Origin: Oecophyllibacter saccharovorans | GTDB lineage: Bacteria; Pseudomonadota; Alphaproteobacteria; Acetobacterales; Acetobacteraceae | NCBI RefSeq assembly: GCF_006542375.1 | Contig: NZ_CP038143.1 | Span: forward strand, 992,001 to 1,056,000 | Direction: 5' to 3' | DNA length: 64,000 bases | Shown here: in pieces, positions 1-64,000 of the stretch | Layout of the letters: each line of letters starts with the position of its first letter | Position numbering within the stretch: position 1 is the first letter of the stretch | Translations under genes and position numbers: made by a program | Notes under the pieces: model-generated | Seen by the model: the letters and a program-made list of their open reading frames with translations, nothing else | Databases searched by the model: none | Told to the model about the DNA's origin: nothing

Positions 1-638
1 AGTACTTAAGCAGTGCTGATACCAATAATGAATGTCTTTCCGGTAGTTCTCGTTCCGTTTCGGAGCGGATGGGCAGCGCACAGAAGAACGTTTTTATTGC
101 ATATTTTACCCATAATTCGCTCCAAAGATTCAGGAGACCTACTTTAATTGTAATTTGTATGCATGTTTTTCTGACTTGCGGAGAAATATTGAAATAAAAA
201 TGACGAATTACCTGACAATTTCCGGACATATTTTAATAAATGGGAAATGCAGGATGAAATATCCTCTTTCTCTCAAGTTCTCCGCGTGCCTGCTGATAAA
301 AGCATTTCATTTTCTTCCAATGCTGCAGGCCTGAAAGCGGAAAAAACTGAAGTGGAGAAAGAAAATCAATGGGAATTTCAGGCTGATCGGGCTCAGAATA
401 TCCCTCGGGGAACAGGGAACCCTGTCATTACTTCAGCCACGACAGATAAAATTCCGGTCGGAGCACGGACAGAACAGGCACTGAAAAAGCGGCAATTCTC
501 TGCCGGGCTAGGCAGGAAGCGGTCAGCCGGGCTGTCGAACCCCAGGATACAAGGCCCGGAGCAGGAAGCGCTGGCGGGGGTGGAAAGGGGCAGGGTAGGG
601 TGAGACAGTTGTATTTTTTCTGTCAGGAAAATTCTTTC
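1..638. other. Gene-free stretch before the MBL-fold gene
   Basis: I see no convincing gene here. The first 330 bases are clearly more AT-rich than the rest of the window, with several TATTTT and TAATTG-like tracts, as expected of a promoter region or the end of a transcript. A possible 118-codon reading frame (247-603) has no recognisable domain and a composition unlike its neighbours, so I do not call it. A weak hairpin around 50-66 (arms CGTTCCG and CGGAGCG, one G-U pair) has no U-run after it. What lies to the left of the window cannot be judged. Confidence 0.5.
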
Positions 639-1367
639 ATGGTTCCTCATTCTTCTTCCCCTGCCACTCCGGCAGGAATGGCCGCTGATACCGGTGCGGC
701 TTCCTCCAAGTCCGATTCTCTGCCCCCGCTGCAGGCGCAGAGTGTGCCGGTGACGCCGTTGCGCCAGAACTGCACCATTCTCAGTGACGGGACAGGGCAT
801 GCGGTTGTGGTCGACCCGGGCGGGGACGTGGCTCACCTCCTGTCCCTCCTGCACGGCAGGGAAGTGGAAGCCATCCTGCTTACGCACGGTCATTTTGATC
901 ATGTGGGCGGGGCGACGGCACTGCAGCGCGCGCTTTCAGAACGCCAGGGCAGGCACGTGCCGATTCTCGGCCCCGATGAAGGAGATGATTTTCTGCTGGA
1001 AAGCGCCGCCCGGCAGGGCGCGTCTCTGGGGCTGGAAGGGATGGAGAATGTCAGGCCGGACCGCTACCTGCGCCACGGTGAAACACTGAACCTGATGGGC
1101 CATGAGATCGATGTCCTGCATGTGCCCGGTCATACTCCCGGTCATGTCGTGTTTCACGACCGCAGGGCCAAACGCGTCCTGACCGGCGATACCCTGTTCC
1201 GCGGAACGGTCGGGCGCACGGATCTGCCTTACGGCAACGGGGAGGAACTCCTGTCCCATATCCATCAACGGCTGTTCACCCTGCCTGAGGAGACGGTCGT
1301 TCTACCGGGCCATGGCCTGCCAAGCACGATCGGAGAAGAAAAACGCTACAATCCCTTCTTTCAGTAA
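639..1367 (+). CDS. MBL-fold metallo-hydrolase (glyoxalase II-like)
   Basis: A 242-residue soluble hydrolase of the metallo-beta-lactamase fold, closest in layout to small glyoxalase II-like (GloB-type) enzymes that hydrolyse thioesters such as S-lactoylglutathione. The family's metal ligands are all visible: THGHFDHVGG at about residues 82-91, PGHTPGH at 163-169, GDTLFRG from 183 and PGHG at 223. I chose ATG 639 because an AGGA lies about 10 bases upstream; an in-frame GTG at 600 would add 13 residues without a clear ribosome site. It stands alone, followed by a strong inverted repeat (1377-1422). The substrate cannot be read from the sequence. Family assignment is firm and the exact reaction is inferred. 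Confidence 0.9.
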   Translation: MVPHSSSPATPAGMAADTGAASSKSDSLPPLQAQSVPVTPLRQNCTILSDGTGHAVVVDPGGDVAHLLSLLHGREVEAILLTHGHFDHVGGATALQRALSERQGRHVPILGPDEGDDFLLESAARQGASLGLEGMENVRPDRYLRHGETLNLMGHEIDVLHVPGHTPGHVVFHDRRAKRVLTGDTLFRGTVGRTDLPYGNGEELLSHIHQRLFTLPEETVVLPGHGLPSTIGEEKRYNPFFQ

Positions 1368-1376
1368 TCTCCTGCC

Positions 1377-1422
1377 TGTGACCGCTTTCACTGACTGCGC
1401 CCGTCGCGCTAAAGCGGTCACA
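1377..1422. terminator. 12-bp perfect inverted repeat after the MBL gene
   Basis: TGTGACCGCTTT (1377-1388) and AAAGCGGTCACA (1411-1422) are perfect reverse complements separated by 22 bases. The element begins 10 bases after the MBL-fold stop codon, a natural place for a transcript-end hairpin. There is no U-run on either side, so it is not a textbook intrinsic terminator. An operator for the downstream DUF192 gene is the alternative. Confidence 0.45.
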
Positions 1423-1489
1423 CCCTCCGAGATCCTGATCCTGCAGGGCCGCCTCACGCCTGTTTCCCACCTCCCGGAAAAGACAGCTC

Positions 1490-2101
1490 ATGACCAGTAC
1501 CCGTGCCCGTACCCGTACTATGGCACTTCATGCATCCGCTGCCAGATCAGCCTGCTTCCGTTCTGTTTGCAGGTGGGCAGCCCTGGGAGTTGGGCTGTGC
1601 GCTCTGGCCGTGGCGGTGGTAGTGCGCTCTGCACAGGCCCAGGAAACCCCGATCACGCAGGCGCAGCCCCCATTGCCGACAGCGTCGCTGAGCATCACGG
1701 GCCGGGACGGGACAGTGCATCACTTCACCGTCGAACTGGCGCGCACGGAGCGTGAGCAGGAAGTCGGTGAGATGTTCCGCACGCATCTCGCCCCTGATGC
1801 AGGCATGCTCTTCCTGTGGCCCACACCGCGTGAAAGCGACATGTGGATGCGCAACACGCTGATCCCGCTCGATATTGTCTTTATCAGCCAGGACCACCGC
1901 ATCCATGCCATCTCCGAAGACGCCATTCCGCGCAGTGAAGCCATCCTGAGCAGTGAAGGGCCTGTCGGCAGCGTGCTGGAACTTCCTGGCGGGACGACAG
2001 CAAGGCTGGGTATTGTCGTGGGAGACCGGGTCAGCTCCCCCGCTTATGGGACTGCGGCTCATGACGGCAGGAGCGGTCCAGCCAAGGGGCCGGGAAAATG
2101 A
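1490..2101 (+). CDS. DUF192 family exported protein
   Basis: A 203-residue protein with an N-terminal hydrophobic export segment (about residues 28-49, ending near AQAQE) followed by a DUF192 domain. Hallmarks of that family visible here are the run LARTEREQEVGEMFR, the phrase GMLFLWP, the MWMRNTLIPLDIVF core and the end motif VLELPGGTTARLGI. DUF192 proteins are small beta-barrel-like domains, usually exported or periplasmic, with no settled biochemical function. The Arg-rich extreme N terminus before the hydrophobic core suits a signal peptide or anchor. It precedes the epimerase gene by 60 bases and may share a transcript with it. Family call is firm, role unknown. Confidence 0.88.
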   Translation: MTSTRARTRTMALHASAARSACFRSVCRWAALGVGLCALAVAVVVRSAQAQETPITQAQPPLPTASLSITGRDGTVHHFTVELARTEREQEVGEMFRTHLAPDAGMLFLWPTPRESDMWMRNTLIPLDIVFISQDHRIHAISEDAIPRSEAILSSEGPVGSVLELPGGTTARLGIVVGDRVSSPAYGTAAHDGRSGPAKGPGK

Positions 2102-2161
2102 GCAGGGGCTGAAATATTTCCCCAACAACAGGCTGCCCCAATAACAGGCTGAAGGATCATC

Positions 2162-3160
2162 ATGACCGTTCTGGTCACCGGCGTGGCAGGGTTCATTGGT
2201 GCTGCTCTGGCGCGCGCTTTGCTGGCCGAAGGCGAGAACGTGATCGGCATCGATCGCCTTGGGGCCTATCCTGCCCTGGCGCGCGCCAGGCTGCAGCCTC
2301 TGCTGGCTGTTCCCGATTTTGCCTTTCACCAGTTTGATCTGGGCGGAACGCAGGAAGGTTATGGACAGGTCGAGCGCTTCATGAAGCGCCATCCGCACAT
2401 TCGCGACGTGGTTCATCTGGCAGGGCGGGGGGGTGTGCGACAATCAGGCCGGATACCGGAAAGGTTTGTGCATGATAACATCGATGCTCATACGGCCCTC
2501 CTGCAGGCCTGCCGACACCTGCCGGCGCTGCGGCATGTGGTCTATGCGTCGTCGTCAGCGGTTTACGGTCATGGTGCCCGCCTGCCCTTCGCTGAAGCCG
2601 CGCCTTTGGGGCGCCCCGGCTCTTTTTATGCCGTGACGAAGCGTACCAATGAACTGGCGGCGGAAACCTTTGCGGGTCTTTATGGTCTGTCTCTGACGGG
2701 CCTGCGTTTTTTCACCGTTTACGGGCCCTGGGGGCGGCCAGACATGGCCTGCTGGAAATTCGCCTCAGCCCTCAGGCGCGGGGAGGAGGTGACCCTCTGG
2801 CAGGACCAGGACCTGGCCCGGGATTTCACTTTCATTGATGACGTGGTGCAGGGAATAACACGCCTGCTGCGTCAGCCATCAGTGCCGGGCCGGGCACGCG
2901 TGCTCAACCTGGGAAAGGGCAGAGCGGACCGTGTGGAAACCCTCGCAATGCAGCTGGCAGACTGCCTGCACAAACCCCTGCGCCTGCGCAGAGCTCCCCG
3001 ACCGCCTGAAGATCTTTTGAAGACGGAAGCGGATCCTGCCAGCCTGGAAGCTGCCTGCGCCTGGAGGCCGACGACCCCGCTGGCTGAAGGGATAAGCCGC
3101 TTCTGCACCTGGTTTAACGGGGTGGAAGAGGCGGTTCTGCGTGTCTGGGAGCAGCCCTGA
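2162..3160 (+). CDS. NAD-dependent nucleotide-sugar epimerase/dehydratase
   Basis: A 332-residue short-chain dehydrogenase of the extended type that acts on nucleotide sugars. The NAD-binding Rossmann motif GVAGFIG is at residues 7-13, SSSAVYG at about 130-136, and the catalytic YxxxK is YAVTK at 156-160. The loop RFFTVYGPWGRPDMA and the DFTFIDDVV motif are those of the UDP-glucuronate 4-epimerase/UDP-glucose 4-epimerase group, and the full length matches the family. It probably supplies a sugar for lipopolysaccharide or exopolysaccharide, but no other sugar genes sit next to it. The stop codon abuts the ATG of the DUF3147 gene, so the two are likely translated from one message. Confidence 0.85.
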   Translation: MTVLVTGVAGFIGAALARALLAEGENVIGIDRLGAYPALARARLQPLLAVPDFAFHQFDLGGTQEGYGQVERFMKRHPHIRDVVHLAGRGGVRQSGRIPERFVHDNIDAHTALLQACRHLPALRHVVYASSSAVYGHGARLPFAEAAPLGRPGSFYAVTKRTNELAAETFAGLYGLSLTGLRFFTVYGPWGRPDMACWKFASALRRGEEVTLWQDQDLARDFTFIDDVVQGITRLLRQPSVPGRARVLNLGKGRADRVETLAMQLADCLHKPLRLRRAPRPPEDLLKTEADPASLEAACAWRPTTPLAEGISRFCTWFNGVEEAVLRVWEQP

Positions 3161-3508
3161 ATGCTTTTTGTGCTCAAGGCTGTACTTTCGGGCGTACTGA
3201 TAGCGCTGGTGGCAGGCGTTTCCCGGCGTTATCCCGGCGCAGGGGCTCTGATTGCCTCATTGCCGCTGATATCCGTGCTGGGCATGGTCTGGCTGTGGGT
3301 CGAAAAGCCGGACCGGCAACTGATGGAGACGCATGTCGGGGCAACCTTCTGGTACATCCTGCCTTCCCTGCCGATGTTTCTGCTGATTCCTCTCTGTCTG
3401 CGCCATGGCATGAATTTCTGGCTGGCCCTGGCCTGTGGCTGCCTGCTGACTGTGGTTCTGTATGTTCTTCTGGCCACTCTTGGTGCGCGTTGGGGGTTGA
3501 AGCGCTGA
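3161..3508 (+). CDS. DUF3147-like small membrane protein
   Basis: A 115-residue integral membrane protein with four hydrophobic segments (about residues 3-20, 27-46, 61-80 and 87-108), consistent with the DUF3147 family. The family signature GALIASLPLISVLGM is present after the first membrane span. Its ATG follows the epimerase stop with no gap, so translational coupling is likely, although a functional link to nucleotide-sugar metabolism is only inferred. No catalytic residues are evident. Small transporter or membrane chaperone-like roles are possible, and I assign no function. Confidence 0.75.
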   Translation: MLFVLKAVLSGVLIALVAGVSRRYPGAGALIASLPLISVLGMVWLWVEKPDRQLMETHVGATFWYILPSLPMFLLIPLCLRHGMNFWLALACGCLLTVVLYVLLATLGARWGLKR

Positions 3509-3577
3509 TTAGGCATGTCTCCTCACTGGTGCAAGTTCATGCATTCCGTTAGGGTAACGTTCTGATTTCAGGAGAAA

Positions 3578-3949
3578 ATGATGGTTGATGCCGATCCCGC
3601 CTGTCCGAAATGCCACTGTGCACATGCTTATCCTGACGGCGCCCATGGAGGCAGCCTGTGGGTCTGTCCGGAATGCGGCCATGAGTGGAATCCCGCTCTG
3701 GAGACGACTGACGCACAGGAGAATGGGGAAGGCGGCGTGCGGGATGCGGTCGGCAATCTGCTGGCAGATGGCGACAGTGTCACGGTGATCAAGGATCTCA
3801 AGATCAAGGGGAGTTCCCAGACCCTGAAGGCCGGAACGAAGGTCAAGAATATCCGGTTGAGCGATGGCGGCGGCGGTCATGACATCGCCTGCAAGATCCC
3901 CGGTGTCGGTGCCATGGACCTGAAATCGGAATTCGTCAGAAAGGCCTGA
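3578..3949 (+). CDS. yjdM: Zinc-ribbon YjdM/PhnA family protein
   Basis: A 123-residue protein with an N-terminal zinc ribbon, CPKC at about residues 9-12 and CPEC at about 29-32, and a C-terminal SH3-like KOW-type region ([25 protein letters not shown]). This is the YjdM (formerly PhnA) family, historically linked to alkylphosphonate loci by location but not required for phosphonate breakdown. Two ATGs sit side by side at 3578 and 3581. The AGGAG at 3570-3574 is better spaced for the second, so the real protein may be one residue shorter. It is a single gene with its own short upstream spacer. Confidence 0.9.
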
Positions 3950-3991
3950 TCCCGGCCCTGCGTTTCATCGGCGAGAGGAGAATCCATACTC

Positions 3992-4657
3992 ATGGATCCA
4001 GTCATGCAGGCGGTCATCGGCTTTGCGACCGCATGGGCCATCCTTATCCTCGCCCCTGGCCTGGATTTTATTTTCGTCCTGCGTACGTCATTGGGAGACG
4101 GGAAAAAGGCAGGCGTTGGGGCCGCGCTCGGCGTGGCACTCAGCATCGGCCTGTGGGGTGTGGCAGCGGCGTTCGGTCTGGCCAAGATCGTGGCCGTATC
4201 GCACCTGGCCTTCGAAATCCTGAAATGGGGCGGCGCGCTGTACCTGGCTTATCTCGGGGGCATGCTGCTTTTCAGGCCCCGTAATGTTCTGGTTGAAGAT
4301 GAGACCAAGGTCTCTCAGGAGCTGACGCGGGATCGGGCGTTGCCCTCCTCATTCTGGCTCTGGTTCCGGCGCGGCGCGGTGGTCAGCCTGCTCAACCCGC
4401 AGCTGGGCATTTTCGACCTGTCGGCCTATGCGCATGTGATGCCGCCGGACCTGGCCAATCCCGTCGCTTTCTGCCTGATGCTCACCGTGCTTCAGGTCGT
4501 GATCGTTCTGCCTTACCACCTGTTCGTAGCCCTGGTGGCCAATAAGGCAGCCGTGCTGCTCAACACGCCCTGGTTCGTCAATCTGCTGGACCGCCTTACC
4601 GGGTTGGTGTTCCTGTGGTTTGCCTACCAGCTCCTGCAGGCCCATCCGCCTGTCTGA
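3992..4657 (+). CDS. LysE-family amino acid/metabolite exporter
   Basis: A 221-residue inner-membrane protein with about six hydrophobic segments and the LysE/RhtB family opening GFATAWAILILAPGLDFIFVLRTSL, followed by the Gly-rich stretch GKKAGVGAALGVALS. Members export basic, neutral or hydrophobic amino acids or homoserine lactones by proton antiport. Substrate cannot be told from the sequence. A GAGGAG lies upstream of the ATG, a little farther than usual. The gene ends shortly before a perfect bidirectional terminator (4705-4741), which also serves the oppositely directed ohr gene. Confidence 0.9.
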   Translation: MDPVMQAVIGFATAWAILILAPGLDFIFVLRTSLGDGKKAGVGAALGVALSIGLWGVAAAFGLAKIVAVSHLAFEILKWGGALYLAYLGGMLLFRPRNVLVEDETKVSQELTRDRALPSSFWLWFRRGAVVSLLNPQLGIFDLSAYAHVMPPDLANPVAFCLMLTVLQVVIVLPYHLFVALVANKAAVLLNTPWFVNLLDRLTGLVFLWFAYQLLQAHPPV

Positions 4658-4704
4658 GCCGGTCTGTTATATGGGTATCCTGCCGACTGATAACTGACTG
4701 ACAG

Positions 4705-4741
4705 AAAAGCCGGTCTCTCTACAAAAGAGAGACCGGCTTTT
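4705..4741. terminator. Bidirectional intrinsic terminator
   Basis: A 16-bp perfect stem (4705-4720 against 4726-4741) with a 5-base loop. The stem core AGCCGGTCTCTCT is flanked by AAAA on one side and TTTT on the other, so it ends with a U-run in both directions. It lies between the convergent LysE (plus) and Ohr (minus) genes and can stop transcripts from both. Confidence 0.92.
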
Positions 4742-4780
4742 CAATTATCCCTGCGTGAGCCGGTTTTTCAGGTCCTGATA

Positions 4781-5206
4781 TCAGCTGGCCAGAGAGATGG
4801 TGGTGGAAATGTTGCCTTTGGTAGCATGGGCGTAGGGGCAGACGATTTCAGTCTTTTTCAGCAGATCCCGGGCTTCTTCAGCCGGCATGCCCGGCAGGGA
4901 GACAGAAAGGCTGACTTCAAGGCCGAATCCTCCTTCAGAGCGTGGTCCGATCCCCACTGTCGCCTCCACGGAGGTATCGGCGGGCAGAGTGATTTTCTCA
5001 TGCTGGGCCACGAATTTCATGGCGCCAAGAAAACAGGCAGCGTAACCGGCAGCGAAAAGCTGCTCGGGATTGTTGCCCTCGTCGTTGCCGCCGAGCTCTT
5101 TGGGCGTTCCCAGCTTGACCTTGAAACGTCCGTCCAGGGTTTCAGCGACACCGTCACGTCCGCCGGTGGCACGTGCGGTGGTTTTATAGACGACTTGAAT
5201 GGACAT
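4781..5206 (-). CDS. ohr: Organic hydroperoxide resistance protein
   Basis: A 141-residue thiol peroxidase of the OsmC/Ohr family that reduces organic hydroperoxides, normally using lipoylated partners. Both catalytic cysteines are present in their usual contexts, YAACFLGAM in the first half and EIVCPYAHAT near the C terminus, together with the NPEQLFAAGYA motif. I place the start at the ATG complementary to 5204-5206 because AGGAG lies about 8 bases upstream; a longer reading frame from 5251 would add 15 non-conserved residues. No OhrR-type repressor gene is adjacent. The 165 bases before opgH's end hold its promoter region. Confidence 0.95.
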   Translation of the reverse strand: MSIQVVYKTTARATGGRDGVAETLDGRFKVKLGTPKELGGNDEGNNPEQLFAAGYAACFLGAMKFVAQHEKITLPADTSVEATVGIGPRSEGGFGLEVSLSVSLPGMPAEEARDLLKKTEIVCPYAHATKGNISTTISLAS

Positions 5207-5370
5207 GGAGTGAATCTCCTGAAGGATTGGGGGTCTGAAACCCAGTAACAACCGGCTTGGGATCGTGCCGGAGGTGATAGGCTGCTGGAGATGAGCCTAG
5301 CGGGTAAACCCGTAAATGTCCCCCATGTTTTCAAGCCCTTCTTTCGTGTGCTTCTCTGCCTCCAACGAGA

Positions 5371-7533
5371 CTATTCCAGGGGTAGGGCGGCCAGCAGTTC
5401 CACCCCTTCCGCATTGGCCAGAACGGCGGATTTCTCTTTGGGAGTCAGGCGTTCCAGAGCGACCTTGAGCGATGTGCTTTCGCGCACTTTCAGCAGTCCG
5501 ACCAGCAGGGCCACGTCAATCGGATCGCCCGGCTCGCGCGGCGGGGGCAGGGCGTCCTCATGGGCGCGGCGGAGGGTGGCATTCTCCCGCAGCGCCAGGC
5601 TTGCCTCGAGAGCCGGGTCATGGTCGACATGCCCTTCCTCTTCCTCGGCCATTTTAATGATGCGCGGCGGGTGTGTTTCTTCGGGAATCAGCAGCAGTCC
5701 TGCCTTGCGCAGATCCTGTCCCATCGCGGTGCTGCCAGTGAAGGCCACCAGGGGAATGGCCAGAACAAGGCCGATCAGCACAGGCAGCATCCACAGGAAC
5801 AACGGCAGCGATACCGACCAGGCCGCCACGCTCAACGCCACGCCCAGGGCGCTGTAGATCCAGTAACGGTGCATCACTTCCTTGATCGAGACGCGCCCGT
5901 CATCGCGGTTCTGCGCTTTCCAGCCTGAATCGCGCCCCATGAGAATGGAGAGGATGCCCGATGTCTGGATCATCATGGCGATGGGCGCGATGAGACCGCC
6001 GATAAGCGTTTCAATCAGCACCGAAAGCGCCAACCGCCCGGCCCCTCCCGAGCCTTCGCGGGTGTGGCGGTCGAAACAGGCGGCGATATAGGCCAGCGCT
6101 TTGGGCGCCAGCAGGATCACCATCGTTCCGATAAACAGGTCCCGCGCCTGGATCGGGTCCACATGGGGCCAGTGGGGGAAGAGCATGCGTTTCGTGCCGA
6201 AATATTCCGGATGCGACAGCCCCGCCTGCAGGGAGATGAGAATACCGCAGAGCAGAAACAGCAGCCACAGAGGCGACATGACGTAAGAGCCGATGCCCAC
6301 CAGCATGTGGGAGCGGCTGATCCAGTGCAGGCCTTTGGTGGCCAGCAGGCGCCCGTGCTGCAGGTTTCCCTGGCACCAGCGACGGTCACGGATGGCGATG
6401 TCGGTGAGGGAGGGCGGGCTTTCTTCGTAGGAGCCGAACAGGCCAGGCACCATGTGAATGGCCCAGCCGCCGCGGCGCATCAGGGCGGCTTCCACGAAGT
6501 CATGGCTGAGAATGTGACCGCCGAAGGGGGGCTTGCCTGACAGATGCGGCAGCCCGGCCTGTTCGGCAAACGCACGGGTGCGGATCACGGCGTTGTGGCC
6601 CCAGTAATTGCCCTCCGAGCCATGCCACCAGGCGATGCCATGAGCGATCATAGGGCCGTAGATCCGCCCGGCGAACTGCTGCAGGCGGGCAAAAAGGGTG
6701 CGGCCTTCCACGATGACGGGCAGGCTCTGGATCAGCCCCACCTGGGGGTGTTTCTCCATCGCGCCGACCAGGCGCACGATCAGCCCGCCATCCATCAGGC
6801 TGTCGGCATCCAGGGTGAGCATGGTTTCATAAGCGCTGCCGAACTGGCGCACCCATTCGCCGATATTGCCGGCCTTGCGGTCGGTATTCTTCAATCGGTG
6901 GCGGTAATAGACATTCTGCGCCCAGGGTTCTCTGCACAGGTCGAGATAGGCTTTCTCTTCCTGGACCCAGAGGTCGGGATTGGTCGTGTCAGAGAGGATG
7001 AAGACGTCGAAAGCGCCCAGCTGACCGGTTGCTTCCAGACTGCGCAGCATGGCACGCAGATTGGCCATGATCTTGTCGGGCGGCTCATTATAGGTCGGCA
7101 GCAGGATGGCCGTGCGTTTTTCAAGCACAGGCAGGGGACCGTGGCGGTGAATGCCCAGCCCCAGCCCTCCGCGGCGGAGCAGGGAGACAAAACCTGCCAG
7201 TGCAGAGGTGAAGGACAGCGAGATCCAGAAACTCAGTATGGCGAACAGAATGAGGATGATCACCCCCAGGGTGCTCATGCCGAAAGAGTTGAAGACCCTG
7301 TTGAGCTTGTCGACGCTGAAAAGCGTCAGCGCCAGCGCACCGCCGAACACGAAAAGCCGCCGTGCCCACAGCCAGGCCGGGCGGGTTGGCAGCCTGCGGG
7401 GGTGGCGTCCGTGCAGATCCGGAGCGGCGTCCAGATTCTGCACCGGCATGGCCAGCGGCGCGTCAGGCGGCAGATAAGCGCGTGCACCAGGTGACGGAGA
7501 AGCGGGGGCGGGATGAGCAGTCGGATCGGTCAT
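5371..7533 (-). CDS. opgH: Glucans biosynthesis glucosyltransferase OpgH
   Basis: A 720-residue inner-membrane GT2 glucosyltransferase that builds the beta-1,2-linked backbone of osmoregulated periplasmic glucans from UDP-glucose. The N-terminal membrane spans lie around 55-120, the catalytic domain at about 140-400 and a second membrane block at about 400-640. Catalytic motifs are LDADS (241-245), HDFVEA (344-349) and RRWCQGN (384-390). It is shorter than E. coli OpgH (about 847 residues), mainly at the ends. Its ATG overlaps the opgG stop as ATGA, so the pair is translationally coupled, with opgG first. Assignment is firm. Confidence 0.95.
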   Translation of the reverse strand: MTDPTAHPAPASPSPGARAYLPPDAPLAMPVQNLDAAPDLHGRHPRRLPTRPAWLWARRLFVFGGALALTLFSVDKLNRVFNSFGMSTLGVIILILFAILSFWISLSFTSALAGFVSLLRRGGLGLGIHRHGPLPVLEKRTAILLPTYNEPPDKIMANLRAMLRSLEATGQLGAFDVFILSDTTNPDLWVQEEKAYLDLCREPWAQNVYYRHRLKNTDRKAGNIGEWVRQFGSAYETMLTLDADSLMDGGLIVRLVGAMEKHPQVGLIQSLPVIVEGRTLFARLQQFAGRIYGPMIAHGIAWWHGSEGNYWGHNAVIRTRAFAEQAGLPHLSGKPPFGGHILSHDFVEAALMRRGGWAIHMVPGLFGSYEESPPSLTDIAIRDRRWCQGNLQHGRLLATKGLHWISRSHMLVGIGSYVMSPLWLLFLLCGILISLQAGLSHPEYFGTKRMLFPHWPHVDPIQARDLFIGTMVILLAPKALAYIAACFDRHTREGSGGAGRLALSVLIETLIGGLIAPIAMMIQTSGILSILMGRDSGWKAQNRDDGRVSIKEVMHRYWIYSALGVALSVAAWSVSLPLFLWMLPVLIGLVLAIPLVAFTGSTAMGQDLRKAGLLLIPEETHPPRIIKMAEEEEGHVDHDPALEASLALRENATLRRAHEDALPPPREPGDPIDVALLVGLLKVRESTSLKVALERLTPKEKSAVLANAEGVELLAALPLE

Positions 7534-9125
7534 CAGGGCGTCCAGCGATAGAGCCAGGTTTCGGAAATCGGCCCCTTATCCGTTGCCAGCTGCGCCTGCA
7601 TCTCGCAGAGCTTTGCGTCACCGGGGGCCAGTTGGAACATGGCGCGCATGCCGTGAATGTGCGGATTGGGCAGCAGAGTGATTTTACGGATCTCACCCGG
7701 GGTGGTGTGAATGATCAGATGATAGGGCGTGTTCGGCGGAAGGGTCCTGAAGGGCGCTCCCGTGAAATCGATGACGAATTGCCGGAGTTCCGGGTGATCC
7801 ACCACATTGCCGACGCGTGTTGCCGCAACCCGGGCCAGATGCGTGGGCCAGGGCGTGTCCCAGCCCCAATACATGCGGTAGGTATAGCTGTAGGCCTGGT
7901 TCGCCTTGAGCGTCTCTTTGGGGCGCCAGAACGCAACGATGTTGTCGTTGACCTCGCTTGGAGTGGGGATCTCCACCAGATTGACGGTTCCGTCCCCCCA
8001 GTTGCCCACCGGCTCGATCCAGAGGGAAGGCCGTTTTTCGTATTTGAGAACGAGGTCTTCATAGTCATGAAAAGCCCGGCGGCGCTGCATGAGGCCGAAG
8101 CCGTAAGGGCCGGAATCGACAAAAGCACCCAGCTGCAGGTCGGTCGGATTGGTAAGCGGGCGGTAAAGCTGCTGCCCGGCACCCGTCCACATCTGCAGGG
8201 CTTCGCTGTCATGGGCCGCAGGGCGCCAGTCATCGACGTGGTCGTGATCGTTGAAATCGAAGAAATACATGCCGGTCAGGGGCGCGATCCCTGCGCCTGC
8301 AATATCAACGCGCGGATAGAACACGGACTGCACGTCGAAAAGAGTGGTGTCGCCCGGACGGATGGTGAAGCGGAACGCGCCGGTCAGTGACGGGCTGTCA
8401 AGAAGGCCGTACATGACGAGGGCATGGCTGTCAGCTGCCGGCTTTTCCAGCCAGAAGGCGCGGAAAAGCGGAAACTCCTCGCCCTTGAGGGTGCCTGTGT
8501 CCTTGGCGAAGCCACGTGCCGAAAGCCCGTAGACCTGGCCGCGTGCAGTAGCGCGGAAATAGGAGGCGCCCAGGAAGACCGCGCATTCCTGCAGATGGCC
8601 CGGATCAAAGGCATAGCGCAGCCGAAGCCCTGAAAACCCGATATCCTTGTCCACTTTCAACTTGGGGTTGCGGTACTGAAACAGGTCAGGACTGTAAGGG
8701 ATCAGGGTGGCCCTGCCGTCCTGCACCTCGTACATGTTCACGCGCGGCTTGTAGAGATAACCGCGCGGAAAGAATTCGACATCGAAGTTCAGATGGTCGC
8801 CGGCCCACAATGCCTTGGCGGGATCGTAAATAATGGAATTGAACTGGTCGAAGGACATGTCGGCCAGAACGGCGGGCAGTCCGTGTGGCGGGGCCTTGTA
8901 GGGTCGGCGTGAAAGCGCGCGCGCCAGTTCCGACACGGTTGTACTGTCGAAAGGGGTGCTGGCAGGGTCCGGCTGGCTATCGGTCTCCGGTTCTTCCTGA
9001 GCGGGAGCTTGTGACGACGGCTGTGGCTCGCCTGCTCGTGCCTGGCGGGAAGCCAGGCCCAGAACCGACAGGCTCAGGCCCGTGCCCATGCTCGCCCTGA
9101 CCAGATCGCGACGCCGAATGTCCAT
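7533..9125 (-). CDS. opgG: Periplasmic glucans biosynthesis protein OpgG
   Basis: A 530-residue periplasmic protein of the MdoG/OpgG family, needed with OpgH for making osmoregulated periplasmic glucans. The mature domain includes the family phrases MSFDQFNSIIYDP and FPRGYLYKPRVNMYEV near the start and the ALQMWTGAGQQLYRPLTNP region in the middle. I chose the ATG complementary to 9123-9125 because it gives a twin-arginine signal, RRRDLVRASMG, followed by a hydrophobic segment and a cut near ARA. A start at 9239 would bury that signal behind 38 residues. Export by Tat is known for some MdoD/OpgD and OpgG relatives. It is first in the opgGH operon. Confidence 0.94.
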   Translation of the reverse strand: MDIRRRDLVRASMGTGLSLSVLGLASRQARAGEPQPSSQAPAQEEPETDSQPDPASTPFDSTTVSELARALSRRPYKAPPHGLPAVLADMSFDQFNSIIYDPAKALWAGDHLNFDVEFFPRGYLYKPRVNMYEVQDGRATLIPYSPDLFQYRNPKLKVDKDIGFSGLRLRYAFDPGHLQECAVFLGASYFRATARGQVYGLSARGFAKDTGTLKGEEFPLFRAFWLEKPAADSHALVMYGLLDSPSLTGAFRFTIRPGDTTLFDVQSVFYPRVDIAGAGIAPLTGMYFFDFNDHDHVDDWRPAAHDSEALQMWTGAGQQLYRPLTNPTDLQLGAFVDSGPYGFGLMQRRRAFHDYEDLVLKYEKRPSLWIEPVGNWGDGTVNLVEIPTPSEVNDNIVAFWRPKETLKANQAYSYTYRMYWGWDTPWPTHLARVAATRVGNVVDHPELRQFVIDFTGAPFRTLPPNTPYHLIIHTTPGEIRKITLLPNPHIHGMRAMFQLAPGDAKLCEMQAQLATDKGPISETWLYRWTP

Positions 9126-9356
9126 GTTTGTGCCTGCCGTTCCTGTCTTGGTTGGTCCTGCTTGACCGATCTTGCCGCACGATTGCCTGTCCGGGTGAAG
9201 GAGACCGGAATCGGGCTGTTCGCACGGGGAAGAGAGCAAGCAGAGGTATTCCTAACCTGCCTTCATGCCCCGCTGAAGTGGCGACTTAGTGGCAGGGGTC
9301 TCCATAATGCGGATAAATCGGGCAGCCTGAATCCCTGCTCAAGCACCGGGCAGAGG
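9126..9356. other. Spacer between opgG start and bioD end
   Basis: About 230 bases separating two minus-strand operons. It must hold the opgGH promoter and the end of the bio transcript. I see no perfect hairpin with a U-run and no recognisable operator. Confidence 0.4.
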
Positions 9357-10067
9357 TCACAGGGCCCTGGTAGGGGGACTCCTCCGGCTCAGAGCTTCCG
9401 CGAAGACCTGCACTGTGCGGGGGGTGATCGAATCCAGATCAGGCAGGGTAAAAAGGCAGGGTGCCGCCAGCTGTTGGCTGAAGGTCTCGACAAGATGCCG
9501 GTTTTCCTTCTGGGCCGGGCTGTTGGCGCTGTACACGATCCCTTTGAGCGGGAGGCCCCGGTGATGCAGGGCTTCCAGACTTAGAAGCGTGTGGTTGAGC
9601 GTGCCCAGCCCGCCGCGTGCAACCAGCACGACCGGCAGCTTGAGATGGGCGATGAGATCGATCATCAGGCAGCCCGGAGCGATGGGGACCATCAGGCCGC
9701 CAGCGCCTTCCACCACCAGGGGTTGGCGCGCCCGGGGGAGCTCCAGCGCGAGGGGGTGGAGAGTCCTGTTTTCCCGCTGTGCGGCTGCCAGGGGAGAGAG
9801 TGGGGCCTGCAGCAGGGCCGCGGGGGGAAGAATGTCCTCCTCCGCACAGCCTGACAGCACTTTGACTTCCGGCCCGTCGCCCGCTTCATCGCTCAGGCCG
9901 GTCTGATAGGGTTTCCAGTAGGTCGCTTTCCAGGCTCGGACCAGGATAGCGCTGACCAGGGTCTTGCCTATGCCGGTATCGGTGCCTGTGACAAACACGC
10001 TTTCAGGCGTGCAGGTATTGAAGCCCTCGGCATCAGCGCCGGTAAGGGCGCGAAAAGAGTCAGTCAT
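9357..10067 (-). CDS. bioD: Dethiobiotin synthetase
   Basis: A 236-residue cytoplasmic enzyme that closes the ureido ring of dethiobiotin from 7,8-diaminopelargonic acid, CO2 and ATP. The P-loop GTDTGIGKT is at residues 28-36, followed by the family motifs YWKPYQTG, VVEGAGGLMVPI and NSPAQKENR. The ATG complementary to 10065-10067 lies inside the end of bioC (8-base overlap); a TTG two codons upstream is possible. It is the last gene of the bio operon. No bioB is present in this window, so the final sulfur insertion step must be encoded elsewhere. Confidence 0.95.
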   Translation of the reverse strand: MTDSFRALTGADAEGFNTCTPESVFVTGTDTGIGKTLVSAILVRAWKATYWKPYQTGLSDEAGDGPEVKVLSGCAEEDILPPAALLQAPLSPLAAAQRENRTLHPLALELPRARQPLVVEGAGGLMVPIAPGCLMIDLIAHLKLPVVLVARGGLGTLNHTLLSLEALHHRGLPLKGIVYSANSPAQKENRHLVETFSQQLAAPCLFTLPDLDSITPRTVQVFAEALSRRSPPTRAL

Positions 10068-10944
10068 TTGCAAGGAACCCTTTCAGGACGGGGTCTTGCC
10101 TGGCGGAGGCAGGGGAAGAAATTGGGCCATGGGTCCTGAAGGTGCCCAATCCGATCTGGTAGGTGACAGAATCGTGGTGGGCATCAAACCACGCCAGCGT
10201 GCGCCGCAGCGCCGCAGCGGAGACCGGGCGGTGGTCCGGGCGCGGAAGGGCTGCACCGATGGCCCGCAACCCCTGCAGGAAATCGCGCCCTGAACGGCGT
10301 TTTTCCTGCAGGTCATGCACTTCCCAGTTGCCGCTGCCCAGCCTATCGGGCCATTCCGCCTGAAGGGTGGCGGGCGCAGGCCAGTCGGGAAGGCCGCAGG
10401 GTGTCCGGGTGGCCTCGCAGCTGTCACGCCACTCCTGAAGCGTCTGCTGCAGAAGCGTTGCGGCGATAAACAGCCCGCCGGGAACCAGGCGCTGGCAGAG
10501 TCTCTGCAGAGCGCTCGGGCGATGTTCGAACCACTGCAGGCACAGGCTGGAAATAATGAGATCAAACGGTGCGGCAAAACCCTCTGGTTCGTCCGCTTCC
10601 GGATTTTCCCCATCCATGACGTGAAAAAAATTTTGGCCGTAGAAATGACTGAGTGAAGAATTCCGGGTTTCCAGGCGCTGGCGGGTGCGTTGCAGCATTT
10701 CAGGTGAGAGGTCGGTCAGCCACAGCGTGGCAGCCGGAAAGGCCTGGCGCAGCCAGGCGCTGAGAAAGCCTGTGCCACAGCCCAGCTCGAGAATGCGCAG
10801 CTGTGTGTTTGGCGCAGAAGGCAGCCTGGCGCAGGCCTTCTCTGCCACCAGCTCGGCACAGATCCTTTGCACATGCGCCTGCCGGTCATAATCCCGCGCC
10901 TGGCCGAACCGGGCGGCAATGGCGGCTTTGCGTGGCGTCAGCAC
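10060..10944 (-). CDS. bioC: Malonyl-ACP O-methyltransferase BioC
   Basis: A 294-residue SAM-dependent methyltransferase that methylates malonyl-ACP so that fatty acid synthesis can extend it to pimeloyl-ACP. The N-terminal ARFGQARDYDRQAHVQ stretch is typical of BioC and the SAM motif LELGCGTGFLSAWL follows at about residues 50-64. The start is a GTG (complement of 10942-10944) with a strong AGGAGG about 7 bases upstream, located within the last codons of the esterase gene. It overlaps bioD at its other end. Context within a bio operon makes the call firm. Confidence 0.93.
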   Translation of the reverse strand: MLTPRKAAIAARFGQARDYDRQAHVQRICAELVAEKACARLPSAPNTQLRILELGCGTGFLSAWLRQAFPAATLWLTDLSPEMLQRTRQRLETRNSSLSHFYGQNFFHVMDGENPEADEPEGFAAPFDLIISSLCLQWFEHRPSALQRLCQRLVPGGLFIAATLLQQTLQEWRDSCEATRTPCGLPDWPAPATLQAEWPDRLGSGNWEVHDLQEKRRSGRDFLQGLRAIGAALPRPDHRPVSAAALRRTLAWFDAHHDSVTYQIGLGTFRTHGPISSPASARQDPVLKGFLAND

Positions 10945-11750
10945 GGGTTTTCCTCCTGAAAAGGAAACTCTGACCCCTGTTCTGCCTCCGTCTCTGACTT
11001 AGCCCAGATTTTTTCCAGCCAGCGGGCACAGAATGCCGGATGTGTCAGGGGCAGCAGATGACCCCCTTGCGGAAGGCAGGTGACCTGAATCGGGTCAGCA
11101 CTCTCTTCAGGGATTGTTTTCAGCACAGGCCCCAGCCGTGCGGGAGGTAGGGGATCGCGCCCGCCGACGAGACTGAACAGCCTCCCTGCCCTGTGGCGGT
11201 GCATCTGGCTGAGCTGGCCGCGGCAGTCGCGCTGCCGCAGCTGTATCAGGCCCTGCCGCAGCCGGGACATGTCAGGCGCTGGAAGGTCAATCAGGAGATC
11301 AGCAGTAGCCTGATCCGGACTGCAAAGCTGCCGGAAATCCGTCAGTACTTCCCGGGGATGGGTGAGCAGACGGCGTTCCATGCGGCTCAGCACGCGCTCG
11401 GCCATGCCTTGGGGATGATCGGGAGCGCTTGTGAAACGCGCGAAGCCATTGAAACTGGCCAGACCGCGACAGCCTGCGGGCCAGTGTCCGCCAAAGCGCT
11501 GCAGCAGGTCCTGCACCCCGGCGGAATGTCCCACCGCCAGCCAGGGGCGCTTCGGCCACTCGGGCATCACGGGAGGGCGGTCGGGCGTGAAATAACCGGC
11601 CTCACTGCAGACTGCCCGCCAGCCAGGCAGATGGCTCAGCATGGCGTTCCAGAAGCCGGAATCATAGCCCCAGCCATGACACAGATAGAGGACGGGGGTT
11701 TCAGGCGCAGAAGTGACAGGTGAAGAGAAGGTCTTCATGACCGGCTTCAT
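10938..11750 (-). CDS. Alpha/beta hydrolase, candidate pimeloyl-ACP methyl ester esterase
   Basis: A 270-residue alpha/beta hydrolase between bioF and bioC, the position used by enzymes that demethylate pimeloyl-ACP methyl ester (BioH, BioG and other unrelated types). It has the oxyanion segment YLCHGWGYDSGFW, nucleophile elbow GHSAG (Ser about 76), an acid in LVGGRDPLPPARL and the His in LPQGGHLLPLTHP. The elbow differs from the usual BioH form (GWSLGG), so it may be one of the alternative esterase classes. I chose the ATG at 11750 because it overlaps the bioF stop as ATGA; an upstream ATG at 11804 would overlap bioF by over 50 bases. Function is inferred from fold and operon. Confidence 0.8.
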   Translation of the reverse strand: MKPVMKTFSSPVTSAPETPVLYLCHGWGYDSGFWNAMLSHLPGWRAVCSEAGYFTPDRPPVMPEWPKRPWLAVGHSAGVQDLLQRFGGHWPAGCRGLASFNGFARFTSAPDHPQGMAERVLSRMERRLLTHPREVLTDFRQLCSPDQATADLLIDLPAPDMSRLRQGLIQLRQRDCRGQLSQMHRHRAGRLFSLVGGRDPLPPARLGPVLKTIPEESADPIQVTCLPQGGHLLPLTHPAFCARWLEKIWAKSETEAEQGSEFPFQEENPC

Positions 11751-13024
11751 ACGCGCTTTGCCAAGCCAGGATCCTGTCTGCCGAAAGGTCCTGATGGCAG
11801 ACACGAGACCAGGGCTTCAAGCTGCTCTTCCCGCAGACCCGCATGCAGGGAAAAGCGCAGCCGCGCCGTGCCGTGCGGAACGGTGGGCGGGCGGATGGGC
11901 ATGGCAAGAAAACCGGCTTTCTCCAGCTTTTCGGCAAGGGCCAAGGCGGTTGCGTTCTCCCCGATGATCAGCGGCACGATCTGGGTGGTTGAAGGACCGG
12001 CCCCGAAGCCGCGCTGCTCCAGAACCCGGCGCAGGTCTGCGGCCAGGCGGGCGACATGCTGGCGTTCCCGCTCCATGTGGGGCACGAGCTCCAGCGCGGC
12101 GTCCATCGCGCCCAACACAGTGGGAGGCAGGGCAGTGCTGTACACAAGCCCGGAGGCCTGGTTGAACAGCCAGGCGCAGAGCGCGGAAGAGCCGCAGACG
12201 AAGGCCCCCATGCCGCCGAGCGCCTTGCTGGCTGTATGAACGGCCAGGTCAGCTAGGGCGCCGGCCAGGCCTGTTCCGCCGGGGCCGAGGATGCCGGTTG
12301 CATGGGCTTCATCAACATAGAGAAAAGCGCCGAATTCATCAGCCAGGGCGCGCAGCCCGGCCAGGTCGGCCCGGTCGCCATCCATGGAGAAAACGCTTTC
12401 CGTCACGATGAAGCTGAGCCCGCCGTGAGAGGTGTGCTGCTCCAGCAGCTGGCGCAGATGGCCGAGGTCATTGTGGCGGAAACGTTTCTGGTGCACGCCA
12501 GCGGCCGCACAGCCATGGTGCAGGCTGGCATGGTTGAGCCGGTCACAGAACATGCGCGCCTCATGCCCGGTCTGCAGGCGGGAGAGCTGGTCGAGGGCGG
12601 GCAGGATCGAGGCATTGGCCTGCCAGCCGGTTGCGAAAAGCAGAGCTGCCTCACAGTTCTTGAAGCGGGCCAGTTTTTCTTCCAGCGCGAGATGGAGCTC
12701 AAGCGTGCCCGTCACCAGGCGCGACGCCCCCGCTCCCGTGCCGAAACGCGCCGCCCAGCTGGCGGCTCTTTCCCGCAGCAGGGGATGTTGGGACAGGCCG
12801 AGATAATCATTGGAAGACAGATCAACCAGCGTGCGGCCCTGTAGGGCCAACCCTTCCCGCGAACGTTGCATGGCTCTGGGAAAGCGCCGCGTATGGGTCT
12901 GCGCCTTTTGGGCCAGGGCAGAAATCAGGGCGTCCTGCAACCGGCTTCCCTGCCTGGAGGGGGCGAAGGAACTTTCCGGTGGCTGTTCAATATTGCCGGG
13001 AGGAGACGTGACATCACGTCTCAT
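11747..13024 (-). CDS. bioF: 8-amino-7-oxononanoate synthase
   Basis: A 425-residue PLP enzyme that condenses pimeloyl-ACP (or pimeloyl-CoA) with alanine to give KAPA, the first ring-forming step of biotin synthesis. Family motifs are SSNDYLGL at 70-77, GTGAGASRLVTGT at 95-107, VDEAHATG at 237-244 and the PLP lysine in HTASKALGGMG (Lys about 267). It carries an N-terminal extension of about 30 residues over many BioF proteins. Both ends overlap neighbours as ATGA: with bioA upstream (13021-13024) and the esterase downstream (11747-11750). Confidence 0.95.
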   Translation of the reverse strand: MRRDVTSPPGNIEQPPESSFAPSRQGSRLQDALISALAQKAQTHTRRFPRAMQRSREGLALQGRTLVDLSSNDYLGLSQHPLLRERAASWAARFGTGAGASRLVTGTLELHLALEEKLARFKNCEAALLFATGWQANASILPALDQLSRLQTGHEARMFCDRLNHASLHHGCAAAGVHQKRFRHNDLGHLRQLLEQHTSHGGLSFIVTESVFSMDGDRADLAGLRALADEFGAFLYVDEAHATGILGPGGTGLAGALADLAVHTASKALGGMGAFVCGSSALCAWLFNQASGLVYSTALPPTVLGAMDAALELVPHMERERQHVARLAADLRRVLEQRGFGAGPSTTQIVPLIIGENATALALAEKLEKAGFLAMPIRPPTVPHGTARLRFSLHAGLREEQLEALVSCLPSGPFGRQDPGLAKRV

Positions 13025-14397
13025 GTGCTGTGGGTCTTACCAGGTGGAGACTGTTTGGGCCGTGGCTGTTGCGTCAGTTCAGCTTTCAGGACGCGGTAGA
13101 GGCCTGCGGTCAGTTTCCGCAGCTGTTCAGGCGTGATGGTGAAAGCGGGGGTGAGGTAGACGATATTGCGGAAAGGCCGGATCCAGACCCCTTCCTGCAT
13201 GAAGCGGCGTCCGAGCTCAGGGGCGTTATCCAGCTTTTCGAGTTCCACAACGCCGATTGCGCCCATGACCCTTACGTCTCTCACTCCCGGCAGCGTACGG
13301 CAGGGGGCCAGTTCTTCGCGCAGCTGCTTGCTGATGGCGGCGACCTGCTCCAGCCGCGGTTCGCGCGCAAACAGATCCAGCGAGGCATTGGCGACCGCGC
13401 AGGCCAGGGGATTGGCCATGAAGGTCGGGCCATGCATCAGGGCAGCTTCAGGGGCTTCGGAAAGAAAGGCATCAAAAATCCCCCTGCGCGCCACGGTAGC
13501 TGCCAGGGGTAGCATACCGCCGGTCAGGGCCTTGGAAAGAGCTATGATATCAGGTACGACGCTTGCCTGCTGACAGGCAAAAAGGGTGCCGGTGCGACCG
13601 AAGCCCGTGAAGATTTCATCAAATACCAGCAGAATGCCATGACGGTCGCAAAGGCGGCGCAGGGTCTGCAGGACTTCAGGCGGATGAAACACCATGCCGC
13701 CTGCGCCCTGTACGAGGGGTTCCACCAGCATGGCGGCGATTTCGTGCCCCCGTGTGCTGAGAAGGGTCTCTAGGGCCGCAAGCTTTTCGGGCGATGTGGG
13801 GAGATCAGCCAGGATCTGGCTTGGCAGGGCCGGACCGAACAGGGCGTGCATGCCTTCTTCAGGGTCGCACACGGCCATCATGCCCATTGTGTCGCCGTGA
13901 TATCCGCCCCTGAAGGACAGCAGCCTGCGGCGCTGGCTTGCCTGCGGCTCATGCCCGGTTCGCGCCTTATTCATGTGATACTGCAGGGCGATCTTGGCTG
14001 CGACCTCCATGGCCACCGAACCGGAATCGGTGAAGAAGACCCGCTCCAGGTCTCCGGGAAGCAGGTCCGCCAACCGTGCTGCAAGTGTTCGGGCCGGCTC
14101 ATGCAGCAGCCCGCCGAACATGACGTGCGGCATGCGACCAGCCTGGGCCAGCAGGGCCTGCTGGAGATGGGGGTGGTTGTAACCATGGCAGGCTGTCCAC
14201 CAGGAAGCTACGCCATCCGTCAGCTCCTGCCCGTCTGCCAGAAAGAGCGATGTGCCCTGTGTATGGGAGACGGTCGGCGGGAGGGGGGCAGTCTGCATCT
14301 GGCAGTAAGGCAGCCAGAGGTTTGGCAGGGCACAGGCACGTGCCTGGGCGGCAGGCGTGCCTGAAGCCTGGGACAGGGCAGGGGCCGAGGTGGACAT
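13021..14397 (-). CDS. bioA: Adenosylmethionine-8-amino-7-oxononanoate aminotransferase
   Basis: A 458-residue class III PLP aminotransferase that turns KAPA into DAPA using SAM as amino donor. Visible motifs are DGVASWWTACHGYNHP (about 71-86), GSVAMEVAAKIALQY (126-140), FRGGYHGDTMG (172-182), DEIFTGFGRTG (260-270) and the PLP lysine in IALSKALTGG (about Lys 289). The WW pair is typical of BioA. It is the first gene of the five-gene bio operon, and the 105 bases before it face the divergent lipoprotein gene. I did not find a recognisable BioR or BirA operator there. Confidence 0.95.
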   Translation of the reverse strand: MSTSAPALSQASGTPAAQARACALPNLWLPYCQMQTAPLPPTVSHTQGTSLFLADGQELTDGVASWWTACHGYNHPHLQQALLAQAGRMPHVMFGGLLHEPARTLAARLADLLPGDLERVFFTDSGSVAMEVAAKIALQYHMNKARTGHEPQASQRRRLLSFRGGYHGDTMGMMAVCDPEEGMHALFGPALPSQILADLPTSPEKLAALETLLSTRGHEIAAMLVEPLVQGAGGMVFHPPEVLQTLRRLCDRHGILLVFDEIFTGFGRTGTLFACQQASVVPDIIALSKALTGGMLPLAATVARRGIFDAFLSEAPEAALMHGPTFMANPLACAVANASLDLFAREPRLEQVAAISKQLREELAPCRTLPGVRDVRVMGAIGVVELEKLDNAPELGRRFMQEGVWIRPFRNIVYLTPAFTITPEQLRKLTAGLYRVLKAELTQQPRPKQSPPGKTHST

Positions 14398-14502
14398 GAC
14401 GGTCTTTTCCCGTACGCTGTTTTCCCTGGCAAGCTCTCCCTGCAGTGCTGTGCCGGGTCCCGCCAGGTGATCTTGCAGGCGAAGTGCATAAAGGAAAGGC
14501 GA

Positions 14503-15186
14503 ATGTTCGTTTCGGCAAAGTCAGTTTCGAAGCTGTCCGGTAGGCCACACCGCCATCCTTGTCGCGGGCGGCAGAGCAGCCGGGCTGGAATCAGGATGGC
14601 GCTGGCAGCAGGCCTGTCCTGTTTTAGTCTGGGTCTGGGCGGCTGCAGGTCACCGGCTAAACCGGCAGGCGTTAGCCCGCCGAGTGCCGCGCTGCACACG
14701 GCTGTCATGGCAGCGCCGGCTGCTTCCGGTTCCGGCCAGGTGAATTTGCAGTACCTCCGGAAAAGCTCCGGCAAAGCCCGGCCTGATCAGCTTCCCGCTA
14801 AAGAAAACCTTGCTGGAAAGTCACCTATTGTTACCGAACCACGCCAGATAACGATTCTTTCCGTTGTGCCGGCTGATCCGGCAGAGAGCGGGAAAGCCGC
14901 TGGAGAAATCCCGGACAGGAAAAATCCAGATAAGGCCAAGGGGGATGAAGTCAGCATCGCCTGGCAGGATCGCGTGTCCGACCCGCCAGCTTTCGTGCAG
15001 GAGCCGGGGGAAGTGTGCACCTTCAAGCCCGGAAGCGCTCTGCTGGTGGCTGGGCCTCACGGAGAGCCGCGTATCCAGCCCAACAGCCTGTGCACTCTCA
15101 GTGCGCCGCCTACCGGACCTTCCATGAGTTTTCCAGATCCCCTGGCAGCTGAGCCGGGTGTGGCGCCGCAGGCGGCCAGCAACTGA
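14503..15186 (+). CDS. Predicted lipoprotein of unknown function
   Basis: A 227-residue protein that I do not recognise. The ATG at 14503 has AAGGA about 8 bases upstream. It has an Arg-rich N region (to about residue 31), a hydrophobic stretch ALAAGLSCFSLGLGG and a lipobox-like LGGC at about residues 45-48, suggesting a lipid-anchored exported protein. An internal ATG at 14596 would give a short signal without positive charges. The rest is Pro/Ala/Lys-rich and low in structure, with two further cysteines near the C terminus (GEVCTFKPG and NSLCTLS), which could form a disulfide. It is divergent from bioA and lies 480 bases before the autotransporter, with no evidence that they are co-transcribed. 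Confidence 0.55.
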   Translation: MFVSAKSVSKLSGRPHRHPCRGRQSSRAGIRMALAAGLSCFSLGLGGCRSPAKPAGVSPPSAALHTAVMAAPAASGSGQVNLQYLRKSSGKARPDQLPAKENLAGKSPIVTEPRQITILSVVPADPAESGKAAGEIPDRKNPDKAKGDEVSIAWQDRVSDPPAFVQEPGEVCTFKPGSALLVAGPHGEPRIQPNSLCTLSAPPTGPSMSFPDPLAAEPGVAPQAASN

Positions 15187-15667
15187 GCTGGCCGCGTCTG
15201 TAGAGCTGGCGAGGGCTGGTGCAGGCCCTGTGCCATAACTGTGACGTGTCGGCGGCAGCTCATAACTGCTGCTTTAAGCTCCGAATGCCTGAAGCTCCGA
15301 ATGTCTGGCCGAATATGCCAGAACGGAGAAAGAGGACGCAGAGAAACCGGCCACAAGGTAAAACTAGCGGTATTACGGGTTGGTTACCGGCAAAATTACC
15401 TGAGCTTTCAATCTTTTATCATGGTTCTAGGAGGTTCTGGGCTTGCAGGGGCGAGGGGCGGCATGGTGCACGGGAGGTCGGAAACCTGCTTTGTGGCAGG
15501 AAAGACACTAAAGGAGAGTTTTTAATTTTATCTTAATGTTGCCGAGGTGAATCGTCTTGACCTCCCTTCCCCCCTCTTCGTAAGAGAAGGTAACCAAATT
15601 CCTAATTCAAAGTTAAGTGACGGGAGAGCGCCTCCCTCACACTTTTTCTCTATAAAGCGGGGTTGTC
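15187..15667. other. Long leader region before the autotransporter
   Basis: A 481-base region without a convincing gene. The last 150 bases turn AT-rich (runs such as TTAATTTTATCTTAATG at 15522-15538), suitable for a promoter. It ends with a terminator-like hairpin (15617-15640) immediately ahead of the start codon. Short reading frames inside it (for example 15219-15536) show no domain and are not called. Confidence 0.5.
15617..15649 (+). promoter_or_regulatory. Terminator-like hairpin in the autotransporter leader
   Basis: GTGA-C-GGGAG (15617-15625) pairs with CTCCCTCAC (15632-15640), giving nine base pairs with one bulged C and a six-base loop, followed by ACTTTTTCTC. The shape is that of an intrinsic terminator or attenuator, yet it sits only 19-51 bases before the ATG at 15668. 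It could reduce read-through into the giant gene unless countered, or simply end an upstream transcript. Confidence 0.5.
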
Positions 15668-18600
15668 ATGCGCCTTCACCAATCCGGGCGTCGTCATTTA
15701 GCTGGAGCAGTTCGTCTTTCTACTGAAATGGGTAGAGAGCTGTTTCCACGCAAATACCATCTTCATCTGGCTACGCTGCTGCTGTGCAGTTCCGGTCTGT
15801 TGGTTCCGGCTGCGGCACGGGCGGCCTCCGATGGAATGGGGCTTGATGACAGCCAGGTGACGGGTCAGTCCGGTGTCATGGATCTGGCGGACAGCACGGA
15901 AACATCCGCTCCCCTCACTTTCGGAGCGGTCAGCTATACGCCGGGCCAGACGACTTCTGCAGGCACCAAGCTGGGAGGCACACAGGGCAATGGCGGGGGC
16001 AGCTCGTATCAGAAGACTGGTACGGGCACGACCACCATTACCGATGCCCAGAGCTACACCGGCGCTGTCGCTGGAGATGCTTTCCCGAAAGGGCCGAGCG
16101 ATCCGGTTCCTAACGGCAGCATTTCCGTCGAAAACGGCAAGCTGGACATCGGTGCGGGCGGTAAGGTCAGCAATGATGGCTACGTCATTGTTGGCCGTGA
16201 CGGCAACGCTGCTGGGATGGACATTGTCAATGGCGGCACGCTTGACGCCAAGGGCAATGTGAACATCGGGCTTGCGGGCAACTCGAACGGTGAGCTGACG
16301 GTTGACGGTTCGGGCTCGCGTGCGGACGTTGCGGGCAGCCTGACGGTCGGCAATGGCGACAGCAGCTACGGCTCGGGCAAGGGCGGCCAGGGCACGCTGA
16401 ACGTGACCAATGGCGGCCAGGTGACGGCAGGCCAGGTGTTTGCGGGCAACTATGCGGGCAGCACGGGCACGGTCAATGTGGGCGGCAAGGGCGCGCAGCT
16501 GACGGCGACGCAGCTTCTGGCGGTGAACGGTGACGGCAACGGCACCGTGAACATCAATGACGGCGGCACGGTTGTGTCGCAGGGTGTTGTTGCGTTCGGC
16601 GACGGCAGCGGTCAGGGCAGCGGGACGCTGAACGTGAACGCCGGTGGCAAGCTGATTGCTGGTGACAGCAACGGCCAGAGCGGGATCCAGTCGACCGGCA
16701 GCGCGTATGCGATGAACCTGAACGGGGGCACGCTGCAGGTTCGCAGCGGCAGCGACCTGAACACGTCAGTGAACATGAAGCTGACGGACGGTAGCAACGG
16801 TGCCTCGACGATCGACACGAACGGGGGCAATGCGGGGCTGTCCGGTGTGCTGTCGGGCAGCGGTGCGCTTGACAAGGCGGGCCAGGGCACGCTGACGCTC
16901 ACCGGCGACAACACCTATACCGGTAACACCACCGTCGCCAACGGAACGCTGCAGCTGGGCAATGGCGGCACGACGGGGTCGATCGCCAGCAAGAACATCG
17001 CGCTGGCTTCGGACACGTCCGAGCTGGTGATCAACCGCAGCAACGACCTGGCGATGAACCAGACGATCACCGGTTCCGGCGGGATGACCAAGAAGGGCGC
17101 CGGCACGACGACGCTGACGGGCAATGTGGACCTGGAGGGCACGAGCCCTGACGGCAAGGCATGGCCCAAGGACATGAACGCGCCCACGCCCGGTGGCAGC
17201 ATCGCGGTTCAGGACGGCAAGCTGGACATCGGTGCAGGCGGCCACGTGACCAACAACGGTTACGTGATCATCGGCGACGGTCATGGCAACGCTGCTGGGA
17301 TGGACATTGTCAATGGCGGCACGCTTGACGCCAAGGGCAACGTGAACATCGGGCTTGCGGGCAACTCGAACGGTGAGCTGACGGTTGATGGCTCGGGCTC
17401 GCGTGCGAACGTTGCGGGCAGCCTGACGGTCGGCAATGGCGACAGCAGCTACGGCTCGGGCAAAGGTGGCCAGGGCACGCTGAACGTGACCAATGGCGGC
17501 CAGGTGACGGCAGGCCAGGTGTTTGCGGGCAACTATGCAGGCAGCACGGGCACGGTCAATGTCGGCGGCAAGGGCGCTCAGCTGACGGCGACGCAGCTTC
17601 TGGCGGTGAACGGTGACGGCAACGGCACCGTGAACATCAATGACGGCGGCACGGTTGTGTCGCAGGGTGTTGTTGCGTTCGGCGACGGCAGCGGTCAGGG
17701 CAGCGGGACGCTGAACGTGAACGCTGGCGGCAAGCTGATTGCTGGTGACAGCAACGGCCAGAGCGGGATCCAGTCGACCGGCAGCGCGTATGCGATGAAC
17801 CTGAACGGGGGCACGCTGCAGGTTCGCAGCGGCAGCGACCTGAACACGTCAGTGAACATGAAGCTGACGGACGGTAGCAACGGTGCCTCGACGATCGACA
17901 CGAACGGGGGCAATGCGGGGCTGTCCGGTGTGCTGTCGGGCAGCGGTGCGCTTGACAAGGCGGGCCAGGGCACGCTGACGCTCACCGGCGACAACACCTA
18001 TACCGGTAACACCACCGTCGCCAACGGAACGCTGCAGCTGGGCAATGGCGGCACGACGGGGTCGATCGCCAGCAAGAACATCGCGCTGGCTTCGGACACG
18101 TCCGAGCTGGTGATCAACCGCAGCAACGACCTGGCGATGAACCAGACGATCACCGGTTCCGGCGGGATGACCAAGAAGGGCGCCGGCACGACGACGCTGA
18201 CGGGCAATGTGGACCTGGAGGGCACGAGCCCTGACGGCAAGGCATGGCCCAAGGACATGAACGCGCCCACGCCCGGTGGCAGCATCGCGGTTCAGGACGG
18301 CAAGCTGGACATCGGTGCAGGCGGCCACGTGACCAACAACGGTTACGTGATCATCGGCGACGGTCATGGCAACGCTGCTGGGATGGACATTGTCAATGGC
18401 GGCACGCTTGACGCCAAGGGCAATGTGAACATCGGGCTTGCGGGCAACTCGAACGGTGAGCTGACGGTTGACGGTTCGGGCTCGCGTGCGGACGTTGCGG
18501 GCAGCCTGACGGTCGGCAATGGCGACAGCAGCTACGGCTCGGGCAAAGGCGGCCAGGGCACGCTGAACGTGACCAATGGCGGCCAGGTGACGGCAGGCCA

Positions 18601-21600
18601 GGTGTTTGCGGGCAACTATGCGGGCAGCACGGGCACGGTCAATGTCGGCGGCAAGGGCGCGCAGCTGACGGCGACGCAGCTTCTGGCGGTGAACGGTGAC
18701 GGCAACGGCACCGTGAACATCAATGACGGCGGCACGGTTGTGTCGCAGGGTGTTGTTGCGTTCGGCGACGGCAGCGGTCAGGGCAGCGGGACGCTGAACG
18801 TGAACGCTGGCGGCAAGCTGATTGCTGGTGACAGCAACGGCCAGAGCGGGATCCAGTCGACCGGCAGCGCGTATGCGATGAACCTGAACGGGGGCACGCT
18901 GCAGGTTCGCAGCGGCAGCGACCTGAACACGTCAGTGAACATGAAGCTGACGGACGGTAGCAACGGTGCCTCGACGATCGACACGAACGGGGGCAATGCG
19001 GGGCTGTCCGGTGTGCTGTCGGGCAGCGGTGCGCTTGACAAGGCGGGCCAGGGCACGCTGACGCTCACCGGCGACAACACCTATACCGGTAACACCACCG
19101 TCGCCAACGGAACGCTGCAGCTGGGCAATGGCGGCACGACGGGGTCGATCGCCAGCAAGAACATCGCGCTGGCTTCGGACACGTCCGAGCTGGTGATCAA
19201 CCGCAGCAACGACCTGGCGATGAACCAGACGATCACCGGTTCCGGCGGGATGACCAAGAAGGGCGCCGGCACGACGACGCTGACGGGCAATGTGGACCTG
19301 GAGGGCACGAGCCCTGACGGCAAGGCATGGCCCAAGGACATGAACGCGCCCACGCCCGGTGGCAGCATCGCGGTTCAGGACGGCAAGCTGGACATCGGTG
19401 CAGGCGGCCACGTGACCAACAACGGTTACGTGATCATCGGCGACGGTCATGGCAACGCTGCTGGGATGGACATTGTCAATGGCGGCACGCTTGACGCCAA
19501 GGGCAACGTGAACATCGGGCTTGCGGGCAACTCGAACGGTGAGCTGACGGTTGATGGCTCGGGCTCGCGTGCGAACGTTGCGGGCAGCCTGACGGTCGGC
19601 AATGGCGACAGCAGCTACGGCTCGGGCAAAGGTGGCCAGGGCACGCTGAACGTGACCAATGGCGGCCAGGTGACGGCAGGCCAGGTGTTTGCGGGCAACT
19701 ATGCAGGCAGCACGGGCACGGTCAATGTCGGCGGCAAGGGCGCTCAGCTGACGGCGACGCAGCTTCTGGCGGTGAACGGTGACGGCAACGGCACCGTGAA
19801 CATCAATGACGGCGGCACGGTTGTGTCGCAGGGTGTTGTTGCGTTCGGCGACGGCAGCGGTCAGGGCAGCGGGACGCTGAACGTGAACGCCGGTGGCAAG
19901 CTGGTTGCAGGTGACAGCAACGGCCAGAGCGGGATCCAGTCGACCGGCAGCGCGTATGCGATGAACCTGAACGGGGGCACGCTGCAGGTTCGCAGCGGCA
20001 GCGACCTGAACACGTCAGTGAACATGAAGCTGACGGACGGTAGCAACGGTGCCTCGACGATCGACACGAACGGCGGCAATGCGGGGCTGTCCGGTGTGCT
20101 GTCGGGCAGCGGTGCGCTTGACAAGGCGGGCCAGGGCACGCTGACGCTCACCGGCGACAACACCTATACCGGTAACACCACCGTCGCCAACGGAACGCTG
20201 CGGGTTCTGGGAAGCACGGCTTCCTCGGCCAATACAACGGTTAACCAGGGCGCGACCCTGGACGGCACGGGCACGATCGGCAATGCCACCATTTACGGCA
20301 CCTTTGCACCGGGTCTCGGAACGTCCAACCCGTATGGCAAGATGCAGGTGAATGGCAGTGCCGTCATGAAAGCCGGCTCGTCAATGGTGGCGAATGTCGG
20401 CCCCAACCTGGCCTCCAGCCAGGCGGACCTGACCGGTTCTTTCGCCATTGATCCGGGCGCGACCCTGCATGTGACGGCCAATGATGGCGCCAACCTTAAC
20501 CTGGGTCAGCACTACACGCTTGTTGATGCCACGGGCGGCGTTTCTGGCAAGTTCACCAGCTACGATCAGAGCGGCCTGATCGCCACGCACTCCATGCTGG
20601 AAATTGCAGGTGTGAACTACACCTCCAATGAGGTGCAGATCGGCCTGATGCGCAACCCGAATGCCAGCTTCTGCATCGGGGCGGGCACGCGTAACGAGTG
20701 CGCGGCCGGTCACGGGCTGGACGGCGTGGTGGGTTCCACGGGTGACAATGCTCTGACCAATATCGTTGCCGGTCTGAGCAATGCCCAGCGTTACCGTGCT
20801 CTGGATGCGCTGTCGGGTGAGATTCATGCCAGTGCGCGCACGGCCATGATCAATGACAGCTATTACATCCGTAATACGGTCATCGATCGACTGGACTGTG
20901 TGGATGATGAGCTTCGTCGCCTTTCCCGTGGTCAGAAAGGCCGCGGTTACTGTGACGAAGGCATGAAATACGGCAAGATCAACCTGTGGGGCACTGTCTA
21001 CGGTAACCAGGGTCACAATGCCGGCAGCCGTCCGGCCGCCACCAATGCCGCGGGCCTTGATACCAGCGATGTCGGCTGGATCATGGGCGCTGACACGATG
21101 GTCGGCCAGTGGCGCGTCGGTGGCAACCTGGCTTATGGACGCTCCTGGTTCTCCAATGGCGGGGCCCGCGATTCCAGCACCAGCTCCAACAACGTGACCC
21201 TCGGCGCCTATGCGGGCACCGCGTGGAAAGTGGGCGGTGTGAACCGGGATGCCCAGGTTACCCTGAAGCTCGGTGCCGATTATACCTGGAACATCCTCAA
21301 CTCCAGGCGCACGATCCGCTTCCCGGGCTACTATGGTCACACGAATGGCGGCAATCTGGGTGGCACTGCGCAGGTCTTCGGTGAATCCGGCTACAAGTTC
21401 ATCGTGATGGCTACCAGGGAGAACCCGGTTGAGCTGGAGCCGTTCGTGCGGATGACCTGGGTCAACTACAACAGCTCGCACATGAACGAGCACGGCGATA
21501 CGCTGGCCAACCTGCGCGTCAAGGGACAGGACACCAGCATGGGTTACTCGACCTTCGGGCTGAAGGCGGCGACGCGTGTGAAGTTCGGTGCCGGGTGGAT

Positions 21601-21865
21601 TTCCCCGCATGTCATGGCGGCTTACCGTTATGCCTTCGGCATCACGCGTGGCACGGTGCGTGAACGTTTCGGTGTGGCTGGTGCCGGTGTCGGTTACGAC
21701 ATGGATGTGATCGGTACGCCGCTTTCCACCAATACGGCCCTGGTGGAAGCCGGTGTGAGTGCCAAGATGACCGATCGTCTGGACATCGGACTGGACTTCA
21801 TCGGTCAGTATGGCAATCGCCTTACGACCAGCGGCGGTATGGGTCATGTGACCTATCGCTGGTAA
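15668..21865 (+). CDS. Giant repeat-containing autotransporter adhesin
   Basis: A 2065-residue type Va autotransporter. The long N-terminal signal (about 1-53) has a charged region, a hydrophobic core LATLLLCSSGLLVPAAARA and a cut near ARA-A. The passenger (about 54-1665) is rich in Gly, Asn, Ser and Thr and lacks cysteine. It consists of 361-residue units carrying the autotransporter-associated beta-strand motif (SGSGALDKAGQGTLTLTG) and predicted to form a beta-helix. A linker with paired cysteines (FCIGAG..NEC; LDC..GYC) precedes a C-terminal beta-barrel (about 1770-2065) ending in the aromatic signature VTYRW. The ATG follows AAGCGGGG. Such proteins mediate adhesion or aggregation. The passenger lacks a visible protease motif, and specificity is unknown. 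Confidence 0.93.
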   Translation: MRLHQSGRRHLAGAVRLSTEMGRELFPRKYHLHLATLLLCSSGLLVPAAARAASDGMGLDDSQVTGQSGVMDLADSTETSAPLTFGAVSYTPGQTTSAGTKLGGTQGNGGGSSYQKTGTGTTTITDAQSYTGAVAGDAFPKGPSDPVPNGSISVENGKLDIGAGGKVSNDGYVIVGRDGNAAGMDIVNGGTLDAKGNVNIGLAGNSNGELTVDGSGSRADVAGSLTVGNGDSSYGSGKGGQGTLNVTNGGQVTAGQVFAGNYAGSTGTVNVGGKGAQLTATQLLAVNGDGNGTVNINDGGTVVSQGVVAFGDGSGQGSGTLNVNAGGKLIAGDSNGQSGIQSTGSAYAMNLNGGTLQVRSGSDLNTSVNMKLTDGSNGASTIDTNGGNAGLSGVLSGSGALDKAGQGTLTLTGDNTYTGNTTVANGTLQLGNGGTTGSIASKNIALASDTSELVINRSNDLAMNQTITGSGGMTKKGAGTTTLTGNVDLEGTSPDGKAWPKDMNAPTPGGSIAVQDGKLDIGAGGHVTNNGYVIIGDGHGNAAGMDIVNGGTLDAKGNVNIGLAGNSNGELTVDGSGSRANVAGSLTVGNGDSSYGSGKGGQGTLNVTNGGQVTAGQVFAGNYAGSTGTVNVGGKGAQLTATQLLAVNGDGNGTVNINDGGTVVSQGVVAFGDGSGQGSGTLNVNAGGKLIAGDSNGQSGIQSTGSAYAMNLNGGTLQVRSGSDLNTSVNMKLTDGSNGASTIDTNGGNAGLSGVLSGSGALDKAGQGTLTLTGDNTYTGNTTVANGTLQLGNGGTTGSIASKNIALASDTSELVINRSNDLAMNQTITGSGGMTKKGAGTTTLTGNVDLEGTSPDGKAWPKDMNAPTPGGSIAVQDGKLDIGAGGHVTNNGYVIIGDGHGNAAGMDIVNGGTLDAKGNVNIGLAGNSNGELTVDGSGSRADVAGSLTVGNGDSSYGSGKGGQGTLNVTNGGQVTAGQVFAGNYAGSTGTVNVGGKGAQLTATQLLAVNGDGNGTVNINDGGTVVSQGVVAFGDGSGQGSGTLNVNAGGKLIAGDSNGQSGIQSTGSAYAMNLNGGTLQVRSGSDLNTSVNMKLTDGSNGASTIDTNGGNAGLSGVLSGSGALDKAGQGTLTLTGDNTYTGNTTVANGTLQLGNGGTTGSIASKNIALASDTSELVINRSNDLAMNQTITGSGGMTKKGAGTTTLTGNVDLEGTSPDGKAWPKDMNAPTPGGSIAVQDGKLDIGAGGHVTNNGYVIIGDGHGNAAGMDIVNGGTLDAKGNVNIGLAGNSNGELTVDGSGSRANVAGSLTVGNGDSSYGSGKGGQGTLNVTNGGQVTAGQVFAGNYAGSTGTVNVGGKGAQLTATQLLAVNGDGNGTVNINDGGTVVSQGVVAFGDGSGQGSGTLNVNAGGKLVAGDSNGQSGIQSTGSAYAMNLNGGTLQVRSGSDLNTSVNMKLTDGSNGASTIDTNGGNAGLSGVLSGSGALDKAGQGTLTLTGDNTYTGNTTVANGTLRVLGSTASSANTTVNQGATLDGTGTIGNATIYGTFAPGLGTSNPYGKMQVNGSAVMKAGSSMVANVGPNLASSQADLTGSFAIDPGATLHVTANDGANLNLGQHYTLVDATGGVSGKFTSYDQSGLIATHSMLEIAGVNYTSNEVQIGLMRNPNASFCIGAGTRNECAAGHGLDGVVGSTGDNALTNIVAGLSNAQRYRALDALSGEIHASARTAMINDSYYIRNTVIDRLDCVDDELRRLSRGQKGRGYCDEGMKYGKINLWGTVYGNQGHNAGSRPAATNAAGLDTSDVGWIMGADTMVGQWRVGGNLAYGRSWFSNGGARDSSTSSNNVTLGAYAGTAWKVGGVNRDAQVTLKLGADYTWNILNSRRTIRFPGYYGHTNGGNLGGTAQVFGESGYKFIVMATRENPVELEPFVRMTWVNYNSSHMNEHGDTLANLRVKGQDTSMGYSTFGLKAATRVKFGAGWISPHVMAAYRYAFGITRGTVRERFGVAGAGVGYDMDVIGTPLSTNTALVEAGVSAKMTDRLDIGLDFIGQYGNRLTTSGGMGHVTYRW
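16203..20200 (+). repeat. 1083-bp tandem repeat, about 3.7 copies, inside the autotransporter
   Basis: Near-identical in-frame units begin at 16203, 17286, 18369 and 19452, each starting GGCAACGCTGCTGGGATGG; the last unit stops at 20200, where sequence changes to CGGGTTCTGG. The period is exactly 1083 bases (361 codons). Differences are a handful of single bases. Units 1 and 3 read GCGGAC (Ala-Asp) where units 2 and 4 read GCGAAC (Ala-Asn), with several linked silent changes. A diverged partial unit precedes the first copy (about 16010-16202). Confidence 0.95.
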
Positions 21866-21904
21866 GAACGGTTGACGACTGCCTCTTTAGGCGCTTGGTA
21901 TCAA

Positions 21905-21940
21905 TCAGGGAGCGGGAGGTTCACTCTTTCCGCTCCCTGA
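21905..21940 (+). terminator. Hairpin after the autotransporter
   Basis: TCAGGGAGCGG (21905-21915) and CCGCTCCCTGA (21930-21940) form an 11-bp perfect stem with a 14-base loop, 40 bases after the autotransporter stop. It lacks a strong U-run (CTTGTATAG follows), so termination efficiency is uncertain, but position and strength suit a transcript end. Confidence 0.6.
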
Positions 21941-22002
21941 CTTGTATAGAGAGACCTGTTTGCAGAAACTTATTTTGAAGTTCTGGAATAGGTCCACAGG
22001 AT

Positions 22003-22683
22003 ATGAACGGCACTATCACAGTGAAAATGAAACTTCTCTTGGCGCTGCCAGCAATCAGGCAGACTTCGCTTGTTCAATTTTCCTGCCTCAGACCTGCCTG
22101 GAAACATTCAGTCAGTCTGGCGTTTGGACTTTTCTGTGTGGGCCTTTTTTCTCAGAACTGTCTGGCTGCCACGGCCCCCATGACCAGGCTTGGAAGCCGC
22201 CCCGCAGAAGAAGCGCCTGTGCAAGTGGCAGTATTCCAGGACTGGAAATTAGCCTGCCAACAGCAGACAGGCCCTGATAAAACGGTCAGATGTGTGGTGA
22301 GCCAGAGGCTGCTTAATCAGCGCACCCATCAGCAGATCGTGCGTATTTCCTTTCAGCCACTGGCTCATCAGGTCAATGGGCAGGTGATGCTGCCTTTCGG
22401 CCTTGCGTTGCTGAAGGGCTTAGATCTCAGGATGAATACTGATCCCGTAGGGCAGAATTATCCTTTCACGACCTGTCGGGCCAATGGCTGTATTGTGCCG
22501 TTGGATCTCGATGATACCCAGATGCGAAACTTCCAGCAGGCCCGCCAGGTGCAGCTCTCGTTCCAGCTGCTCAACGGACGCGAAATCACCGTGCCGATTT
22601 CCATGCGGGGCTTTAATGAAGCCTGGAAAAGAGCCCAGACCCTGACTGGCCAGGCGAGTCAGACTGATGCCAGCGCGCCTTGA
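22003..22683 (+). CDS. Invasion-associated locus B (IalB) family protein
   Basis: A 226-residue exported protein with the IalB family pattern first seen in Bartonella: a signal or anchor segment (about residues 35-55, HSVSLAFGLFCVGLFSQNCLA), then FQDWKLACQQ, TVRCVVSQRL, LPFGLALLKGLDLRM, the paired cysteines in TTCRANGCIVPLDL and a C-terminal NGREITVPISMRGF. IalB-like proteins are periplasmic or outer-surface and widespread in alphaproteobacteria. Their molecular role is not settled, so the invasion label should not be taken literally. It lies between the autotransporter and the type I secretion operon. The start is uncertain: in-frame GTG 22021 and ATG 22027 are alternatives. Confidence 0.88.
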   Translation: MNGTITVKMKLLLALPAIRQTSLVQFSCLRPAWKHSVSLAFGLFCVGLFSQNCLAATAPMTRLGSRPAEEAPVQVAVFQDWKLACQQQTGPDKTVRCVVSQRLLNQRTHQQIVRISFQPLAHQVNGQVMLPFGLALLKGLDLRMNTDPVGQNYPFTTCRANGCIVPLDLDDTQMRNFQQARQVQLSFQLLNGREITVPISMRGFNEAWKRAQTLTGQASQTDASAP

Positions 22684-22963
22684 AGCGCCAAAAAGACTAG
22701 AAGATCCTGAGAAAAAGCAAAATCGCACTGTTTATATGTGGCCTTTACGTCGGCTTCTTTTTGAAAGTTAGGTAAACGGTAGATTTTTTAACCTTTTTCA
22801 ACCCTCCGTCCCTGAGCAGGGTAGTGTTGAAGCAGGAAATTCGGGCATAACGTGAAGGATTATTCGCCTTCCGGCAGGGCCGAGCCCGTGCTTGACCGTT
22901 TTCTGACGCGCCAATCAGCACGTTTCCCTGTTTTTATCTCCTGATTGCAACGAGAGGCCATCT
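22684..22963. other. Leader of the type I secretion operon
   Basis: An AT-rich 280-base spacer with runs such as TAGATTTTTTAACC around 22780 that could hold the promoter of the secretion operon. I found no strong inverted repeat. The coding start is a GTG preceded by GAGAGG. Confidence 0.35.
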
Positions 22964-25342
22964 GTGGACCAACCGCCTTCTTCCGATCACCCGTCTGACG
23001 ACCCGCAGGGAATGCCTCCTGCCGGCAATGGAAGCGATGTGGCAGCCAGGCATCAGTTAGAGGCGGAACAGCGTCAGACCCTGCATCCGGAATACGTCAC
23101 CCCTACCTATGTCAGGCTGATGGCCTGCGTGAAAGCAGCTGCTTTCCATGGGGTGGATCTGGCTATTGACGCTTTTGCGGCTGAACCGGGGGAGGCCTCT
23201 CCTTCGCCGGCCACTCTGGTACGCTGGCTGGATGATCAGGGTCTGGTCGCCAAGGGAATGCGGTTGCGCTGGGACTTCCTGGTCAGACTGGGAAACACGC
23301 CGCCTGTCGTGCTGCTGTTCCGTGATGGTTCGGCCTCATTGCTGATGCGTACCAGCCCGGAAGAAGGTCTGGTGTGGCTGGCGGACCCGATGATGCCTTT
23401 CGGCACGCCGCCGGTACCTGTCGATCACCTGCGCCTGTCGCAGGTATGGACAGGGGATATCGTTCTGATCAAACGCAACCGTAACCAGAGCGAAGCGGAT
23501 GCCCGCTTCGATCTGGCTTGGTTTGTCAGGATGGTACTGCGCGAAAAACGGCCCATGCGTGACATTCTGCTGGCCGCGCTGATCTCGAGCATTCTGCAGC
23601 TCTTTCCGGCGCTGATCGTCATGCAGGTGATCGACCGCGTGGTGAACTACCACTCCATGGCCACGCTGGTTTCGCTGAGTGCGTTTGTGATCATCCTGAG
23701 CGTTTATGAGATTCTGTTGACCTATGCACAGAAGGAAATGGCCCTCGTGGTCGCCACGCGCCTGGATGCGCGTATTTCCCTACACGCCTTCAACCGATTG
23801 CTCATGTTGCCTCTGGAATTCTATGAGCGTGAGCAGACCGGTGAAGTCCTGGGGCGTTTTGCGGCCATCTTCAAGGTCAGGGATTTTATTACCGGCCAGA
23901 TGATGAGCACGCTGCTTGATCTGTTCGTGTTGATCGTCCTGCTGCCTGTCCTGTTCTATCTTTGCGCCCCTCTAGCTTGGATGACTGTTGCGGCAGCCGG
24001 ACTGATAGGGATCATCGTTGTGGTGACTCTACCGGCCATGACGCGCGTGATGGGGGCCTATATTAAGGCCGATTTGAAGCGCAATGCTGTGCTGTATGAG
24101 ACGGTTGCCGGCATCAAGACCGTCAAGACTATGGCTCTGGAAGGCACCAGACGAGAAGACTGGGATGAAGCTACTGCTCATGTTGTACGCTGGCGGTTGG
24201 CCTCGGGGCGGCTGGCCAACTGGATCAACCTTCTGATCCAGCCGATCAATCTGTTTATCAATCGCGGCATCATACTGGTTGGCGCCTATCTCATCCTGAT
24301 TCATGCCAGTGGGATGCAGGCGGGTGCGCTGATGGCTTTCATGATGCTCAGCGGGCGGGTCACAGCCCCGCTGGTCGGGTTGGCGCGCCTGGTGGAAAGC
24401 TTCAATGAGGTATCAGTTTCTCTGGGTGAAGCAGGCTCGGTGCTCAACCAACCCACTGAGACATTGGCCCTTACCACTGGTTTACGTCCGCCTATCAAGG
24501 GGGCGCTCGACTTCGTGCATGTCAATTACACCTACCCCGGTTCAAGCACTCCCGCCCTGAAGGACATCAATTTCAGTATTCCGGCCGGCACGATGCTGGG
24601 ACTGGTCGGCCGTTCAGGTTCGGGCAAGTCCACCCTGACCCGGCTTCTGCTCGGTGTCAGCCGCAACTACGATGGTTTTGTGAAGCTGGATGATGTGGAT
24701 TTACGTGAAATCAATCTGCATTATCTGAGGCGCTGCATGGGGGTCGTTCTGCAGGATAACTTCCTGTTCCGTGGCACCATCAAGGACAATATCACGGCCC
24801 AACGGGCCGGTCTGACTTTCGAGGACGTTGTCAAGGCAGCGCGCCTGGCGGAGGCGGAAGAATTCATCGAACGCATGCCGGCGGGTTTCAATACATTCAT
24901 TGAGGAAGGCTCGACCAATATTTCCGGCGGCCAGCGCCAGCGCCTGGCCATTGCACGTGCCGTCGTAACCGATCCCAAGCTGATGATACTCGATGAAGCT
25001 ACCTCAGCCCTTGATCCTGAATCAGAAGCTCTGGTGAATGCCAATCTCGAACACCTTGGTGCCGGCCGGACGATGGTGATTGTCTCGCACCGTCTTTCGT
25101 CATTGGTCAATTGTGACCTGATCGGCGTTATGGACAAAGGCCGTATGGTCGATCTGGCGCCTCACCATGTCCTGGTCGAACGTTGCGAGATCTATCGTAC
25201 TCTATGGTTGCAGCAGAACCGACATCTCTACAAGGAAGACGTCAAGCATGACGAGGAGGTGATGGAGAAATGGGAGGCGCACGAAAAGGAAGAAAGCGCC
25301 CAGAAAGCTAAGACGCAGAAAAACGGGGAGGCAGATAGATGA
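22964..25342 (+). CDS. Type I secretion ABC transporter (HlyB/LapB type)
   Basis: A 792-residue fused permease-ATPase for one-step export of proteins across both membranes. It has an N-terminal C39-peptidase-like domain (about 45-180), a membrane block (about 195-460) and an ATPase with Walker A GRSGSGKST (about 546-554), signature ISGGQRQRL (about 650), Walker B LMILDEATSALD (about 672) and H-loop SHRLSSL (about 706). The C39-like domain lacks the catalytic Cys and His positions, so it should bind substrate rather than cleave it, as in HlyB. Start is GTG with GAGAGG upstream. The stop overlaps the HlyD gene as ATGA. No outer-membrane TolC partner or RTX-type substrate is adjacent. Confidence 0.93.
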   Translation: MDQPPSSDHPSDDPQGMPPAGNGSDVAARHQLEAEQRQTLHPEYVTPTYVRLMACVKAAAFHGVDLAIDAFAAEPGEASPSPATLVRWLDDQGLVAKGMRLRWDFLVRLGNTPPVVLLFRDGSASLLMRTSPEEGLVWLADPMMPFGTPPVPVDHLRLSQVWTGDIVLIKRNRNQSEADARFDLAWFVRMVLREKRPMRDILLAALISSILQLFPALIVMQVIDRVVNYHSMATLVSLSAFVIILSVYEILLTYAQKEMALVVATRLDARISLHAFNRLLMLPLEFYEREQTGEVLGRFAAIFKVRDFITGQMMSTLLDLFVLIVLLPVLFYLCAPLAWMTVAAAGLIGIIVVVTLPAMTRVMGAYIKADLKRNAVLYETVAGIKTVKTMALEGTRREDWDEATAHVVRWRLASGRLANWINLLIQPINLFINRGIILVGAYLILIHASGMQAGALMAFMMLSGRVTAPLVGLARLVESFNEVSVSLGEAGSVLNQPTETLALTTGLRPPIKGALDFVHVNYTYPGSSTPALKDINFSIPAGTMLGLVGRSGSGKSTLTRLLLGVSRNYDGFVKLDDVDLREINLHYLRRCMGVVLQDNFLFRGTIKDNITAQRAGLTFEDVVKAARLAEAEEFIERMPAGFNTFIEEGSTNISGGQRQRLAIARAVVTDPKLMILDEATSALDPESEALVNANLEHLGAGRTMVIVSHRLSSLVNCDLIGVMDKGRMVDLAPHHVLVERCEIYRTLWLQQNRHLYKEDVKHDEEVMEKWEAHEKEESAQKAKTQKNGEADR

Positions 25343-26880
25343 GCGCGCCTAATCAGAACAATGAGACCCCCCGTCAGCCTACCGGTCAGCCCTCAGACCA
25401 GAGGGGAAACCATCTTCCGGCCCGGGCTTCGGGCGAAGCTTCTCCTGGTGGAGGCGTGGACGGAAGCCAGAACGCGCCTCGTGAAGCTACAGATCCCTTT
25501 GCGCCGGGGGGGATGCCGGTCGAGCTGCTCGAATTTCACTCTCCCACCACCGGCCTGGTCAACCTGCCTGCCTCGGCGACGGCTGAAGGCATTATCTGGA
25601 TCGTCAGCGGTCTCGTGCTGGCCAGTTTGGCGGCTATGGCGCTGTTTCCGCTCAACAAGGTGGTGAGCGTGCAGGGGCGTCTGATCTCGGTCGAACAGCC
25701 CATGGAGATCCAGTCTTTCGAAAGTGCCATCGTCCGTTCCGTCCACGCGCATATCGGTGAATATGTGCATAAAGGTCAGGTGCTGCTTACTCTTGACCCG
25801 ACCCTCAGCCAGGCCAATGCGGTCAGCCTGAGCGATCAGGTGCTTTCCTACAGGGCTGAAATTGCCCGCCTGAAAGCGGAGATCCAGGGGGAAGCCTATA
25901 CGCCTGACCTCAACGAGCCCGCTTCGGTAGAGCAGGGGAAGGTTTTTGTCCGCCGCCAGCAGGATTACAAGGCGCATCTGCAGGATTATGCCAAGCGTAT
26001 CTCTGCCCTGCAGAATGACCTGCAGACGGCCCGGGCCAATGCGGCCATGTATGCCAGCAAGCTCAGGGTTGTTTCGGCTGTGCTGTCCATGCGTCAGCGC
26101 GAACTGCAGGCGCAGGTGGGCTCGCGGCTCAGCACTCTCGAAGCCCAGAACAGTGTTATGGATACGGAGCGCTCCCTGATCGCCGCCCAGCAGGAGGCTC
26201 ATGCGGCACAATCAAAGCTGGACGCTCTGCAGGCTGTTCGGACGAGCTACGTCGAGAACTGGAAAGCCACTGCCCTGGAAAACCTGACCCAGGCGGAGCG
26301 CAAATATGCCCAGCTCAAGGGGGATTACCAGAAAGCGCGTCTGTATCAGGGGCTGATTGAGTTGCGTGCGCCGGCAGATGGGGTGGTGCTGACGATCAAC
26401 CGGGTCACCCCTGGCGCGGTGGCGCAGATGGGCACGAATTTGATGACCTTGATGCCGGTCGGAACGGGGCTGGAAATGGAAGGGCTGATGTCCGCTCAGG
26501 ATGGGGGCTACGTCAAGACCGGTGACCATGCTCTCATCAAGTTTAATACTTTTCCGTACGATCAGTTCGGTGGCGCACTCGGAACTGTGCGTCTGATCAG
26601 TGCGGATACCTTCATGCCCAACCAGATGATGAGCGACAATATCCGTGCCGGTGTCGATCCCAACGAGCTGCAGGGTGGTGAAGTGAAAGGCGCGCCTCTT
26701 TACTACCGGGTGCGCATCAAGATCACCAAATTCACCCTGCATGGTGTTCCGCCCTTCTTCCATCCTGCCCCGGGCGTGCCGGTCATCGCTGATATCGATG
26801 TGGGCAAACGGACCATCATGCAGTATCTGTTCTCCCAGGCGATGCCGACCTTGACGAATGGCATGAGGGAACCTTCCTGA
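25339..26880 (+). CDS. HlyD-family membrane fusion protein of the type I system
   Basis: A 513-residue periplasmic adaptor. A disordered N-terminal cytoplasmic part rich in Gln, Asn and Pro (1-65) precedes a single membrane span (about 84-105), a biotinyl-lipoyl-like beta domain (VQGRLISVEQPMEIQSFE, then GEYVHKGQVLLTLDPT), a long coiled-coil hairpin (about 160-325) and a C-terminal beta-barrel (ELRAPADGVVLTINRVTPGAVAQMG). It links the inner-membrane ABC exporter to an outer-membrane channel. Its ATG overlaps the ABC gene stop, so the two are made together. The N-terminal disordered tail is longer than usual. Confidence 0.93.
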   Translation: MSAPNQNNETPRQPTGQPSDQRGNHLPARASGEASPGGGVDGSQNAPREATDPFAPGGMPVELLEFHSPTTGLVNLPASATAEGIIWIVSGLVLASLAAMALFPLNKVVSVQGRLISVEQPMEIQSFESAIVRSVHAHIGEYVHKGQVLLTLDPTLSQANAVSLSDQVLSYRAEIARLKAEIQGEAYTPDLNEPASVEQGKVFVRRQQDYKAHLQDYAKRISALQNDLQTARANAAMYASKLRVVSAVLSMRQRELQAQVGSRLSTLEAQNSVMDTERSLIAAQQEAHAAQSKLDALQAVRTSYVENWKATALENLTQAERKYAQLKGDYQKARLYQGLIELRAPADGVVLTINRVTPGAVAQMGTNLMTLMPVGTGLEMEGLMSAQDGGYVKTGDHALIKFNTFPYDQFGGALGTVRLISADTFMPNQMMSDNIRAGVDPNELQGGEVKGAPLYYRVRIKITKFTLHGVPPFFHPAPGVPVIADIDVGKRTIMQYLFSQAMPTLTNGMREPS

Positions 26881-26907
26881 AGGACAGGAAGGTCAGGCAC
26901 GGAGACT

Positions 26908-28656
26908 ATGGTGAGACAGCGGTTTCAGGGCAGGGAGAAAGCTCATTCCTCTCATCCTGAACGCAGGAATGAGGTCAGGCAGCGGCTGACCAAGCGGCAG
27001 CGTGCAAAGGCCCATGCCCTGCAGGCTCATGACAATCTGCCCCAGCTTTTCAGGCATTATGCGGATCTGGCCCGCAAAGGCGTGGCGGAAGCGCAGTATG
27101 AAGTAGGACAGTGCTACCTGCGGGGACGTGGTGTGCCTGCCTCGCTGACAGAAGGCGCGCGCTGGCTGTATGCAGCGGCACAGCGCGGTCTGCCGGAAGC
27201 GGCATTCAGCCTGGCCACGCTTTATGCGATGGGTCTGCCCAAAGGCTTTGATCCGAAACAGATGCAGCTGCCTCAGCGCCAGCGGCCCGAGGTGGAAAAC
27301 GAATCGACACCGGATTATGAAAAGGCCCTGTTCTGGAGTCGTCAGGCTGCAGCTCAGGATCATGGCGAAGGCCAGGCACTGCTGGCCCATCTTCTCACCC
27401 ATGGCCCGGAACAGTTCCGCGATTTGCCCAAGGCACGTGTTCTTTATGAACGGGCCGCACAGAACGACGCGCCTCAGGGGCATCTGGGCCTGGGGCTTGT
27501 TCTGCTTGAAGAAGCACGTTCCGAAACCCAGCAGCAGAGAGCGGCCCGCTCGCTGGAACGCGCGGCTGTTGCTGGGATCGGCACTGCCTATGCCACTCTG
27601 GGATGGATGCACGAAAACGCCTGCGGTTTTCCACGTGATCTTGAACAGGCCGCCAGGTGTTATGAGCAGGCCGCTGAGCTGGGCCTGGCGTCGGCACAAG
27701 CGCGTTATGGAATGATGCTGCTGCGCGGCGTGGGGATAAAGAGCAATCCCGTAATGGCCGAAAGCTGGCTGCGTCAGGCGGCTTATGGGGGTGAGAGTGA
27801 TGCGGCGGCCTTGCTGGGTGATCTCTACATCCGCGGGGAACCGCCCTTCAACAAGCCGGCGACAGCGCTGAAATGGTATCGCCATGCTGCTGAACAGGGC
27901 CACGTGCCAGCCGCACGTGCGCTGGCTTTTCTTTATCTGAGCGGTACAGGCACCAAACCTGACCAGCGCCAGGCGGCCCATTGGCTTCGCCATGCTGCTG
28001 AGGCCGGAGACAGCCATGCTGATGCCGAGCTGGGCACCCTGTTGCTGCTTGATGAGGCCCGCACAGTGCAGGAAGGCGATCAACTGCAGGAACGGCTGCG
28101 GCAGCGTGCCCGAAAGGGAGACATGGTCAGCGCTTACAATCTGGGGGTGTGTCTGGCACAGGGCATCGGTGGAGAACGCAATCCGGCTGAAGCCCTGCAA
28201 TGGCTGGCCCAGGCGCGGGAAAGCGTGGTGAATGCCCAGTTCTGGTACGGCTCTCTGGTCTTTCATGGCCAGGGGCAGGAAGCCGACCCGCTGGAAGGCC
28301 TGCACTGGATGGAAAAAGCCGCACAGGCAGGAATGACTGAAGCCTGTCTGGCAGTGGGTCGGATTCTGGTCAACGGTCATTTCCGGGAAGGGCCTGCCGG
28401 GCGTGAGGTGGTCATTCCGCCGGACCATGAAAAAGCTGTTCTGCTGTACCGGCCCGCAGCGGAACGGGATGATCCGGAAGCGCTTTTTGCCTTGGGAGCA
28501 CTTTTCGGCGGGGGGCATGAGGTCGCTGAAGACCGCCAGAAAGCGGAAGGTTATTTCAGGCGGGCGGCCGAACTTGGGCATGCCCTGGCGCAGCTGATGC
28601 TGGGGCGCTATCTGCTGAAGGGTCTGGGGAGTCGTCAGGACAGGGCGGAAGGCTGA
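26908..28656 (+). CDS. SEL1-repeat protein, apparently frameshifted near its end
   Basis: A 582-residue alpha-solenoid of roughly a dozen SEL1-like repeats, each near 36 residues with the A..LG..Y..G.....A..W...AA..G pattern (for example LGLASAQARYGMMLLRGVGI). SEL1 proteins act as scaffolds for protein complexes. It starts 27 bases after hlyD. The frame ends at 28654-28656 in the middle of a repeat. Skipping one G at about 28651 continues it as AEFWLEKAAAQGQEEAAQLL and on to a stop at 28760-28762, which overlaps the next gene's ATG as ATGA. This is either a sequence error, a real mutation or rarely a programmed shift; see findings. Confidence 0.85.
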   Translation: MVRQRFQGREKAHSSHPERRNEVRQRLTKRQRAKAHALQAHDNLPQLFRHYADLARKGVAEAQYEVGQCYLRGRGVPASLTEGARWLYAAAQRGLPEAAFSLATLYAMGLPKGFDPKQMQLPQRQRPEVENESTPDYEKALFWSRQAAAQDHGEGQALLAHLLTHGPEQFRDLPKARVLYERAAQNDAPQGHLGLGLVLLEEARSETQQQRAARSLERAAVAGIGTAYATLGWMHENACGFPRDLEQAARCYEQAAELGLASAQARYGMMLLRGVGIKSNPVMAESWLRQAAYGGESDAAALLGDLYIRGEPPFNKPATALKWYRHAAEQGHVPAARALAFLYLSGTGTKPDQRQAAHWLRHAAEAGDSHADAELGTLLLLDEARTVQEGDQLQERLRQRARKGDMVSAYNLGVCLAQGIGGERNPAEALQWLAQARESVVNAQFWYGSLVFHGQGQEADPLEGLHWMEKAAQAGMTEACLAVGRILVNGHFREGPAGREVVIPPDHEKAVLLYRPAAERDDPEALFALGALFGGGHEVAEDRQKAEGYFRRAAELGHALAQLMLGRYLLKGLGSRQDRAEG

Positions 28657-28758
28657 GTTCTGGTTGGAAAAGGCAGCTGCCCAAGGGCAGGAAGAGGCCG
28701 CACAGCTGCTGTCTGAAATTGCCGTGCAGAGCTCAGGGTCCTCTTTTCCCGGCCAGGC

Positions 28759-31700
28759 ATGATGAGCACAGGGTCCAGCCCGCAATCTCGCCCCTCCCAA
28801 CGGGAGGGAGTGCCTGAAACAGGCGGGCGTTACAGGGCAGAAACGCGCCGCTTTGCAGGCTATGGCAGTGCAGCTGCCGAGGCGGCGCGTGCTGAAGGGC
28901 GCAGACGTCGCGCAAGGGAGGCGCGTGAAGCTTTCGAGCAGGGGCAGGATGCGCTGGCGGCTGGAAAACCGGCAGAGGGCTTTTTCTGGCTGGAACGTTC
29001 GGAAAGGCTGACCGGGGGATGCAGTGTCGCTACCCTGGCCAAGGTAACGGCCGCCCTGGCGTTGGACCGACCGCAGGTGGCCCTGCCTGGCCTGCAACGC
29101 CTGCGCCAGGCGCACGACCTGCCGGAAGCCGCTTATGGCGAAGCATTGTGCCTGGAACGTCTGGGGCGGATGCCGGAAGCCGCCCGGCTTCTGCAACATT
29201 GCCTTGACCACCTGCCTGTTCCCGAAGCTTTTCAGCCGTTGGCCGACCGGCTGGCCCGCGTTTCGCAACGACCGGGCTGGGCGACGCTGTCCAATGATTC
29301 GACCCTGCTGTTGCGCAGCCCGGTGGCTGCGGAAGTGCGTCTCGACGGAGAATTGCTGGGTTGGCTGCCCTCAGGGCGCCATGTGCTGGAGGGTCTTGAT
29401 AAGGCTGATGAGGAGGCGGGTCCGGCTTCCGGCGGGCACCCAGGGCGTTATCTGACAGTGCGCGTGCAGGGGCATGACGTTCTTGGCAGCCCGTTTGACC
29501 TCCAGGCCTTAAGACGTTGCGAGTCTCTGGTCGTTGCGACGGAAAGCGGCATTTCTGGCTGGCTGTACCATCCGGCGGAACCGGATTTCAGGCCGAAACT
29601 GTTTCTGGAACCGCTACATCCGTCTTCCGGCGTTTCTGAAAAGAGTTTTCCATTGGATGTCAGCGCCTGTCTTGGCCCTGAGGGAAGCCAGGAGGCAGAA
29701 AAATGGTTTCCGGCAGTGGAAAGGGGGCTGAGCAGGCCATGGTTCTTCACGCTTGAGCGAGCTACCCTGCCCGATCTGGCAGAAGGCGCTTCCTTTATCC
29801 TGAGCGATACACATGGACGACCGTTGAGAGGGGCGCCTGTTTACGGGTCTCTGGCGGATCTGCGGGCTCATGTATCTGGCGTTCCCGCAACGCCACTGCC
29901 CCTGGCTTATAAGCTTGCGGAGCCGGAAGAAGACAGAACTGATCTGAGCGCGCCGGAGCCAGCTCGGCAAAAGCCCGTTGACGGGTGTGTGGTGATCGTG
30001 CCGGTTCACAATGGCGGCAAGGACACTTTCGACTGCCTGCAGAGCCTTCTGCTCAGCGTGGCGCCGGAAGAGGCGCAACTGCTCGTGATTGATGATGCAT
30101 CAACAGACCCGGCGCTTCTGCAGCGTCTGGAGGCACTGGCCGGGTCGGGTCGGCTTACGCTTCTGCGCAATGAACGCAATCTGGGTTTCGTGGGCAGCGT
30201 CAATCGGGGTCTCGCCCATGTTCTGGCGCAGGCGGGTGTTGCAGAAAATGCGGCCATACCGGCATCGGAAGTGGTTTTAAAGCCAGTTCCCGATGTCATT
30301 CTGCTCAACAGCGATACCTATGTTTTCCCTGGCTGGCTGAGCCGTCTGCGACGTTGGCTGAGCCTGCCGCGGGTTGGTACGGCAACGCCGTTTTCAAACG
30401 CTGGCGGTCAGCTTTCATGGCCCAGTGTCAGCCAGGCTAATCCCTTTCCGAGCCTGGAAGAAGCCCGTCAGCTCGACCGTCTTTGCGCCAGCCTTCCCAG
30501 GGCAGCGCCTATGAATGAAGAGAGCGGCACGGGCGTCGCATCCCTCCCGCCCCTGGTGACCGGCAACGGATTCTGCATGGGCATTTCGGGTGCCTGTCTG
30601 CAACAGACCGGGCTGTTGCGTGCAGAGGTTTTCGCCCAGGGTTACGGTGAGGAGAACGATTTCTGCCTCCGGGCCTCTGCAGCGGGTTTCGTGCATCTGG
30701 CTGCAGCGGATGTCTACGTGCGCCACAGGGGAAATGTTTCCTTCGGGCCTGGCGGGCAGGCGCTGCTGGCACGCAACCTGCGTCTCGTTGAAATGCTGCA
30801 TCCGGGTTACCTGCAGCAGGTCCAGGCCTTCGAGCAGCGTGACCCCCTGGCGCCAATGCGGCGGGAACTGGCTGAGGGCTGGCTGCTGGCGCAGTTTGAA
30901 CATTCTCCAGCCGGCAAAGAAATATTTCCTGCAGGCAGCGTGGTGTTGATCGAGCATGAGGGCGGCGGAGGTGTTGCGCGTGCTGTGCGTGAAAGGGGGG
31001 CTGCCCTGCGCCAGGAAGGCTTTATGGCGTTGACCCTCTCTCCGACTGCATCAGGCTGCCGTCTGGCGCTGGCCGAGCCTGCGGCCGGGGAAGTGCCGGG
31101 GCAGGTGCGGCCCGAGATCAATTACAGCCTGCCTGCTGAAGGGCCGCGCCTCGTGGGACTTCTGAAAGCGCTCGGCACGAAAGCGGTGGAATGGCATCAT
31201 CTCGTCGGCCACGCGCCCTGGATGCGTCAGCTGCATGTGGAACTGGGCGTGCCTTATGATGCCTATGTACATGATCATGTCTGGTTCTGCCCCCGCATCG
31301 CTTTGCTGTCGCCTGAAGGCAACTATTGCGGAGAGCCGGATCTGGCCGCGTGCCGGGCCTGTGTTGCGCGTGGGGGCATGGTCCTGGGAGAGGAGATCGA
31401 ACTGCCTGCCTTGCGCCAGCGCTCCGCTCAGGAACTGGCAGCGGCCCGGCACGTCATTGCGCCCAGCCAGGATGCGGGCGCGCGTCTGAAGCGGCACTTT
31501 CCTGCTTCCAGGCCCGTGACGGTCAGGGCGCCGCAGGATGAAAGCCGGCTTCGACAGGCTTTCAGGGAGGCGCGGGTCCGTCGCTCTCATCAATCTGGGC
31601 GTCAATCCGGGCGTGGCAACGTGTCTGGTGAAAATCCAGTCAGCCGCTGGCGGATCGGCATCGTGGGCGGCATCAGTCGCTGGAAAGGGGGTGACCTCCT

Positions 31701-32181
31701 GTTGGATCTCGCCCGTTACGTGCACCAGGCGCAGCTGCCGCTCGATTTCGTCCTGATCGGCACTTCAGAGCATGATGAGGCTCTGATCAGCGCAGGCGTA
31801 GCGGTAACAGGGCCTTACCGTGAGGAAGAAGCGCTGGAACTGGTGGAAAAGGCTGAGCTGGACCTGGGCTTTATTCCCTCTCTTGCACCTGAAACCTGGT
31901 GTTACGCGCTGGAATGGCTGTGGCGTGCAGGGGTGAAGGTAGCCTGTTTTGATATCGGCGCGGTGCCGGAGCGGATTCGGGCCGCTGAGAGGGCAGCGGG
32001 CGGCACAGAGCCCGGAAACGAGCCGTTTTTCGGCATGGTTCTGCCGGTTCTTTCGGCAGCTGGTAACGATGGCGTGGAAAAAGAGGTGGCTGCCCTGGCC
32101 CAACGCCTGCTGGCGCTTGCCAGTCAGGAAAGGCCGCCAGGTGTCGCTGAAAGAAGTGATAAGGGGCAGGAAGCGGGTTGA
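28759..32181 (+). CDS. Large two-domain glycosyltransferase (GT2 plus GT4-like)
   Basis: A 1140-residue protein. An N-terminal TPR-like helical part (about 40-190) is followed by a beta-rich region with the ISGWLYHPAEPD motif (about 265-280). A GT-A (GT2) domain from about 410 contains VVIVPVHNGG, VIDDAS, LLRNERNLGF and the metal-binding NSD (about 517). A GT-B (GT4-like) domain, about 760-1130, contains HDHVWFCPR, the cysteine motif CGEPDLAACRAC (about 856-867) and GGISRWKGGDLL. It probably adds two sugars in sequence to a glycan or glycoprotein. The ATG overlaps the frame-restored end of the SEL1 gene, placing it in the type I secretion operon. Acceptor unknown. Confidence 0.85.
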   Translation: MMSTGSSPQSRPSQREGVPETGGRYRAETRRFAGYGSAAAEAARAEGRRRRAREAREAFEQGQDALAAGKPAEGFFWLERSERLTGGCSVATLAKVTAALALDRPQVALPGLQRLRQAHDLPEAAYGEALCLERLGRMPEAARLLQHCLDHLPVPEAFQPLADRLARVSQRPGWATLSNDSTLLLRSPVAAEVRLDGELLGWLPSGRHVLEGLDKADEEAGPASGGHPGRYLTVRVQGHDVLGSPFDLQALRRCESLVVATESGISGWLYHPAEPDFRPKLFLEPLHPSSGVSEKSFPLDVSACLGPEGSQEAEKWFPAVERGLSRPWFFTLERATLPDLAEGASFILSDTHGRPLRGAPVYGSLADLRAHVSGVPATPLPLAYKLAEPEEDRTDLSAPEPARQKPVDGCVVIVPVHNGGKDTFDCLQSLLLSVAPEEAQLLVIDDASTDPALLQRLEALAGSGRLTLLRNERNLGFVGSVNRGLAHVLAQAGVAENAAIPASEVVLKPVPDVILLNSDTYVFPGWLSRLRRWLSLPRVGTATPFSNAGGQLSWPSVSQANPFPSLEEARQLDRLCASLPRAAPMNEESGTGVASLPPLVTGNGFCMGISGACLQQTGLLRAEVFAQGYGEENDFCLRASAAGFVHLAAADVYVRHRGNVSFGPGGQALLARNLRLVEMLHPGYLQQVQAFEQRDPLAPMRRELAEGWLLAQFEHSPAGKEIFPAGSVVLIEHEGGGGVARAVRERGAALRQEGFMALTLSPTASGCRLALAEPAAGEVPGQVRPEINYSLPAEGPRLVGLLKALGTKAVEWHHLVGHAPWMRQLHVELGVPYDAYVHDHVWFCPRIALLSPEGNYCGEPDLAACRACVARGGMVLGEEIELPALRQRSAQELAAARHVIAPSQDAGARLKRHFPASRPVTVRAPQDESRLRQAFREARVRRSHQSGRQSGRGNVSGENPVSRWRIGIVGGISRWKGGDLLLDLARYVHQAQLPLDFVLIGTSEHDEALISAGVAVTGPYREEEALELVEKAELDLGFIPSLAPETWCYALEWLWRAGVKVACFDIGAVPERIRAAERAAGGTEPGNEPFFGMVLPVLSAAGNDGVEKEVAALAQRLLALASQERPPGVAERSDKGQEAG

Positions 32182-32401
32182 GCACAGAATAATGGAGTAT
32201 TTTCCGGTAGAGATTTGCTGGAACTTTCTTTAGAAACGGTAAAAGCTACAGAGTCAGGATAACAATGCAGGTGTCCAATGCATTTCAGGGCATAACTGCA
32301 TGGACTGATGAAATATTGAGACCAGCTGATTGGTACAGATAAGAACAGGCTGAGGCTGGTGTGGGGCTGGCATCAAGCTGAAGGATCATGCAGGAGACAT
32401 C

Positions 32402-33439
32402 ATGGCAGTGAAAAATCGTTCCGGGTCGGAAGAGTACAGAAATCTTACGACTGCTACCCAACCTCCCGGTGCGGAGGCTGCGTCTGCTGAAAGTGGAGAG
32501 ACGGGAACGGTAGAAAAACGCGCGGCAACGGAGCGGGTGATCGACCTGACTGCCGGGGCGCATGTCATGATGCTGGATGCCGGCGTGTTCTGTGTCTATC
32601 ACGCCCCAGGCCAGCAGCCACCCGGGCCGACAGGGCTGCCGGGCGTGCGCATCAACCGGGCGCCGGGCGTGGAAGCAGACGTGGTTGATATTGCCACTTT
32701 CGCTCCCGATGGCTGGTTGGGGGCCACGAACGGGGCGGCTCTCGTACGCGTGCACAAGGGACCGGCAGGGGTGCTGATCACCACCTACCAGGACCCCCAA
32801 TATCCCCACCCGGCCCCGCGCCTTCAGGTCATGCGCCTGATCGGTGGTGTGTTTGACGATGAGGCTGCTGCTTCCCAGACGGCTGCCGGAGAAGCAGGCC
32901 CCCAGGAAATCGCTGCTCATGTGCAGCAGCACGGGGATATCGGTGCTGCCATCGGCAGCTGGCTGGGTGAGCCTGGCAGCACATTGTGGATCGAGGGTTT
33001 TTCCATCACGCCTGAAGGGGCGCTTGGGCCTGACTGCCTGGAATACCAGGCGGTTCTGGGCAAGAAATGGCTTTCTCCCTGGGCCGAAGGGGGTGAGTTC
33101 TGCGGCTCCCGGGGGATGGCTCTGCCCATCCTGGGCCTGCGTGCCCGTCTGAAAGGCGATAAGGCGGAGGGGTGGCGCCTTCGTCTCACGGCTACCTTCA
33201 CCGATGGGACCCGTCTGGGGCCGGTCGAAGGGGTGGAAGAAGGTCTGGAAGCTCCCAGCCTCGCCCCGCTTGAGGCTTTCCTGCTGGAGCTCCTCCCGCC
33301 TGATGGCAGCGCTGCTTCGGAAAGCGTGACGGAAACAGCAGCCCTGGGAACAAAGGCTAAGGCCGGCCAAAAAGCCGCACCGGCGTCCAAAACCGGCCAA
33401 CGTGCACGTAAAACCACCAGGAAGGGGAGTGCTTCGTAA
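32402..33439 (+). CDS. Unrecognised 345-residue protein with Lys/Arg-rich tail
   Basis: I do not recognise this protein. It has AGGAG well placed before the ATG and good coding character, so it is real. The first 45 residues look disordered. A beta-rich region follows (about 46-145), then DPQYPHPAPRLQVMRL. The stretch at about 200-255 has a Tyr/Trp/Gly pattern, LEYQAVLGKKWLSPWAEGG then FCGSRGMALPILGL, that loosely recalls ChW-type surface repeats; that resemblance is only a guess. The last 35 residues are Lys, Ala and Arg-rich (KAGQKAAPASKTGQRARKTT). It has no signal peptide or membrane span. It lies 220 bases after the large glycosyltransferase and may belong to the same pathway. Confidence 0.7.
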   Translation: MAVKNRSGSEEYRNLTTATQPPGAEAASAESGETGTVEKRAATERVIDLTAGAHVMMLDAGVFCVYHAPGQQPPGPTGLPGVRINRAPGVEADVVDIATFAPDGWLGATNGAALVRVHKGPAGVLITTYQDPQYPHPAPRLQVMRLIGGVFDDEAAASQTAAGEAGPQEIAAHVQQHGDIGAAIGSWLGEPGSTLWIEGFSITPEGALGPDCLEYQAVLGKKWLSPWAEGGEFCGSRGMALPILGLRARLKGDKAEGWRLRLTATFTDGTRLGPVEGVEEGLEAPSLAPLEAFLLELLPPDGSAASESVTETAALGTKAKAGQKAAPASKTGQRARKTTRKGSAS

Positions 33440-33489
33440 AGCCTGGCAGGCTTTGCGGAAAGATCTCTTTAAGGCCGTAGAGAAGGGAA

Positions 33490-33533
33490 TAAGGATAAAA
33501 TTGCTGGCACTTCAGGCTGCTGTTTTATCCTTA
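33490..33533. repeat. 11-bp inverted repeat TAAGGATAAAA
   Basis: TAAGGATAAAA (33490-33500) and TTTTATCCTTA (33523-33533) are perfect reverse complements with a 22-base spacer, 50 bases after the stop of the 345-residue protein gene. It could act as a transcript-end hairpin or an operator. No target duplication or transposase points to an insertion element. Confidence 0.5.
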
Positions 33534-33810
33534 CGATCTTGCTGCAGTCTGCTGCCTGAAAGAAATAAACAGGAAGCTGGTCTCGACAGGCACTTTTCGG
33601 GACAGGTTTCAGCTGGGCAGGACTTCGAGCTGGATTTGGCATGTCACGCTCAATTGCAGAGCACGTGAGAATCAGGCGGGTGGGTAATCTTGCCTGCATA
33701 TCTGCTGAATCCCCACGGCGGCCTGTTTTACACAGCTTGCTTCACAGAGGCTGGGAAAGCAGAAAAATTTTCCATAATCATGCCCTGATCATACAATAAA
33801 TAAATCGGCG

Positions 33811-33836
33811 GATTTCAGGGGTGGTCTCCTGAAATC
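33811..33836. promoter_or_regulatory. 9-bp inverted repeat upstream of the GT4 gene
   Basis: GATTTCAGG (33811-33819) and CCTGAAATC (33828-33836) are separated by eight bases, directly after an AT-rich block and about 155 bases before the coding start. Candidate operator or leader hairpin; no factor can be named. Confidence 0.4.
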
Positions 33837-33989
33837 TGGCAGGGACAGAGAGAAAGAGAGGTTGTTTTCAGGACGGTCAGATTCCTGTCCGGATGCCTCG
33901 TTTCATATAGCCTGAAAGTTGCCTGAAAGGTTTTTGGCTCTGTTTGGAGGAGAGCGGGGGCTGGGCAGAGACCGGTTTTGAAGCCGGTT

Positions 33990-35228
33990 ATGGAGTCAAA
34001 GTTGCGGTATCTATTCGTTCACCAGAGTTTCCCCGGTCAGTACCGACACATCCTGAATCATCTGCGCGCAGAGGGCGGTCATGAGATCGTCTTCATCACG
34101 AGCCACCAGCAGCCGGAAATGGAAGGTGTGCGCCAGGTGGTCTACAGGGCCTCCCAGCCGACGGGACAAGGTCATCCGGCTGGCTGGGAATTCGATTACG
34201 CTCTGCGCCGGGCTGAAGCGGTGGCTCAGGTAGCTGGGTCCCTGAAACAGCTTGGTTACCGTCCTGATGTCATCATCGGCCATCAGGGATGGGGCGAGAT
34301 GCTCAATCTGGGCGATGTCTGGCCGGGTGTGCCCATGCTGGGTTATTTTGAATTCTACTACAATCCGACGGGTCTTGATGTCGGCTTTGACAGCGAGTTC
34401 CCGCCAGCGCCAGACCTCGCAGCCCAGGTCAGGGCCAAGAACAGCGTCAATCTTCTGACCCTGCAGCTGCCGGGGCTCGGTCAGACGCCTACCCGTTTCC
34501 AGAAAGAAACCTATCCTGCCTGGGCCCAGGAAAAACTGACCCTTTTACGCGAAGGGGTTGACCTGGAGATGTGCCGGCCGGATCCGAAAACCAAGCGGCG
34601 TGAATTTCGCCTCGGCTCCCTGAGCGTGCTGCCGCATGAACCCATGGTGACCTTCATTTCCCGCAATATGGAGCCTTACCGGGGGTTTCACAGTTTCATG
34701 CGGGCCCTGCCAGAAATTCAGCGCCGCCGCCCTGATGCGCATATTGTTCTCGCGGGGGGAAACGGTATCGGTTACGGCGCGGCGCCAGCCGATGGCCGCA
34801 GCTGGCAGGAGGTCATGCTGCAGGAGCTTGAAGGGCAGCTGGATCTGTCGCGCATTCACTTCACGGGCTGGCTGCCTCATGAAGACCTGATACGCATGAT
34901 GCAGCGCTCTGATGCGCATGTCTATCTGACCTATCCCTTCGTCCTGTCCTGGTCCTTGCGGGAGGCGATGGCGGTCGGTTGCCCGCTTGTTGTCAGCGAT
35001 ACAGCCCCGGTGCGCGAAATGGTGCAGCCGGATGTCACAGGGGTGGTCGTGCCCTTTTCCGATCCCCAGCGCTTAGCTGAAAGTGTACTCACCCTGATTG
35101 AAGACAAGAGCCTGGCGGGCCGTCTGGGCAGGGCGGCGCATCATTTTGCGCAGGAAAATCTGGGGTTGCCGGACTATCTGCAGCGTTTTCAGGCCCTGAT
35201 CAATGAAGTGGCAGCCATGGCTTCCTGA
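33990..35228 (+). CDS. Glycosyltransferase family 4 protein
   Basis: A 412-residue GT-B glycosyltransferase. The N-terminal Rossmann half begins LRYLFVHQSFPGQYRHI, typical of a GT4 subgroup, and the C-terminal half has FISRNMEPYRGFHSFMRALP, VLAGGNG, FTGWLPHEDL and the nucleotide-sugar site SWSLREAMAVGCPLVVSD. The enzyme should be cytoplasmic and build a surface polysaccharide or glycan. The start is uncertain: ATG 33990 has no clear ribosome site, whereas TTG 34002 has GGAG six bases upstream and yields MRYLFVHQ, matching the usual family start. Sugar donor and acceptor are unknown. Confidence 0.88.
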   Translation: MESKLRYLFVHQSFPGQYRHILNHLRAEGGHEIVFITSHQQPEMEGVRQVVYRASQPTGQGHPAGWEFDYALRRAEAVAQVAGSLKQLGYRPDVIIGHQGWGEMLNLGDVWPGVPMLGYFEFYYNPTGLDVGFDSEFPPAPDLAAQVRAKNSVNLLTLQLPGLGQTPTRFQKETYPAWAQEKLTLLREGVDLEMCRPDPKTKRREFRLGSLSVLPHEPMVTFISRNMEPYRGFHSFMRALPEIQRRRPDAHIVLAGGNGIGYGAAPADGRSWQEVMLQELEGQLDLSRIHFTGWLPHEDLIRMMQRSDAHVYLTYPFVLSWSLREAMAVGCPLVVSDTAPVREMVQPDVTGVVVPFSDPQRLAESVLTLIEDKSLAGRLGRAAHHFAQENLGLPDYLQRFQALINEVAAMAS

Positions 35229-35353
35229 GAGGTTGAAGCCAGGGCCTTCAAAATCATTGCAGGCGAAACCCTTCATGACAAAGCCAAGAGCGGTTATTGT
35301 GCCCGACAGCATTCATGAAGTTCAGTAGGCCGGAAAGGAAGGGCAGGGCGGAC

Positions 35354-35932
35354 ATGTCAGAAGACACGGAAAGCCGGACAGGCCAGGACACGCTGAATCC
35401 TCAGGCACACTCCTTTCCGGATCTGACTCCGGGCCTGCGTGAGCTGGTGGAGAACTGGGTAGTCAAGACGACACCTGACCATCCTCCCCATCGCCTGACC
35501 GCTGAAGAGCTGGCAGCGCTGGCGCGTGCCAGTGTGGAAACCATGGCAGCGCGGGCTCTGGGCTTTGAAGAACAACCTGAAAGCTCTTCTGAAGCACCGG
35601 AAAACGAGCCTGAAGCAGCTGCCGACGAGCGCGATGGGCTTGCGCCGCCTTGGGGCGCACTGGAAAGACTGACGTCCGACTGGCTGGTTCAGCGTGAGCG
35701 GGGGACGCGTCCGACGCCATTGAGCACGGCAGATTACCGCAGCTTCGTGCGCCTGGTACTGAAAGGGCTCAGCTGTCGCCCTGATGCCCGACAGCGTGCG
35801 GAGATGGCAGAATCCCTGACCCAATGGATCCCCGAAAGCCTGGCTACCCTGCCTGATGGCCGTCAGGTTGAAGAGGTGCTGAAGGAAGACCCGCTTTATT
35901 TCGCCCGCCAGCACCTCAGGGCCAGTCTCTGA
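35354..35932 (+). CDS. Small protein with a duplicated helical domain
   Basis: A 192-residue soluble protein that I cannot place in a family. Two similar segments are visible: ELVENWVVKTTPDHPPHRLT then AEELAALARASVETMAARAL (about 29-70), and ERLTSDWLVQRERGTRPTPLS then TADYRSFVRLVLKGLS (about 100-137). Each has a D/N-W-x-V/Q core, a Pro-rich turn and a helix, separated by an acidic linker (EEQPESSSEAPENEPEAAAD). I prefer ATG 35354 to the ATG at 35297, since the first 19 residues of the longer form are not compact. It lies 125 bases after the GT4 gene and converges on the opposite-strand GT2 gene, so a role in the same locus is inferred only from position. Confidence 0.65.
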   Translation: MSEDTESRTGQDTLNPQAHSFPDLTPGLRELVENWVVKTTPDHPPHRLTAEELAALARASVETMAARALGFEEQPESSSEAPENEPEAAADERDGLAPPWGALERLTSDWLVQRERGTRPTPLSTADYRSFVRLVLKGLSCRPDARQRAEMAESLTQWIPESLATLPDGRQVEEVLKEDPLYFARQHLRASL

Positions 35933-35956
35933 AGATCCGCTGATCGCCTTATATTT

Positions 35957-38530
35957 TCAGAGCTCTTCAGGGTCCCGCAGGTCATAGAAGGTCTGCCGGT
36001 CCTGGCGAAAAGCATATGGGTAGGCCGGGTCACGCTCAAAAAGCGGATGGCCGCCCCAGCGCTCGCGCATGGTTTCACTTTCATGGAACCATCTTTTCTC
36101 ACGCTCGGGATGATCGTCAGTGCCACGTGACAGGCTTTCATGATGTTCTGCCGTGGCGTCGGCGCAATAAAGGACACGCCAGCCGCCAGCCCGGATTTTC
36201 AGGCACAGGTCCACGTCATTATAGGCCACGCTCAGCTGCTCTTCATCAAAGCCGCCCACTTCCCTGAAAACAGAACGCGGCACCAGCATGGCCGCCCCGG
36301 TCACGCCCGTCACTTCATGGCTCAGGCAGATCCGCCCGACATAACCATAAGCATGTTCAGGCAGGCCATGATGGACATGCGTGCCGATCATTTCGGGACC
36401 GACCGCGATGCCGGCATGCTGGATCGTGCGGTTGGGATAAACCAGCTTGGCCCCGACCGCGCCGACCCGCGGCAGGTTGAGCGCTTCCTGCACCATACAG
36501 GTGAGGAAGTCAGGCTGGGTGACGAAGACGTCATTGTTGAGAAACAGCAGGAAGCCGTCCTCGTTCTCAGGGGTCAGGGACGCGGCAACGGCCAGGTTGT
36601 TGAGACGGGAGTAATTGAAGCCTTCCTCAATGCGGAGCACGGATATGCGCGGGTCCTGCGACAGTTTTTCCAGGAGCTGGCGCGTTTCGGGGCGTGAGGA
36701 GAAATTGTCGACCAGAACAATCCGGAAATCCGGATAGGTCTGGCTAGCCAGGAAATCCTCGACACAGCGCCCGGTAAGCTCCGGATAATCGCGGAAAGGA
36801 ATGATGACTGTCACCGGGGGCGCCTGCCGTTCCAGCCAGGCAACGCGGTAATGCGTCACCCCGTTGATGGCGCTGACTTCTCCCTTGAGGCCCAGCCGGT
36901 CGAGATGGGCCTGGACCGCATCCACCCCGGCCTGAACGGCATAATCCTTGTTGGCGATCGTGGCGGCAGTGGAGTTTTCGGTCTTGCGCCAGTGATACAG
37001 GATTTCCGGCACGTGGTGGATGGCCGGATGCGGGATGTGCTCGGCAGCGCGCAGCATGAGGTCATGGTCCTGCGCCCCGTTATAAGTGCTGTCCAGCGGG
37101 CCGAGCGCGCGCAGGGCTTTGGTTTCGATGAGCACAAGATGGCAGATGTAATTGCAGCCCATCAGGAAGCGGTGGTCGAAATCGGGCTTGAAGTGAGGCT
37201 CCAGGAAACGACCTGCCGGATCGACCTTGTCTTCATCCGAATACAGGAGTTTCGCGCCGCTCTTCAGCGCCGCCCGCATCATGGTCTCCAGCGCCACGTC
37301 GACGAGAAGGTCGTCATGGTCGAAAAAAGCCACCCATTTCCCGCGTGCTTCCCTGATCGCGACATTGGTGGCTTCAGCGATGCCGACATTCTTCTTGAGA
37401 GTGACGGGGCGGATCCGGCTGTCCAGCTTCGCGTAATGCTTGATGAGCGCGCTGGTGGCTGGGCAGACGGCGCCGTCATCGACCAGGATGAGCTCCCAGT
37501 TTTCATAAGTCTGGTTGCGCACGGATTCGATCGCTGCCTCGAAGTCCCGGGCCAGCGGTTTCCAGACCGGACACAGAACGGAGATGAGCGGCGGTTTTTC
37601 AGGCAGTGGCCGGGTCACGCGCGCCTGGGCGGTAGCGGCGAGAAGGCGGGCGCGATTCTGCTCAGCCCAGCGACTATAATGCTGCAGCGTGGGTCGTTCC
37701 GTTGGCAGGAGCGCGCGCATCTCGCGGCGCAGGCGGGTGATCTGGCGGTGCAGCTCTGTGACCACACCTTCTATTTCCACCAGCTGGCCGGCAAGCTGGT
37801 CGTCCACCAGCGTTGTCACATAAGGGCTGTTCTGCAGGGGTTCGGCTTCCTGGTCACTTTGCTCCGGCAGCAGCAGGATCTCAAACCGGTGCACGCGCCG
37901 GTCATGCAGATGCCCGGGGATGGGAATTTCGAAACCGCAGGCCGGGTCGCCCTTCAGGGCCGCGCCGACGTCCCCGCGGAAATGATCGGCGCGGTAGGTG
38001 CCGAGATCTATTCCGTCCACAGAAACTGAAAGCAGTTGCCCGCCGCGCCAGGGGGCACGCGGATTGGGCCGCCGGGTTACCCAGCCGCGCAGGGTCGCGT
38101 TTTCAAGGCCGTCGATGAAACTGCGGGTCTCCGGCAGGAGCGCGCTGTCGAAAGAGGTGCTTTCCAGAGTGGGATTGCCGTCAGCATCGGGCAGAGGCAG
38201 AACGCTGCGGTCGGAAAAACGCAACGCGATGCGGTGGGGCCGGTCATCAAACAGGAACTCGGGCAGCATGTGCTCGAAGCCAAGCTCGCTGCTCTCCAGC
38301 CCCAGCGCCTCGCTCACATCGCCACGCGGCAGGTTGCAGGTGATCTTCTCGATTTCCTGCCCGTCAGCCAGCAGATGCAGGGTGACCGGCCCCCTGCCGA
38401 GCACATCCACCGCCCAGCCCCGCAGCACCCCATGAGAGAAACTGTCCACAAGCCCCCGGAACATGCCGGGTGTCGTCCGGCGAGGAGAGGGAGCCGGACC
38501 GGCGGGGACGTTGGAAGAAGAGGCAGGCAC
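35957..38530 (-). CDS. Tandem GT2 glycosyltransferase with GW-type beta domains
   Basis: An 857-residue protein with two N-terminal beta-sandwich-like modules, each with a G-x-LRGW motif (GVLRGWAVDVLG near 35-46; ATLRGWVTRRPN near 144-155) and the phrase ADHFRGDVG in the second. Two GT-A domains follow: the first from about 313 (ISVLCPVWKP, LVDDGAV, FFDHDDLL) and the second from about 570 (VTVIIPFRDYP, LVDNFSS, LFLNNDVF, then TGVTGAAMLVPR). It resembles O-antigen or rhamnan-type polymer glycosyltransferases that add two sugars. It is the only minus-strand gene in this glycan region and is divergent from pstC. Confidence 0.88.
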   Translation of the reverse strand: MPASSSNVPAGPAPSPRRTTPGMFRGLVDSFSHGVLRGWAVDVLGRGPVTLHLLADGQEIEKITCNLPRGDVSEALGLESSELGFEHMLPEFLFDDRPHRIALRFSDRSVLPLPDADGNPTLESTSFDSALLPETRSFIDGLENATLRGWVTRRPNPRAPWRGGQLLSVSVDGIDLGTYRADHFRGDVGAALKGDPACGFEIPIPGHLHDRRVHRFEILLLPEQSDQEAEPLQNSPYVTTLVDDQLAGQLVEIEGVVTELHRQITRLRREMRALLPTERPTLQHYSRWAEQNRARLLAATAQARVTRPLPEKPPLISVLCPVWKPLARDFEAAIESVRNQTYENWELILVDDGAVCPATSALIKHYAKLDSRIRPVTLKKNVGIAEATNVAIREARGKWVAFFDHDDLLVDVALETMMRAALKSGAKLLYSDEDKVDPAGRFLEPHFKPDFDHRFLMGCNYICHLVLIETKALRALGPLDSTYNGAQDHDLMLRAAEHIPHPAIHHVPEILYHWRKTENSTAATIANKDYAVQAGVDAVQAHLDRLGLKGEVSAINGVTHYRVAWLERQAPPVTVIIPFRDYPELTGRCVEDFLASQTYPDFRIVLVDNFSSRPETRQLLEKLSQDPRISVLRIEEGFNYSRLNNLAVAASLTPENEDGFLLFLNNDVFVTQPDFLTCMVQEALNLPRVGAVGAKLVYPNRTIQHAGIAVGPEMIGTHVHHGLPEHAYGYVGRICLSHEVTGVTGAAMLVPRSVFREVGGFDEEQLSVAYNDVDLCLKIRAGGWRVLYCADATAEHHESLSRGTDDHPEREKRWFHESETMRERWGGHPLFERDPAYPYAFRQDRQTFYDLRDPEEL

Positions 38531-38919
38531 GCTGGAGCAGGCTCCTGAAAACGGAAAAAGAACCGGGAAGTTTTCACAGCACAGACAACCACTGTCGGCA
38601 GCTGGTCATGATTACTTTACCTTAGACCTGACCACATGCACCACCAGGTCATGGCTGTTAGTTTCAGGTGCGGGTTGAGGTGCGGCCTGATCAAGCCCTT
38701 AGTACCAAGCCCTTAGTGAGGTAGTGAAAAACAGGCCGGAAAGTGTTTTTCAACTGCAACAGGCTGTAGAAACCTGTGTCCGGTTTCAAGAAAGCTTTCC
38801 GGAAAGACCGTTCTGCCTGTTGTTCTTTGGAGCGCTGGCGGTTAATGCTGGCGGGGTCCCGGTAAGGGAGCGGCTGGCCGGCGCTGAAAAGCAGTCCAGG
38901 CTTGAATCGGGCAGTCGAG
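38531..38919. other. Divergent spacer between GT2 and pstC
   Basis: About 390 bases that must contain promoters for both neighbours. I looked for a classical Pho box ahead of pstC and did not find a convincing pair of CTGTCAT-like elements. A 12-bp direct repeat (38692-38717) is the most striking sequence. Confidence 0.45.
38692..38717. repeat. Tandem 12-bp direct repeat upstream of pstC
   Basis: CAAGCCCTTAGT occurs at 38692-38703 and again at 38706-38717, separated by AC, about 200 bases before pstC. The 14-base period is close to 1.3 helical turns. It may be a direct-repeat operator or chance slippage. Confidence 0.5.
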
Positions 38920-40041
38920 ATGACGTCTGCTGAAACGACAGGGGATTCCCGGACCATGGCGTCTGAGCCGCGATCCAGAACCACCCGGTTTGCAAGAGAA
39001 CCGGTACCTGCTTCTCCAGAATCCCCCTCCCATTCCAATGGCGGAGCTTCAGTCGGTGCAATCTCTGCCGCCCCAGGCAGTGGCAGGCCGGGCAGCGTGC
39101 GTCCTGCTTCGCCCCTGATCGGACGGGGTCCCCGTTTTTCATTCAACCAGGTTTTCAGCGCCGTTCTGTGGGGTTCGGCCCTGATCGTACTGCTGGCGCT
39201 GGGGGGCCTGATTCTCCTGATGGGGCATGGAGGCTGGCAGGCTTTCGTGACCTTCGGGCCGGGCTTTCTCGTCAGTGCGGTCTGGAATCCGGTCACCAAC
39301 CAGTACGGCGCGCTGGCGCCGCTGCTGGGCACGGTGCTCAGCACCCTGATTGCTGTCTGCATTGCCGTGCCGATGGCCTTCGGCACCGCCTTCTGGCTTA
39401 CCGCCATTGCCCCGCGCCGCCTGGCTGGCGGATTGTCAACCGCTGTTCAGCTGCTTGCAGCCGTGCCTTCCATCATTTTCGGCATGTGGGGATTTTTCCT
39501 GATCGTGCCGTTCATGGCACGGGTGATCCAGCCGTTTCTCAATCACCATTTCGATCATGTTCCCGTGCTGAAGGCCCTGCTCTGCGGTCCGCCTTTCGGT
39601 TCCGGCCTGATGACGACCGGGCTGGTGCTGGCTGTCATGATCGCGCCTTTCATCACGGCGGTGATGTGCGACGTGTTTGAAGCCGTGCCCCCGATGCTCA
39701 AGGAAAGCGCTTACGGACTGGGCGCGACACGCTGGGAGGTCATGCGCTACGTGGTGGCCCCCTGGTCGCGCAGCGGCATGATCGGGGCGGTCGTGCTCGG
39801 CATGGGGCGCGCCCTGGGAGAAACGATGGCCGTCACTTTCGTGATCGGCAACGTGACGGCCATCGGCTGGTCGCTTTTCGTGCCCCGCACCACGGTTGCC
39901 TCACTGATTGCACTGCAGTTTCCTGAAAGTCCGGCCGGGTCACTGCGTCTTTCCTCGCTGATGGCGCTGGGCTTCATTCTCATGGCCCTGTCGTGTCTGA
40001 GCCTGATCCTGGCCCGCTACCTGAGGCGGCAGCGCGCATGA
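38920..40041 (+). CDS. pstC: Phosphate ABC transporter permease PstC
   Basis: A 373-residue inner-membrane permease of the high-affinity phosphate importer, pairing with PstA. The N-terminal 60 residues are Ser, Pro and Arg-rich and soluble, longer than in E. coli PstC. The six membrane spans start at about 70. The ABC-coupling EAA motif is KESAYGLGATRWEVMRYVVAPWSRSG, and MGRALGETMAVTFVIGN is characteristic. I chose ATG 38920 over a TTG six codons upstream. The stop overlaps pstA as ATGA. A phosphate-binding PstS gene, usually just upstream, is absent from this window. Confidence 0.94.
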   Translation: MTSAETTGDSRTMASEPRSRTTRFAREPVPASPESPSHSNGGASVGAISAAPGSGRPGSVRPASPLIGRGPRFSFNQVFSAVLWGSALIVLLALGGLILLMGHGGWQAFVTFGPGFLVSAVWNPVTNQYGALAPLLGTVLSTLIAVCIAVPMAFGTAFWLTAIAPRRLAGGLSTAVQLLAAVPSIIFGMWGFFLIVPFMARVIQPFLNHHFDHVPVLKALLCGPPFGSGLMTTGLVLAVMIAPFITAVMCDVFEAVPPMLKESAYGLGATRWEVMRYVVAPWSRSGMIGAVVLGMGRALGETMAVTFVIGNVTAIGWSLFVPRTTVASLIALQFPESPAGSLRLSSLMALGFILMALSCLSLILARYLRRQRA

Positions 40042-40958
40042 CCCGGCAGGCGCCTTTTCCTGAACAGCAGGCGACGGAATCCAGGCTGGGCCAGCAGGAA
40101 GCCGCGCTGACCAGCCGCTGGCACCCTGACGGCCTGATGGCGCGCCGTCAGCGCTGCAACCAGCTGGCCACGGTGCTGAGCGCTGGCAGCGGGGTAGTGC
40201 TGGTTCTGGTGTTGCTGTCAATTCTGTGGACCTTGCTCAGCCGCGGCTTGCCCGGCCTGTCGCTTGCCACCTTCCTGCACCCCATGGGTCCGCCGGGCTC
40301 GGGGGGCGGGCTGGGCAATGCCATACTGGGCAGCATCATCCAGACCGGCCTGGCCATGCTGATTGCAGCGCCTCTCGGGATGTGCTGCGGCATGTACCTG
40401 GCGGAGTTCGACGGGTCCGGCAACCGCTTTGCCACGACCGTGCGTTTTGTGGCCGACATTCTGATGTCCGTGCCCTCCATCCTGGTCGGGCTGTTCATCT
40501 ATCAGCTCCTGGTCGCCCCATTCGGGCACTTCTCGGGCTTTGCCGGCGCAGTGGCGCTGGCTGTACTGGCTGTGCCCCTGGTGATCCGCACGACTGAAGA
40601 CATGCTGCGCCTGGTGCCGGTGGCCATGCGTGAGGCAGGGGCGGCCCTGGGGGCGCCGCGCTGGCGGGTGATCGTCTCGCTCTGCCTGCGCGCTGCACGC
40701 GGGGGCATCACGACCGGTCTGCTTCTGGCCCTGGCGCGTATGGGGGGAGAAACGGCGCCGCTGCTGTTCACCTCGCTGGGCAACCAGGGCTGGTCTCTCG
40801 ACCTCGACAAACCCATGGCCAGCCTGCCGCTCGCCATCTATCAGTATGCGGGAGCTTCCTATGAAGACTGGGTGCAGCTTGCCTGGACCGGGGCGTTGCT
40901 TATCACTGTGGGTGTGCTGATGATCAATATTGTCGTCCGCCTGTCTTCACGCCGATGA
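40038..40958 (+). CDS. pstA: Phosphate ABC transporter permease PstA
   Basis: A 306-residue permease, second membrane subunit of the Pst importer. About 35 soluble residues precede the first span. The coupling loop REAGAALGAPRWRVIVSLCLRAARGG and the following ALARMGGETAPLLFTSLGNQ are hallmark PstA sequences. Its ATG at 40038 overlaps the pstC stop; a longer frame from 39993 would overlap pstC by almost 50 bases and is unlikely. pstB follows after 93 bases. Confidence 0.94.
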   Translation: MTRQAPFPEQQATESRLGQQEAALTSRWHPDGLMARRQRCNQLATVLSAGSGVVLVLVLLSILWTLLSRGLPGLSLATFLHPMGPPGSGGGLGNAILGSIIQTGLAMLIAAPLGMCCGMYLAEFDGSGNRFATTVRFVADILMSVPSILVGLFIYQLLVAPFGHFSGFAGAVALAVLAVPLVIRTTEDMLRLVPVAMREAGAALGAPRWRVIVSLCLRAARGGITTGLLLALARMGGETAPLLFTSLGNQGWSLDLDKPMASLPLAIYQYAGASYEDWVQLAWTGALLITVGVLMINIVVRLSSRR

Positions 40959-41051
40959 AACTGCCTCCGGGCCTGTACCAGGCGGGGCAGGTCGTTTTCG
41001 CGTGCTCCGGCACAGTATCAGCCGGTCGTTTTTCCTGAGAGGGCTCTGTTC

Positions 41052-41957
41052 ATGACCTCCGTTTCTCATACTCCCGCTCACGGGGCGCCATCTGAAACCG
41101 GTAATGACCACGGTCACCCGCCTAGACGCCACGCCACGCCTTCGCATGCAACCGAGGGCCTGAATTTCGCGGAAGCGGACGGAACGCGGGAGAAGCGGGA
41201 AGAGGACATTGCGCTGAAGGTGCGTGACCTGAACTTCTATTACGGCCAGCACCATGCGCTGCATGACATTTCCATGGACTACCCGGCGCGCCGGGTCACA
41301 GCCATGATCGGCCCGAGCGGTTGCGGCAAATCGACCCTGTTGCGCGTTTTCAACCGCATCTATGATCTTTATCCCGGTCAGCGGGCGACAGGGGAAGTGA
41401 TGTTCGACGGGTGCAACATCCTTGACCGTGACATCAATCTCGATGTGCTGCGCGCCCGGGTGGGCATGGTCTTTCAGAAACCCACCCCCTTTCCCATGTC
41501 GATTTATGATAACATCGCCTTCGGGGTGAAGCTGCATGAAAGGCTGAGCCGTACCGAGATGGATGCCCGGGTTGAGGACGTTCTGACGCGCGTGGCGCTG
41601 TGGAATGAGGTCCGTGACCGCCTCAATGCGCCTGCAACCGGCCTTTCGGGTGGCCAGCAACAGCGTCTGTGCATCGCCCGCTCCATTGCGACCCGACCGG
41701 AAGTCCTTCTCCTTGACGAGCCGACTTCCGCGCTTGATCCCATTTCAACGGCGCGCATCGAAGAGCTGCTTGATGAGCTGAAACATGACTTCACGATCGC
41801 CATCGTGACCCATAACATGCAGCAGGCCGCCCGCTGTGCGGACCGGGTGGCTTTCTTCTTCATGGGCCGATTGATCGAAGTCGATGCCGCAGACCGCATT
41901 TTCACCAATCCGCGCCAGCAGCAGACGCAGGATTACATTACCGGGCGCTTTGGTTGA
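41052..41957 (+). CDS. pstB: Phosphate import ATP-binding protein PstB
   Basis: A 301-residue ATPase of the Pst system. A His, Glu and Arg-rich lead of about 50 residues precedes [20 protein letters not shown]. Walker A is GPSGCGKST (about 92-100), the Q-loop [20 protein letters not shown] is the PstB form, the signature is [16 protein letters not shown] and Walker B is [15 protein letters not shown]. The C-terminal YITGRFG is diagnostic of PstB. It is followed by phoU after 49 bases. Confidence 0.96.
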
Positions 41958-42006
41958 GCGCCCGGTGGCCGCGCTTACTCAGGCACCTGAAGCAGGGAGA
42001 ACCGAA

Positions 42007-42837
42007 ATGGCCGAACGTTCACACATTGTCAGCAGTTTCGAGCAGGAGCTCGACCAGCTCCGCAGCATGGTCAGCCAGATGGGGCGTATCGCTGCAAGCC
42101 AGGTGAGCCTGGCCCTGGCTGCCATCACCGATCACGACCAGCAGGCAGCTGACAAGGCGATTGCGCTGGATCCGGAAGTTGACCATCTGGAGCGCGAGGT
42201 GGAAGGGCTGGCCATCCGGCTCCTGGCCCTGCGGAGCCCGATGGGCGCTGACCTGCGCGAGATCGTGGCGGCGCTGAAGATCACCGGGGATCTGGAGCGC
42301 ATCGGTGATTACGCTGCTTCAGTAGCCAAACGGGCCATGACGGTCGCAGCGGTCGAGGACGGGCGGATCTCGCTTTCAGGCCTGCGGACCATGGCGCGCC
42401 TGGTCAATGAGAACGTGCACCGCATGGTCGAGGCCCTGGAAACCCAGGATCCCAATCTCGCCCTGGAAGTCTGGCATGCCGACCAGGAGATTGATGAGTA
42501 TTACACCACCCTGTTCCGTGGCCTGGTTACCTACATGATCGAGGACCCGCGCAATATCCGTGCCTGCACGGAGCTGCTTTTCATCGCCAAGAATCTGGAG
42601 CGCATCGGCGATCATGCCACCAATATTGTCGAGCGTGTCTTTTATGCCGTGACAGGCGAGAACATGCCGGCCCTCCGTCCGCGTGGGCGCAAGAAACCCA
42701 CCTCGGCCCATTCACATGTTTCCGCACCGGTGCCGGGCAGCCCCACGCCTGACCCGCACCCTGAGCTGACGCAGAGCGATCAGGAAGCTGCCGCCCTGGA
42801 AAAGCCCTTTCCCCAGACAACAGACAAGCCGGCCTGA
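42007..42837 (+). CDS. phoU: Phosphate signalling protein PhoU
   Basis: A 276-residue regulator that restrains Pho signalling by contacting PstB and the PhoR-type sensor kinase. It has the two three-helix PhoU repeats, each with an E/D-rich metal site: ALKITGDLERIGDYA in the first and LLFIAKNLERIGDHATNI in the second. The last 50 residues (from about 225) are a Lys, Pro and His-rich tail not typical of the family. ATG 42007 has GGGAGA upstream; a longer frame from 41884 overlaps pstB and is rejected. The gene ends 13 bases from the convergent permease gene. Confidence 0.95.
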   Translation: MAERSHIVSSFEQELDQLRSMVSQMGRIAASQVSLALAAITDHDQQAADKAIALDPEVDHLEREVEGLAIRLLALRSPMGADLREIVAALKITGDLERIGDYAASVAKRAMTVAAVEDGRISLSGLRTMARLVNENVHRMVEALETQDPNLALEVWHADQEIDEYYTTLFRGLVTYMIEDPRNIRACTELLFIAKNLERIGDHATNIVERVFYAVTGENMPALRPRGRKKPTSAHSHVSAPVPGSPTPDPHPELTQSDQEAAALEKPFPQTTDKPA

Positions 42838-42850
42838 GGTCCGGGGCTGC

Positions 42851-44320
42851 TCAGTCCCCGCTTTCAGCCGGTGCCGGCACCTGTTCTCCCAGGCGGTGCT
42901 TGCGCTGGATAACGACCCAGCCAGCAAAGAACAGCAGGGCCAGCAAGGGAATGCAGGCTACCGAAATGGTGCCGGAGGGATAATCAAACCCCATCATCAC
43001 GAGCACCACAAGCAGAAAGCCCAGGCTGATCCAACCGCTCCAGGGAGAGCCGGGCATGGAAAAGCGTGTCGGAGGGATGCGGCCCTGCCGGATGGCGCGG
43101 TGCAGGCGCAGCTGGCAGATCAGGATGGTGGCCCAGGTGCCGAGAATGCCGAGCGAGGAAAGACTCAGGACGATCTCAAAGACCTGTGAAGGGATGTAAT
43201 AGTTCAGCGCCACCCCCACCAGGTAGATCGCAAGCGTGGCGCAGATGCCGACGAACGGGACGGAATTCCGGTTCATCATGGCGAAGGCGGAAGGGGCCGA
43301 GCCGCCCAGCGCCAGGGCGCGCAGGATGCGCCCTGTCGAATAAAGGCCGGAATTGAGGCTGGAGAGGGCTGCGGTCAGCACCACGAAATTCATGATGCCT
43401 GCACTCCAGGGCACGCCCAGCTTCTGAAAGAAGGTGACGAACGGGCTGGTATCGGCGTGATAGGCGGTCCAGGGCAGAACGCAGACCAGAAGCACGATCG
43501 AGCCGACATAGAAGATCAGAATGCGCCAGATGACGCTGTTGACGGCACGTGGAATGATCTTGCGCGCATCCTTGCACTCGCCTGCGGCCACGCCGATCAG
43601 TTCCGTAGCGGCATAAGCGAAGATGACGCCTTGGACGAGCATTAGGCAGATGCCGATGCCATGGGGGAAAACACCTCCGAAATCCTTGATGAGGTGCAGC
43701 CCCGGCGTGAACCCGTCGATCTTGTGGCCGCTGAAGAGCACGACAGCGCCGATGGCGAGAAAGATGACCAGCGTCAGCACCTTGACCAGGGCCAGCCAGA
43801 ACTCGATTTCCCCGAAATAGCGCACGCCGGCCAGATTGATGGTGCCGACGAGCAGCAGGGCGCCCAGGGCCAGGATCCATTGCGGCACGCCTGCGAAGGC
43901 CGGCCAGAAATGCATGTAGAGGGCGACGGCCGTGATATCGACGATGCCGCTCATGGCCCAGTTGAGAAAGAAGAACCAGCCTGCGGAATAAGCCGCCCAC
44001 TCGCCCATGAATTCGCGGGCGTAGGTAACGAAGCTGCCGCTGCTGGGGCGGTACATCACCAGCTCCCCCATTGCCCGCAGCACCATGAAGGCGCACAGGC
44101 CGCAGATGGCGTAGGCGATGGCCAGGGAAGGCCCTGCCAGCTCCAGGCGCGACGCCGAGCCCAGGAACAGCCCTGTGCCGATCGCGCCGCCCAGGGCGAT
44201 CATCTGCACATGCCGCTGGCTGAGATCCTGCTGGTAGCCTTCTTCCGATTCGGCTTCTGTCATGCTTTCCAGAAGCGGACCTTCGTACAGGTCGACAGAG
44301 TCGTTCGGCGGGGTGCTCAT
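42851..44320 (-). CDS. ansP: AnsP-type asparagine/amino acid permease
   Basis: A 489-residue amino acid transporter of the APC superfamily (amino acid transporter family) with 12 predicted membrane spans, a soluble N terminus of about 35 residues and the family opening QMIALGGAIGTGLFLGSASRL. Many stretches recall E. coli AnsP, for example SGSFVTYAREFMGEWAAYSAG, WAMSGIVDITAVALYMHFW, AAGECKDARKIIPRAVNSV and LTAALSSLNSGLYSTGRILR, so L-asparagine uptake is the best guess. GABA or proline permeases are close alternatives. No asparaginase gene is adjacent. It converges on phoU and is downstream of the tetR gene on the same strand, with a 309-base spacer. Confidence 0.85.
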   Translation of the reverse strand: MSTPPNDSVDLYEGPLLESMTEAESEEGYQQDLSQRHVQMIALGGAIGTGLFLGSASRLELAGPSLAIAYAICGLCAFMVLRAMGELVMYRPSSGSFVTYAREFMGEWAAYSAGWFFFLNWAMSGIVDITAVALYMHFWPAFAGVPQWILALGALLLVGTINLAGVRYFGEIEFWLALVKVLTLVIFLAIGAVVLFSGHKIDGFTPGLHLIKDFGGVFPHGIGICLMLVQGVIFAYAATELIGVAAGECKDARKIIPRAVNSVIWRILIFYVGSIVLLVCVLPWTAYHADTSPFVTFFQKLGVPWSAGIMNFVVLTAALSSLNSGLYSTGRILRALALGGSAPSAFAMMNRNSVPFVGICATLAIYLVGVALNYYIPSQVFEIVLSLSSLGILGTWATILICQLRLHRAIRQGRIPPTRFSMPGSPWSGWISLGFLLVVLVMMGFDYPSGTISVACIPLLALLFFAGWVVIQRKHRLGEQVPAPAESGD

Positions 44321-44629
44321 GAAGTCGGACTCCTGCAGGACGCGTCAGCCCATACCTGCTTGCCCCCTGTGCCCGAGCGCGGGCGTGAAGGGGTGAGAGG
44401 CGCTCCCTACAAGTAACGCTTTTCATCCCGCCAGGGGGGCTGTTTGTCCTGTCAGGGTGTGCGGATGAAAGTTCTTCCACCCGAACCGGATATGCCTGAC
44501 CAGGGCGCAGCAGGCATGCTTTTAAAACATAAGTGAAACATATGGTCTGGCGGGGGCGGGAGCAAGGCCAAGCTGCAGGGGGAACGGGCTAAATCGTTCT
44601 GGTGATGGCGGAAAAATCTTAGAAAAATC
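44321..44629. other. Spacer between ansP start and tetR end
   Basis: About 310 bases on the minus-strand side of ansP. An AT-rich block at 44519-44545 (TTTTAAAACATAAGTGAAACATATGG) is the likely promoter area of ansP. I see no gene, and no strong terminator after tetR. Confidence 0.4.
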
Positions 44630-45274
44630 TTAACTGTGTCTGTCTTCCCGTTCCCGGCTCCAGGCCTGCAGGAAAGCCCGGATGCCGGTGCGCATGAAAG
44701 CCTCCAGCGCTTCAGGGCTGCGAGGGGGCAGGCAATGGGTCAGTCGCGACAGAAGGGGCACGCCCAGGGTGAGGCCGATGAGGTGGTCAGCGACATCGGT
44801 AGGCTCGCCCGGCCGCAGGCAGCCCGCTTCCTGCTGATGCCTGATCCAGGCGCGCAAGCCGGTTTTATGGCCTGAAAGCTGCAACGCTTCGGTCATGGCC
44901 TGCTGAATGGCCGGCGAACGGTTGGTCTCGCCGATGATGGTGCGCAGCAGCGCCAGGCGCTCTTCATCGAAGATGATGGGACTCAGTTTGCGGAAATGCG
45001 CGATGAGCGTCTGCTCCATGTCGATATCAGGCCCATGGGCAGGATCTTCTCCGATGGAGGGGAAAAGCCGTTCCAGGAGCAGCTGCTCGAAGAGATTCTG
45101 CTTGGAAGTGAACAGCTGATAGAGCGTTTTCTTGGACATGCCGGCCTGGCGTGCGATCCGGTCCATGGAAGTGGCGTGATAGCCATGGGTGCGCAGCAAT
45201 GTGCAGGCTGTTTCGAGAATCCGGCTCCGCCGCAACTGCTCATCTGCCTGACGTGCCGGGCTTTCCGAGTCCAT
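44630..45274 (-). CDS. TetR/AcrR-family repressor, probable regulator of the RND pump
   Basis: A 214-residue transcription factor. The N-terminal helix-turn-helix domain spans about 15-65 (RILETACTLLRTHGYHATSM then DRIARQAGMSKKTLYQLF), followed by a variable ligand-binding helical domain with the TetR C-terminal pattern (HKTGLRAWIRHQQEAGCLRPG). The ATG at 45274 has GGAGGAGAG just upstream; the longer frame from 45409 adds 45 low-complexity residues. It is divergent from the RND efflux genes and the intergenic region carries a perfect 20-bp palindrome over a predicted promoter (45486-45518), so repression of the pump is likely. The ligand is unknown. Confidence 0.9.
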   Translation of the reverse strand: MDSESPARQADEQLRRSRILETACTLLRTHGYHATSMDRIARQAGMSKKTLYQLFTSKQNLFEQLLLERLFPSIGEDPAHGPDIDMEQTLIAHFRKLSPIIFDEERLALLRTIIGETNRSPAIQQAMTEALQLSGHKTGLRAWIRHQQEAGCLRPGEPTDVADHLIGLTLGVPLLSRLTHCLPPRSPEALEAFMRTGIRAFLQAWSREREDRHS

Positions 45275-45485
45275 GGCCCTCTCCTCCGTTGCCTCGAATG
45301 TTTCAGGGGCCTCAGGTGCGGCGGATCCTGGAGCAGTCCTTCCTGATCGGTCAGGAGCTGAAAGACCGGCAGGCGGGCAGGACAAGGGAGAAAAAGGTGT
45401 ATCGGGCAAAATCTGGGACCTGAAACGAGGGGTCGGTGCAAGGCAGCCGGTGAAAGAGCCCCGGCGAAAGAGTCAGGGAAAGAGA

Positions 45486-45518
45486 TTGACCTTTAGCTTG
45501 GAAACCGGATAGTTTCCA
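45486..45518 (+). promoter_or_regulatory. Predicted efflux promoter with TetR-type operator
   Basis: TTGACC (45486-45491) and TAGTTT (45510-45515), spaced 18 bases, resemble -35 and -10 boxes. Overlapping them is a perfect palindrome TGGAAACCGGATAGTTTCCA (45499-45518; 7-bp arms, 6-base centre). TetR-family dimers bind such sites. It lies about 133 bases before the efflux adaptor start and about 225 bases before the tetR start on the other strand. Confidence 0.65.
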
Positions 45519-45650
45519 CCCCGCGTTTCCCTTTCCGTGTGAAAAGCTGCCCCCGACTCTCCAGAAGGGTTGCGGGCCTGACGGAAGAAGGTGGCAGCCG
45601 CTGGTGGCGAATGTTTTAGGAAAGCCGATCTCCGAAAGTCCAAACGATTC

Positions 45651-46955
45651 ATGCGTGATATTCTCCAGACTTCCTTTTCCGCCACGGCATCCCGCCAGGC
45701 CCCCTGCACCAAAACGCGGCAGCGTCTGATGACGTTCGGCCTGTTGGCGCTGGGAGGGCTTGGGCTGGCCGGCTGCCAGAAAAAAGCCCCATCCAAGGCC
45801 GTGCTCCAGCCCGTCGGCGTGGTCACGATGCGTGAGACGAGCGTGGTGCTGAACACCATGCTGCCGGGGCGCACGGATGCCTATGAACAATCGGCGATCC
45901 GGCCTCAGGTAAGCGGTGTGCTCACCTCGATCACCTATCGCCAGGGTGCGGACGTCAAGCAGGGTGAGCAGCTCTACCAGATCTACCAGCCCCCCTATCA
46001 GGCCGCTTATGACCGGGCCAAGGGCCAGCTGCTCCAGGCGCAGGCCAATGCTGTCCGCGCCCATGGTCAGCTGCAGCGTTACAGCCATCTCGTCGGGCCG
46101 CATGCGGTCAGTAACCAGGATTACGATAATACCCTGGCCACATCGCGCGAAGCGGATGCCCAGGTCTATCAGGCCAAAGCCGAGCTCGAATCAGCGGAAG
46201 TCAATCTCAATTACAGCCATGTCCGCTCTCCCATCAGCGGGCGCATCGGGCGCACCATCTATACGGTCGGCACGCTGGTGACGGCCAATCAGACCTCCCC
46301 CATCGCCGTGGTGACGCGGCTCGACCCGATTTATGTGGACGTCAACGTGGCTGCGGCAGAGATGCTGCGCCTGCGGCGGGAGCTGGCGACCGGTCAGCTG
46401 GAGCGCAACGGCTCGGCGGCGGCGGTGCATATTGAACTGCCTGACGGTTCAACCTACGGCCCTGTCGGCAAGCTTGAGCTGGCTGAAGTCACGGTCGATC
46501 CGGCCACCGGCACCATCATCATGCGTGGCCTGATGCCCAATCCTGATAAACTGCTGCTGCCCGGCATGTTCGTTCAGGCCGAGATTCATGAAGGGCTGGA
46601 CAAACACGCCCTGCTCGTGCCCCAGATCGGACTGCTGCGCACGCCCAAGGGCACGCCTTATGTGCTGGTGCTCAACGATCAGAATATCGTTTCCATCCGA
46701 CCCGTGACGGTCAGCCGCACCATCGGCAACACCTGGCTTGTCACTTCCGGCCTCAAGAGCGGTGACCGGGTGGTGATCACGGGGCTGCAGAAAATTCAGC
46801 CTGGCGCCAAAGTGGCGCCGCACGCCGTGAATTTCGACTGGCCGGCTGCGGCGGGCGCACCGATTCCTGGAACGACCCAGAACACGCAGCCCCAGAACAC
46901 CCCCTCACAAAACGGGCAGCCGCAAAAACAGCCGGCCGGTCAGGGAGGGAAGTAA
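45651..46955 (+). CDS. RND efflux periplasmic adaptor (AcrA/MexA type)
   Basis: A 434-residue membrane fusion protein. The N terminus has a hydrophobic stretch and a lipobox GLAGC (Cys about 42), so it is probably lipid-anchored to the inner membrane. Then come the barrel-sandwich motif PGRTDAYEQSAIRPQVSGVL, the alpha-hairpin (about 125-190) and NYSHVRSPISGRIGRTIYTVG, all of the AcrA/MexA family. The C terminus is Gln, Pro and Asn-rich. ATG 45651 has a weak ribosome site; an internal ATG at 45729 would leave a short signal peptide. It starts a three-gene pump operon, with the RND gene following after 5 bases. Confidence 0.92.
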   Translation: MRDILQTSFSATASRQAPCTKTRQRLMTFGLLALGGLGLAGCQKKAPSKAVLQPVGVVTMRETSVVLNTMLPGRTDAYEQSAIRPQVSGVLTSITYRQGADVKQGEQLYQIYQPPYQAAYDRAKGQLLQAQANAVRAHGQLQRYSHLVGPHAVSNQDYDNTLATSREADAQVYQAKAELESAEVNLNYSHVRSPISGRIGRTIYTVGTLVTANQTSPIAVVTRLDPIYVDVNVAAAEMLRLRRELATGQLERNGSAAAVHIELPDGSTYGPVGKLELAEVTVDPATGTIIMRGLMPNPDKLLLPGMFVQAEIHEGLDKHALLVPQIGLLRTPKGTPYVLVLNDQNIVSIRPVTVSRTIGNTWLVTSGLKSGDRVVITGLQKIQPGAKVAPHAVNFDWPAAAGAPIPGTTQNTQPQNTPSQNGQPQKQPAGQGGK

Positions 46956-46960
46956 GCCTC

Positions 46961-49900
46961 ATGTCCCTTTCGCGGTTTTTCATCGATCGCCCGGTTTTTG
47001 CCTGGGTGATCGGGATTATCATCATGCTCGTCGGCCTGGTTGCGGTCAAAACCATGCCGATCGCCCAGTATCCCAGCATCGCCCCGCCCATGATCGCCAT
47101 CGCGGTGGATGACCCGGGCGCTTCAGCCGAGACAGTCGACAACACGGTGGTGCGCCCGATCCTGCAGCAGATGTTCGGGCTTGATCATCTCGAATATCTG
47201 TCGGCGTCCTCTTATGGCAATGGTCATATGGAGATCGACCTTACCTTCGCGCAGGGCACCAACCCCGACATCGCGCAGGTCCAGGTGCAGAACAAGCTCC
47301 AGCTCGCCCAGCCACGCCTGCCGCCTGAAGTGGTGCAGCAGGGACTGAGCGTGACCAAGGCCGTCAAGAACTTCATGCTTGTGATCGGTTTCATCTCCAC
47401 TGACGGCAGCATGAGCGGACCCGATATCGCCGATTTCGTTGCCTCCAACGTCTCCGACCCGCTGTCGCGGGTTACCGGGGTGGGCGATCATCAGATCTTC
47501 GGCTCCGAATATGCCATGCGCATCTGGATGGATCCGGCCAAGCTTTATAATTATGCGCTCAGTGTCGGTGACGTGCAGCAGGCTGTTGCCGCCCAGAACA
47601 TTCAGGTGGCCTCTGGCGAGCTGGGCGGTCTGCCGGCCGTGAAGGGGATCGGCTTCGACGCAACGATCATCGGACCGACCCGCATGACTGACGTCGCCCA
47701 GTTCAAGAACATTCTCCTCAAGGTCCAGCAGGACGGCAGCCAGGTGCGCCTCAAGGATGTGGCCGAGGTGGAACTCGGGCCGCAGAACTACAATCTCACA
47801 TCTTTCTACAACAACCAGCCTGCCTCGGCCATGGCGCTCAAGCTGGCGCCCGGCGCCAACCAGCTGGCGACTGAAGCGGCTGTCCGCGCGCGCCTGCAGG
47901 CTCTGGAACGCTTCTTTCCGCCTGGGCTGAAGGTCACTTACGCTCTGGATACGGAACCCTTCATCATTCACTCGATTGATGAAGTCATCGAGACCCTGGT
48001 CATCGCGATCATCCTGGTCTCCATCGTCATGTTCGTCTTCCTGCAGAACTGGCGCGCGACGCTGATTCCCACCATTGCCGTGCCGATCGTCCTGCTGGGC
48101 ACCTTCGGCGTGCTCGACATTCTCGGCTATTCGATCAACACACTGACCATGCTTGCCATGGTTCTGGCCGTCGGCCTGCTGGTAGATGACGCGATCGTGG
48201 TGGTGGAAAATGTCGAACGCGTGATGACCGAGGAAGGCCTGCCGCCCAAGGCTGCAACGGGCAAGTCGATGGATGAGATCACCGGAGCCCTGGTCGGCAT
48301 CGTGCTCGTGCTGACGGCGGTGTTCCTGCCCATGGCCTTCTTCGGCGGGTCCACCGGCGTGATCTACAGGCAGTTCTCCGTCACCATCGTTGCGGCGATG
48401 TGGCTGTCGATCCTGGTTGCCACTACCCTGACACCGGCTCTCTGCGGCTCCCTGCTCAAGCCGGGCCAGCAGGGGTCGAGCTTCTGGGCTGCCCGGATGT
48501 TCGATCGTGGCTTTGAACGCCTGACGAATTTCTATGTTTTCGGTCTCAAGCGCCTGATCGCCCATCCCTATCTCAGCATGCTCTGCTTTGCGGGGCTGAC
48601 GGTCCTGACCGTTGTCCTGTTCACCCGCGTGCCCGGCGGCTTCCTGCCGGTTGAAGATCAGGGGCTGATCTTCGGCCAGGTCACGATGCCGCCCGGCGCG
48701 ACGCTTGAGCAGACCGCGAACGTGAACCGGAAGGTCGCTGCCTATATCCTCAAGACCTACCCCAAGGATGTCGAATCCGTCTTCAGCATGAACGGCTTCA
48801 ACTTCGCAGGCCAGGGACAGGGTGCAGGCGCGTTCTTCATCCGGCTCAAGCCCTGGTCGGAGCGGCCGGGCTACCGCAACAGCAGCATGTATCTCTCAGA
48901 TGAGATCATGAAACATTTCTGGCTGGATCCGCAGGCGCAGATCTATGCCATCAATCCCCCGGCCGTGCTGGAGCTGGGCAATGCGCAGGGCTTCGACCTG
49001 GAGCTGGAGGATAACGGCCATCTCGGTTATGACGCGCTGATTAAGGCACGCAACAGCCTGCTTGCCGCGGCAGCCAAGGACCCCAAGCTGATGGCGGTCC
49101 GGCCGATGGGGCTGGAGCCGGCGCCCCAATATGTCCTGAACATCGACCGTCAGAAAGCCAATGCCCAGGGCGTGGCCAACTCTGACATCAACACGACCAT
49201 CCAGGGCGCTCTGGCTTCCATCTACGTCAACCAGTTCCTGCGTGCCGGCCGTGTGAAGCAAGTGTACATCCAGGGCGTGGCCGATTCGCGTATGGTGCCG
49301 GTAGAGCTGCAGAAATGGTACATTCCCAACAAGCTGGGCAATATGGTGCCGATCAACACCTTCATAACCGGCGACTGGATCGTGGGTCCGCAGAAGGTGG
49401 AGAACTATAACGGTCTCAGCTCCTTCGAGATCCAGGGCCAGGGCGCGCCGGGCGTCAGCTCCGGCACAGCGATGCAGCAGATGGTGAAGCTGATGCAGAA
49501 CCTGCCGCGCGGCATCGGCTATGAATGGACCGGCATTTCCTATGAGCAGGTCGCCGCGGGTGCCTCGACAGGCACGCTTTATGCTTTTTCAGGCATCGTC
49601 ATCCTGCTCTGCCTGGCAGCGCTTTACGAAAACTGGGCCGTTCCCATCTCGGTGATGCTCGTTCTGCCCCTGAGCGTTCTGGGCGCCATCGGCGCCACCC
49701 TGGCACGCGGCTATGACAATGACGTGTATTTCCAGGTCGGCCTGCTGACCACGGTGGCGCTTTCAGTCAAGAACGCCATTCTGATCGTCGAGTTCGCCCA
49801 GGCTTTCTATGAGCAGGGCGACACGCTTGAACAGGCCGTGCTCAAGGCGGCCCATGAACGCCTGCGCCCGATTATCATGACCTCGGTTGCCTTCGTGTTC

Positions 49901-50185
49901 GGTGTGCTGCCGCTTGCCATCGCCAATGGCGCAGGCGCTGCGGCACGGCGGGCCATCGGCACCTGCGTGGTGGGCGGCATGCTTTCAGCCACCTTCCTGG
50001 CGATCTACTTCATTCCGGTCTTCTACGTCGTGGTGCTCAAGCTGTTCCGGGTGCAGCGCATCTCGGCCGTCCGGGCGCGCGAGGCCGAGGAGCTCAAGGA
50101 GGCGATGGCGCACAACAAGGCCAAGGCTGCCAAAGCCCAAAACGGGACGGCTGACGGCAGAACGGGCGGAGGAGCACAGGCATGA
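46961..50185 (+). CDS. RND multidrug efflux transporter (AcrB/MexB type)
   Basis: A 1074-residue proton-driven trimeric inner-membrane pump of the hydrophobe/amphiphile efflux family, with 12 membrane spans and two large periplasmic loops. The N terminus FFIDRPVFAWVIGIIIMLVG and the transmembrane-4 motif LLVDDAIVVVENVERV (Asp pair at about 409-410 for proton relay) are diagnostic. The C-terminal 45 residues are Lys, Ala and Gly-rich and longer than typical. Its stop overlaps the outer-membrane gene as ATGA. Substrate range cannot be read from the sequence. Confidence 0.95.
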   Translation: MSLSRFFIDRPVFAWVIGIIIMLVGLVAVKTMPIAQYPSIAPPMIAIAVDDPGASAETVDNTVVRPILQQMFGLDHLEYLSASSYGNGHMEIDLTFAQGTNPDIAQVQVQNKLQLAQPRLPPEVVQQGLSVTKAVKNFMLVIGFISTDGSMSGPDIADFVASNVSDPLSRVTGVGDHQIFGSEYAMRIWMDPAKLYNYALSVGDVQQAVAAQNIQVASGELGGLPAVKGIGFDATIIGPTRMTDVAQFKNILLKVQQDGSQVRLKDVAEVELGPQNYNLTSFYNNQPASAMALKLAPGANQLATEAAVRARLQALERFFPPGLKVTYALDTEPFIIHSIDEVIETLVIAIILVSIVMFVFLQNWRATLIPTIAVPIVLLGTFGVLDILGYSINTLTMLAMVLAVGLLVDDAIVVVENVERVMTEEGLPPKAATGKSMDEITGALVGIVLVLTAVFLPMAFFGGSTGVIYRQFSVTIVAAMWLSILVATTLTPALCGSLLKPGQQGSSFWAARMFDRGFERLTNFYVFGLKRLIAHPYLSMLCFAGLTVLTVVLFTRVPGGFLPVEDQGLIFGQVTMPPGATLEQTANVNRKVAAYILKTYPKDVESVFSMNGFNFAGQGQGAGAFFIRLKPWSERPGYRNSSMYLSDEIMKHFWLDPQAQIYAINPPAVLELGNAQGFDLELEDNGHLGYDALIKARNSLLAAAAKDPKLMAVRPMGLEPAPQYVLNIDRQKANAQGVANSDINTTIQGALASIYVNQFLRAGRVKQVYIQGVADSRMVPVELQKWYIPNKLGNMVPINTFITGDWIVGPQKVENYNGLSSFEIQGQGAPGVSSGTAMQQMVKLMQNLPRGIGYEWTGISYEQVAAGASTGTLYAFSGIVILLCLAALYENWAVPISVMLVLPLSVLGAIGATLARGYDNDVYFQVGLLTTVALSVKNAILIVEFAQAFYEQGDTLEQAVLKAAHERLRPIIMTSVAFVFGVLPLAIANGAGAAARRAIGTCVVGGMLSATFLAIYFIPVFYVVVLKLFRVQRISAVRAREAEELKEAMAHNKAKAAKAQNGTADGRTGGGAQA

Positions 50186-51942
50186 ACGCGATGAGCCGAA
50201 CCGGAAAAGGAAGCCCTTTCCGCCTGACTGCCGTTACTCTGGGTGGGGCTGCAACGCTGCTTCTTTCAGCCTGCAATTTCGCCCCGCATTACAAGCAGCC
50301 TGTGACCGGCGTGCAGTCGAGCTGGCCCAGTGACACCTATACGCCGACGGTTCAGAGCAAGCTGAAAGTGTCGGATCTGGGATGGGAGGAATTCTTTACC
50401 GACCCAAGGCTGAAAAAGCTGATCTCCCTGGCGCTCAACACCAACCGGGACCTGGCAAGCCAGTTTGCCGCCATCGTACAGGCCCGCGGGCAGTATGAGA
50501 TGCAGAACTCCGCCCTCTTCCCCAATATCAGCACCGGGGCAGGAGCGATGTATCAGGATCCCTCCACCAATGCGGGTTTCTCCTTCGCGCCAGGCAGTGA
50601 CAGCGGCCATAACGGGCAGCAGATGATCAAGCTGCTGCATTTCTACCAGACGTCGATCGGGTTCTCGTCTTATGAGATCGATCTCTGGGGACGGATCCGC
50701 AATCTCTCCAAAGCCCAGAAAGAGGAGACGCTGAGCAGCTACGACAATCTGCGCAATCTCTGGATATCCACCATTTCCCAGCTGGCTTCGACCTATATCC
50801 AGTGGCTGGCCGATGTCGAGATGCTCAAGGTCGCCCAGGCGCGCCAGAAGAACCAGGAGGAAACCTACCGGCTCACAAAGCTCTCCTTTGTGAACGGGGA
50901 AGAAAATGCGCTGACCATGGCGCAGATCGCAAGCCAGATCGACCAGGCACGCACGGATGTTTCCGTGCAGATCGGCGCCATCGGGCGTGACGTGCATGCG
51001 CTGCAGCTGCTGGTGGGCCAGCCCCTGCCTGCCGACCTGCCACCGCCGGCCCCCTTCGGTCATCAGACAGTGCTTGCTGATCTGCCGGCCGGCCTGCCTT
51101 CCGACATGCTGCAGCAGCGCCCCGATATCCGTGAGGCCGAGCACAAGCTGCGTGCGGCCAACGCCAATATCGGTGCTGCGCGTGCCGCCTTCTATCCCCG
51201 TTTCACCCTGACGGCCTCGGAAGGGATTTCCTCGCTGCAGTTCAAGAAACTGTTCACCAATATGTCGGAAACCTGGGGTCTTTCCCCGAGTGTCAGCATC
51301 CCGCTTCTGACCTGGGGCCAGAATTCCGGCAATCTTCACACGGCCAAGGCAGCCCAGGCTCAGGCTGTGGCTCAGTACCAGAAAACCGTGCAGAAGGCCT
51401 TCAAGGAAGTTTCCGACGCTCTGACCTCGCGCGAGACCTACAAGCTGCAGGATGAAAGCATGGCGCGCGTGGTTGGAAACACGAAGCAGGCCTATGACCT
51501 GGCTTATCTGCGTTTCCGCGAAGGGATAGACAATTATCTGGCCACGCTGGAAGAGGAACGCCAGCTGTTCATGGCCCGGCAGTTCCACATCTACGTGCAG
51601 GGCGCGCGGTACCAGAACATGGTGACGCTTTACCGCGCCCTGGGCGGCGGCTGGAGACGTTACACTCCTGGTACGCCTGTCACCGCATCGGCAACCTTTG
51701 TTGCCGGCACGCCGACCGGTGTGGCTCAGGCCCAGCAGCAGCTTCAGGAACGGGCCCAGCTCCAGGCGCAGGCGCTGCAGGCAGACGAAAATGCGCCGCC
51801 AGCCGCTCATCCCGGCCAGCTTCCCTCTGTCTCGCATACCATGGCGGCCGACAGCCGGGGCCGTGCTCAGGGCGTGCAGGTGCAGGGGGCGGCAGAGCGG
51901 GCGGCCACCATCCGCGGGCCCGTGCCTGACAGTCCGGACTGA
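50182..51942 (+). CDS. Outer-membrane efflux lipoprotein (OprM/NodT type)
   Basis: A 586-residue outer-membrane channel. It has a lipoprotein signal with lipobox LLSAC (Cys about 31), then the two OEP repeats with FTDPRLKKLISLALNTNRDL (first) and QQRPDIREAEHKLRAANANIGAARAAFYP (second). The C-terminal 100 residues after about 490 are Gln and Ala-rich and not part of the usual fold. The ATG overlaps the RND gene. It completes the pump operon and, being the only TolC-like channel in the window, could in principle also serve the type I secretion system, though nothing shows this. Confidence 0.93.
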   Translation: MNAMSRTGKGSPFRLTAVTLGGAATLLLSACNFAPHYKQPVTGVQSSWPSDTYTPTVQSKLKVSDLGWEEFFTDPRLKKLISLALNTNRDLASQFAAIVQARGQYEMQNSALFPNISTGAGAMYQDPSTNAGFSFAPGSDSGHNGQQMIKLLHFYQTSIGFSSYEIDLWGRIRNLSKAQKEETLSSYDNLRNLWISTISQLASTYIQWLADVEMLKVAQARQKNQEETYRLTKLSFVNGEENALTMAQIASQIDQARTDVSVQIGAIGRDVHALQLLVGQPLPADLPPPAPFGHQTVLADLPAGLPSDMLQQRPDIREAEHKLRAANANIGAARAAFYPRFTLTASEGISSLQFKKLFTNMSETWGLSPSVSIPLLTWGQNSGNLHTAKAAQAQAVAQYQKTVQKAFKEVSDALTSRETYKLQDESMARVVGNTKQAYDLAYLRFREGIDNYLATLEEERQLFMARQFHIYVQGARYQNMVTLYRALGGGWRRYTPGTPVTASATFVAGTPTGVAQAQQQLQERAQLQAQALQADENAPPAAHPGQLPSVSHTMAADSRGRAQGVQVQGAAERAATIRGPVPDSPD

Positions 51943-52074
51943 AGATGGCAGGACCTGAGGAATATTTGCTTTCCGGGAAGGGAGAGCGGTAAGTAAGGGA
52001 CAGCGAGGTCTGCTGAAAGCGTGGCAGCACGCCGGAACCAGGCACTGAAGAAAAGAGTGGGAAAGAAGCAGAAG

Positions 52075-52527
52075 ATGCCGTCATTCGAACCGTTGCGTTT
52101 GATCCAGATCCAGCCCAGGCGCGGCAGGCGGCTTCTGGCGCTGCTCTGTGCAGTCGTGGGTATAGGGAGCGGCATGGCGCTGCACATGCAGAAAGCCCAG
52201 GCGGCTCCTGGGCCCCAGACCTTCGGCGACCGTGATGCGAAGAAGCCTCCTTCTATGCACCAGCTTTTCAGATCTTCCCAGCTGCCCAAGACCTATGCTG
52301 ATTTCAGCATGTTTCACTTCGTGCCCCGTGGCTCCATCATCGTCGAGCAGCCGGAACGCGGGCGGCTGATCTTCAGAAGCCGCAAAACCGGTCAGCCTAA
52401 TGGCTATGCGGAGCTGAAGGGGGATTCCGTGCTGTATTACGACCCGGCCGGCAGACCCATCCGCCTGCAGCACCTGACCCCTGAGGAAATGGATCGCTGG
52501 AACAAGAACGCCCTCGCCAACCGCTGA
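52075..52527 (+). CDS. Small exported protein of unknown function
   Basis: A 150-residue protein that I do not recognise. A signal segment (about 16-36, LLALLCAVVGIGSGMALHMQ, cut near AQA) is followed by a compact region with DFSMFHFVPRGSIIVEQPER and KGDSVLYYDPAGRPIRLQHL. AGAAG lies just upstream of the ATG; an in-frame GTG at 52021 would add 18 basic residues. It lies 132 bases downstream of the efflux operon, same strand, and faces the thiamine operon tail-to-tail with 53 bases between. A role is not assignable. Confidence 0.65.
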   Translation: MPSFEPLRLIQIQPRRGRRLLALLCAVVGIGSGMALHMQKAQAAPGPQTFGDRDAKKPPSMHQLFRSSQLPKTYADFSMFHFVPRGSIIVEQPERGRLIFRSRKTGQPNGYAELKGDSVLYYDPAGRPIRLQHLTPEEMDRWNKNALANR

Positions 52528-52580
52528 GGGACAGCTATCTGCAGGCCTGCTCTCGGGGCGCCGTTTTCAGACCCTCGTTT

Positions 52581-53201
52581 TCAGTGATTGAAAGGCTCTC
52601 GGCCACTTCCGGTGCGAAGTTCAGGTCTCAAGTCGCACCATTGCCGCCAGCCATAAACGGCCATGAGAGTGAAGCAGGCGTAAAGAAGCGCTGTCAGGTC
52701 GAGATGGCGGCTTGCGAACAGTCCCACGTAAACCGAATCGACCACGATCCAGAGCAGCCAGCTGGCCCGGTAGCGACAGGCCATCCAGAACTGACCCAGA
52801 AGACTGGCGCTGCTGAGCAGAGCATCCAGAAAGGGCAGAGGGTCATCAGTGTGACGCAGGATCAGTGCCCATAGCCAGGCCCCGGCTAGGGTCACTCCGA
52901 GCGCGCTCAAAACCTTTGGCCAGGTGAGGGAACGGATGGCAAGGGAGGGAATGCGGTCAGATGCCTGTTTTCTTTCCCGGGCCCAGCTGTGCCAGCCATG
53001 CAGGATGCCGAGACAGAAAAAACCCTGAAGCGTCATGTCCGCATAGAGGCGTGCGTTGAAAAACACCAGTGCGTAAAGCCCACAGGCGATCAGGCTGACT
53101 GGCCAACCGGCCAGGGCGCGGCGTGCGGTCAGCCATACCCCGGCCAGACTGGCCGCGACGGCTGTGCTTTCAAGAAGGAATTCCGGCGTGACTGCCATCA
53201 C
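52581..53201 (-). CDS. PnuC-family transporter, probable thiamine transporter PnuT
   Basis: A 206-residue inner-membrane protein with about seven hydrophobic spans and PnuC family phrases: LAGVWLTARRALAGWPVSLI, YADMTLQGFFCLGILHGWHSW and WLLWIVVDSVYVGLFASRHL with TALLYACFTLMAVYGWRQW. PnuC proteins move vitamins by facilitated diffusion, with the substrate trapped by a kinase. PnuC itself takes nicotinamide riboside and PnuT thiamine. The TPP riboswitch at the head of this operon argues for thiamine. Its ATG overlaps the kinase gene stop as ATGA, linking transport to phosphorylation. It is the last gene of the three-gene operon. Confidence 0.88.
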   Translation of the reverse strand: MMAVTPEFLLESTAVAASLAGVWLTARRALAGWPVSLIACGLYALVFFNARLYADMTLQGFFCLGILHGWHSWARERKQASDRIPSLAIRSLTWPKVLSALGVTLAGAWLWALILRHTDDPLPFLDALLSSASLLGQFWMACRYRASWLLWIVVDSVYVGLFASRHLDLTALLYACFTLMAVYGWRQWCDLRPELRTGSGREPFNH

Positions 53202-54463
53202 CCTGCGCCTCCCGAAGGGTTGGCGCTGACCGCTTCAATGAGTTTCTGCCCTGCGGGGCTTTCAAACCAGCGGGCATGGCCGAGCAGGTAACCTGACCAC
53301 ACATCCCGCCTGGCAGTGGGCAGGTCATGCAGCAGGGCCGCATAATAGGCCAGCTCCGTGAGGGCGAATTGGACATGGACCAGAGGCAGGAAACGCCCTG
53401 TCAGCTGCCGTTCGACAAGGGTGCGGGGTCGGATGGCCTCATAACCGGCCAGAAAGGCATGCAACTGGTCCCAGGCGACAGGGTCGCGCCCCATGTTCAT
53501 CCAGCGTATGAAGCTGCGCTCGACAGCGACAGCGAGATCGAAAGGCGCGCTGGTATGGCCACTGAGGCCGAAATCGAAGACTTCGCACACCTCTTCTTTT
53601 CCCGGCACCATACCAGGCCTCCAGGAGAGGTTGGAGCCGTGCCAGTCCCCGTGCCCCCACAGGGGCTGCACGTCACCAAGATTGGGGCGCAGCGCCTGAT
53701 GGGCGGGGGTGAGAGCCGGCAGCAGGCTGCGGCGCCAGTCATCCTCCATGCCTGCGCCCATGCCAAGCTGTGCCAGGCTTTCCAGCAGGCCCGGCTGGGT
53801 GGGAAGCCAGGTGGTCAGGCCGGCTTCCAGGTCAGGCATCTGCACGGCCCGGCCACCGGACATCAGCAGCACGTCGCCGTCAGACGCGTTGAAGCCTGTG
53901 CTGGCGAGATGAAGGCGGGCCAGCATGCGGCCAGCGGAAGCGGCGTGGATTGGGGAGCGGTAGGGTTCCCAGGACAGGGTGTGACGGTAGAGATCCTCCC
54001 CCCTGAAGGCCGGAAAGACTTCATAGAGATTGCCGCCTTCCTGCTCGGTGGTGCCGGAAAACCGGCTGGAAGCCTGAGCAGAGTCGGCAGGCGTGGTTAT
54101 GCGCGTCAGCGGCAGGGGAATGTGGAGGTCCTGCTGGGCACTGGCCATCAGGTGGCGCATGAAAGCGTGTTCGGTTTCAAGCCGGCTGGCTGAGCGCAGG
54201 CGGTGGTCATGACGCTTGAGAAAGACGCGTTCAGGCAGAGAGCCGGGCGGCCTGAAACCTGGCAGGGGCGCAACCTCAAACAGGGCACCGGCCGAAAAGG
54301 GACGCGCACTCTGCCACAGCGGCGGTAACCGGGGAACGAGGCCGAAACCCGCCAGGACCCGCCGGGCTTCGGCCCCGGTAATCGGCGGCCAGTCCCGCGG
54401 GCGCTCTGCGTCAGCCAGACCCAGGGCCAGGGTGTGAGAGGAGCCGGGTACAGCCTGGGTCAT
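53198..54463 (-). CDS. Phosphotransferase (aminoglycoside/choline kinase fold), candidate thiamine kinase
   Basis: A 421-residue enzyme of the APH/choline kinase fold. The catalytic loop is WGHGDWHGSNLSW (about 270-282, with the Asp and Asn of the HxDxxxxN motif) and the metal-binding motif is VFDFGLSG (about 294-301). The N-terminal lobe has VFLKRHDH as a likely ATP-lysine region. Between a TPP-riboswitch-controlled receptor and a PnuC-type transporter the most economical role is phosphorylating imported thiamine. ATG 54463 starts 8 bases after the receptor stop; the longer frame from 54580 overlaps that gene by over 100 bases. Other small-molecule substrates remain possible. Confidence 0.8.
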   Translation of the reverse strand: MTQAVPGSSHTLALGLADAERPRDWPPITGAEARRVLAGFGLVPRLPPLWQSARPFSAGALFEVAPLPGFRPPGSLPERVFLKRHDHRLRSASRLETEHAFMRHLMASAQQDLHIPLPLTRITTPADSAQASSRFSGTTEQEGGNLYEVFPAFRGEDLYRHTLSWEPYRSPIHAASAGRMLARLHLASTGFNASDGDVLLMSGGRAVQMPDLEAGLTTWLPTQPGLLESLAQLGMGAGMEDDWRRSLLPALTPAHQALRPNLGDVQPLWGHGDWHGSNLSWRPGMVPGKEEVCEVFDFGLSGHTSAPFDLAVAVERSFIRWMNMGRDPVAWDQLHAFLAGYEAIRPRTLVERQLTGRFLPLVHVQFALTELAYYAALLHDLPTARRDVWSGYLLGHARWFESPAGQKLIEAVSANPSGGAG

Positions 54464-54470
54464 CAGGCGC

Positions 54471-56906
54471 TCAGAAGCCGGTGGAGGCGGTGAACAGCAC
54501 TGCAAAACCGCCGCCGATGTAGAACTTGGCCGGGTTGGCGGCAATGGTGGTGCCGTGCAGCCCGCGGGTGGCGTGGGCATTGGTGCCTGGCGTGCCGACG
54601 CCTGAGAGATAACGCTGGTTGGAAAGATTGAGGAAATTAAGGCGCAGCTCCGGGCGTTTCAGGGTGGCATCGCGGAAGAGGGCGACATTGCTGAAACGGT
54701 AGCCAAGGCTCAGATCCGCCGTCATGTAGGCCGGCATTTTCTCGTCATTCATGAAGGTGGCGTACTGGCTGCCGGTGTAGCGAGCGGTGACCATGCTGAA
54801 GAAATGTCCGTCATCATAGCGCAGCCCTGCCGCGCCTGAGAAATGCGGGCTGCGTATTGCCGTCTTGCCGCGCGTGGGAAGCCAGTCCCCGTTGACCGGC
54901 AGATTGCCGTCCATGGTGGCATGCAGGTATTCAAAGGACAGGTAAGGGCTGAGATGGTGCCAGGGCCGCGTTCCCAGCTCGATATCGACGCCGCGGGTGG
55001 TCTGTCCTCCGGCATTGATGGTGGAGGAGATGTTCTGCACGCCGTCACGGGTGATCAGGGTTTCAATCAGGCGATTGGTGAAGTTGTAGTTGAAGAAGGT
55101 GATGCTCCCCACCAGCCAGTCACCTGTGCGCCGGTAACCCAGTTCCTCGGTAATGGAATATTCGTTCTTCAGGCCGCGCGAATCTCCGGGCGCATAATAG
55201 GCCGTGACAGCAGGGGCGCGGAAATTGGTGGTGGCATTGAGAAAGATCTGGTCTTTGGGCGTGATCTTCCACCGCAGCCCGAAACGTGGCAGCGGCTCGG
55301 ACGTGTTGCTGCCGACATGATAGGGGTAGCCCGAGGCGGCGTCAGGAAGGTTGTTGGTGCCGTTTCTGCTGAGCATGATCTCCTTGAACCCCGCATCAAT
55401 GAGCAGGCGGTTGTTGAACAGGGAGATGTGGTCTCCGGCGTAAAGGGCATTGACCTGCGCAATGCTGTGGATATCCCAGGCAAGGTATTTTTCCGTCCCG
55501 CCCCGGCCGTCCGGCTGCAGCACCTTGCCGTGCCGGCCTGTCGCCCAGATATCGGGCGTGGCGCCGGTAGCGCTGACGCGGGAATAGGGCTGGGTCTCGT
55601 GGTCATCTGAATAATCGTACCAGTAGCCCAGAAAGAAGTCGTTCCACTTCCAGCGTGCGTGGAGCTCGGAGGTGAAGCCGGCCCGGTAGCTGCGCTGCAG
55701 ATAATCGCCGCGTAGCACGGGCGTGGCCGTGGGATTGCCGGCAAGCCCTGCATCTTCCGCTGTCGTGCCGGAGGGCCAGTTGCCGTAGGCGCCTTGGGCG
55801 TAAGGGGTGATGTCGAGCGAGAGGCGGTCGTTTGAAGTCAGGGCGAAATGCATGGGCGCCCCCAGGTAGAGCGTCTCCTCGGGATCGCGCCACAAGCGCC
55901 AGTAACGCGCTCCCTGCTGGGGGTCTGAAGTATCGAAATGCCGCGCCAGGTGGTTGGGGCCGTGGATGTTGTAGAGTTTCCAGGCCGTCAGGGTGGTTTT
56001 GGGATAATAGGCCGTTGTGGTGCGGTTCCAGGACCCGAGCAGAGCGACGCGCGACTGCCCCCACTCCTTGAGGAACTTGAAATCGATGTGCTGTCGTTCA
56101 TTGTTGCCCGGTCCATGCCAGGCATCGGCGCGCGTGTTGGAATAGGACACGAAACCGCGCAGACCGCTGTTGCCGATCTCGCCGGTTTCAAGGCGGATGA
56201 AACCGCGCCGGGTGGCATAAGAGCCGTAGGACATGGCCACCATGCCCCCTGCCTTGAAGGAGGGGTCGAGGTATTTCATGGTGTTCAGCCCGCCCGCGGC
56301 ATCAATGACAGGGCTGTCGAGATCAGGAGATCCCTGCTGCAGGGCGACCTGGCTGTAATTTTCCGAATCCGCGAACTGGCTGGGCGTGGCGCCGTAGGAA
56401 GCCACGTCGCTCATGGGCATGCCTTCAAGCACGTAGCCCAGCGCGTCGCCATTGAGGCCGCGGATGGAGATGTTGGTCTGCGGTGACAGCCCGAAAGGAT
56501 CGGAAGTGGCGACATTGGCGCCCGGCACGAGGTCCAGCAGCTGGAAAGCATTGGCTGTGGGCGACTGAATGTCGATGTAAGTGCGGCTTACCACGCTGCG
56601 TTCCTGCGTGCCCTGCTGGGGTGTGATCAGCCCCCCTGCGACGGCAGTCAGCTCAGGTTTGGCCCGCAAGTTGATCCGCTCAACACCGTGTGCAGTCACG
56701 TCATGAACACCCCGTTGTGCACTCCTGCCTGTATTTCTGGTGGAGGCAGCTGGCGTAGCAGGTGCAGTGGGAGAGGCGGTCGCATGGCCTGCAGGCGCGG
56801 TCATGAGCAGTTCAGTGGCCAGGCCCAGACTGCCCAGAAGTTTGCCGGCCGGTTTCCATGGCCGCAGCTTGGGCGGAAACCCTGTAGAGAAAGATAATGC
56901 AGACAT
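54471..56906 (-). CDS. TonB-dependent outer-membrane receptor, candidate thiamine receptor
   Basis: An 811-residue TonB-dependent transporter. A signal (about 1-43, ending AGHATA) and a linker precede a plug domain (about 95-215, with AFQLLDLVPGANVATSDP and TNISIRGLNGDALGYVLEGM) and a 22-strand barrel (about 220-811) ending in the aromatic residue Phe (ASTGF). The TPP riboswitch lies 155 bases upstream, so it should be made when thiamine pyrophosphate is low. The start has GAGGTGA about 6 bases upstream. It is the first gene of the operon with the kinase and the PnuC-type transporter. The ligand is inferred from regulation and was not read from binding residues. Confidence 0.9.
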   Translation of the reverse strand: MSALSFSTGFPPKLRPWKPAGKLLGSLGLATELLMTAPAGHATASPTAPATPAASTRNTGRSAQRGVHDVTAHGVERINLRAKPELTAVAGGLITPQQGTQERSVVSRTYIDIQSPTANAFQLLDLVPGANVATSDPFGLSPQTNISIRGLNGDALGYVLEGMPMSDVASYGATPSQFADSENYSQVALQQGSPDLDSPVIDAAGGLNTMKYLDPSFKAGGMVAMSYGSYATRRGFIRLETGEIGNSGLRGFVSYSNTRADAWHGPGNNERQHIDFKFLKEWGQSRVALLGSWNRTTTAYYPKTTLTAWKLYNIHGPNHLARHFDTSDPQQGARYWRLWRDPEETLYLGAPMHFALTSNDRLSLDITPYAQGAYGNWPSGTTAEDAGLAGNPTATPVLRGDYLQRSYRAGFTSELHARWKWNDFFLGYWYDYSDDHETQPYSRVSATGATPDIWATGRHGKVLQPDGRGGTEKYLAWDIHSIAQVNALYAGDHISLFNNRLLIDAGFKEIMLSRNGTNNLPDAASGYPYHVGSNTSEPLPRFGLRWKITPKDQIFLNATTNFRAPAVTAYYAPGDSRGLKNEYSITEELGYRRTGDWLVGSITFFNYNFTNRLIETLITRDGVQNISSTINAGGQTTRGVDIELGTRPWHHLSPYLSFEYLHATMDGNLPVNGDWLPTRGKTAIRSPHFSGAAGLRYDDGHFFSMVTARYTGSQYATFMNDEKMPAYMTADLSLGYRFSNVALFRDATLKRPELRLNFLNLSNQRYLSGVGTPGTNAHATRGLHGTTIAANPAKFYIGGGFAVLFTASTGF

Positions 56907-57061
56907 GAATCTTCACCTCGGTCTTTTCGCCCCGGCCGGGTAAGCCAAGGGCAATCACAGGGAAGATCCGGTAATGATGGACGGCAGTTCAGGGAACGCT
57001 TTCAGGGGCCTTAAGGTGCCGGGGCACCGACTAGCTGCTTTGCGTAAGCGCTCGGTTATTC

Positions 57062-57150
57062 CTGTCCCTTCGCCGGTATGAGCCGGATCAGGTTCAAAGG
57101 GTCCGGCCTGGTGACCGTCTCAGCCTGGCCAATGCCAGACACCCCTCGGA
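57062..57150 (-). ncRNA. TPP riboswitch (THI element)
   Basis: On the minus strand the aptamer's conserved parts appear in order: GGGGTGTCTGGC, CTGAGA, ACCCTTTGAACCTGATC, then CTCATACCGGCGAAGGGA. These match the thiamine pyrophosphate riboswitch pattern (CUGAGA and ACCUGAUC...GCGAAGGGA cores). It sits about 155 bases before the TonB receptor start, leaving room for an expression platform; a compact GC hairpin (GGTGCCCCGGCACC) lies about 30 bases after it, and the receptor's ribosome site GAGGTGA is a possible sequestration target. Binding of TPP should switch the operon off. Confidence 0.93.
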
Positions 57151-57478
57151 ACGCCAAAAACCTACTACACGTGCCGCAGGCCTGTCCATTGCGGGTGGGG
57201 CATGGCACGTGCGTTCTGCCTGCCCCCGTGTCTCTTCAGGGCCGCTTGAGAGGGGGCAGGCCGTGGGGGCCGGTTCTGCCGCTCTTGCATGCAGGGGGAA
57301 AGAAACGATAATTTCGCTTTTCTGCTGTTACCCCTAGACCTGTAGTACCCTCAGACCTGCGCCTGCTTTGTCTGACGGTTCCGCAGGGGGTGCTGCAATC
57401 CGGTCTCCTTCAGGAGCGTCCTCCGGTGCAGCTCTGACAGAGCCGGTTCATGAAGTCATCCAGAGGATCTCTGAGCGC
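57151..57478. other. Divergent spacer between the riboswitch and rpe
   Basis: About 330 bases holding the promoters for the thiamine operon (minus) and rpe (plus). A GC-rich stretch (57160-57300) is followed by AT-richer sequence (57300-57345, CGATAATTTCGCTTTTCTG) that could hold a plus-strand promoter. An in-frame TTG at 57368 could extend rpe upstream, but the ribosome site favours 57479. Confidence 0.45.
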
Positions 57479-58264
57479 ATGCCACAATCCCCAGCTGTCA
57501 GCTCCCGTTCCCTGTCCGCACAGGTGCCTGAAGCTGCGGCCGGTAAACCGCTCATTGCGCCAAGCCTGTTATCGGCAGATTTCTCCGATCTGCGCCGGGA
57601 GATGGAAACGGTTGCCACGGCGCCATGGTTGCATCTGGATGTGATGGACGGGCATTTCGTGCCCAATATTTCTTTCGGCATGCCTGTCATCAAGGCGTTG
57701 CGGCCCCATAGCAAAGCCTTTTTTGATGCGCATCTGATGGTTTCACCGGTCGATCCCCATCTGGACGCCTTGGCAGAGGCTGGGGTTGACCAGATGACGG
57801 TCCATGTCGAGGGAAACTGGCATCTCAACCGGACCCTGCAACGGATTGCAGCACTTGGCTGCAAAGTGGGCGTGGCCCTCTGCCCGGCCACCCCGCCCGA
57901 AGTGCTGGGAGAGGTGCTGGAACTGGTGGATACGATTCTCGTCATGACCGTCAATCCAGGCTTTGGCGGCCAGACTTTCATGCCGGGTCAGCTGCCCAAG
58001 ATCAGGCGTCTGGCGCAGATGATCGATGAGAATGAAGAACGCACCGGACGGCGGATTCTCCTGGGGGTCGATGGTGGTATCAATCTCCAGACGGCCCCGC
58101 TGGTGACGGCTGCAGGGGCCCGGCTGCTGGTGGCAGGCTCGTCTGTTTTCGGCCAGAAGGACCGCCCGGCCACCATTGCGGCCCTGCAGGCAGCCGCCTG
58201 TGGGGGGGAGGAGGGCGGCAGAAGCGTTGAGGACGTTTCGGCCCGCTCGCCCTCAATACGCTGA
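57479..58264 (+). CDS. rpe: Ribulose-phosphate 3-epimerase
   Basis: A 261-residue TIM-barrel enzyme that interconverts ribulose 5-phosphate and xylulose 5-phosphate in the pentose phosphate pathway, which is central in acetic acid bacteria. Motifs are APSLLSADFSDL (about 27-38), LDVMDGHFVPNISFG (about 53-67) with the metal-binding His and Asp, VNPGFGGQTF and GVDGGINLQT. I chose ATG 57479 since AGAGGA lies about 11 bases upstream; the first 22 residues are nonetheless extra compared with E. coli Rpe. The next gene starts 7 bases after its stop, suggesting an operon. Confidence 0.95.
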   Translation: MPQSPAVSSRSLSAQVPEAAAGKPLIAPSLLSADFSDLRREMETVATAPWLHLDVMDGHFVPNISFGMPVIKALRPHSKAFFDAHLMVSPVDPHLDALAEAGVDQMTVHVEGNWHLNRTLQRIAALGCKVGVALCPATPPEVLGEVLELVDTILVMTVNPGFGGQTFMPGQLPKIRRLAQMIDENEERTGRRILLGVDGGINLQTAPLVTAAGARLLVAGSSVFGQKDRPATIAALQAAACGGEEGGRSVEDVSARSPSIR

Positions 58265-58271
58265 GGCAGCA

Positions 58272-59900
58272 GTGGTTTTCCGTAAAGGTTGGCGTCGCCT
58301 GAAAGTCGCCCTGACCCGTTTGCCTGCCCGCAAGCCCGAGCGCAGTCCCGCCTGTTACTATCGTGACCTCGCCCTGGGAGATCCCGAGCAGGGAATGCGG
58401 CTGGTGGCTGGGCAGTTCCGTTATGGGGGACAGCTCTGGCAGATGCCTGACCCTGGCGTGCCCGGAAGCTGGGAAAGGGCGTGGCCTGAAGAGGTGACAC
58501 GCTGGCTTTACGGCTTCGGCTGGCTGCGTGACCTGCGGGCGTTGGGCACCAATGAGGCGCGCCTGACAGCCCGGGCCCTGGTGTGCTCCTGGCTTGCGGC
58601 CTCCTGGCAGGATTCCCGGCTTCTGGCCATGGCCCAGGAAGCGGGCATCATGGGGGAACGGCTGTCGAACTGGCTGGGTCATTATGAGTTCTGCCTGTTG
58701 ACGGCAGTCGAGGAGACACAGGCGGCTGTCATGGAAGCCATGGTGCGCGAAGGCCGCCTGCTGGCCGCCCTGCTGCCCCTGGAGCCACAGGGCTGGCAGG
58801 GCCTGGCCGCCCTGCGGGGTCTGCTGGCCGCTTTTATGGCTCAGCCGGAGCACAAGGGCTTTTTCCAGCGTTTCCAACGCTACCTGGAGCGGGAGCTGAA
58901 GCGCGTTTTTCAGGCGGACGGCACGGTGGCCGAGCGCAGTCCGGAAGCGCAGTTTCAGGCCGTGCGCGAGCTGGTGAGCTTTCTGCTCATGTTCAATGCT
59001 CTGCAGCTTGCGCCGCCGCCTGTCATCGTCTCCCTGCTGGCACGTGCCTGTGCGGTGCTGAGAGCACTCTGTCATGGCGATGGCGCGCTGGCGCTTTTCA
59101 ACGGATCGCAGGAACGCGCCAGTGCGGAAGTGGAAGCCCTGCTGGCGCGCGCCGAGCGCTATCATGTCATCACGCCCACCCTGCCGCAGGGCGGCTTCGT
59201 GCGGCTGACGCTGGGGCGGGCATTGCTGCTCGTGGATGGGGCGCCGCCGCCTGTCAGCGGTCATGACCGTCATGCCCATGCGGGCACGCTTTCTTTCGAA
59301 TTCTCCTGGGGCGGACAACGTCTGCTCGTCAATTGCGGCAGTGCCGGCTCGGCCGGGCTGCGCCAGGCCTTGCGCGCCAGCCCGGCGCATAATGTTCTGG
59401 TGGCGGAAGGGGAATCCTCTTCGGAATTCGGGCCGGGCGGAGGGATTATCCGGCGGCCGGCCCATGTGAGCTGCGCGCACCGGAGCACAGCTGACGCCCA
59501 TTGGCTCGATCTGTCGCATGACGGCTATCATCCCTCTTACGGCGCAATCTGGAAACGGCACCTGTATCTGGGCGAGGAAGGAGGGGACCTGCGCGGGCGC
59601 GAGGTGGTGGAGGGAGAGCGCGACCTGAATTTCGTGGTGCGCTTTCATGTTCATCCTGACGTGAAGGTCATCCAGGAGGACCAGGACATCATCCTTCAGG
59701 CGCCGGAGAGCATCTGGCGCTTCTGTCAGTCCGGCGGGGCGCTGCGGGTGGAGCAGGATCTCTATGCCGGGCGCGGCAGCCCTGAAGCGAGCACGCAGAT
59801 CGTCATCAGGTCACGGCCCGGACGGAGTTTTGATGTTCAGGACGGGCCCGCGCGCAGGCGGCAGCGCATTTCCTGGAAGCTGGAGCGCCTGCCCGAATAA
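58272..59900 (+). CDS. Heparinase II/III family protein
   Basis: A 542-residue protein of the heparinase II/III-like class. The N-terminal alpha/alpha barrel (about 40-320) contains WLYGFGWLRDLRALG and NWLGHYEFCLL, and the C-terminal beta domain (about 340-540) contains GHDRHAHAGTLSFEF (a likely catalytic or metal-site His cluster), LLVNCGSAG and ASPAHNVLVAEGESSSEF. Alphaproteobacterial members occur near housekeeping genes and lack a signal peptide, and their substrate is not established. The GTG at 58272 has GAGG six bases upstream and follows rpe by 7 bases; reading from 58176 would overlap rpe. Confidence 0.85.
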   Translation: MVFRKGWRRLKVALTRLPARKPERSPACYYRDLALGDPEQGMRLVAGQFRYGGQLWQMPDPGVPGSWERAWPEEVTRWLYGFGWLRDLRALGTNEARLTARALVCSWLAASWQDSRLLAMAQEAGIMGERLSNWLGHYEFCLLTAVEETQAAVMEAMVREGRLLAALLPLEPQGWQGLAALRGLLAAFMAQPEHKGFFQRFQRYLERELKRVFQADGTVAERSPEAQFQAVRELVSFLLMFNALQLAPPPVIVSLLARACAVLRALCHGDGALALFNGSQERASAEVEALLARAERYHVITPTLPQGGFVRLTLGRALLLVDGAPPPVSGHDRHAHAGTLSFEFSWGGQRLLVNCGSAGSAGLRQALRASPAHNVLVAEGESSSEFGPGGGIIRRPAHVSCAHRSTADAHWLDLSHDGYHPSYGAIWKRHLYLGEEGGDLRGREVVEGERDLNFVVRFHVHPDVKVIQEDQDIILQAPESIWRFCQSGGALRVEQDLYAGRGSPEASTQIVIRSRPGRSFDVQDGPARRRQRISWKLERLPE

Positions 59901-59986
59901 GGCTGCGTGACAGCGGGGCAGGAGAATTTCTGGCGCATTCCCCTCCTTTTTTTAAATCACAAATTCATGTAAGGTCATCTAAATAA

Positions 59987-60003
59987 AACGATATTATATC
60001 GTT
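59987..60003. promoter_or_regulatory. AT-rich palindrome between heparinase and ABC importer genes
   Basis: AACGATATTATATCGTT is a perfect palindrome with 7-bp arms and a 3-base centre, in the AT-rich part of a 240-base spacer, about 137 bases before the importer gene and followed by ATTTTTC. It fits an operator or a weak terminator hairpin. Confidence 0.5.
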
Positions 60004-60140
60004 ATTTTTCTGTTTCTGCCTGTCGTCAGGCTCAGCTTGCTGTTGTTGCCAGGTGCCGGAAACACGTAAATGCGGCCCCGGTCTGAGATAATTTTGAGCT
60101 GAACCAGGCTGTGATACAGCGCCAGAGAAAAGGTCAAGCG

Positions 60141-61232
60141 ATGTCGAAGCGGATTTCTTCCCCCATTCCTGCGCTTCTGACCCCGGCTTCCCGGCGGAGC
60201 TTCCTGCGCCGCTCAGCCATCGGGCTGGGATCGGTGCTGGGGGCCGGGGCCCTGGGGCTCAGTGGCATGGAGCGTTCTGTCTTTGCAGGCGGCTCGGCGC
60301 ATGCCGCTGGAACGGGCGGAGAGGGCACAGGACCGCTGGAGGAAGTGCATCTGGCATGGGACCAGGTGGAAGTCTGCCAGGCGCCCATCTCCGTTGCCCT
60401 GCAGCGCGGCATGTTTGCCCGGTACGGCCTGGACGTCAAACCCATCAAGTTCACCGGCTCCACCGATCAGCTGCTCCAGGCCATCGCCACCGGCAAGGCC
60501 GATGGCGGCATCGGCATGGCGCTGCGCTGGCTCAAGCCGCTGGAGCAGGGATTCGACGTGGTGCTGACGGTCGGCACGCATGGCGGCTGCATGCGCCTGC
60601 TGTCGGCACCTGATTCAGGCATCACCAGCGTGGCCGATCTCAAGGGCAAGAAAGTCGCGGTGACGGATGCCGCCAGCCCGGTCCGCAATTATTTTTCTAT
60701 CCGCGCCGCCAAGCTGGGGATCAATCCGGAGACGGAGATCGAGTGGCTTCAGTTCCCGGCCGACCTGTTCTCGCAGGCACTGAAGAAGGGTGAGGTCCAG
60801 GCGATTGCCGGCAATGATCCGCAGGCCTACATCCAGTGGAAGCGTGACGGGCTGGTGCAGGTCGCGACCAACCTGGACGGGCCTGACAAGCATGCTGTCT
60901 GCTGCGTCATGGGGCTTGGCGGGCATTTCTGGCGCGATCGGCCCAAAGTGGCCATCGCCCTGTCGAAAGCCATTATCGAGGCGCAGGCCTGGACCGCGGC
61001 ACATCCTGACGAAGCGGCAAAGATTTTCGCCCCTTACGTGCCTGGCAATGTTCCGGTGGAGACGATCGCTGCCATCCTGCGCTCCCAGACGCATGAGCTG
61101 CACTCCACCGGAGCGCTTCTGCGGCAGGAAATCGCCACTTTCGTCAATGACCTGAAACTGATTCACGTCATCAACCCCACGACGAACACGCAGGCTTTTG
61201 TCGACAAGATCGTTGTCGACGTCCCCGCCTGA
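60141..61232 (+). CDS. ABC importer substrate-binding protein (NrtA/SsuA/TauA type)
   Basis: A 363-residue periplasmic binding protein of the nitrate/sulfonate/taurine/thiamine-precursor group (NMT1-like). It is exported by Tat: SRRSFLRRSAIGLGSVLGAG at about 19-38. Family phrases include VALQRGMFARYGLDVKPIKF, DQLLQAIATGKADGGIGMAL and SVADLKGKKVAVTDAASPVR. ATG 60141 follows AAGG; an in-frame GTG at 60111 is an alternative. The permease and ATPase genes follow. No sulfonate-oxidation or nitrate gene is adjacent, so the substrate stays open; its nearness to a TPP-regulated operon does not by itself show a thiamine link. Confidence 0.9.
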   Translation: MSKRISSPIPALLTPASRRSFLRRSAIGLGSVLGAGALGLSGMERSVFAGGSAHAAGTGGEGTGPLEEVHLAWDQVEVCQAPISVALQRGMFARYGLDVKPIKFTGSTDQLLQAIATGKADGGIGMALRWLKPLEQGFDVVLTVGTHGGCMRLLSAPDSGITSVADLKGKKVAVTDAASPVRNYFSIRAAKLGINPETEIEWLQFPADLFSQALKKGEVQAIAGNDPQAYIQWKRDGLVQVATNLDGPDKHAVCCVMGLGGHFWRDRPKVAIALSKAIIEAQAWTAAHPDEAAKIFAPYVPGNVPVETIAAILRSQTHELHSTGALLRQEIATFVNDLKLIHVINPTTNTQAFVDKIVVDVPA

Positions 61233-61252
61233 ACCGTCCCGCTCGAACCGTA

Positions 61253-62275
61253 TTGAAACCGCCAGTGCCGAACGCCACCACGTCCATCCCAACCGGTCCG
61301 CCCTCCAGGTCGGTCGCGCCCAGCGTTATGGCGCGCATGCTCCTGCCAGCCGTCGCATGGGGGCTTGTGGCCGTCCTGGCTTTTGCGCTTCCAGACAGGG
61401 CGCAGGGCTTCGTGGTGCACCCCTATGCCCGCCTGACCCACTGGCTTTACGTGGGCATGGCAGGCTTCCTGTTCCTCATCGCCCTGGTCAGCCGTTACCT
61501 GCCCGCCCTGCGCGCCAAGGCCTGTTACTGGGCTCCTTGGGTGACGGTTCTGGCGGTGTTCACCGGGCTGTGGGAACTTCTGACGGCCAAGCTGGGCATC
61601 CTGCCCATCCCCTTTTTTCAGCCGCCTTCAGCCCTGCTGGAAGTCTATCTGGATGACTGGCCCCGTCTGGGCGCTTCTCTCCTGAGCTCCTGCAGGCTTC
61701 TGGCAGCCGGTTTCTTCTGCGGGGCACTGGCAGGGTTCGTGACCGGTGTGGCGGCCGGCTGGATGCGGTCGGTCGGCTACTGGGTGCACCCGGTCCTGCG
61801 TTTCATCGGGCCGCTGCCTTCAACGGCCCTGCTGCCGATGGCTTTCTATTTCTTTCCCAGCGGTTTTTCCGCAGGCGTTTTCCTGATCGCCATGGCAACC
61901 TGGTTTCCCATGACCGTGCTGACCTGGTCGGGCATCAGCAGCGTTGAGCCGGCTTATTACGATGTTGCGCGCACCATGGGCGCCAGCGAGTGGTTCCTGA
62001 TCTGCCGCGTGGCTGTGCCCGCTGCGCTGCCCTCGGTATTTGTCGGTCTGTTCATGGGGCTTGGCGCCTCTTTCGCCGTCCTGGTGGCCGCTGAGATGAT
62101 GGGGGTGAAATCAGGGCTGGGCTGGTACCTGCAATGGGCGCAGGGCTGGGGGGCCTATAACAACATGTATGCCGCCCTGATCGTCATGGCGCTTCTGTTC
62201 TCGAGTCTGATCACCCTTCTGTTCGCCATACGCGACCGCGTCCTGACCTGGCAGCCCGGAGAAGTGCAATGGTGA
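61253..62275 (+). CDS. ABC importer permease (SsuC/TauC type)
   Basis: A permease of up to 340 residues belonging to the BPD-transport (binding-protein-dependent) family. It has the coupling motif SSVEPAYYDVARTMGASEWF and ALPSVFVGLFMGLGASFAVLVAAEMMG, and carries two extra hydrophobic segments at the N terminus (about 30-48 and 63-82) in addition to six core spans. The start is uncertain: TTG 61253 or ATG 61328, neither with a clear ribosome site. It begins 20 bases after the binding-protein gene and overlaps the ATPase gene by 7 bases. Confidence 0.9.
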   Translation: MKPPVPNATTSIPTGPPSRSVAPSVMARMLLPAVAWGLVAVLAFALPDRAQGFVVHPYARLTHWLYVGMAGFLFLIALVSRYLPALRAKACYWAPWVTVLAVFTGLWELLTAKLGILPIPFFQPPSALLEVYLDDWPRLGASLLSSCRLLAAGFFCGALAGFVTGVAAGWMRSVGYWVHPVLRFIGPLPSTALLPMAFYFFPSGFSAGVFLIAMATWFPMTVLTWSGISSVEPAYYDVARTMGASEWFLICRVAVPAALPSVFVGLFMGLGASFAVLVAAEMMGVKSGLGWYLQWAQGWGAYNNMYAALIVMALLFSSLITLLFAIRDRVLTWQPGEVQW

Positions 62276-63123
62276 AAGAGTCCCTCGAAACCAGGACCCC
62301 GCTTCAGGTGGCCCCTCCTGCCGGCAATGCTTCTGGAACGGACGCTAACCTGCCGATCGGCACGGACAAGGGCGCGCATATCCAGATCGACCATGTAAGC
62401 CACCGGTTCGGTCAGGGGGAGAAAGCGCTGCCGGTTCTCAAGGATGTGTCGCTTGATATCAAGCCTGGGGAATTCGTGGCTGTTCTGGGGCCTTCAGGCA
62501 GTGGCAAGTCCACCCTGCTGCGCCTGGTCTCAGGATTGGAAAAACCGTCTGAGGGAACGATCCTTGCCGATGGCAAGCTCGTGACAGGGCCTGATCCCTC
62601 GCGCATCGTCATGTTTCAGGATCCCACCCTGTATCCATGGCGCACGGTCGAGGGCAATGTCGCACTGGGGCTCGAAGCGCGCGGCAAGCTGAAAACGCAG
62701 GGCAACCGCGTGGGGGAGGCGATCGATCTGGTCGGGCTTCAGGGCTTCGAGAAGGCCTATCCCCGCCAGCTTTCAGGCGGCATGGCCCAGCGCGCGGCCC
62801 TGGCACGCGCCCTGGTCAATGACCCGCGCCTGCTGATTTTGGATGAGCCGTTCGGCAAGCTGGATTCCCTGACCCGCCTGACGATGCAGGGCGAGCTGCT
62901 CAAGCTATGGCAACGCGAGCGCTTCACGACCCTGCTGGTGACCCACGACGTGGAGGAAGCCCTGTTTCTGGCGCAGCGCGTTATCGTGTTCGGCCAACGC
63001 CCGGCGCAGATCAAGGCTGAATTCAAGGTGGATCTGCCTTATCCGCGCCACAGGGGCGACCCCGCCCTGGCTGCCCTGCGCCAGAAGGCCCTGGCCGAGC
63101 TCGGGCTGGACGCGGACTGGTAG
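62269..63123 (+). CDS. ABC importer ATPase (SsuB/TauB type)
   Basis: A 284-residue ATPase. A soluble lead of about 30 residues precedes IQIDHVSHRFGQGEKALPVL. Walker A is GPSGSGKST (about 74-82), the Q-loop MFQDPTLYPWRTVEGNV is of the nitrate/sulfonate/taurine type, the signature is LSGGMAQRAALARAL and Walker B is LLILDEPFGKLDSLTR. The ATG overlaps the permease stop; a GTG at 62272 is an alternative. It completes the importer operon. Confidence 0.92.
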   Translation: MVKESLETRTPLQVAPPAGNASGTDANLPIGTDKGAHIQIDHVSHRFGQGEKALPVLKDVSLDIKPGEFVAVLGPSGSGKSTLLRLVSGLEKPSEGTILADGKLVTGPDPSRIVMFQDPTLYPWRTVEGNVALGLEARGKLKTQGNRVGEAIDLVGLQGFEKAYPRQLSGGMAQRAALARALVNDPRLLILDEPFGKLDSLTRLTMQGELLKLWQRERFTTLLVTHDVEEALFLAQRVIVFGQRPAQIKAEFKVDLPYPRHRGDPALAALRQKALAELGLDADW

Positions 63124-63263
63124 AAGCCCGGGTTTGCGCGCAACAGGCGGCAAAAGACTTCTTGCAAAAGACAGGGGAGCGGTGGATCTAGGGAGCAGGG
63201 GCGCTCTCAGTGGCAGCATCAAGCTGTCCCTGAAAGGGCCCGGTCGCCTGAATGGAGAAAGAG

Positions 63264-63485
63264 ATGTCCAAAAACGCTTTCATTATCGAACATGCGCCTG
63301 GCAAGCAGAATGACCAGCCGGGGTCGCATTATGAAGTTGTCAACGGTGAAGGCAAGGTTGTCCATCGCTGCGCCAGTGAACAGCATGCAGTGCACTGGGC
63401 CAAGGAGCAGGGTATGACGCCCCATCTCTCCAAGGACCGCCATGCCACCGATATCCACAAGGCTGAGCACTGGCGCGCTGTCTGA
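63264..63485 (+). CDS. DUF2188-like small protein
   Basis: A 73-residue soluble protein of the DUF2188 type (SHYEVVNGEGKVVHRCASEQ followed by HAVHWAKEQG), often a single small domain of unknown role. ATG 63264 is preceded by GGAGAAAGAG at the right distance; an ATG at 63252 lies farther upstream within that stretch. It is followed 10 bases later by an intrinsic terminator. Confidence 0.8.
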   Translation: MSKNAFIIEHAPGKQNDQPGSHYEVVNGEGKVVHRCASEQHAVHWAKEQGMTPHLSKDRHATDIHKAEHWRAV

Positions 63486-63494
63486 GCGGTCCTG

Positions 63495-63527
63495 AAAGGC
63501 GACGGGTAGGTTTCCCGTCGCCTTTTT
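63495..63527. terminator. Intrinsic terminator between DUF2188 and tyrS
   Basis: AAAGGCGACGGG (63495-63506) pairs with CCCGTCGCCTTT (63514-63525), a 12-bp perfect stem with a 7-base loop, ending in a run of five T (63523-63527). It terminates the plus-strand gene and also lies 34 bases after the minus-strand tyrS stop, so it may act in both directions. Confidence 0.9.
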
Positions 63528-63560
63528 GCTGTTTTGCTGCTGTTTGGCAGGGTGGGAAAG

Positions 63561-64000
63561 TCAGTCCGAGGCGAGACGAACGAGAAGATGTTTCTTGCGG
63601 CCCGATGAAAGTTTCAGAAGGCCGTCCTGAAAGTCGGAAGACGTGATGAGCTGGTTTTCATCGCTCACGGGCCGGTCAGCGAGACGTGCGCCCCCGCCAC
63701 GGATCAGCCGGCGTGCTTCCCCGCCGGAAGAGGCCAGCCCTGCTTCCTGAAAGAGCTTGAAGGCCGGCAGCCCTGACGCGAACAGGGAAGCAGGCAGGGA
63801 TTTTTCAGGCAGCGCCTCTCCCATTCCGCCGCCGCTGAAAACCTTGCCGGCTGTCCGAGCTGCTTCTTCAGCTGCTTCGCGCCCATGGCAGATGGCGGTG
63901 GCCTCGGTTGCGAGGATTTTTTTGGCCTCGTTGATGGCAGCGCCTTCGAGCGCGCCCAGGCGCGCGCATTCCTCGACCGGCAGATCAGTGAACATTTTCA
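63561..64000 (-). CDS. tyrS: Tyrosyl-tRNA synthetase, C-terminal part (runs off the window)
   Basis: The 3' end of tyrS; the frame continues past 64000, so its start is not seen. The visible 146 residues carry the end of the anticodon-binding helical domain (MFTDLPVEECARLGALEGAA, AKKILATEATAICHGREAAE) and the C-terminal S4 RNA-binding domain (LASSGGEARRLIRGGGARLA, then KLSSGRKKHLLV). TyrS charges tRNA-Tyr. The HIGH and KMSKS motifs lie outside the window. Confidence 0.9.
   Translation of the reverse strand, partial: KMFTDLPVEECARLGALEGAAINEAKKILATEATAICHGREAAEEAARTAGKVFSGGGMGEALPEKSLPASLFASGLPAFKLFQEAGLASSGGEARRLIRGGGARLADRPVSDENQLITSSDFQDGLLKLSSGRKKHLLVRLASD

Follow-up and report, generated by a model that had tools for sequence, protein, structure and literature searches.

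A predicted type Va autotransporter with a near-identical tandem repeat array and an IalB-family neighbour in Oecophyllibacter saccharovorans

The locus and its repeat array

The largest open reading frame of the window, by which we mean the whole 64-kb stretch of Oecophyllibacter saccharovorans DNA that was analysed, is an uninterrupted plus-strand frame of 2065 codons (Table 1), for which the ATG at position 15728 is a possible alternative start. The preliminary description of this DNA had called the product a giant autotransporter encoded by the largest gene present. The frame does exceed all others in the window, but 'giant' is a relative term, as the genes of family relatives reach 3000–7000 codons. 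Upstream lie bioA and bioF on the opposite strand. The gene is followed by one for an IalB-family protein and then by genes for an HlyB-like ABC transporter, an HlyD protein (above the NCBIfam cut-off), a Sel1-repeat protein and glycosyltransferases. It is thus placed, as had been stated, at the head of a secretion and glycosylation region that includes HlyB-like/HlyD-like type I secretion genes.

Two other features of the window were recorded. A 1140-amino-acid protein (positions 28759–32181), which adjoins the Sel1-repeat protein and the type I secretion pair, gives TPR-like matches together with glycosyltransferase matches to family 2 and, weakly, to family 4; it may act in protein glycosylation. 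A TPP riboswitch (RF00059, 71 bits) is located on the minus strand at positions 57047–57156.

Table 1 Features of the autotransporter locus (positions in the window)
Feature	Position	Strand	Basis or remark
Predicted type Va autotransporter gene	15668..21865	+	Open frame with PATR and T5SS/PEP-CTERM repeats and PF03797
Signal region, residues 1–54, hydrophobic core LATLLLCSSGLLVPAA, likely cleavage near ARA/AS	15668..15829	+	Read from sequence
Unit 1	16202..17284	+	Left edge diverged
Exact 1079-nt tract recurring 2166 bp on, spanning a unit junction	16646..17724	+	
Unit 2	17285..18367	+	
Unit 3	18368..19450	+	Variants common to unit 1
Unit 4, partial	19451..20201	+	Variants common to unit 2
Last PATR repeat, array/translocator junction	20117..20206	+	Best PATR stretch, residues 1484–1513
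Autotransporter beta-barrel PF03797	20984..21796	+	E 1.3e-41, 143.5 bits versus cut-off 26
IalB-family (PF06776) exported protein, directly downstream of the autotransporter	22003..22683	+	80.1 bits versus cut-off 22.1

Much of the gene is a tandem array whose unit measures exactly 1083 bp (361 codons) and is present in 3.7 copies, with a high-identity span of about 16193–20207. The near-identical units reported earlier within this one gene are therefore real features of the assembled sequence: in-register copies share 98.4–99.6% DNA identity, with 4–12 differences per pair, and the left edge of unit 1 falls to about 74% identity across 81 nt. Of 14 variable sites in the array, 12 are third codon positions, and the two amino-acid replacements among the units (Asp/Asn and Ile/Val) are both mild. 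No further copy of the unit was found elsewhere in the genome. The array is missing from the output of TRF because the longest period that this program reported, 500, is shorter than 1083 bp.

The N-terminal region carries a hydrophobic core followed by ARAAS, and the final residue is W; both were read from the translation. Cysteines are confined to residue 40, in the signal region, and to residue 1669 onward, so the passenger between them is cysteine-free. Residues 55–1700 are composed of 21.7% Gly, 11.1% Thr, 9.8% Asn and 8.9% Ser. Both properties agree with the preliminary description, which had taken them as typical of a beta-helix adhesin. A Pfam scan identified four PATR stretches, and an NCBIfam scan identified eight T5SS/PEP-CTERM repeats along with four PATR-type repeats, such that each 361-residue unit holds two T5SS/PEP-CTERM repeats and one PATR. 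Almost all of the passenger is repeat, and neither Pfam nor NCBIfam scans recognised a tip domain in residues 55–178.

In a classical type Va autotransporter, PF03797 is the 12-strand C-terminal barrel domain in the passenger's own chain. Here the match covers residues of about 1773–2043; it was not picked up in the full-length scan and appeared once the C-terminal part was scanned alone. No other PF03797 protein was found in the genome. With a same-chain PF03797 barrel, PATR repeats in the passenger, a Sec-type signal region and a terminal aromatic residue, the gene product is, judging from its sequence features, a classical (type Va) autotransporter, and the repeat matches also lend support to the beta-helix-type passenger proposed before.

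Modelled with AlphaFold from a single sequence, one unit plus flanks (483 residues; mean pLDDT 57, pTM 0.61) forms a regular strand ladder at modest confidence, with residues 33–240 mostly at pLDDT 60–89. The best PDB matches of the resulting model are the passengers of antigen 43 and TibA, at TM-scores of 0.31 or lower. Thus, the predicted fold class is supported by the model, and a detailed likeness to antigen 43 or TibA is not.

A secreted protease-type autotransporter is suggested on its face by the C-terminal third, where matches were obtained to EprS, a serine peptidase model (NCBIfam, residues 1481–2056), and to the Ssp structure 8e7f (phmmer, residues 1475–1667). We rejected this reading as extremely improbable. 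The EprS match scores 168 bits, far below the cut-off of 1700, and covers just the PATR, linker and barrel, the Pfam and NCBIfam scans found no catalytic domain, and a passenger that is nearly all repeat speaks against it as well.

Array history and family relatives

Variants within the array are phased in a manner that records its recent history. Seven sites set copies 1 and 3 apart from copies 2 and 4 in an ABAB pattern, and the longest exact match is found at two-unit distance (1079 nt), compared with 845 nt at one unit and 164 nt at three units. The ABAB variants together with the exact tract recurring 2166 bp away are the traces expected of a duplicated two-unit block, and we therefore assign the last large event in the array to such a duplication. 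At two further sites it is copies 1 and 4 that share a variant not seen in 2 and 3, and three changes are unique to copy 4, indicating that some gene conversion or edge decay is present as well. The recent expansion or ongoing homogenisation that had been proposed for the array fits these phased and mostly synonymous differences. Overall, the preliminary description was correct in what it observed and largely right in how it interpreted it, its interpretation being partly supported.

Long tandem repeats of near-identical sequence are classically prone to misassembly, which raises the question of an artefact. We consider this very unlikely. The phased variants differ from copy to copy and 12 of 14 fall in third positions, a pattern expected neither from duplicated contigs nor from read errors, and the reading frame stays open across every copy of the array in a genome of two contigs rated 100% complete. 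Because random read error would spread at roughly one third per codon position, the copies look real and constrained at the protein level. The exact copy number in the assembly could still be wrong.

A different alternative accepts the array and holds that the units stay alike, at a stable copy number and with no variation in length, through gene conversion or because a fixed multivalent surface is selected for. The third-position bias does reveal constraint on the unit, and the sites shared by copies 1 and 4 against 2 and 3 are those that conversion would give. This explanation nonetheless seems rather unlikely to us, given the block-duplication trace left by the ABAB pattern and the exact tract at two-unit distance, and given the many array sizes among relatives.

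These relatives come from 299 genomes of the same GTDB family, in which the genus is represented by one genome. A match to the autotransporter exists in 50 of the 299, the relatives' barrels being 33–53% identical to that of the window, and a scan of genome contigs returned distant relatives only. Near-identical long repeats occur in 13 of 22 family autotransporter genes examined, and the other nine have no stretch exceeding 75% self-identity over 200 nt. Arrays range from about 1.3 to 13 units. For example, genome G115 has 13 copies of an 846-bp unit at 99.8% identity, G029 has 6.2 copies of a 693-bp unit at 99.4% identity, and units of 1227 bp and 1968 bp are found in G210 and G061, respectively. 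In the genome with the nearest barrel (G066, 53%), a 7084-codon frame contains near-identical units measuring 1185 bp and 3501 bp. Such near-identical units are common and yet differ in period, which suggests that passengers in the family have been rebuilt repeatedly by expanding local modules, and that the window's array is mid-sized among them.

The nearest available test of length variation is provided by two congeners, G214 and G246, which have a 621-bp unit in common at about 4.1 and 2.6 copies. The sequences of this pair support variation, with the difference of about 1.5 units being no whole number.

Two of the relatives' loci merit separate description. In G115 the array lies within a 4543-codon autotransporter frame (locus L055, G115:C1:1480000-1499000) and contains a 10.1-kb exact self-match at one-unit distance. 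The 7084-codon frame of G066 is located on the minus strand of contig C1 at about 555.8–578 kb (loci L038/L039), and homologous repeat coding goes on upstream of it in other frames, so this gene either contains a frameshift or extends further than the assembly indicates.

In the genome that contains the window, 16S rRNA was not found by a search of the assembly that recovered 16S from just 9 of 14 control genomes, and its absence may therefore be a limit of the data. The only rrn operon of Oecophyllibacter is plasmid-borne (PMC10645730).

IalB genes beside type V secretion genes

IalB-family proteins are known as 'invasion' factors of Bartonella and Brucella. The one encoded in the window is the only PF06776 protein of its genome and a relative of 3dtd (E 6e-4); its single-sequence AlphaFold model, at a pLDDT of 39, is uninformative. 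Among the flanking proteins tested at relatives' loci, only IalB recurs beside autotransporters, and a tie between the autotransporter and the type I system or the glycosyltransferases is consequently without support here. A conserved HlyB/HlyD neighbourhood was considered and rejected, its single matches at loci L005 and L054 not being of the recurrent kind.

Across the 299 family genomes, a same-strand IalB gene directly follows 22 of 150 listed autotransporters within 1.5 kb, where about 0.04 would be expected, and 21 of these 22 pairs are separated by 450 nt or less from domain to domain. The pairs among the matches listed are drawn from eleven genus codes. Individual examples of an IalB gene adjoining an autotransporter include G214, G246, G100, G157, G280, G072, G230, G203 and G061, among others. 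IalB genes also adjoin those for TpsB (PF03865): a TpsB gene lies directly downstream of at least 21 of 126 listed IalB genes, a floor derived from all of the top 28 PF03865 matches and some lower-scoring ones. Of the family's 22 TpsB proteins with the best scores, 21 take part in these pairs, and the exception (G117) is on a contig with no listed IalB. Only the listed, best-scoring matches to PF03797, PF06776 and PF03865 enter into either pair count. Among ten proteins neighbouring other IalB genes, a first Pfam scan identified two ShlB/FhaC proteins, and a second scan of IalB neighbours identified six.

Further adjacent pairs are seen, by coordinates, in the wider class. IalB is adjacent after an autotransporter in G373 and before one in G323, G432 and G437, and TpsB directly precedes IalB in G331. 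At two of these loci, both from another family (L086 and L087; G323:C25 and G432:C1), an autotransporter frame of ~5,670 codons immediately follows the IalB gene.

In a tree of 61 IalB domains, linkage to autotransporters requires 12 state changes, fewer than nearly all shuffles, with at least nine forced by well-supported branches; the 'free' labels used here were assigned before the TpsB link was noticed. A well-supported clade of 15 that contains the window's protein and one from another family has 12 autotransporter-linked members. On this tree and these gene orders, the pairing has arisen or vanished several times, and in more than one arrangement, which favours function over mere shared ancestry.

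An IalB gene adjoins that of the trimeric adhesin BatA (PMC7688925), and an IalB homologue adjoins the trimeric adhesin BadA (PMC8859334), the relationship being left open in both reports. A limited search of the openly accessible literature did not find IalB tied to type Va or type Vb genes. Together, gene linkage and the published BatA and BadA neighbours suggest a role for IalB proteins in type V secretion. That the family supplies general exported accessories of type V secretion (Va, Vb and Vc) in Alphaproteobacteria is a tentative extension, to which we would give somewhat less than an even chance. If it is true, the 'invasion' phenotypes would follow from adhesin biogenesis. For a family whose role beside BatA and BadA published accounts describe as awaiting exploration, the pairing provides a function that can be tested directly.

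Proposed mechanism and comparison with known systems

We consider it likely that the gene encodes a type Va autotransporter with an adjustable repeat stalk resembling those of Periscope proteins, probably serving adhesion or aggregation, and that the adjacent IalB protein is its helper. This model starts from the domain order, the array, the in-frame unit length and the constraint on the unit, all of which are read directly from the DNA. The barrel would be inserted by BAM, and the passenger would be drawn out and fold at the cell surface as a long beta-helix. Homologous recombination between near-identical units would then yield a longer or shorter stalk with the frame intact, since units of 361 residues are whole in-frame modules, and stalk length may be adjusted in this way in the manner of Periscope proteins. 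By analogy with such systems, unit number may vary between strains. Adhesion or cell–cell aggregation is the most likely role of the autotransporter. From its gene linkage, IalB would most likely be an exported helper of autotransporter biogenesis.

The array design is already known, because a review of the Periscope class, which is defined by highly identical single-chain repeats, covers such proteins and names ShdA of Salmonella, a member whose PATR repeats number 4–6 between strains (PMC9704523). The window's protein resembles these in that it is a single-chain surface protein anchored by an outer-membrane barrel and that its long tandem repeats have very high identity at the DNA level and include PATR, and its 361-residue repeats far exceed the 50 residues above which tandem repeats are counted in the class. 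It differs in that its unit mixes T5SS/PEP-CTERM and PATR repeats. In Periscope proteins each repeat folds on its own, and the rod so formed holds a functional tip away from the cell. Unlike typical Periscope proteins, the window's autotransporter has no recognisable tip domain outside the repeats. With this array the Periscope design would come to include units of ~1 kb, among relatives with small genomes from a single family.

Antigen 43 and TibA, which are self-associating, share the type Va architecture and are the best structural matches of the unit model, at low TM-scores, but their passengers are not made of near-identical 1-kb units. The autotransporters of G066, G115, G029, G210 and G214/G246 have related barrels and near-identical long repeats of other unit lengths; the family provides several independent, very long arrays in which a change in stalk length could be followed. 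The pairing with IalB recalls BatA–IalB in Brucella and BadA with its IalB homologue in Bartonella, where a same-strand IalB gene likewise adjoins the gene of an autotransporter adhesin. BatA and BadA are trimeric (type Vc), whereas the predicted partner of IalB in the window is monomeric (type Va) and that in other genomes is TpsB (type Vb).

Follow-up and report, generated by a model that had tools for sequence, protein, structure and literature searches.

We propose that three genes on the minus strand of the window, by which we mean the whole 64 kb stretch of DNA that was analysed, very probably constitute a thiamine capture operon in which a TonB-dependent receptor, a PnuT-type channel and a kinase making thiamine monophosphate act together, with ThiL completing the synthesis of TPP. 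When TPP is scarce the riboswitch ahead of these genes would permit their expression, the receptor would bring thiamine over the outer membrane and the PnuC-type protein, acting as PnuT, would equilibrate it across the inner membrane. The APH-fold kinase would then turn thiamine into thiamine monophosphate that is trapped inside, and ThiL, which is encoded elsewhere, would convert this product to TPP, which may in turn shut the operon down. The operon is most likely of the OMthi-PnuT type, and its kinase would be the third kind of thiamine kinase, non-orthologous to the others. It is also likely, at a somewhat lower level of confidence than for the operon as a whole, that it represents a third, previously unrecognised thiamine kinase family that has no sequence relationship to ThiK or TPK, that occurs in alpha-, beta- and gammaproteobacteria nearly always linked to a TonB receptor and a Pnu-type channel, and that forms the sole entry from environmental B1 to TPP in acetic acid bacteria of insects and flowers in which thiamine synthesis is lost. 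What we observe of this capture operon is its aptamer, its gene order, the conservation of that order and the gene content of the genomes, while how TPP regulates it, what each of the three proteins binds and what the kinase makes are predictions. The interpretation has the support of independent genomic evidence.

The sequence-only reading had placed a minus-strand TPP aptamer ahead of genes for a TonB receptor, an APH-fold kinase and a PnuC-type transporter, and this layout is borne out by an RF00059 match of 71.3 bits together with Pfam matches for the three genes. The TPP riboswitch aptamer (THI element) lies at 57047..57156 on the minus strand, where cmscan of the 64 kb window aligns it from 57156 to 57047 with positions 1-105 of the 105 in the model (gathering cut-off 54.3 bits, E 4.8e-12); the riboswitch extends six bases beyond the end originally given for it. 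This same aptamer scores 93.4 bits with model R1, a covariance model that was made from 20 family aptamers with that of the window among them. RF00059 is the sole gathering-level Rfam match across the window, and just one TPP riboswitch match is present in the entire genome (1.94 Mb in 2 contigs, 100% complete, Acetobacteraceae). TPP riboswitches regulate thiamine genes in response to TPP. Between the aptamer and the receptor start there is a leader of 140 bases (56907..57046, minus strand) in which a purine-rich AGGTGAAG can be read by eye directly before the receptor ATG. A terminator scan found no intrinsic-terminator-like site in this leader, folding of 271 nt of leader sequence was no better than that of shuffled sequences (z -0.40), and a promoter scan gave just two weak sites on the minus strand, both within the receptor gene.

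The receptor gene (54471..56906, minus strand, 811 aa) encodes a TonB-dependent outer-membrane receptor with both a plug domain (PF07715, E 3e-8) and a beta-barrel (PF00593, E 5.9e-30), for which we predict an OMthi-like role. The predicted thiamine kinase of 421 aa follows at 53198..54463 on the same strand, with its most likely ATG start 8 bp past the receptor stop and an open frame that reaches up to 54580. The last gene (52581..53201, minus strand, 206 aa) encodes a PnuC/PnuT-type facilitator that matches PF04973 (NMN_transporter, E 9.8e-47), is homologous to the solved PnuC structure 4qtn (E 7.6e-13), and is thus a Pnu-type transporter. Its start is either GTG 53201 or ATG 53198. The kinase stop TGA (53200-53198) is consequently shared as GTGA with the GTG at 53201-53199 or as TGATG with the ATG at 53198, which corrects an earlier description of this overlap as ATGA.

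Several lines of evidence agree that the kinase belongs to the APH fold. It scores 57.8 bits against PF01636 (APH; cut-off 23.2 bits, E 1.8e-15), and residues K83, E98, H271, D273, N278 and D297, which we take to be the usual APH catalytic set with its HxDxxxxN motif and downstream D, are invariant in all 22 sequences of the kinase family alignment. An AlphaFold model (pLDDT 87.3, pTM 0.89) predicts this same fold. A structure search with the model returned three nearly tied closest solved structures, namely a homoserine kinase (2ppq, Z 24.5, rmsd 4.2 over 308 residues), an amicoumacin kinase (6sum, Z 23.8, rmsd 4.1 over 311 residues) and an N-acetylhexosamine kinase (4ocv, Z 23.5, rmsd 4.2 over 330 residues). 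The model thus speaks to the probable fold of the kinase and not to its substrate. A single-sequence phmmer search of the PDB with the kinase gave no match and the family profile was needed to obtain matches to 1zyl and 6sui; this profile also matches the homoserine kinase of the window's genome with a probability of 97%.

Assignment of the kinase to enzyme families that have established models failed in each case. When the family profile was compared with E. coli ThiK, hhalign aligned 42 columns around the HGD motif region at a probability of 1%, a comparison in which ThiK was entered as one sequence and sensitivity was therefore reduced. The NCBIfam ThiK models score E. coli ThiK at 338 and 554 bits and leave the kinase unmatched at E<1, as does the thiamine pyrophosphokinase model TIGR01378. 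The NCBIfam equivalog models for ThrB-type homoserine kinase give it 28 bits versus a cut-off of 271 (PRK05231) and 20.9 versus one of 255.9 (thrB_alt). Thus, the enzyme would have a predicted ThiK-like function without recognisable membership of the ThiK family. The window's genome contains three APH-fold genes: the operon kinase, a homoserine kinase (351.6 bits versus a cut-off of 271) that by our reading adjoins an ispH-like gene, and a UbiB-like protein that scores under that model's cut-off. The operon kinase is the only APH-fold candidate for a thiamine kinase among them.

Conservation of the three-gene order behind TPP aptamers, which had been put forward as a check, was searched for and found. 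Among 150 Acetobacteraceae genomes the kinase occurs in 24 and PF04973 also in 24 (23 above cut-off), with both together in 20. A TPP riboswitch is present at the locus in 9 of the 24 kinase genomes. It lies ahead of the receptor in the window's genome, G032, G066, G100, G117 and G135, and between kinase and receptor in G049, G079 and G127, the last of which has a locus split across two contigs. These latter three genomes also have an ABC permease-like gene just upstream of the kinase (PF00528 in G079, by clustering in the others) and an NMT1/THI5-like gene after the receptor (PF09084 in G049 and G079, by clustering in G127).

A wider scan of one genome per species, covering 84,980 species, gave 434 relatives of the kinase from which the best 80 were kept. 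Because these 80 loci are related to each other and were picked for likeness to the query, they cannot be counted as independent cases. They span alpha-, beta- and gammaproteobacteria and include Gluconobacter, Acetobacter, Saccharibacter, Bombella, Asaia, Brytella, Acidomonas, Zymomonas, Burkholderia, Paraburkholderia, Caballeronia, Pseudomonas, Rhodanobacter, Fulvimonas and Oleiagrimonas, among others. On the same strand and within 5.5 kb of the kinase there is a PnuC gene in 79 of the best 80, a TonB receptor in 77, a TPP riboswitch in 41, an NMT1/THI5-like gene in 9 and a rhodanese in 7. The receptor-kinase-PnuC order is found in 56 of these 80 loci; 31 of them are behind a TPP riboswitch and 25 are without one, including two (L105 and L109) in which the contig stops before the leader. 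Ten further loci exhibit a kinase-[TPP]-receptor-PnuC order (Rhodanobacter type), six have the order receptor-NMT1-PnuC-kinase-rhodanese, and the remaining eight have other orders. Rhodanese and NMT1-like genes join the module in loci of the Burkholderia type.

Distribution of the riboswitch is less uniform than that of the genes. On a kinase tree of 92 rows (the 80 loci, 11 family loci and the window), made by a quick method with many long branches and with the window's row on a branch of 1.15, the switch labels need four changes, and riboswitch coupling is therefore a property of clades in two arrangements and not 41 independent events. No TPP riboswitch is seen in 39 of the best 80 loci, among them all those of Acetobacter, Asaia, Zymomonas and the Burkholderiales as well as the Pseudomonas locus. 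In these loci neither Rfam nor model R1 detected a convincing TPP aptamer that might be hidden or degenerate, and a search for the two core motifs ahead of homologous receptors likewise found no convincing aptamer. The Pnu operon of these groups may be constitutive or under control of a protein regulator. Additionally, the Rhodanobacter-type switch lies downstream of the kinase and therefore cannot control it. These 39 loci without a switch and the 10 of 80 with a switch downstream of the kinase count against reading the module as a capture operon.

The strongest argument for a thiamine kinase is a gap in the thiamine pathway. One evenly drawn set of 150 Acetobacteraceae genomes was searched for TPK, ThiL, ThiC and ThiE, and ThiD (TIGR00097) was searched for in 14 chosen genomes. 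ThiL (TIGR01379) is present in 142 of the 150 at E<=1e-30 and scores 286.3 bits in the window's genome, while TPK (TIGR01378) occurs in one of the 150 (G040 only) and has no match anywhere in the window's genome. ThiC (PF01964) is found in 108 of the 150 and ThiE (TIGR00693) in 141 at E<=0.001; neither was found in the window's genome, where the ThiD model matches only in part, at 25 bits and within a frame of 527 aa. The window's genome thus has no visible de novo route to thiamine monophosphate and no TPK, yet it has kept ThiL. Since ThiL uses thiamine monophosphate, another enzyme must monophosphorylate imported thiamine, and the capture operon is the one route to TPP that can be seen in this bacterium.

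This gap is not confined to one genome. The same gap is present in G032 (ThiE best E 3.7e-4, ThiD 18.8 bits partial) and in G135 (no ThiE, ThiD 36.5 bits partial), both of which are at least 99% complete, are without ThiC and TPK, and retain ThiL. Nearly the same gap is present in G079 (94% complete; ThiE 8.8e-11, ThiD 9e-6). Both ThiC and a convincing ThiE are missing from six of the 150 genomes: those four, which all have the kinase, and the poor assemblies G039 (87% complete, in 1240 contigs) and G144 (66% complete), where no kinase was found. If thiamine is the compound that is imported, the window's genome, G032 and G135 must thus possess a thiamine kinase. Many genomes with the kinase are ThiC-positive, and there a thiamine kinase is non-essential; this counts against the capture reading, as do the two poor assemblies. 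PnuT is said to move thiamine by facilitated diffusion, and trapping by phosphorylation is therefore to be expected. The earlier proposal of receptor uptake, PnuT-like diffusion and trapping by phosphorylation thus agrees with the genomic evidence and is strengthened by the pathway gap and the presence of ThiL. Its description of the operon as "complete" is slightly too strong, as formation of the cofactor also needs ThiL from elsewhere in the genome.

The same gene content bears on what is imported. It is conceivable, albeit unlikely, that the operon serves the uptake of a precursor or degradation product of thiamine, either the pyrimidine HMP or the thiazole alcohol, which the kinase would phosphorylate in the manner of ThiD or ThiM. 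An NMT1/THI5-like gene adjoins the kinase in the nine loci noted among the best 80 as well as in three further Acetobacteraceae, seven of these 80 have a rhodanese nearby, and ThiXYZ-type systems are given for HMP, and under the name ThiXYZ2 for thiamine as well, in PMC6593275. However, the window's genome, G032 and G135 lack a convincing ThiE to join the two halves of thiamine and a convincing ThiD to provide HMP-PP, so precursors would be useless to them. Conversely, G029 and G115 keep ThiD and ThiE and have PnuC at the same syntenic place without the kinase; in G029 a TPP riboswitch precedes this PnuC.

Slightly less probable still is that TPP or thiamine monophosphate enters directly via an unseen system and that the kinase acts on something other than thiamine. 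Its fold is indeed common to kinases of many substrates, but an unrelated substrate is difficult to reconcile with PnuC near 79 and a TPP riboswitch near 41 of the best 80 kinase genes, and were TPP itself to enter there would be no need to keep ThiL.

Features of the PnuC-type protein raise the prospect of nicotinamide riboside salvage, in which PnuC would genuinely transport nicotinamide riboside and the kinase would phosphorylate that compound. We regard this as improbable. The protein does clear the TIGR01528 equivalog cut-off (84.4 versus 42.45 bits), and about half of the best 80 loci are without a TPP riboswitch. Against this are the TPP riboswitch that is present here, the NMT1/THI5-like neighbours and a replacement in a conserved motif: the PnuC of the window has WxxWxxxD, as do 98 of 103 family PnuC rows, in which some genes are counted twice, whereas 4qtn and E. 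coli PnuC, both annotated as nicotinamide riboside transporters, have WxxWxxxN with N at the position of the D. In this comparison with two nicotinamide riboside PnuCs only, the D for N replacement appears to fit a ligand other than nicotinamide riboside. To our knowledge, all characterised members of the APH fold transfer a single phosphate. It is thus very doubtful that the kinase transfers pyrophosphate to make TPP from thiamine in one step, as a substitute for TPK (Tnr3), even though it holds the operon place that tnr3 has beside pnuT in Bacteroides (PMC5613172), as the ThiL that the window's genome and 142 of the 150 family genomes have kept would then be needless.

We thus retain a thiamine capture operon with a thiamine kinase as our preferred reading. 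A thiamine kinase is needed wherever ThiL is present without ThiE and TPK, and the standard family models detect none there. If our assignment is true, B1 auxotrophy and salvage could be annotated correctly in acetic acid bacteria that include insect and flower symbionts and vinegar strains, with the same gain for Burkholderia- and Rhodanobacter-type bacteria. It would also constitute a third, independently evolved solution to one reaction, located in an operon whose substrate can be read from its riboswitch.

Comparison with known systems indicates that the new part of this operon is the kinase, probably a new thiamine kinase that is non-orthologous to the known ones, as the OMthi-PnuT-type arrangement is already known. 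Judged by titles and abstract openings, no paper in the open-access library searched describes a thiamine kinase of the APH fold that is encoded in a Pnu operon under a TPP riboswitch. A published table for Gluconobacter oxydans 621H gives one TPP riboswitch, ahead of thiC, while we find one ahead of the receptor in G. oxydans NBRC 14819 (68.8 bits); the strain record differs from 621H, so an omission from the table is not proven. ThrB-type homoserine kinase, amicoumacin kinase and YihE have their fold in common with the operon kinase, but they show 13-18% identity in alignments with it and differ in substrate, and the window's genome encodes a separate homoserine kinase of its own. ThiK (YcfN) of E. 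coli shares the predicted reaction from thiamine to thiamine monophosphate and the APH-like HxDxxxxN motif. Unlike ThiK, which has 274 aa, the operon kinase has 421 aa, is encoded in a TPP-switched operon and has no detectable homology to ThiK beyond the motif. Tnr3 is a thiamine pyrophosphokinase. In Bacteroides, OMthi, PnuT and Tnr3 are under TPP riboswitches, and transporter transcripts shifted little with thiamine (Costliow and Degnan 2017, PMC5613172), which is a warning against assuming strong regulation. The Bacteroidetes OMthi-PnuT-Tnr3 system has in common with the present operon a TPP riboswitch, a TonB-dependent receptor, a Pnu-type transporter and a thiamine-phosphorylating enzyme, the latter predicted here. 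The two differ in that the Bacteroidetes enzyme is Tnr3, which forms TPP, whereas here an APH-fold kinase takes its place in a genome without TPK, and ThiL must therefore finish TPP synthesis.

Among the 150 Acetobacteraceae genomes searched, PnuC genes also occur apart from the kinase. For example, in genome G029 (locus L084, G029:C1:1320000-1334000) a TPP riboswitch followed by a tandem pair of PnuC genes (6107-7401) occupies the operon's syntenic position with neither receptor nor kinase beside it, and G115 carries a single PnuC gene at that position (L085). Since ThiC is missing while ThiD and ThiE are retained in both genomes, these organisms may salvage HMP, the pyrimidine precursor of thiamine, rather than thiamine itself. 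At a further locus that is without the kinase (L086 of G048, 2504-7188), a TonB receptor and PnuC accompany a 495-aa protein that has no Pfam match, and this receptor and transporter possibly serve a different ligand. A thiamine pyrophosphokinase match was found in only one of the 150 family genomes (G040:C1:379549-380136), with no such match in the congeneric G121.

Other loci exhibit interrupted reading frames. The receptor and kinase frames are both fragmented in G125 (L082, 4155-7740) and the receptor frame is split in G135 (L068, 6282-8631), which could be a result of either gene decay or assembly errors.

The placement of the riboswitch also varies. In 10 Rhodanobacter/Lysobacteraceae-type loci (a subset of L158-L174; e.g. 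L161:7001-8249) it is located between kinase and receptor, so that the kinase, which remains adjacent to the riboswitch, is outside its control. Gluconobacter wancherniae (L100) is the sole Gluconobacter locus examined with no TPP riboswitch match upstream of the receptor.

In the window, the operon is convergent with a small protein gene (52021-52527, plus strand) that has neither a Pfam nor an NCBIfam match and whose homologues hold the same position in several small-genome relatives. Immediately past the operon's end there are, by reading, putative RND-type efflux pump and outer-membrane efflux channel genes (46961-51942, plus strand). Divergent from the operon is rpe (57368-58264, plus strand; TIGR01163, 238.9 bits), coding for ribulose-phosphate 3-epimerase of the pentose phosphate pathway, a pathway whose transketolase uses TPP. 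Outside the window, Paraburkholderia/Burkholderia and Pseudomonas kinase loci (L143:5278-9012, L157:6027-11934) contain an NMT1/THI5-like gene and, in 7 of the 80 best loci among 434 kinase relatives, a rhodanese gene close to kinase and PnuC.
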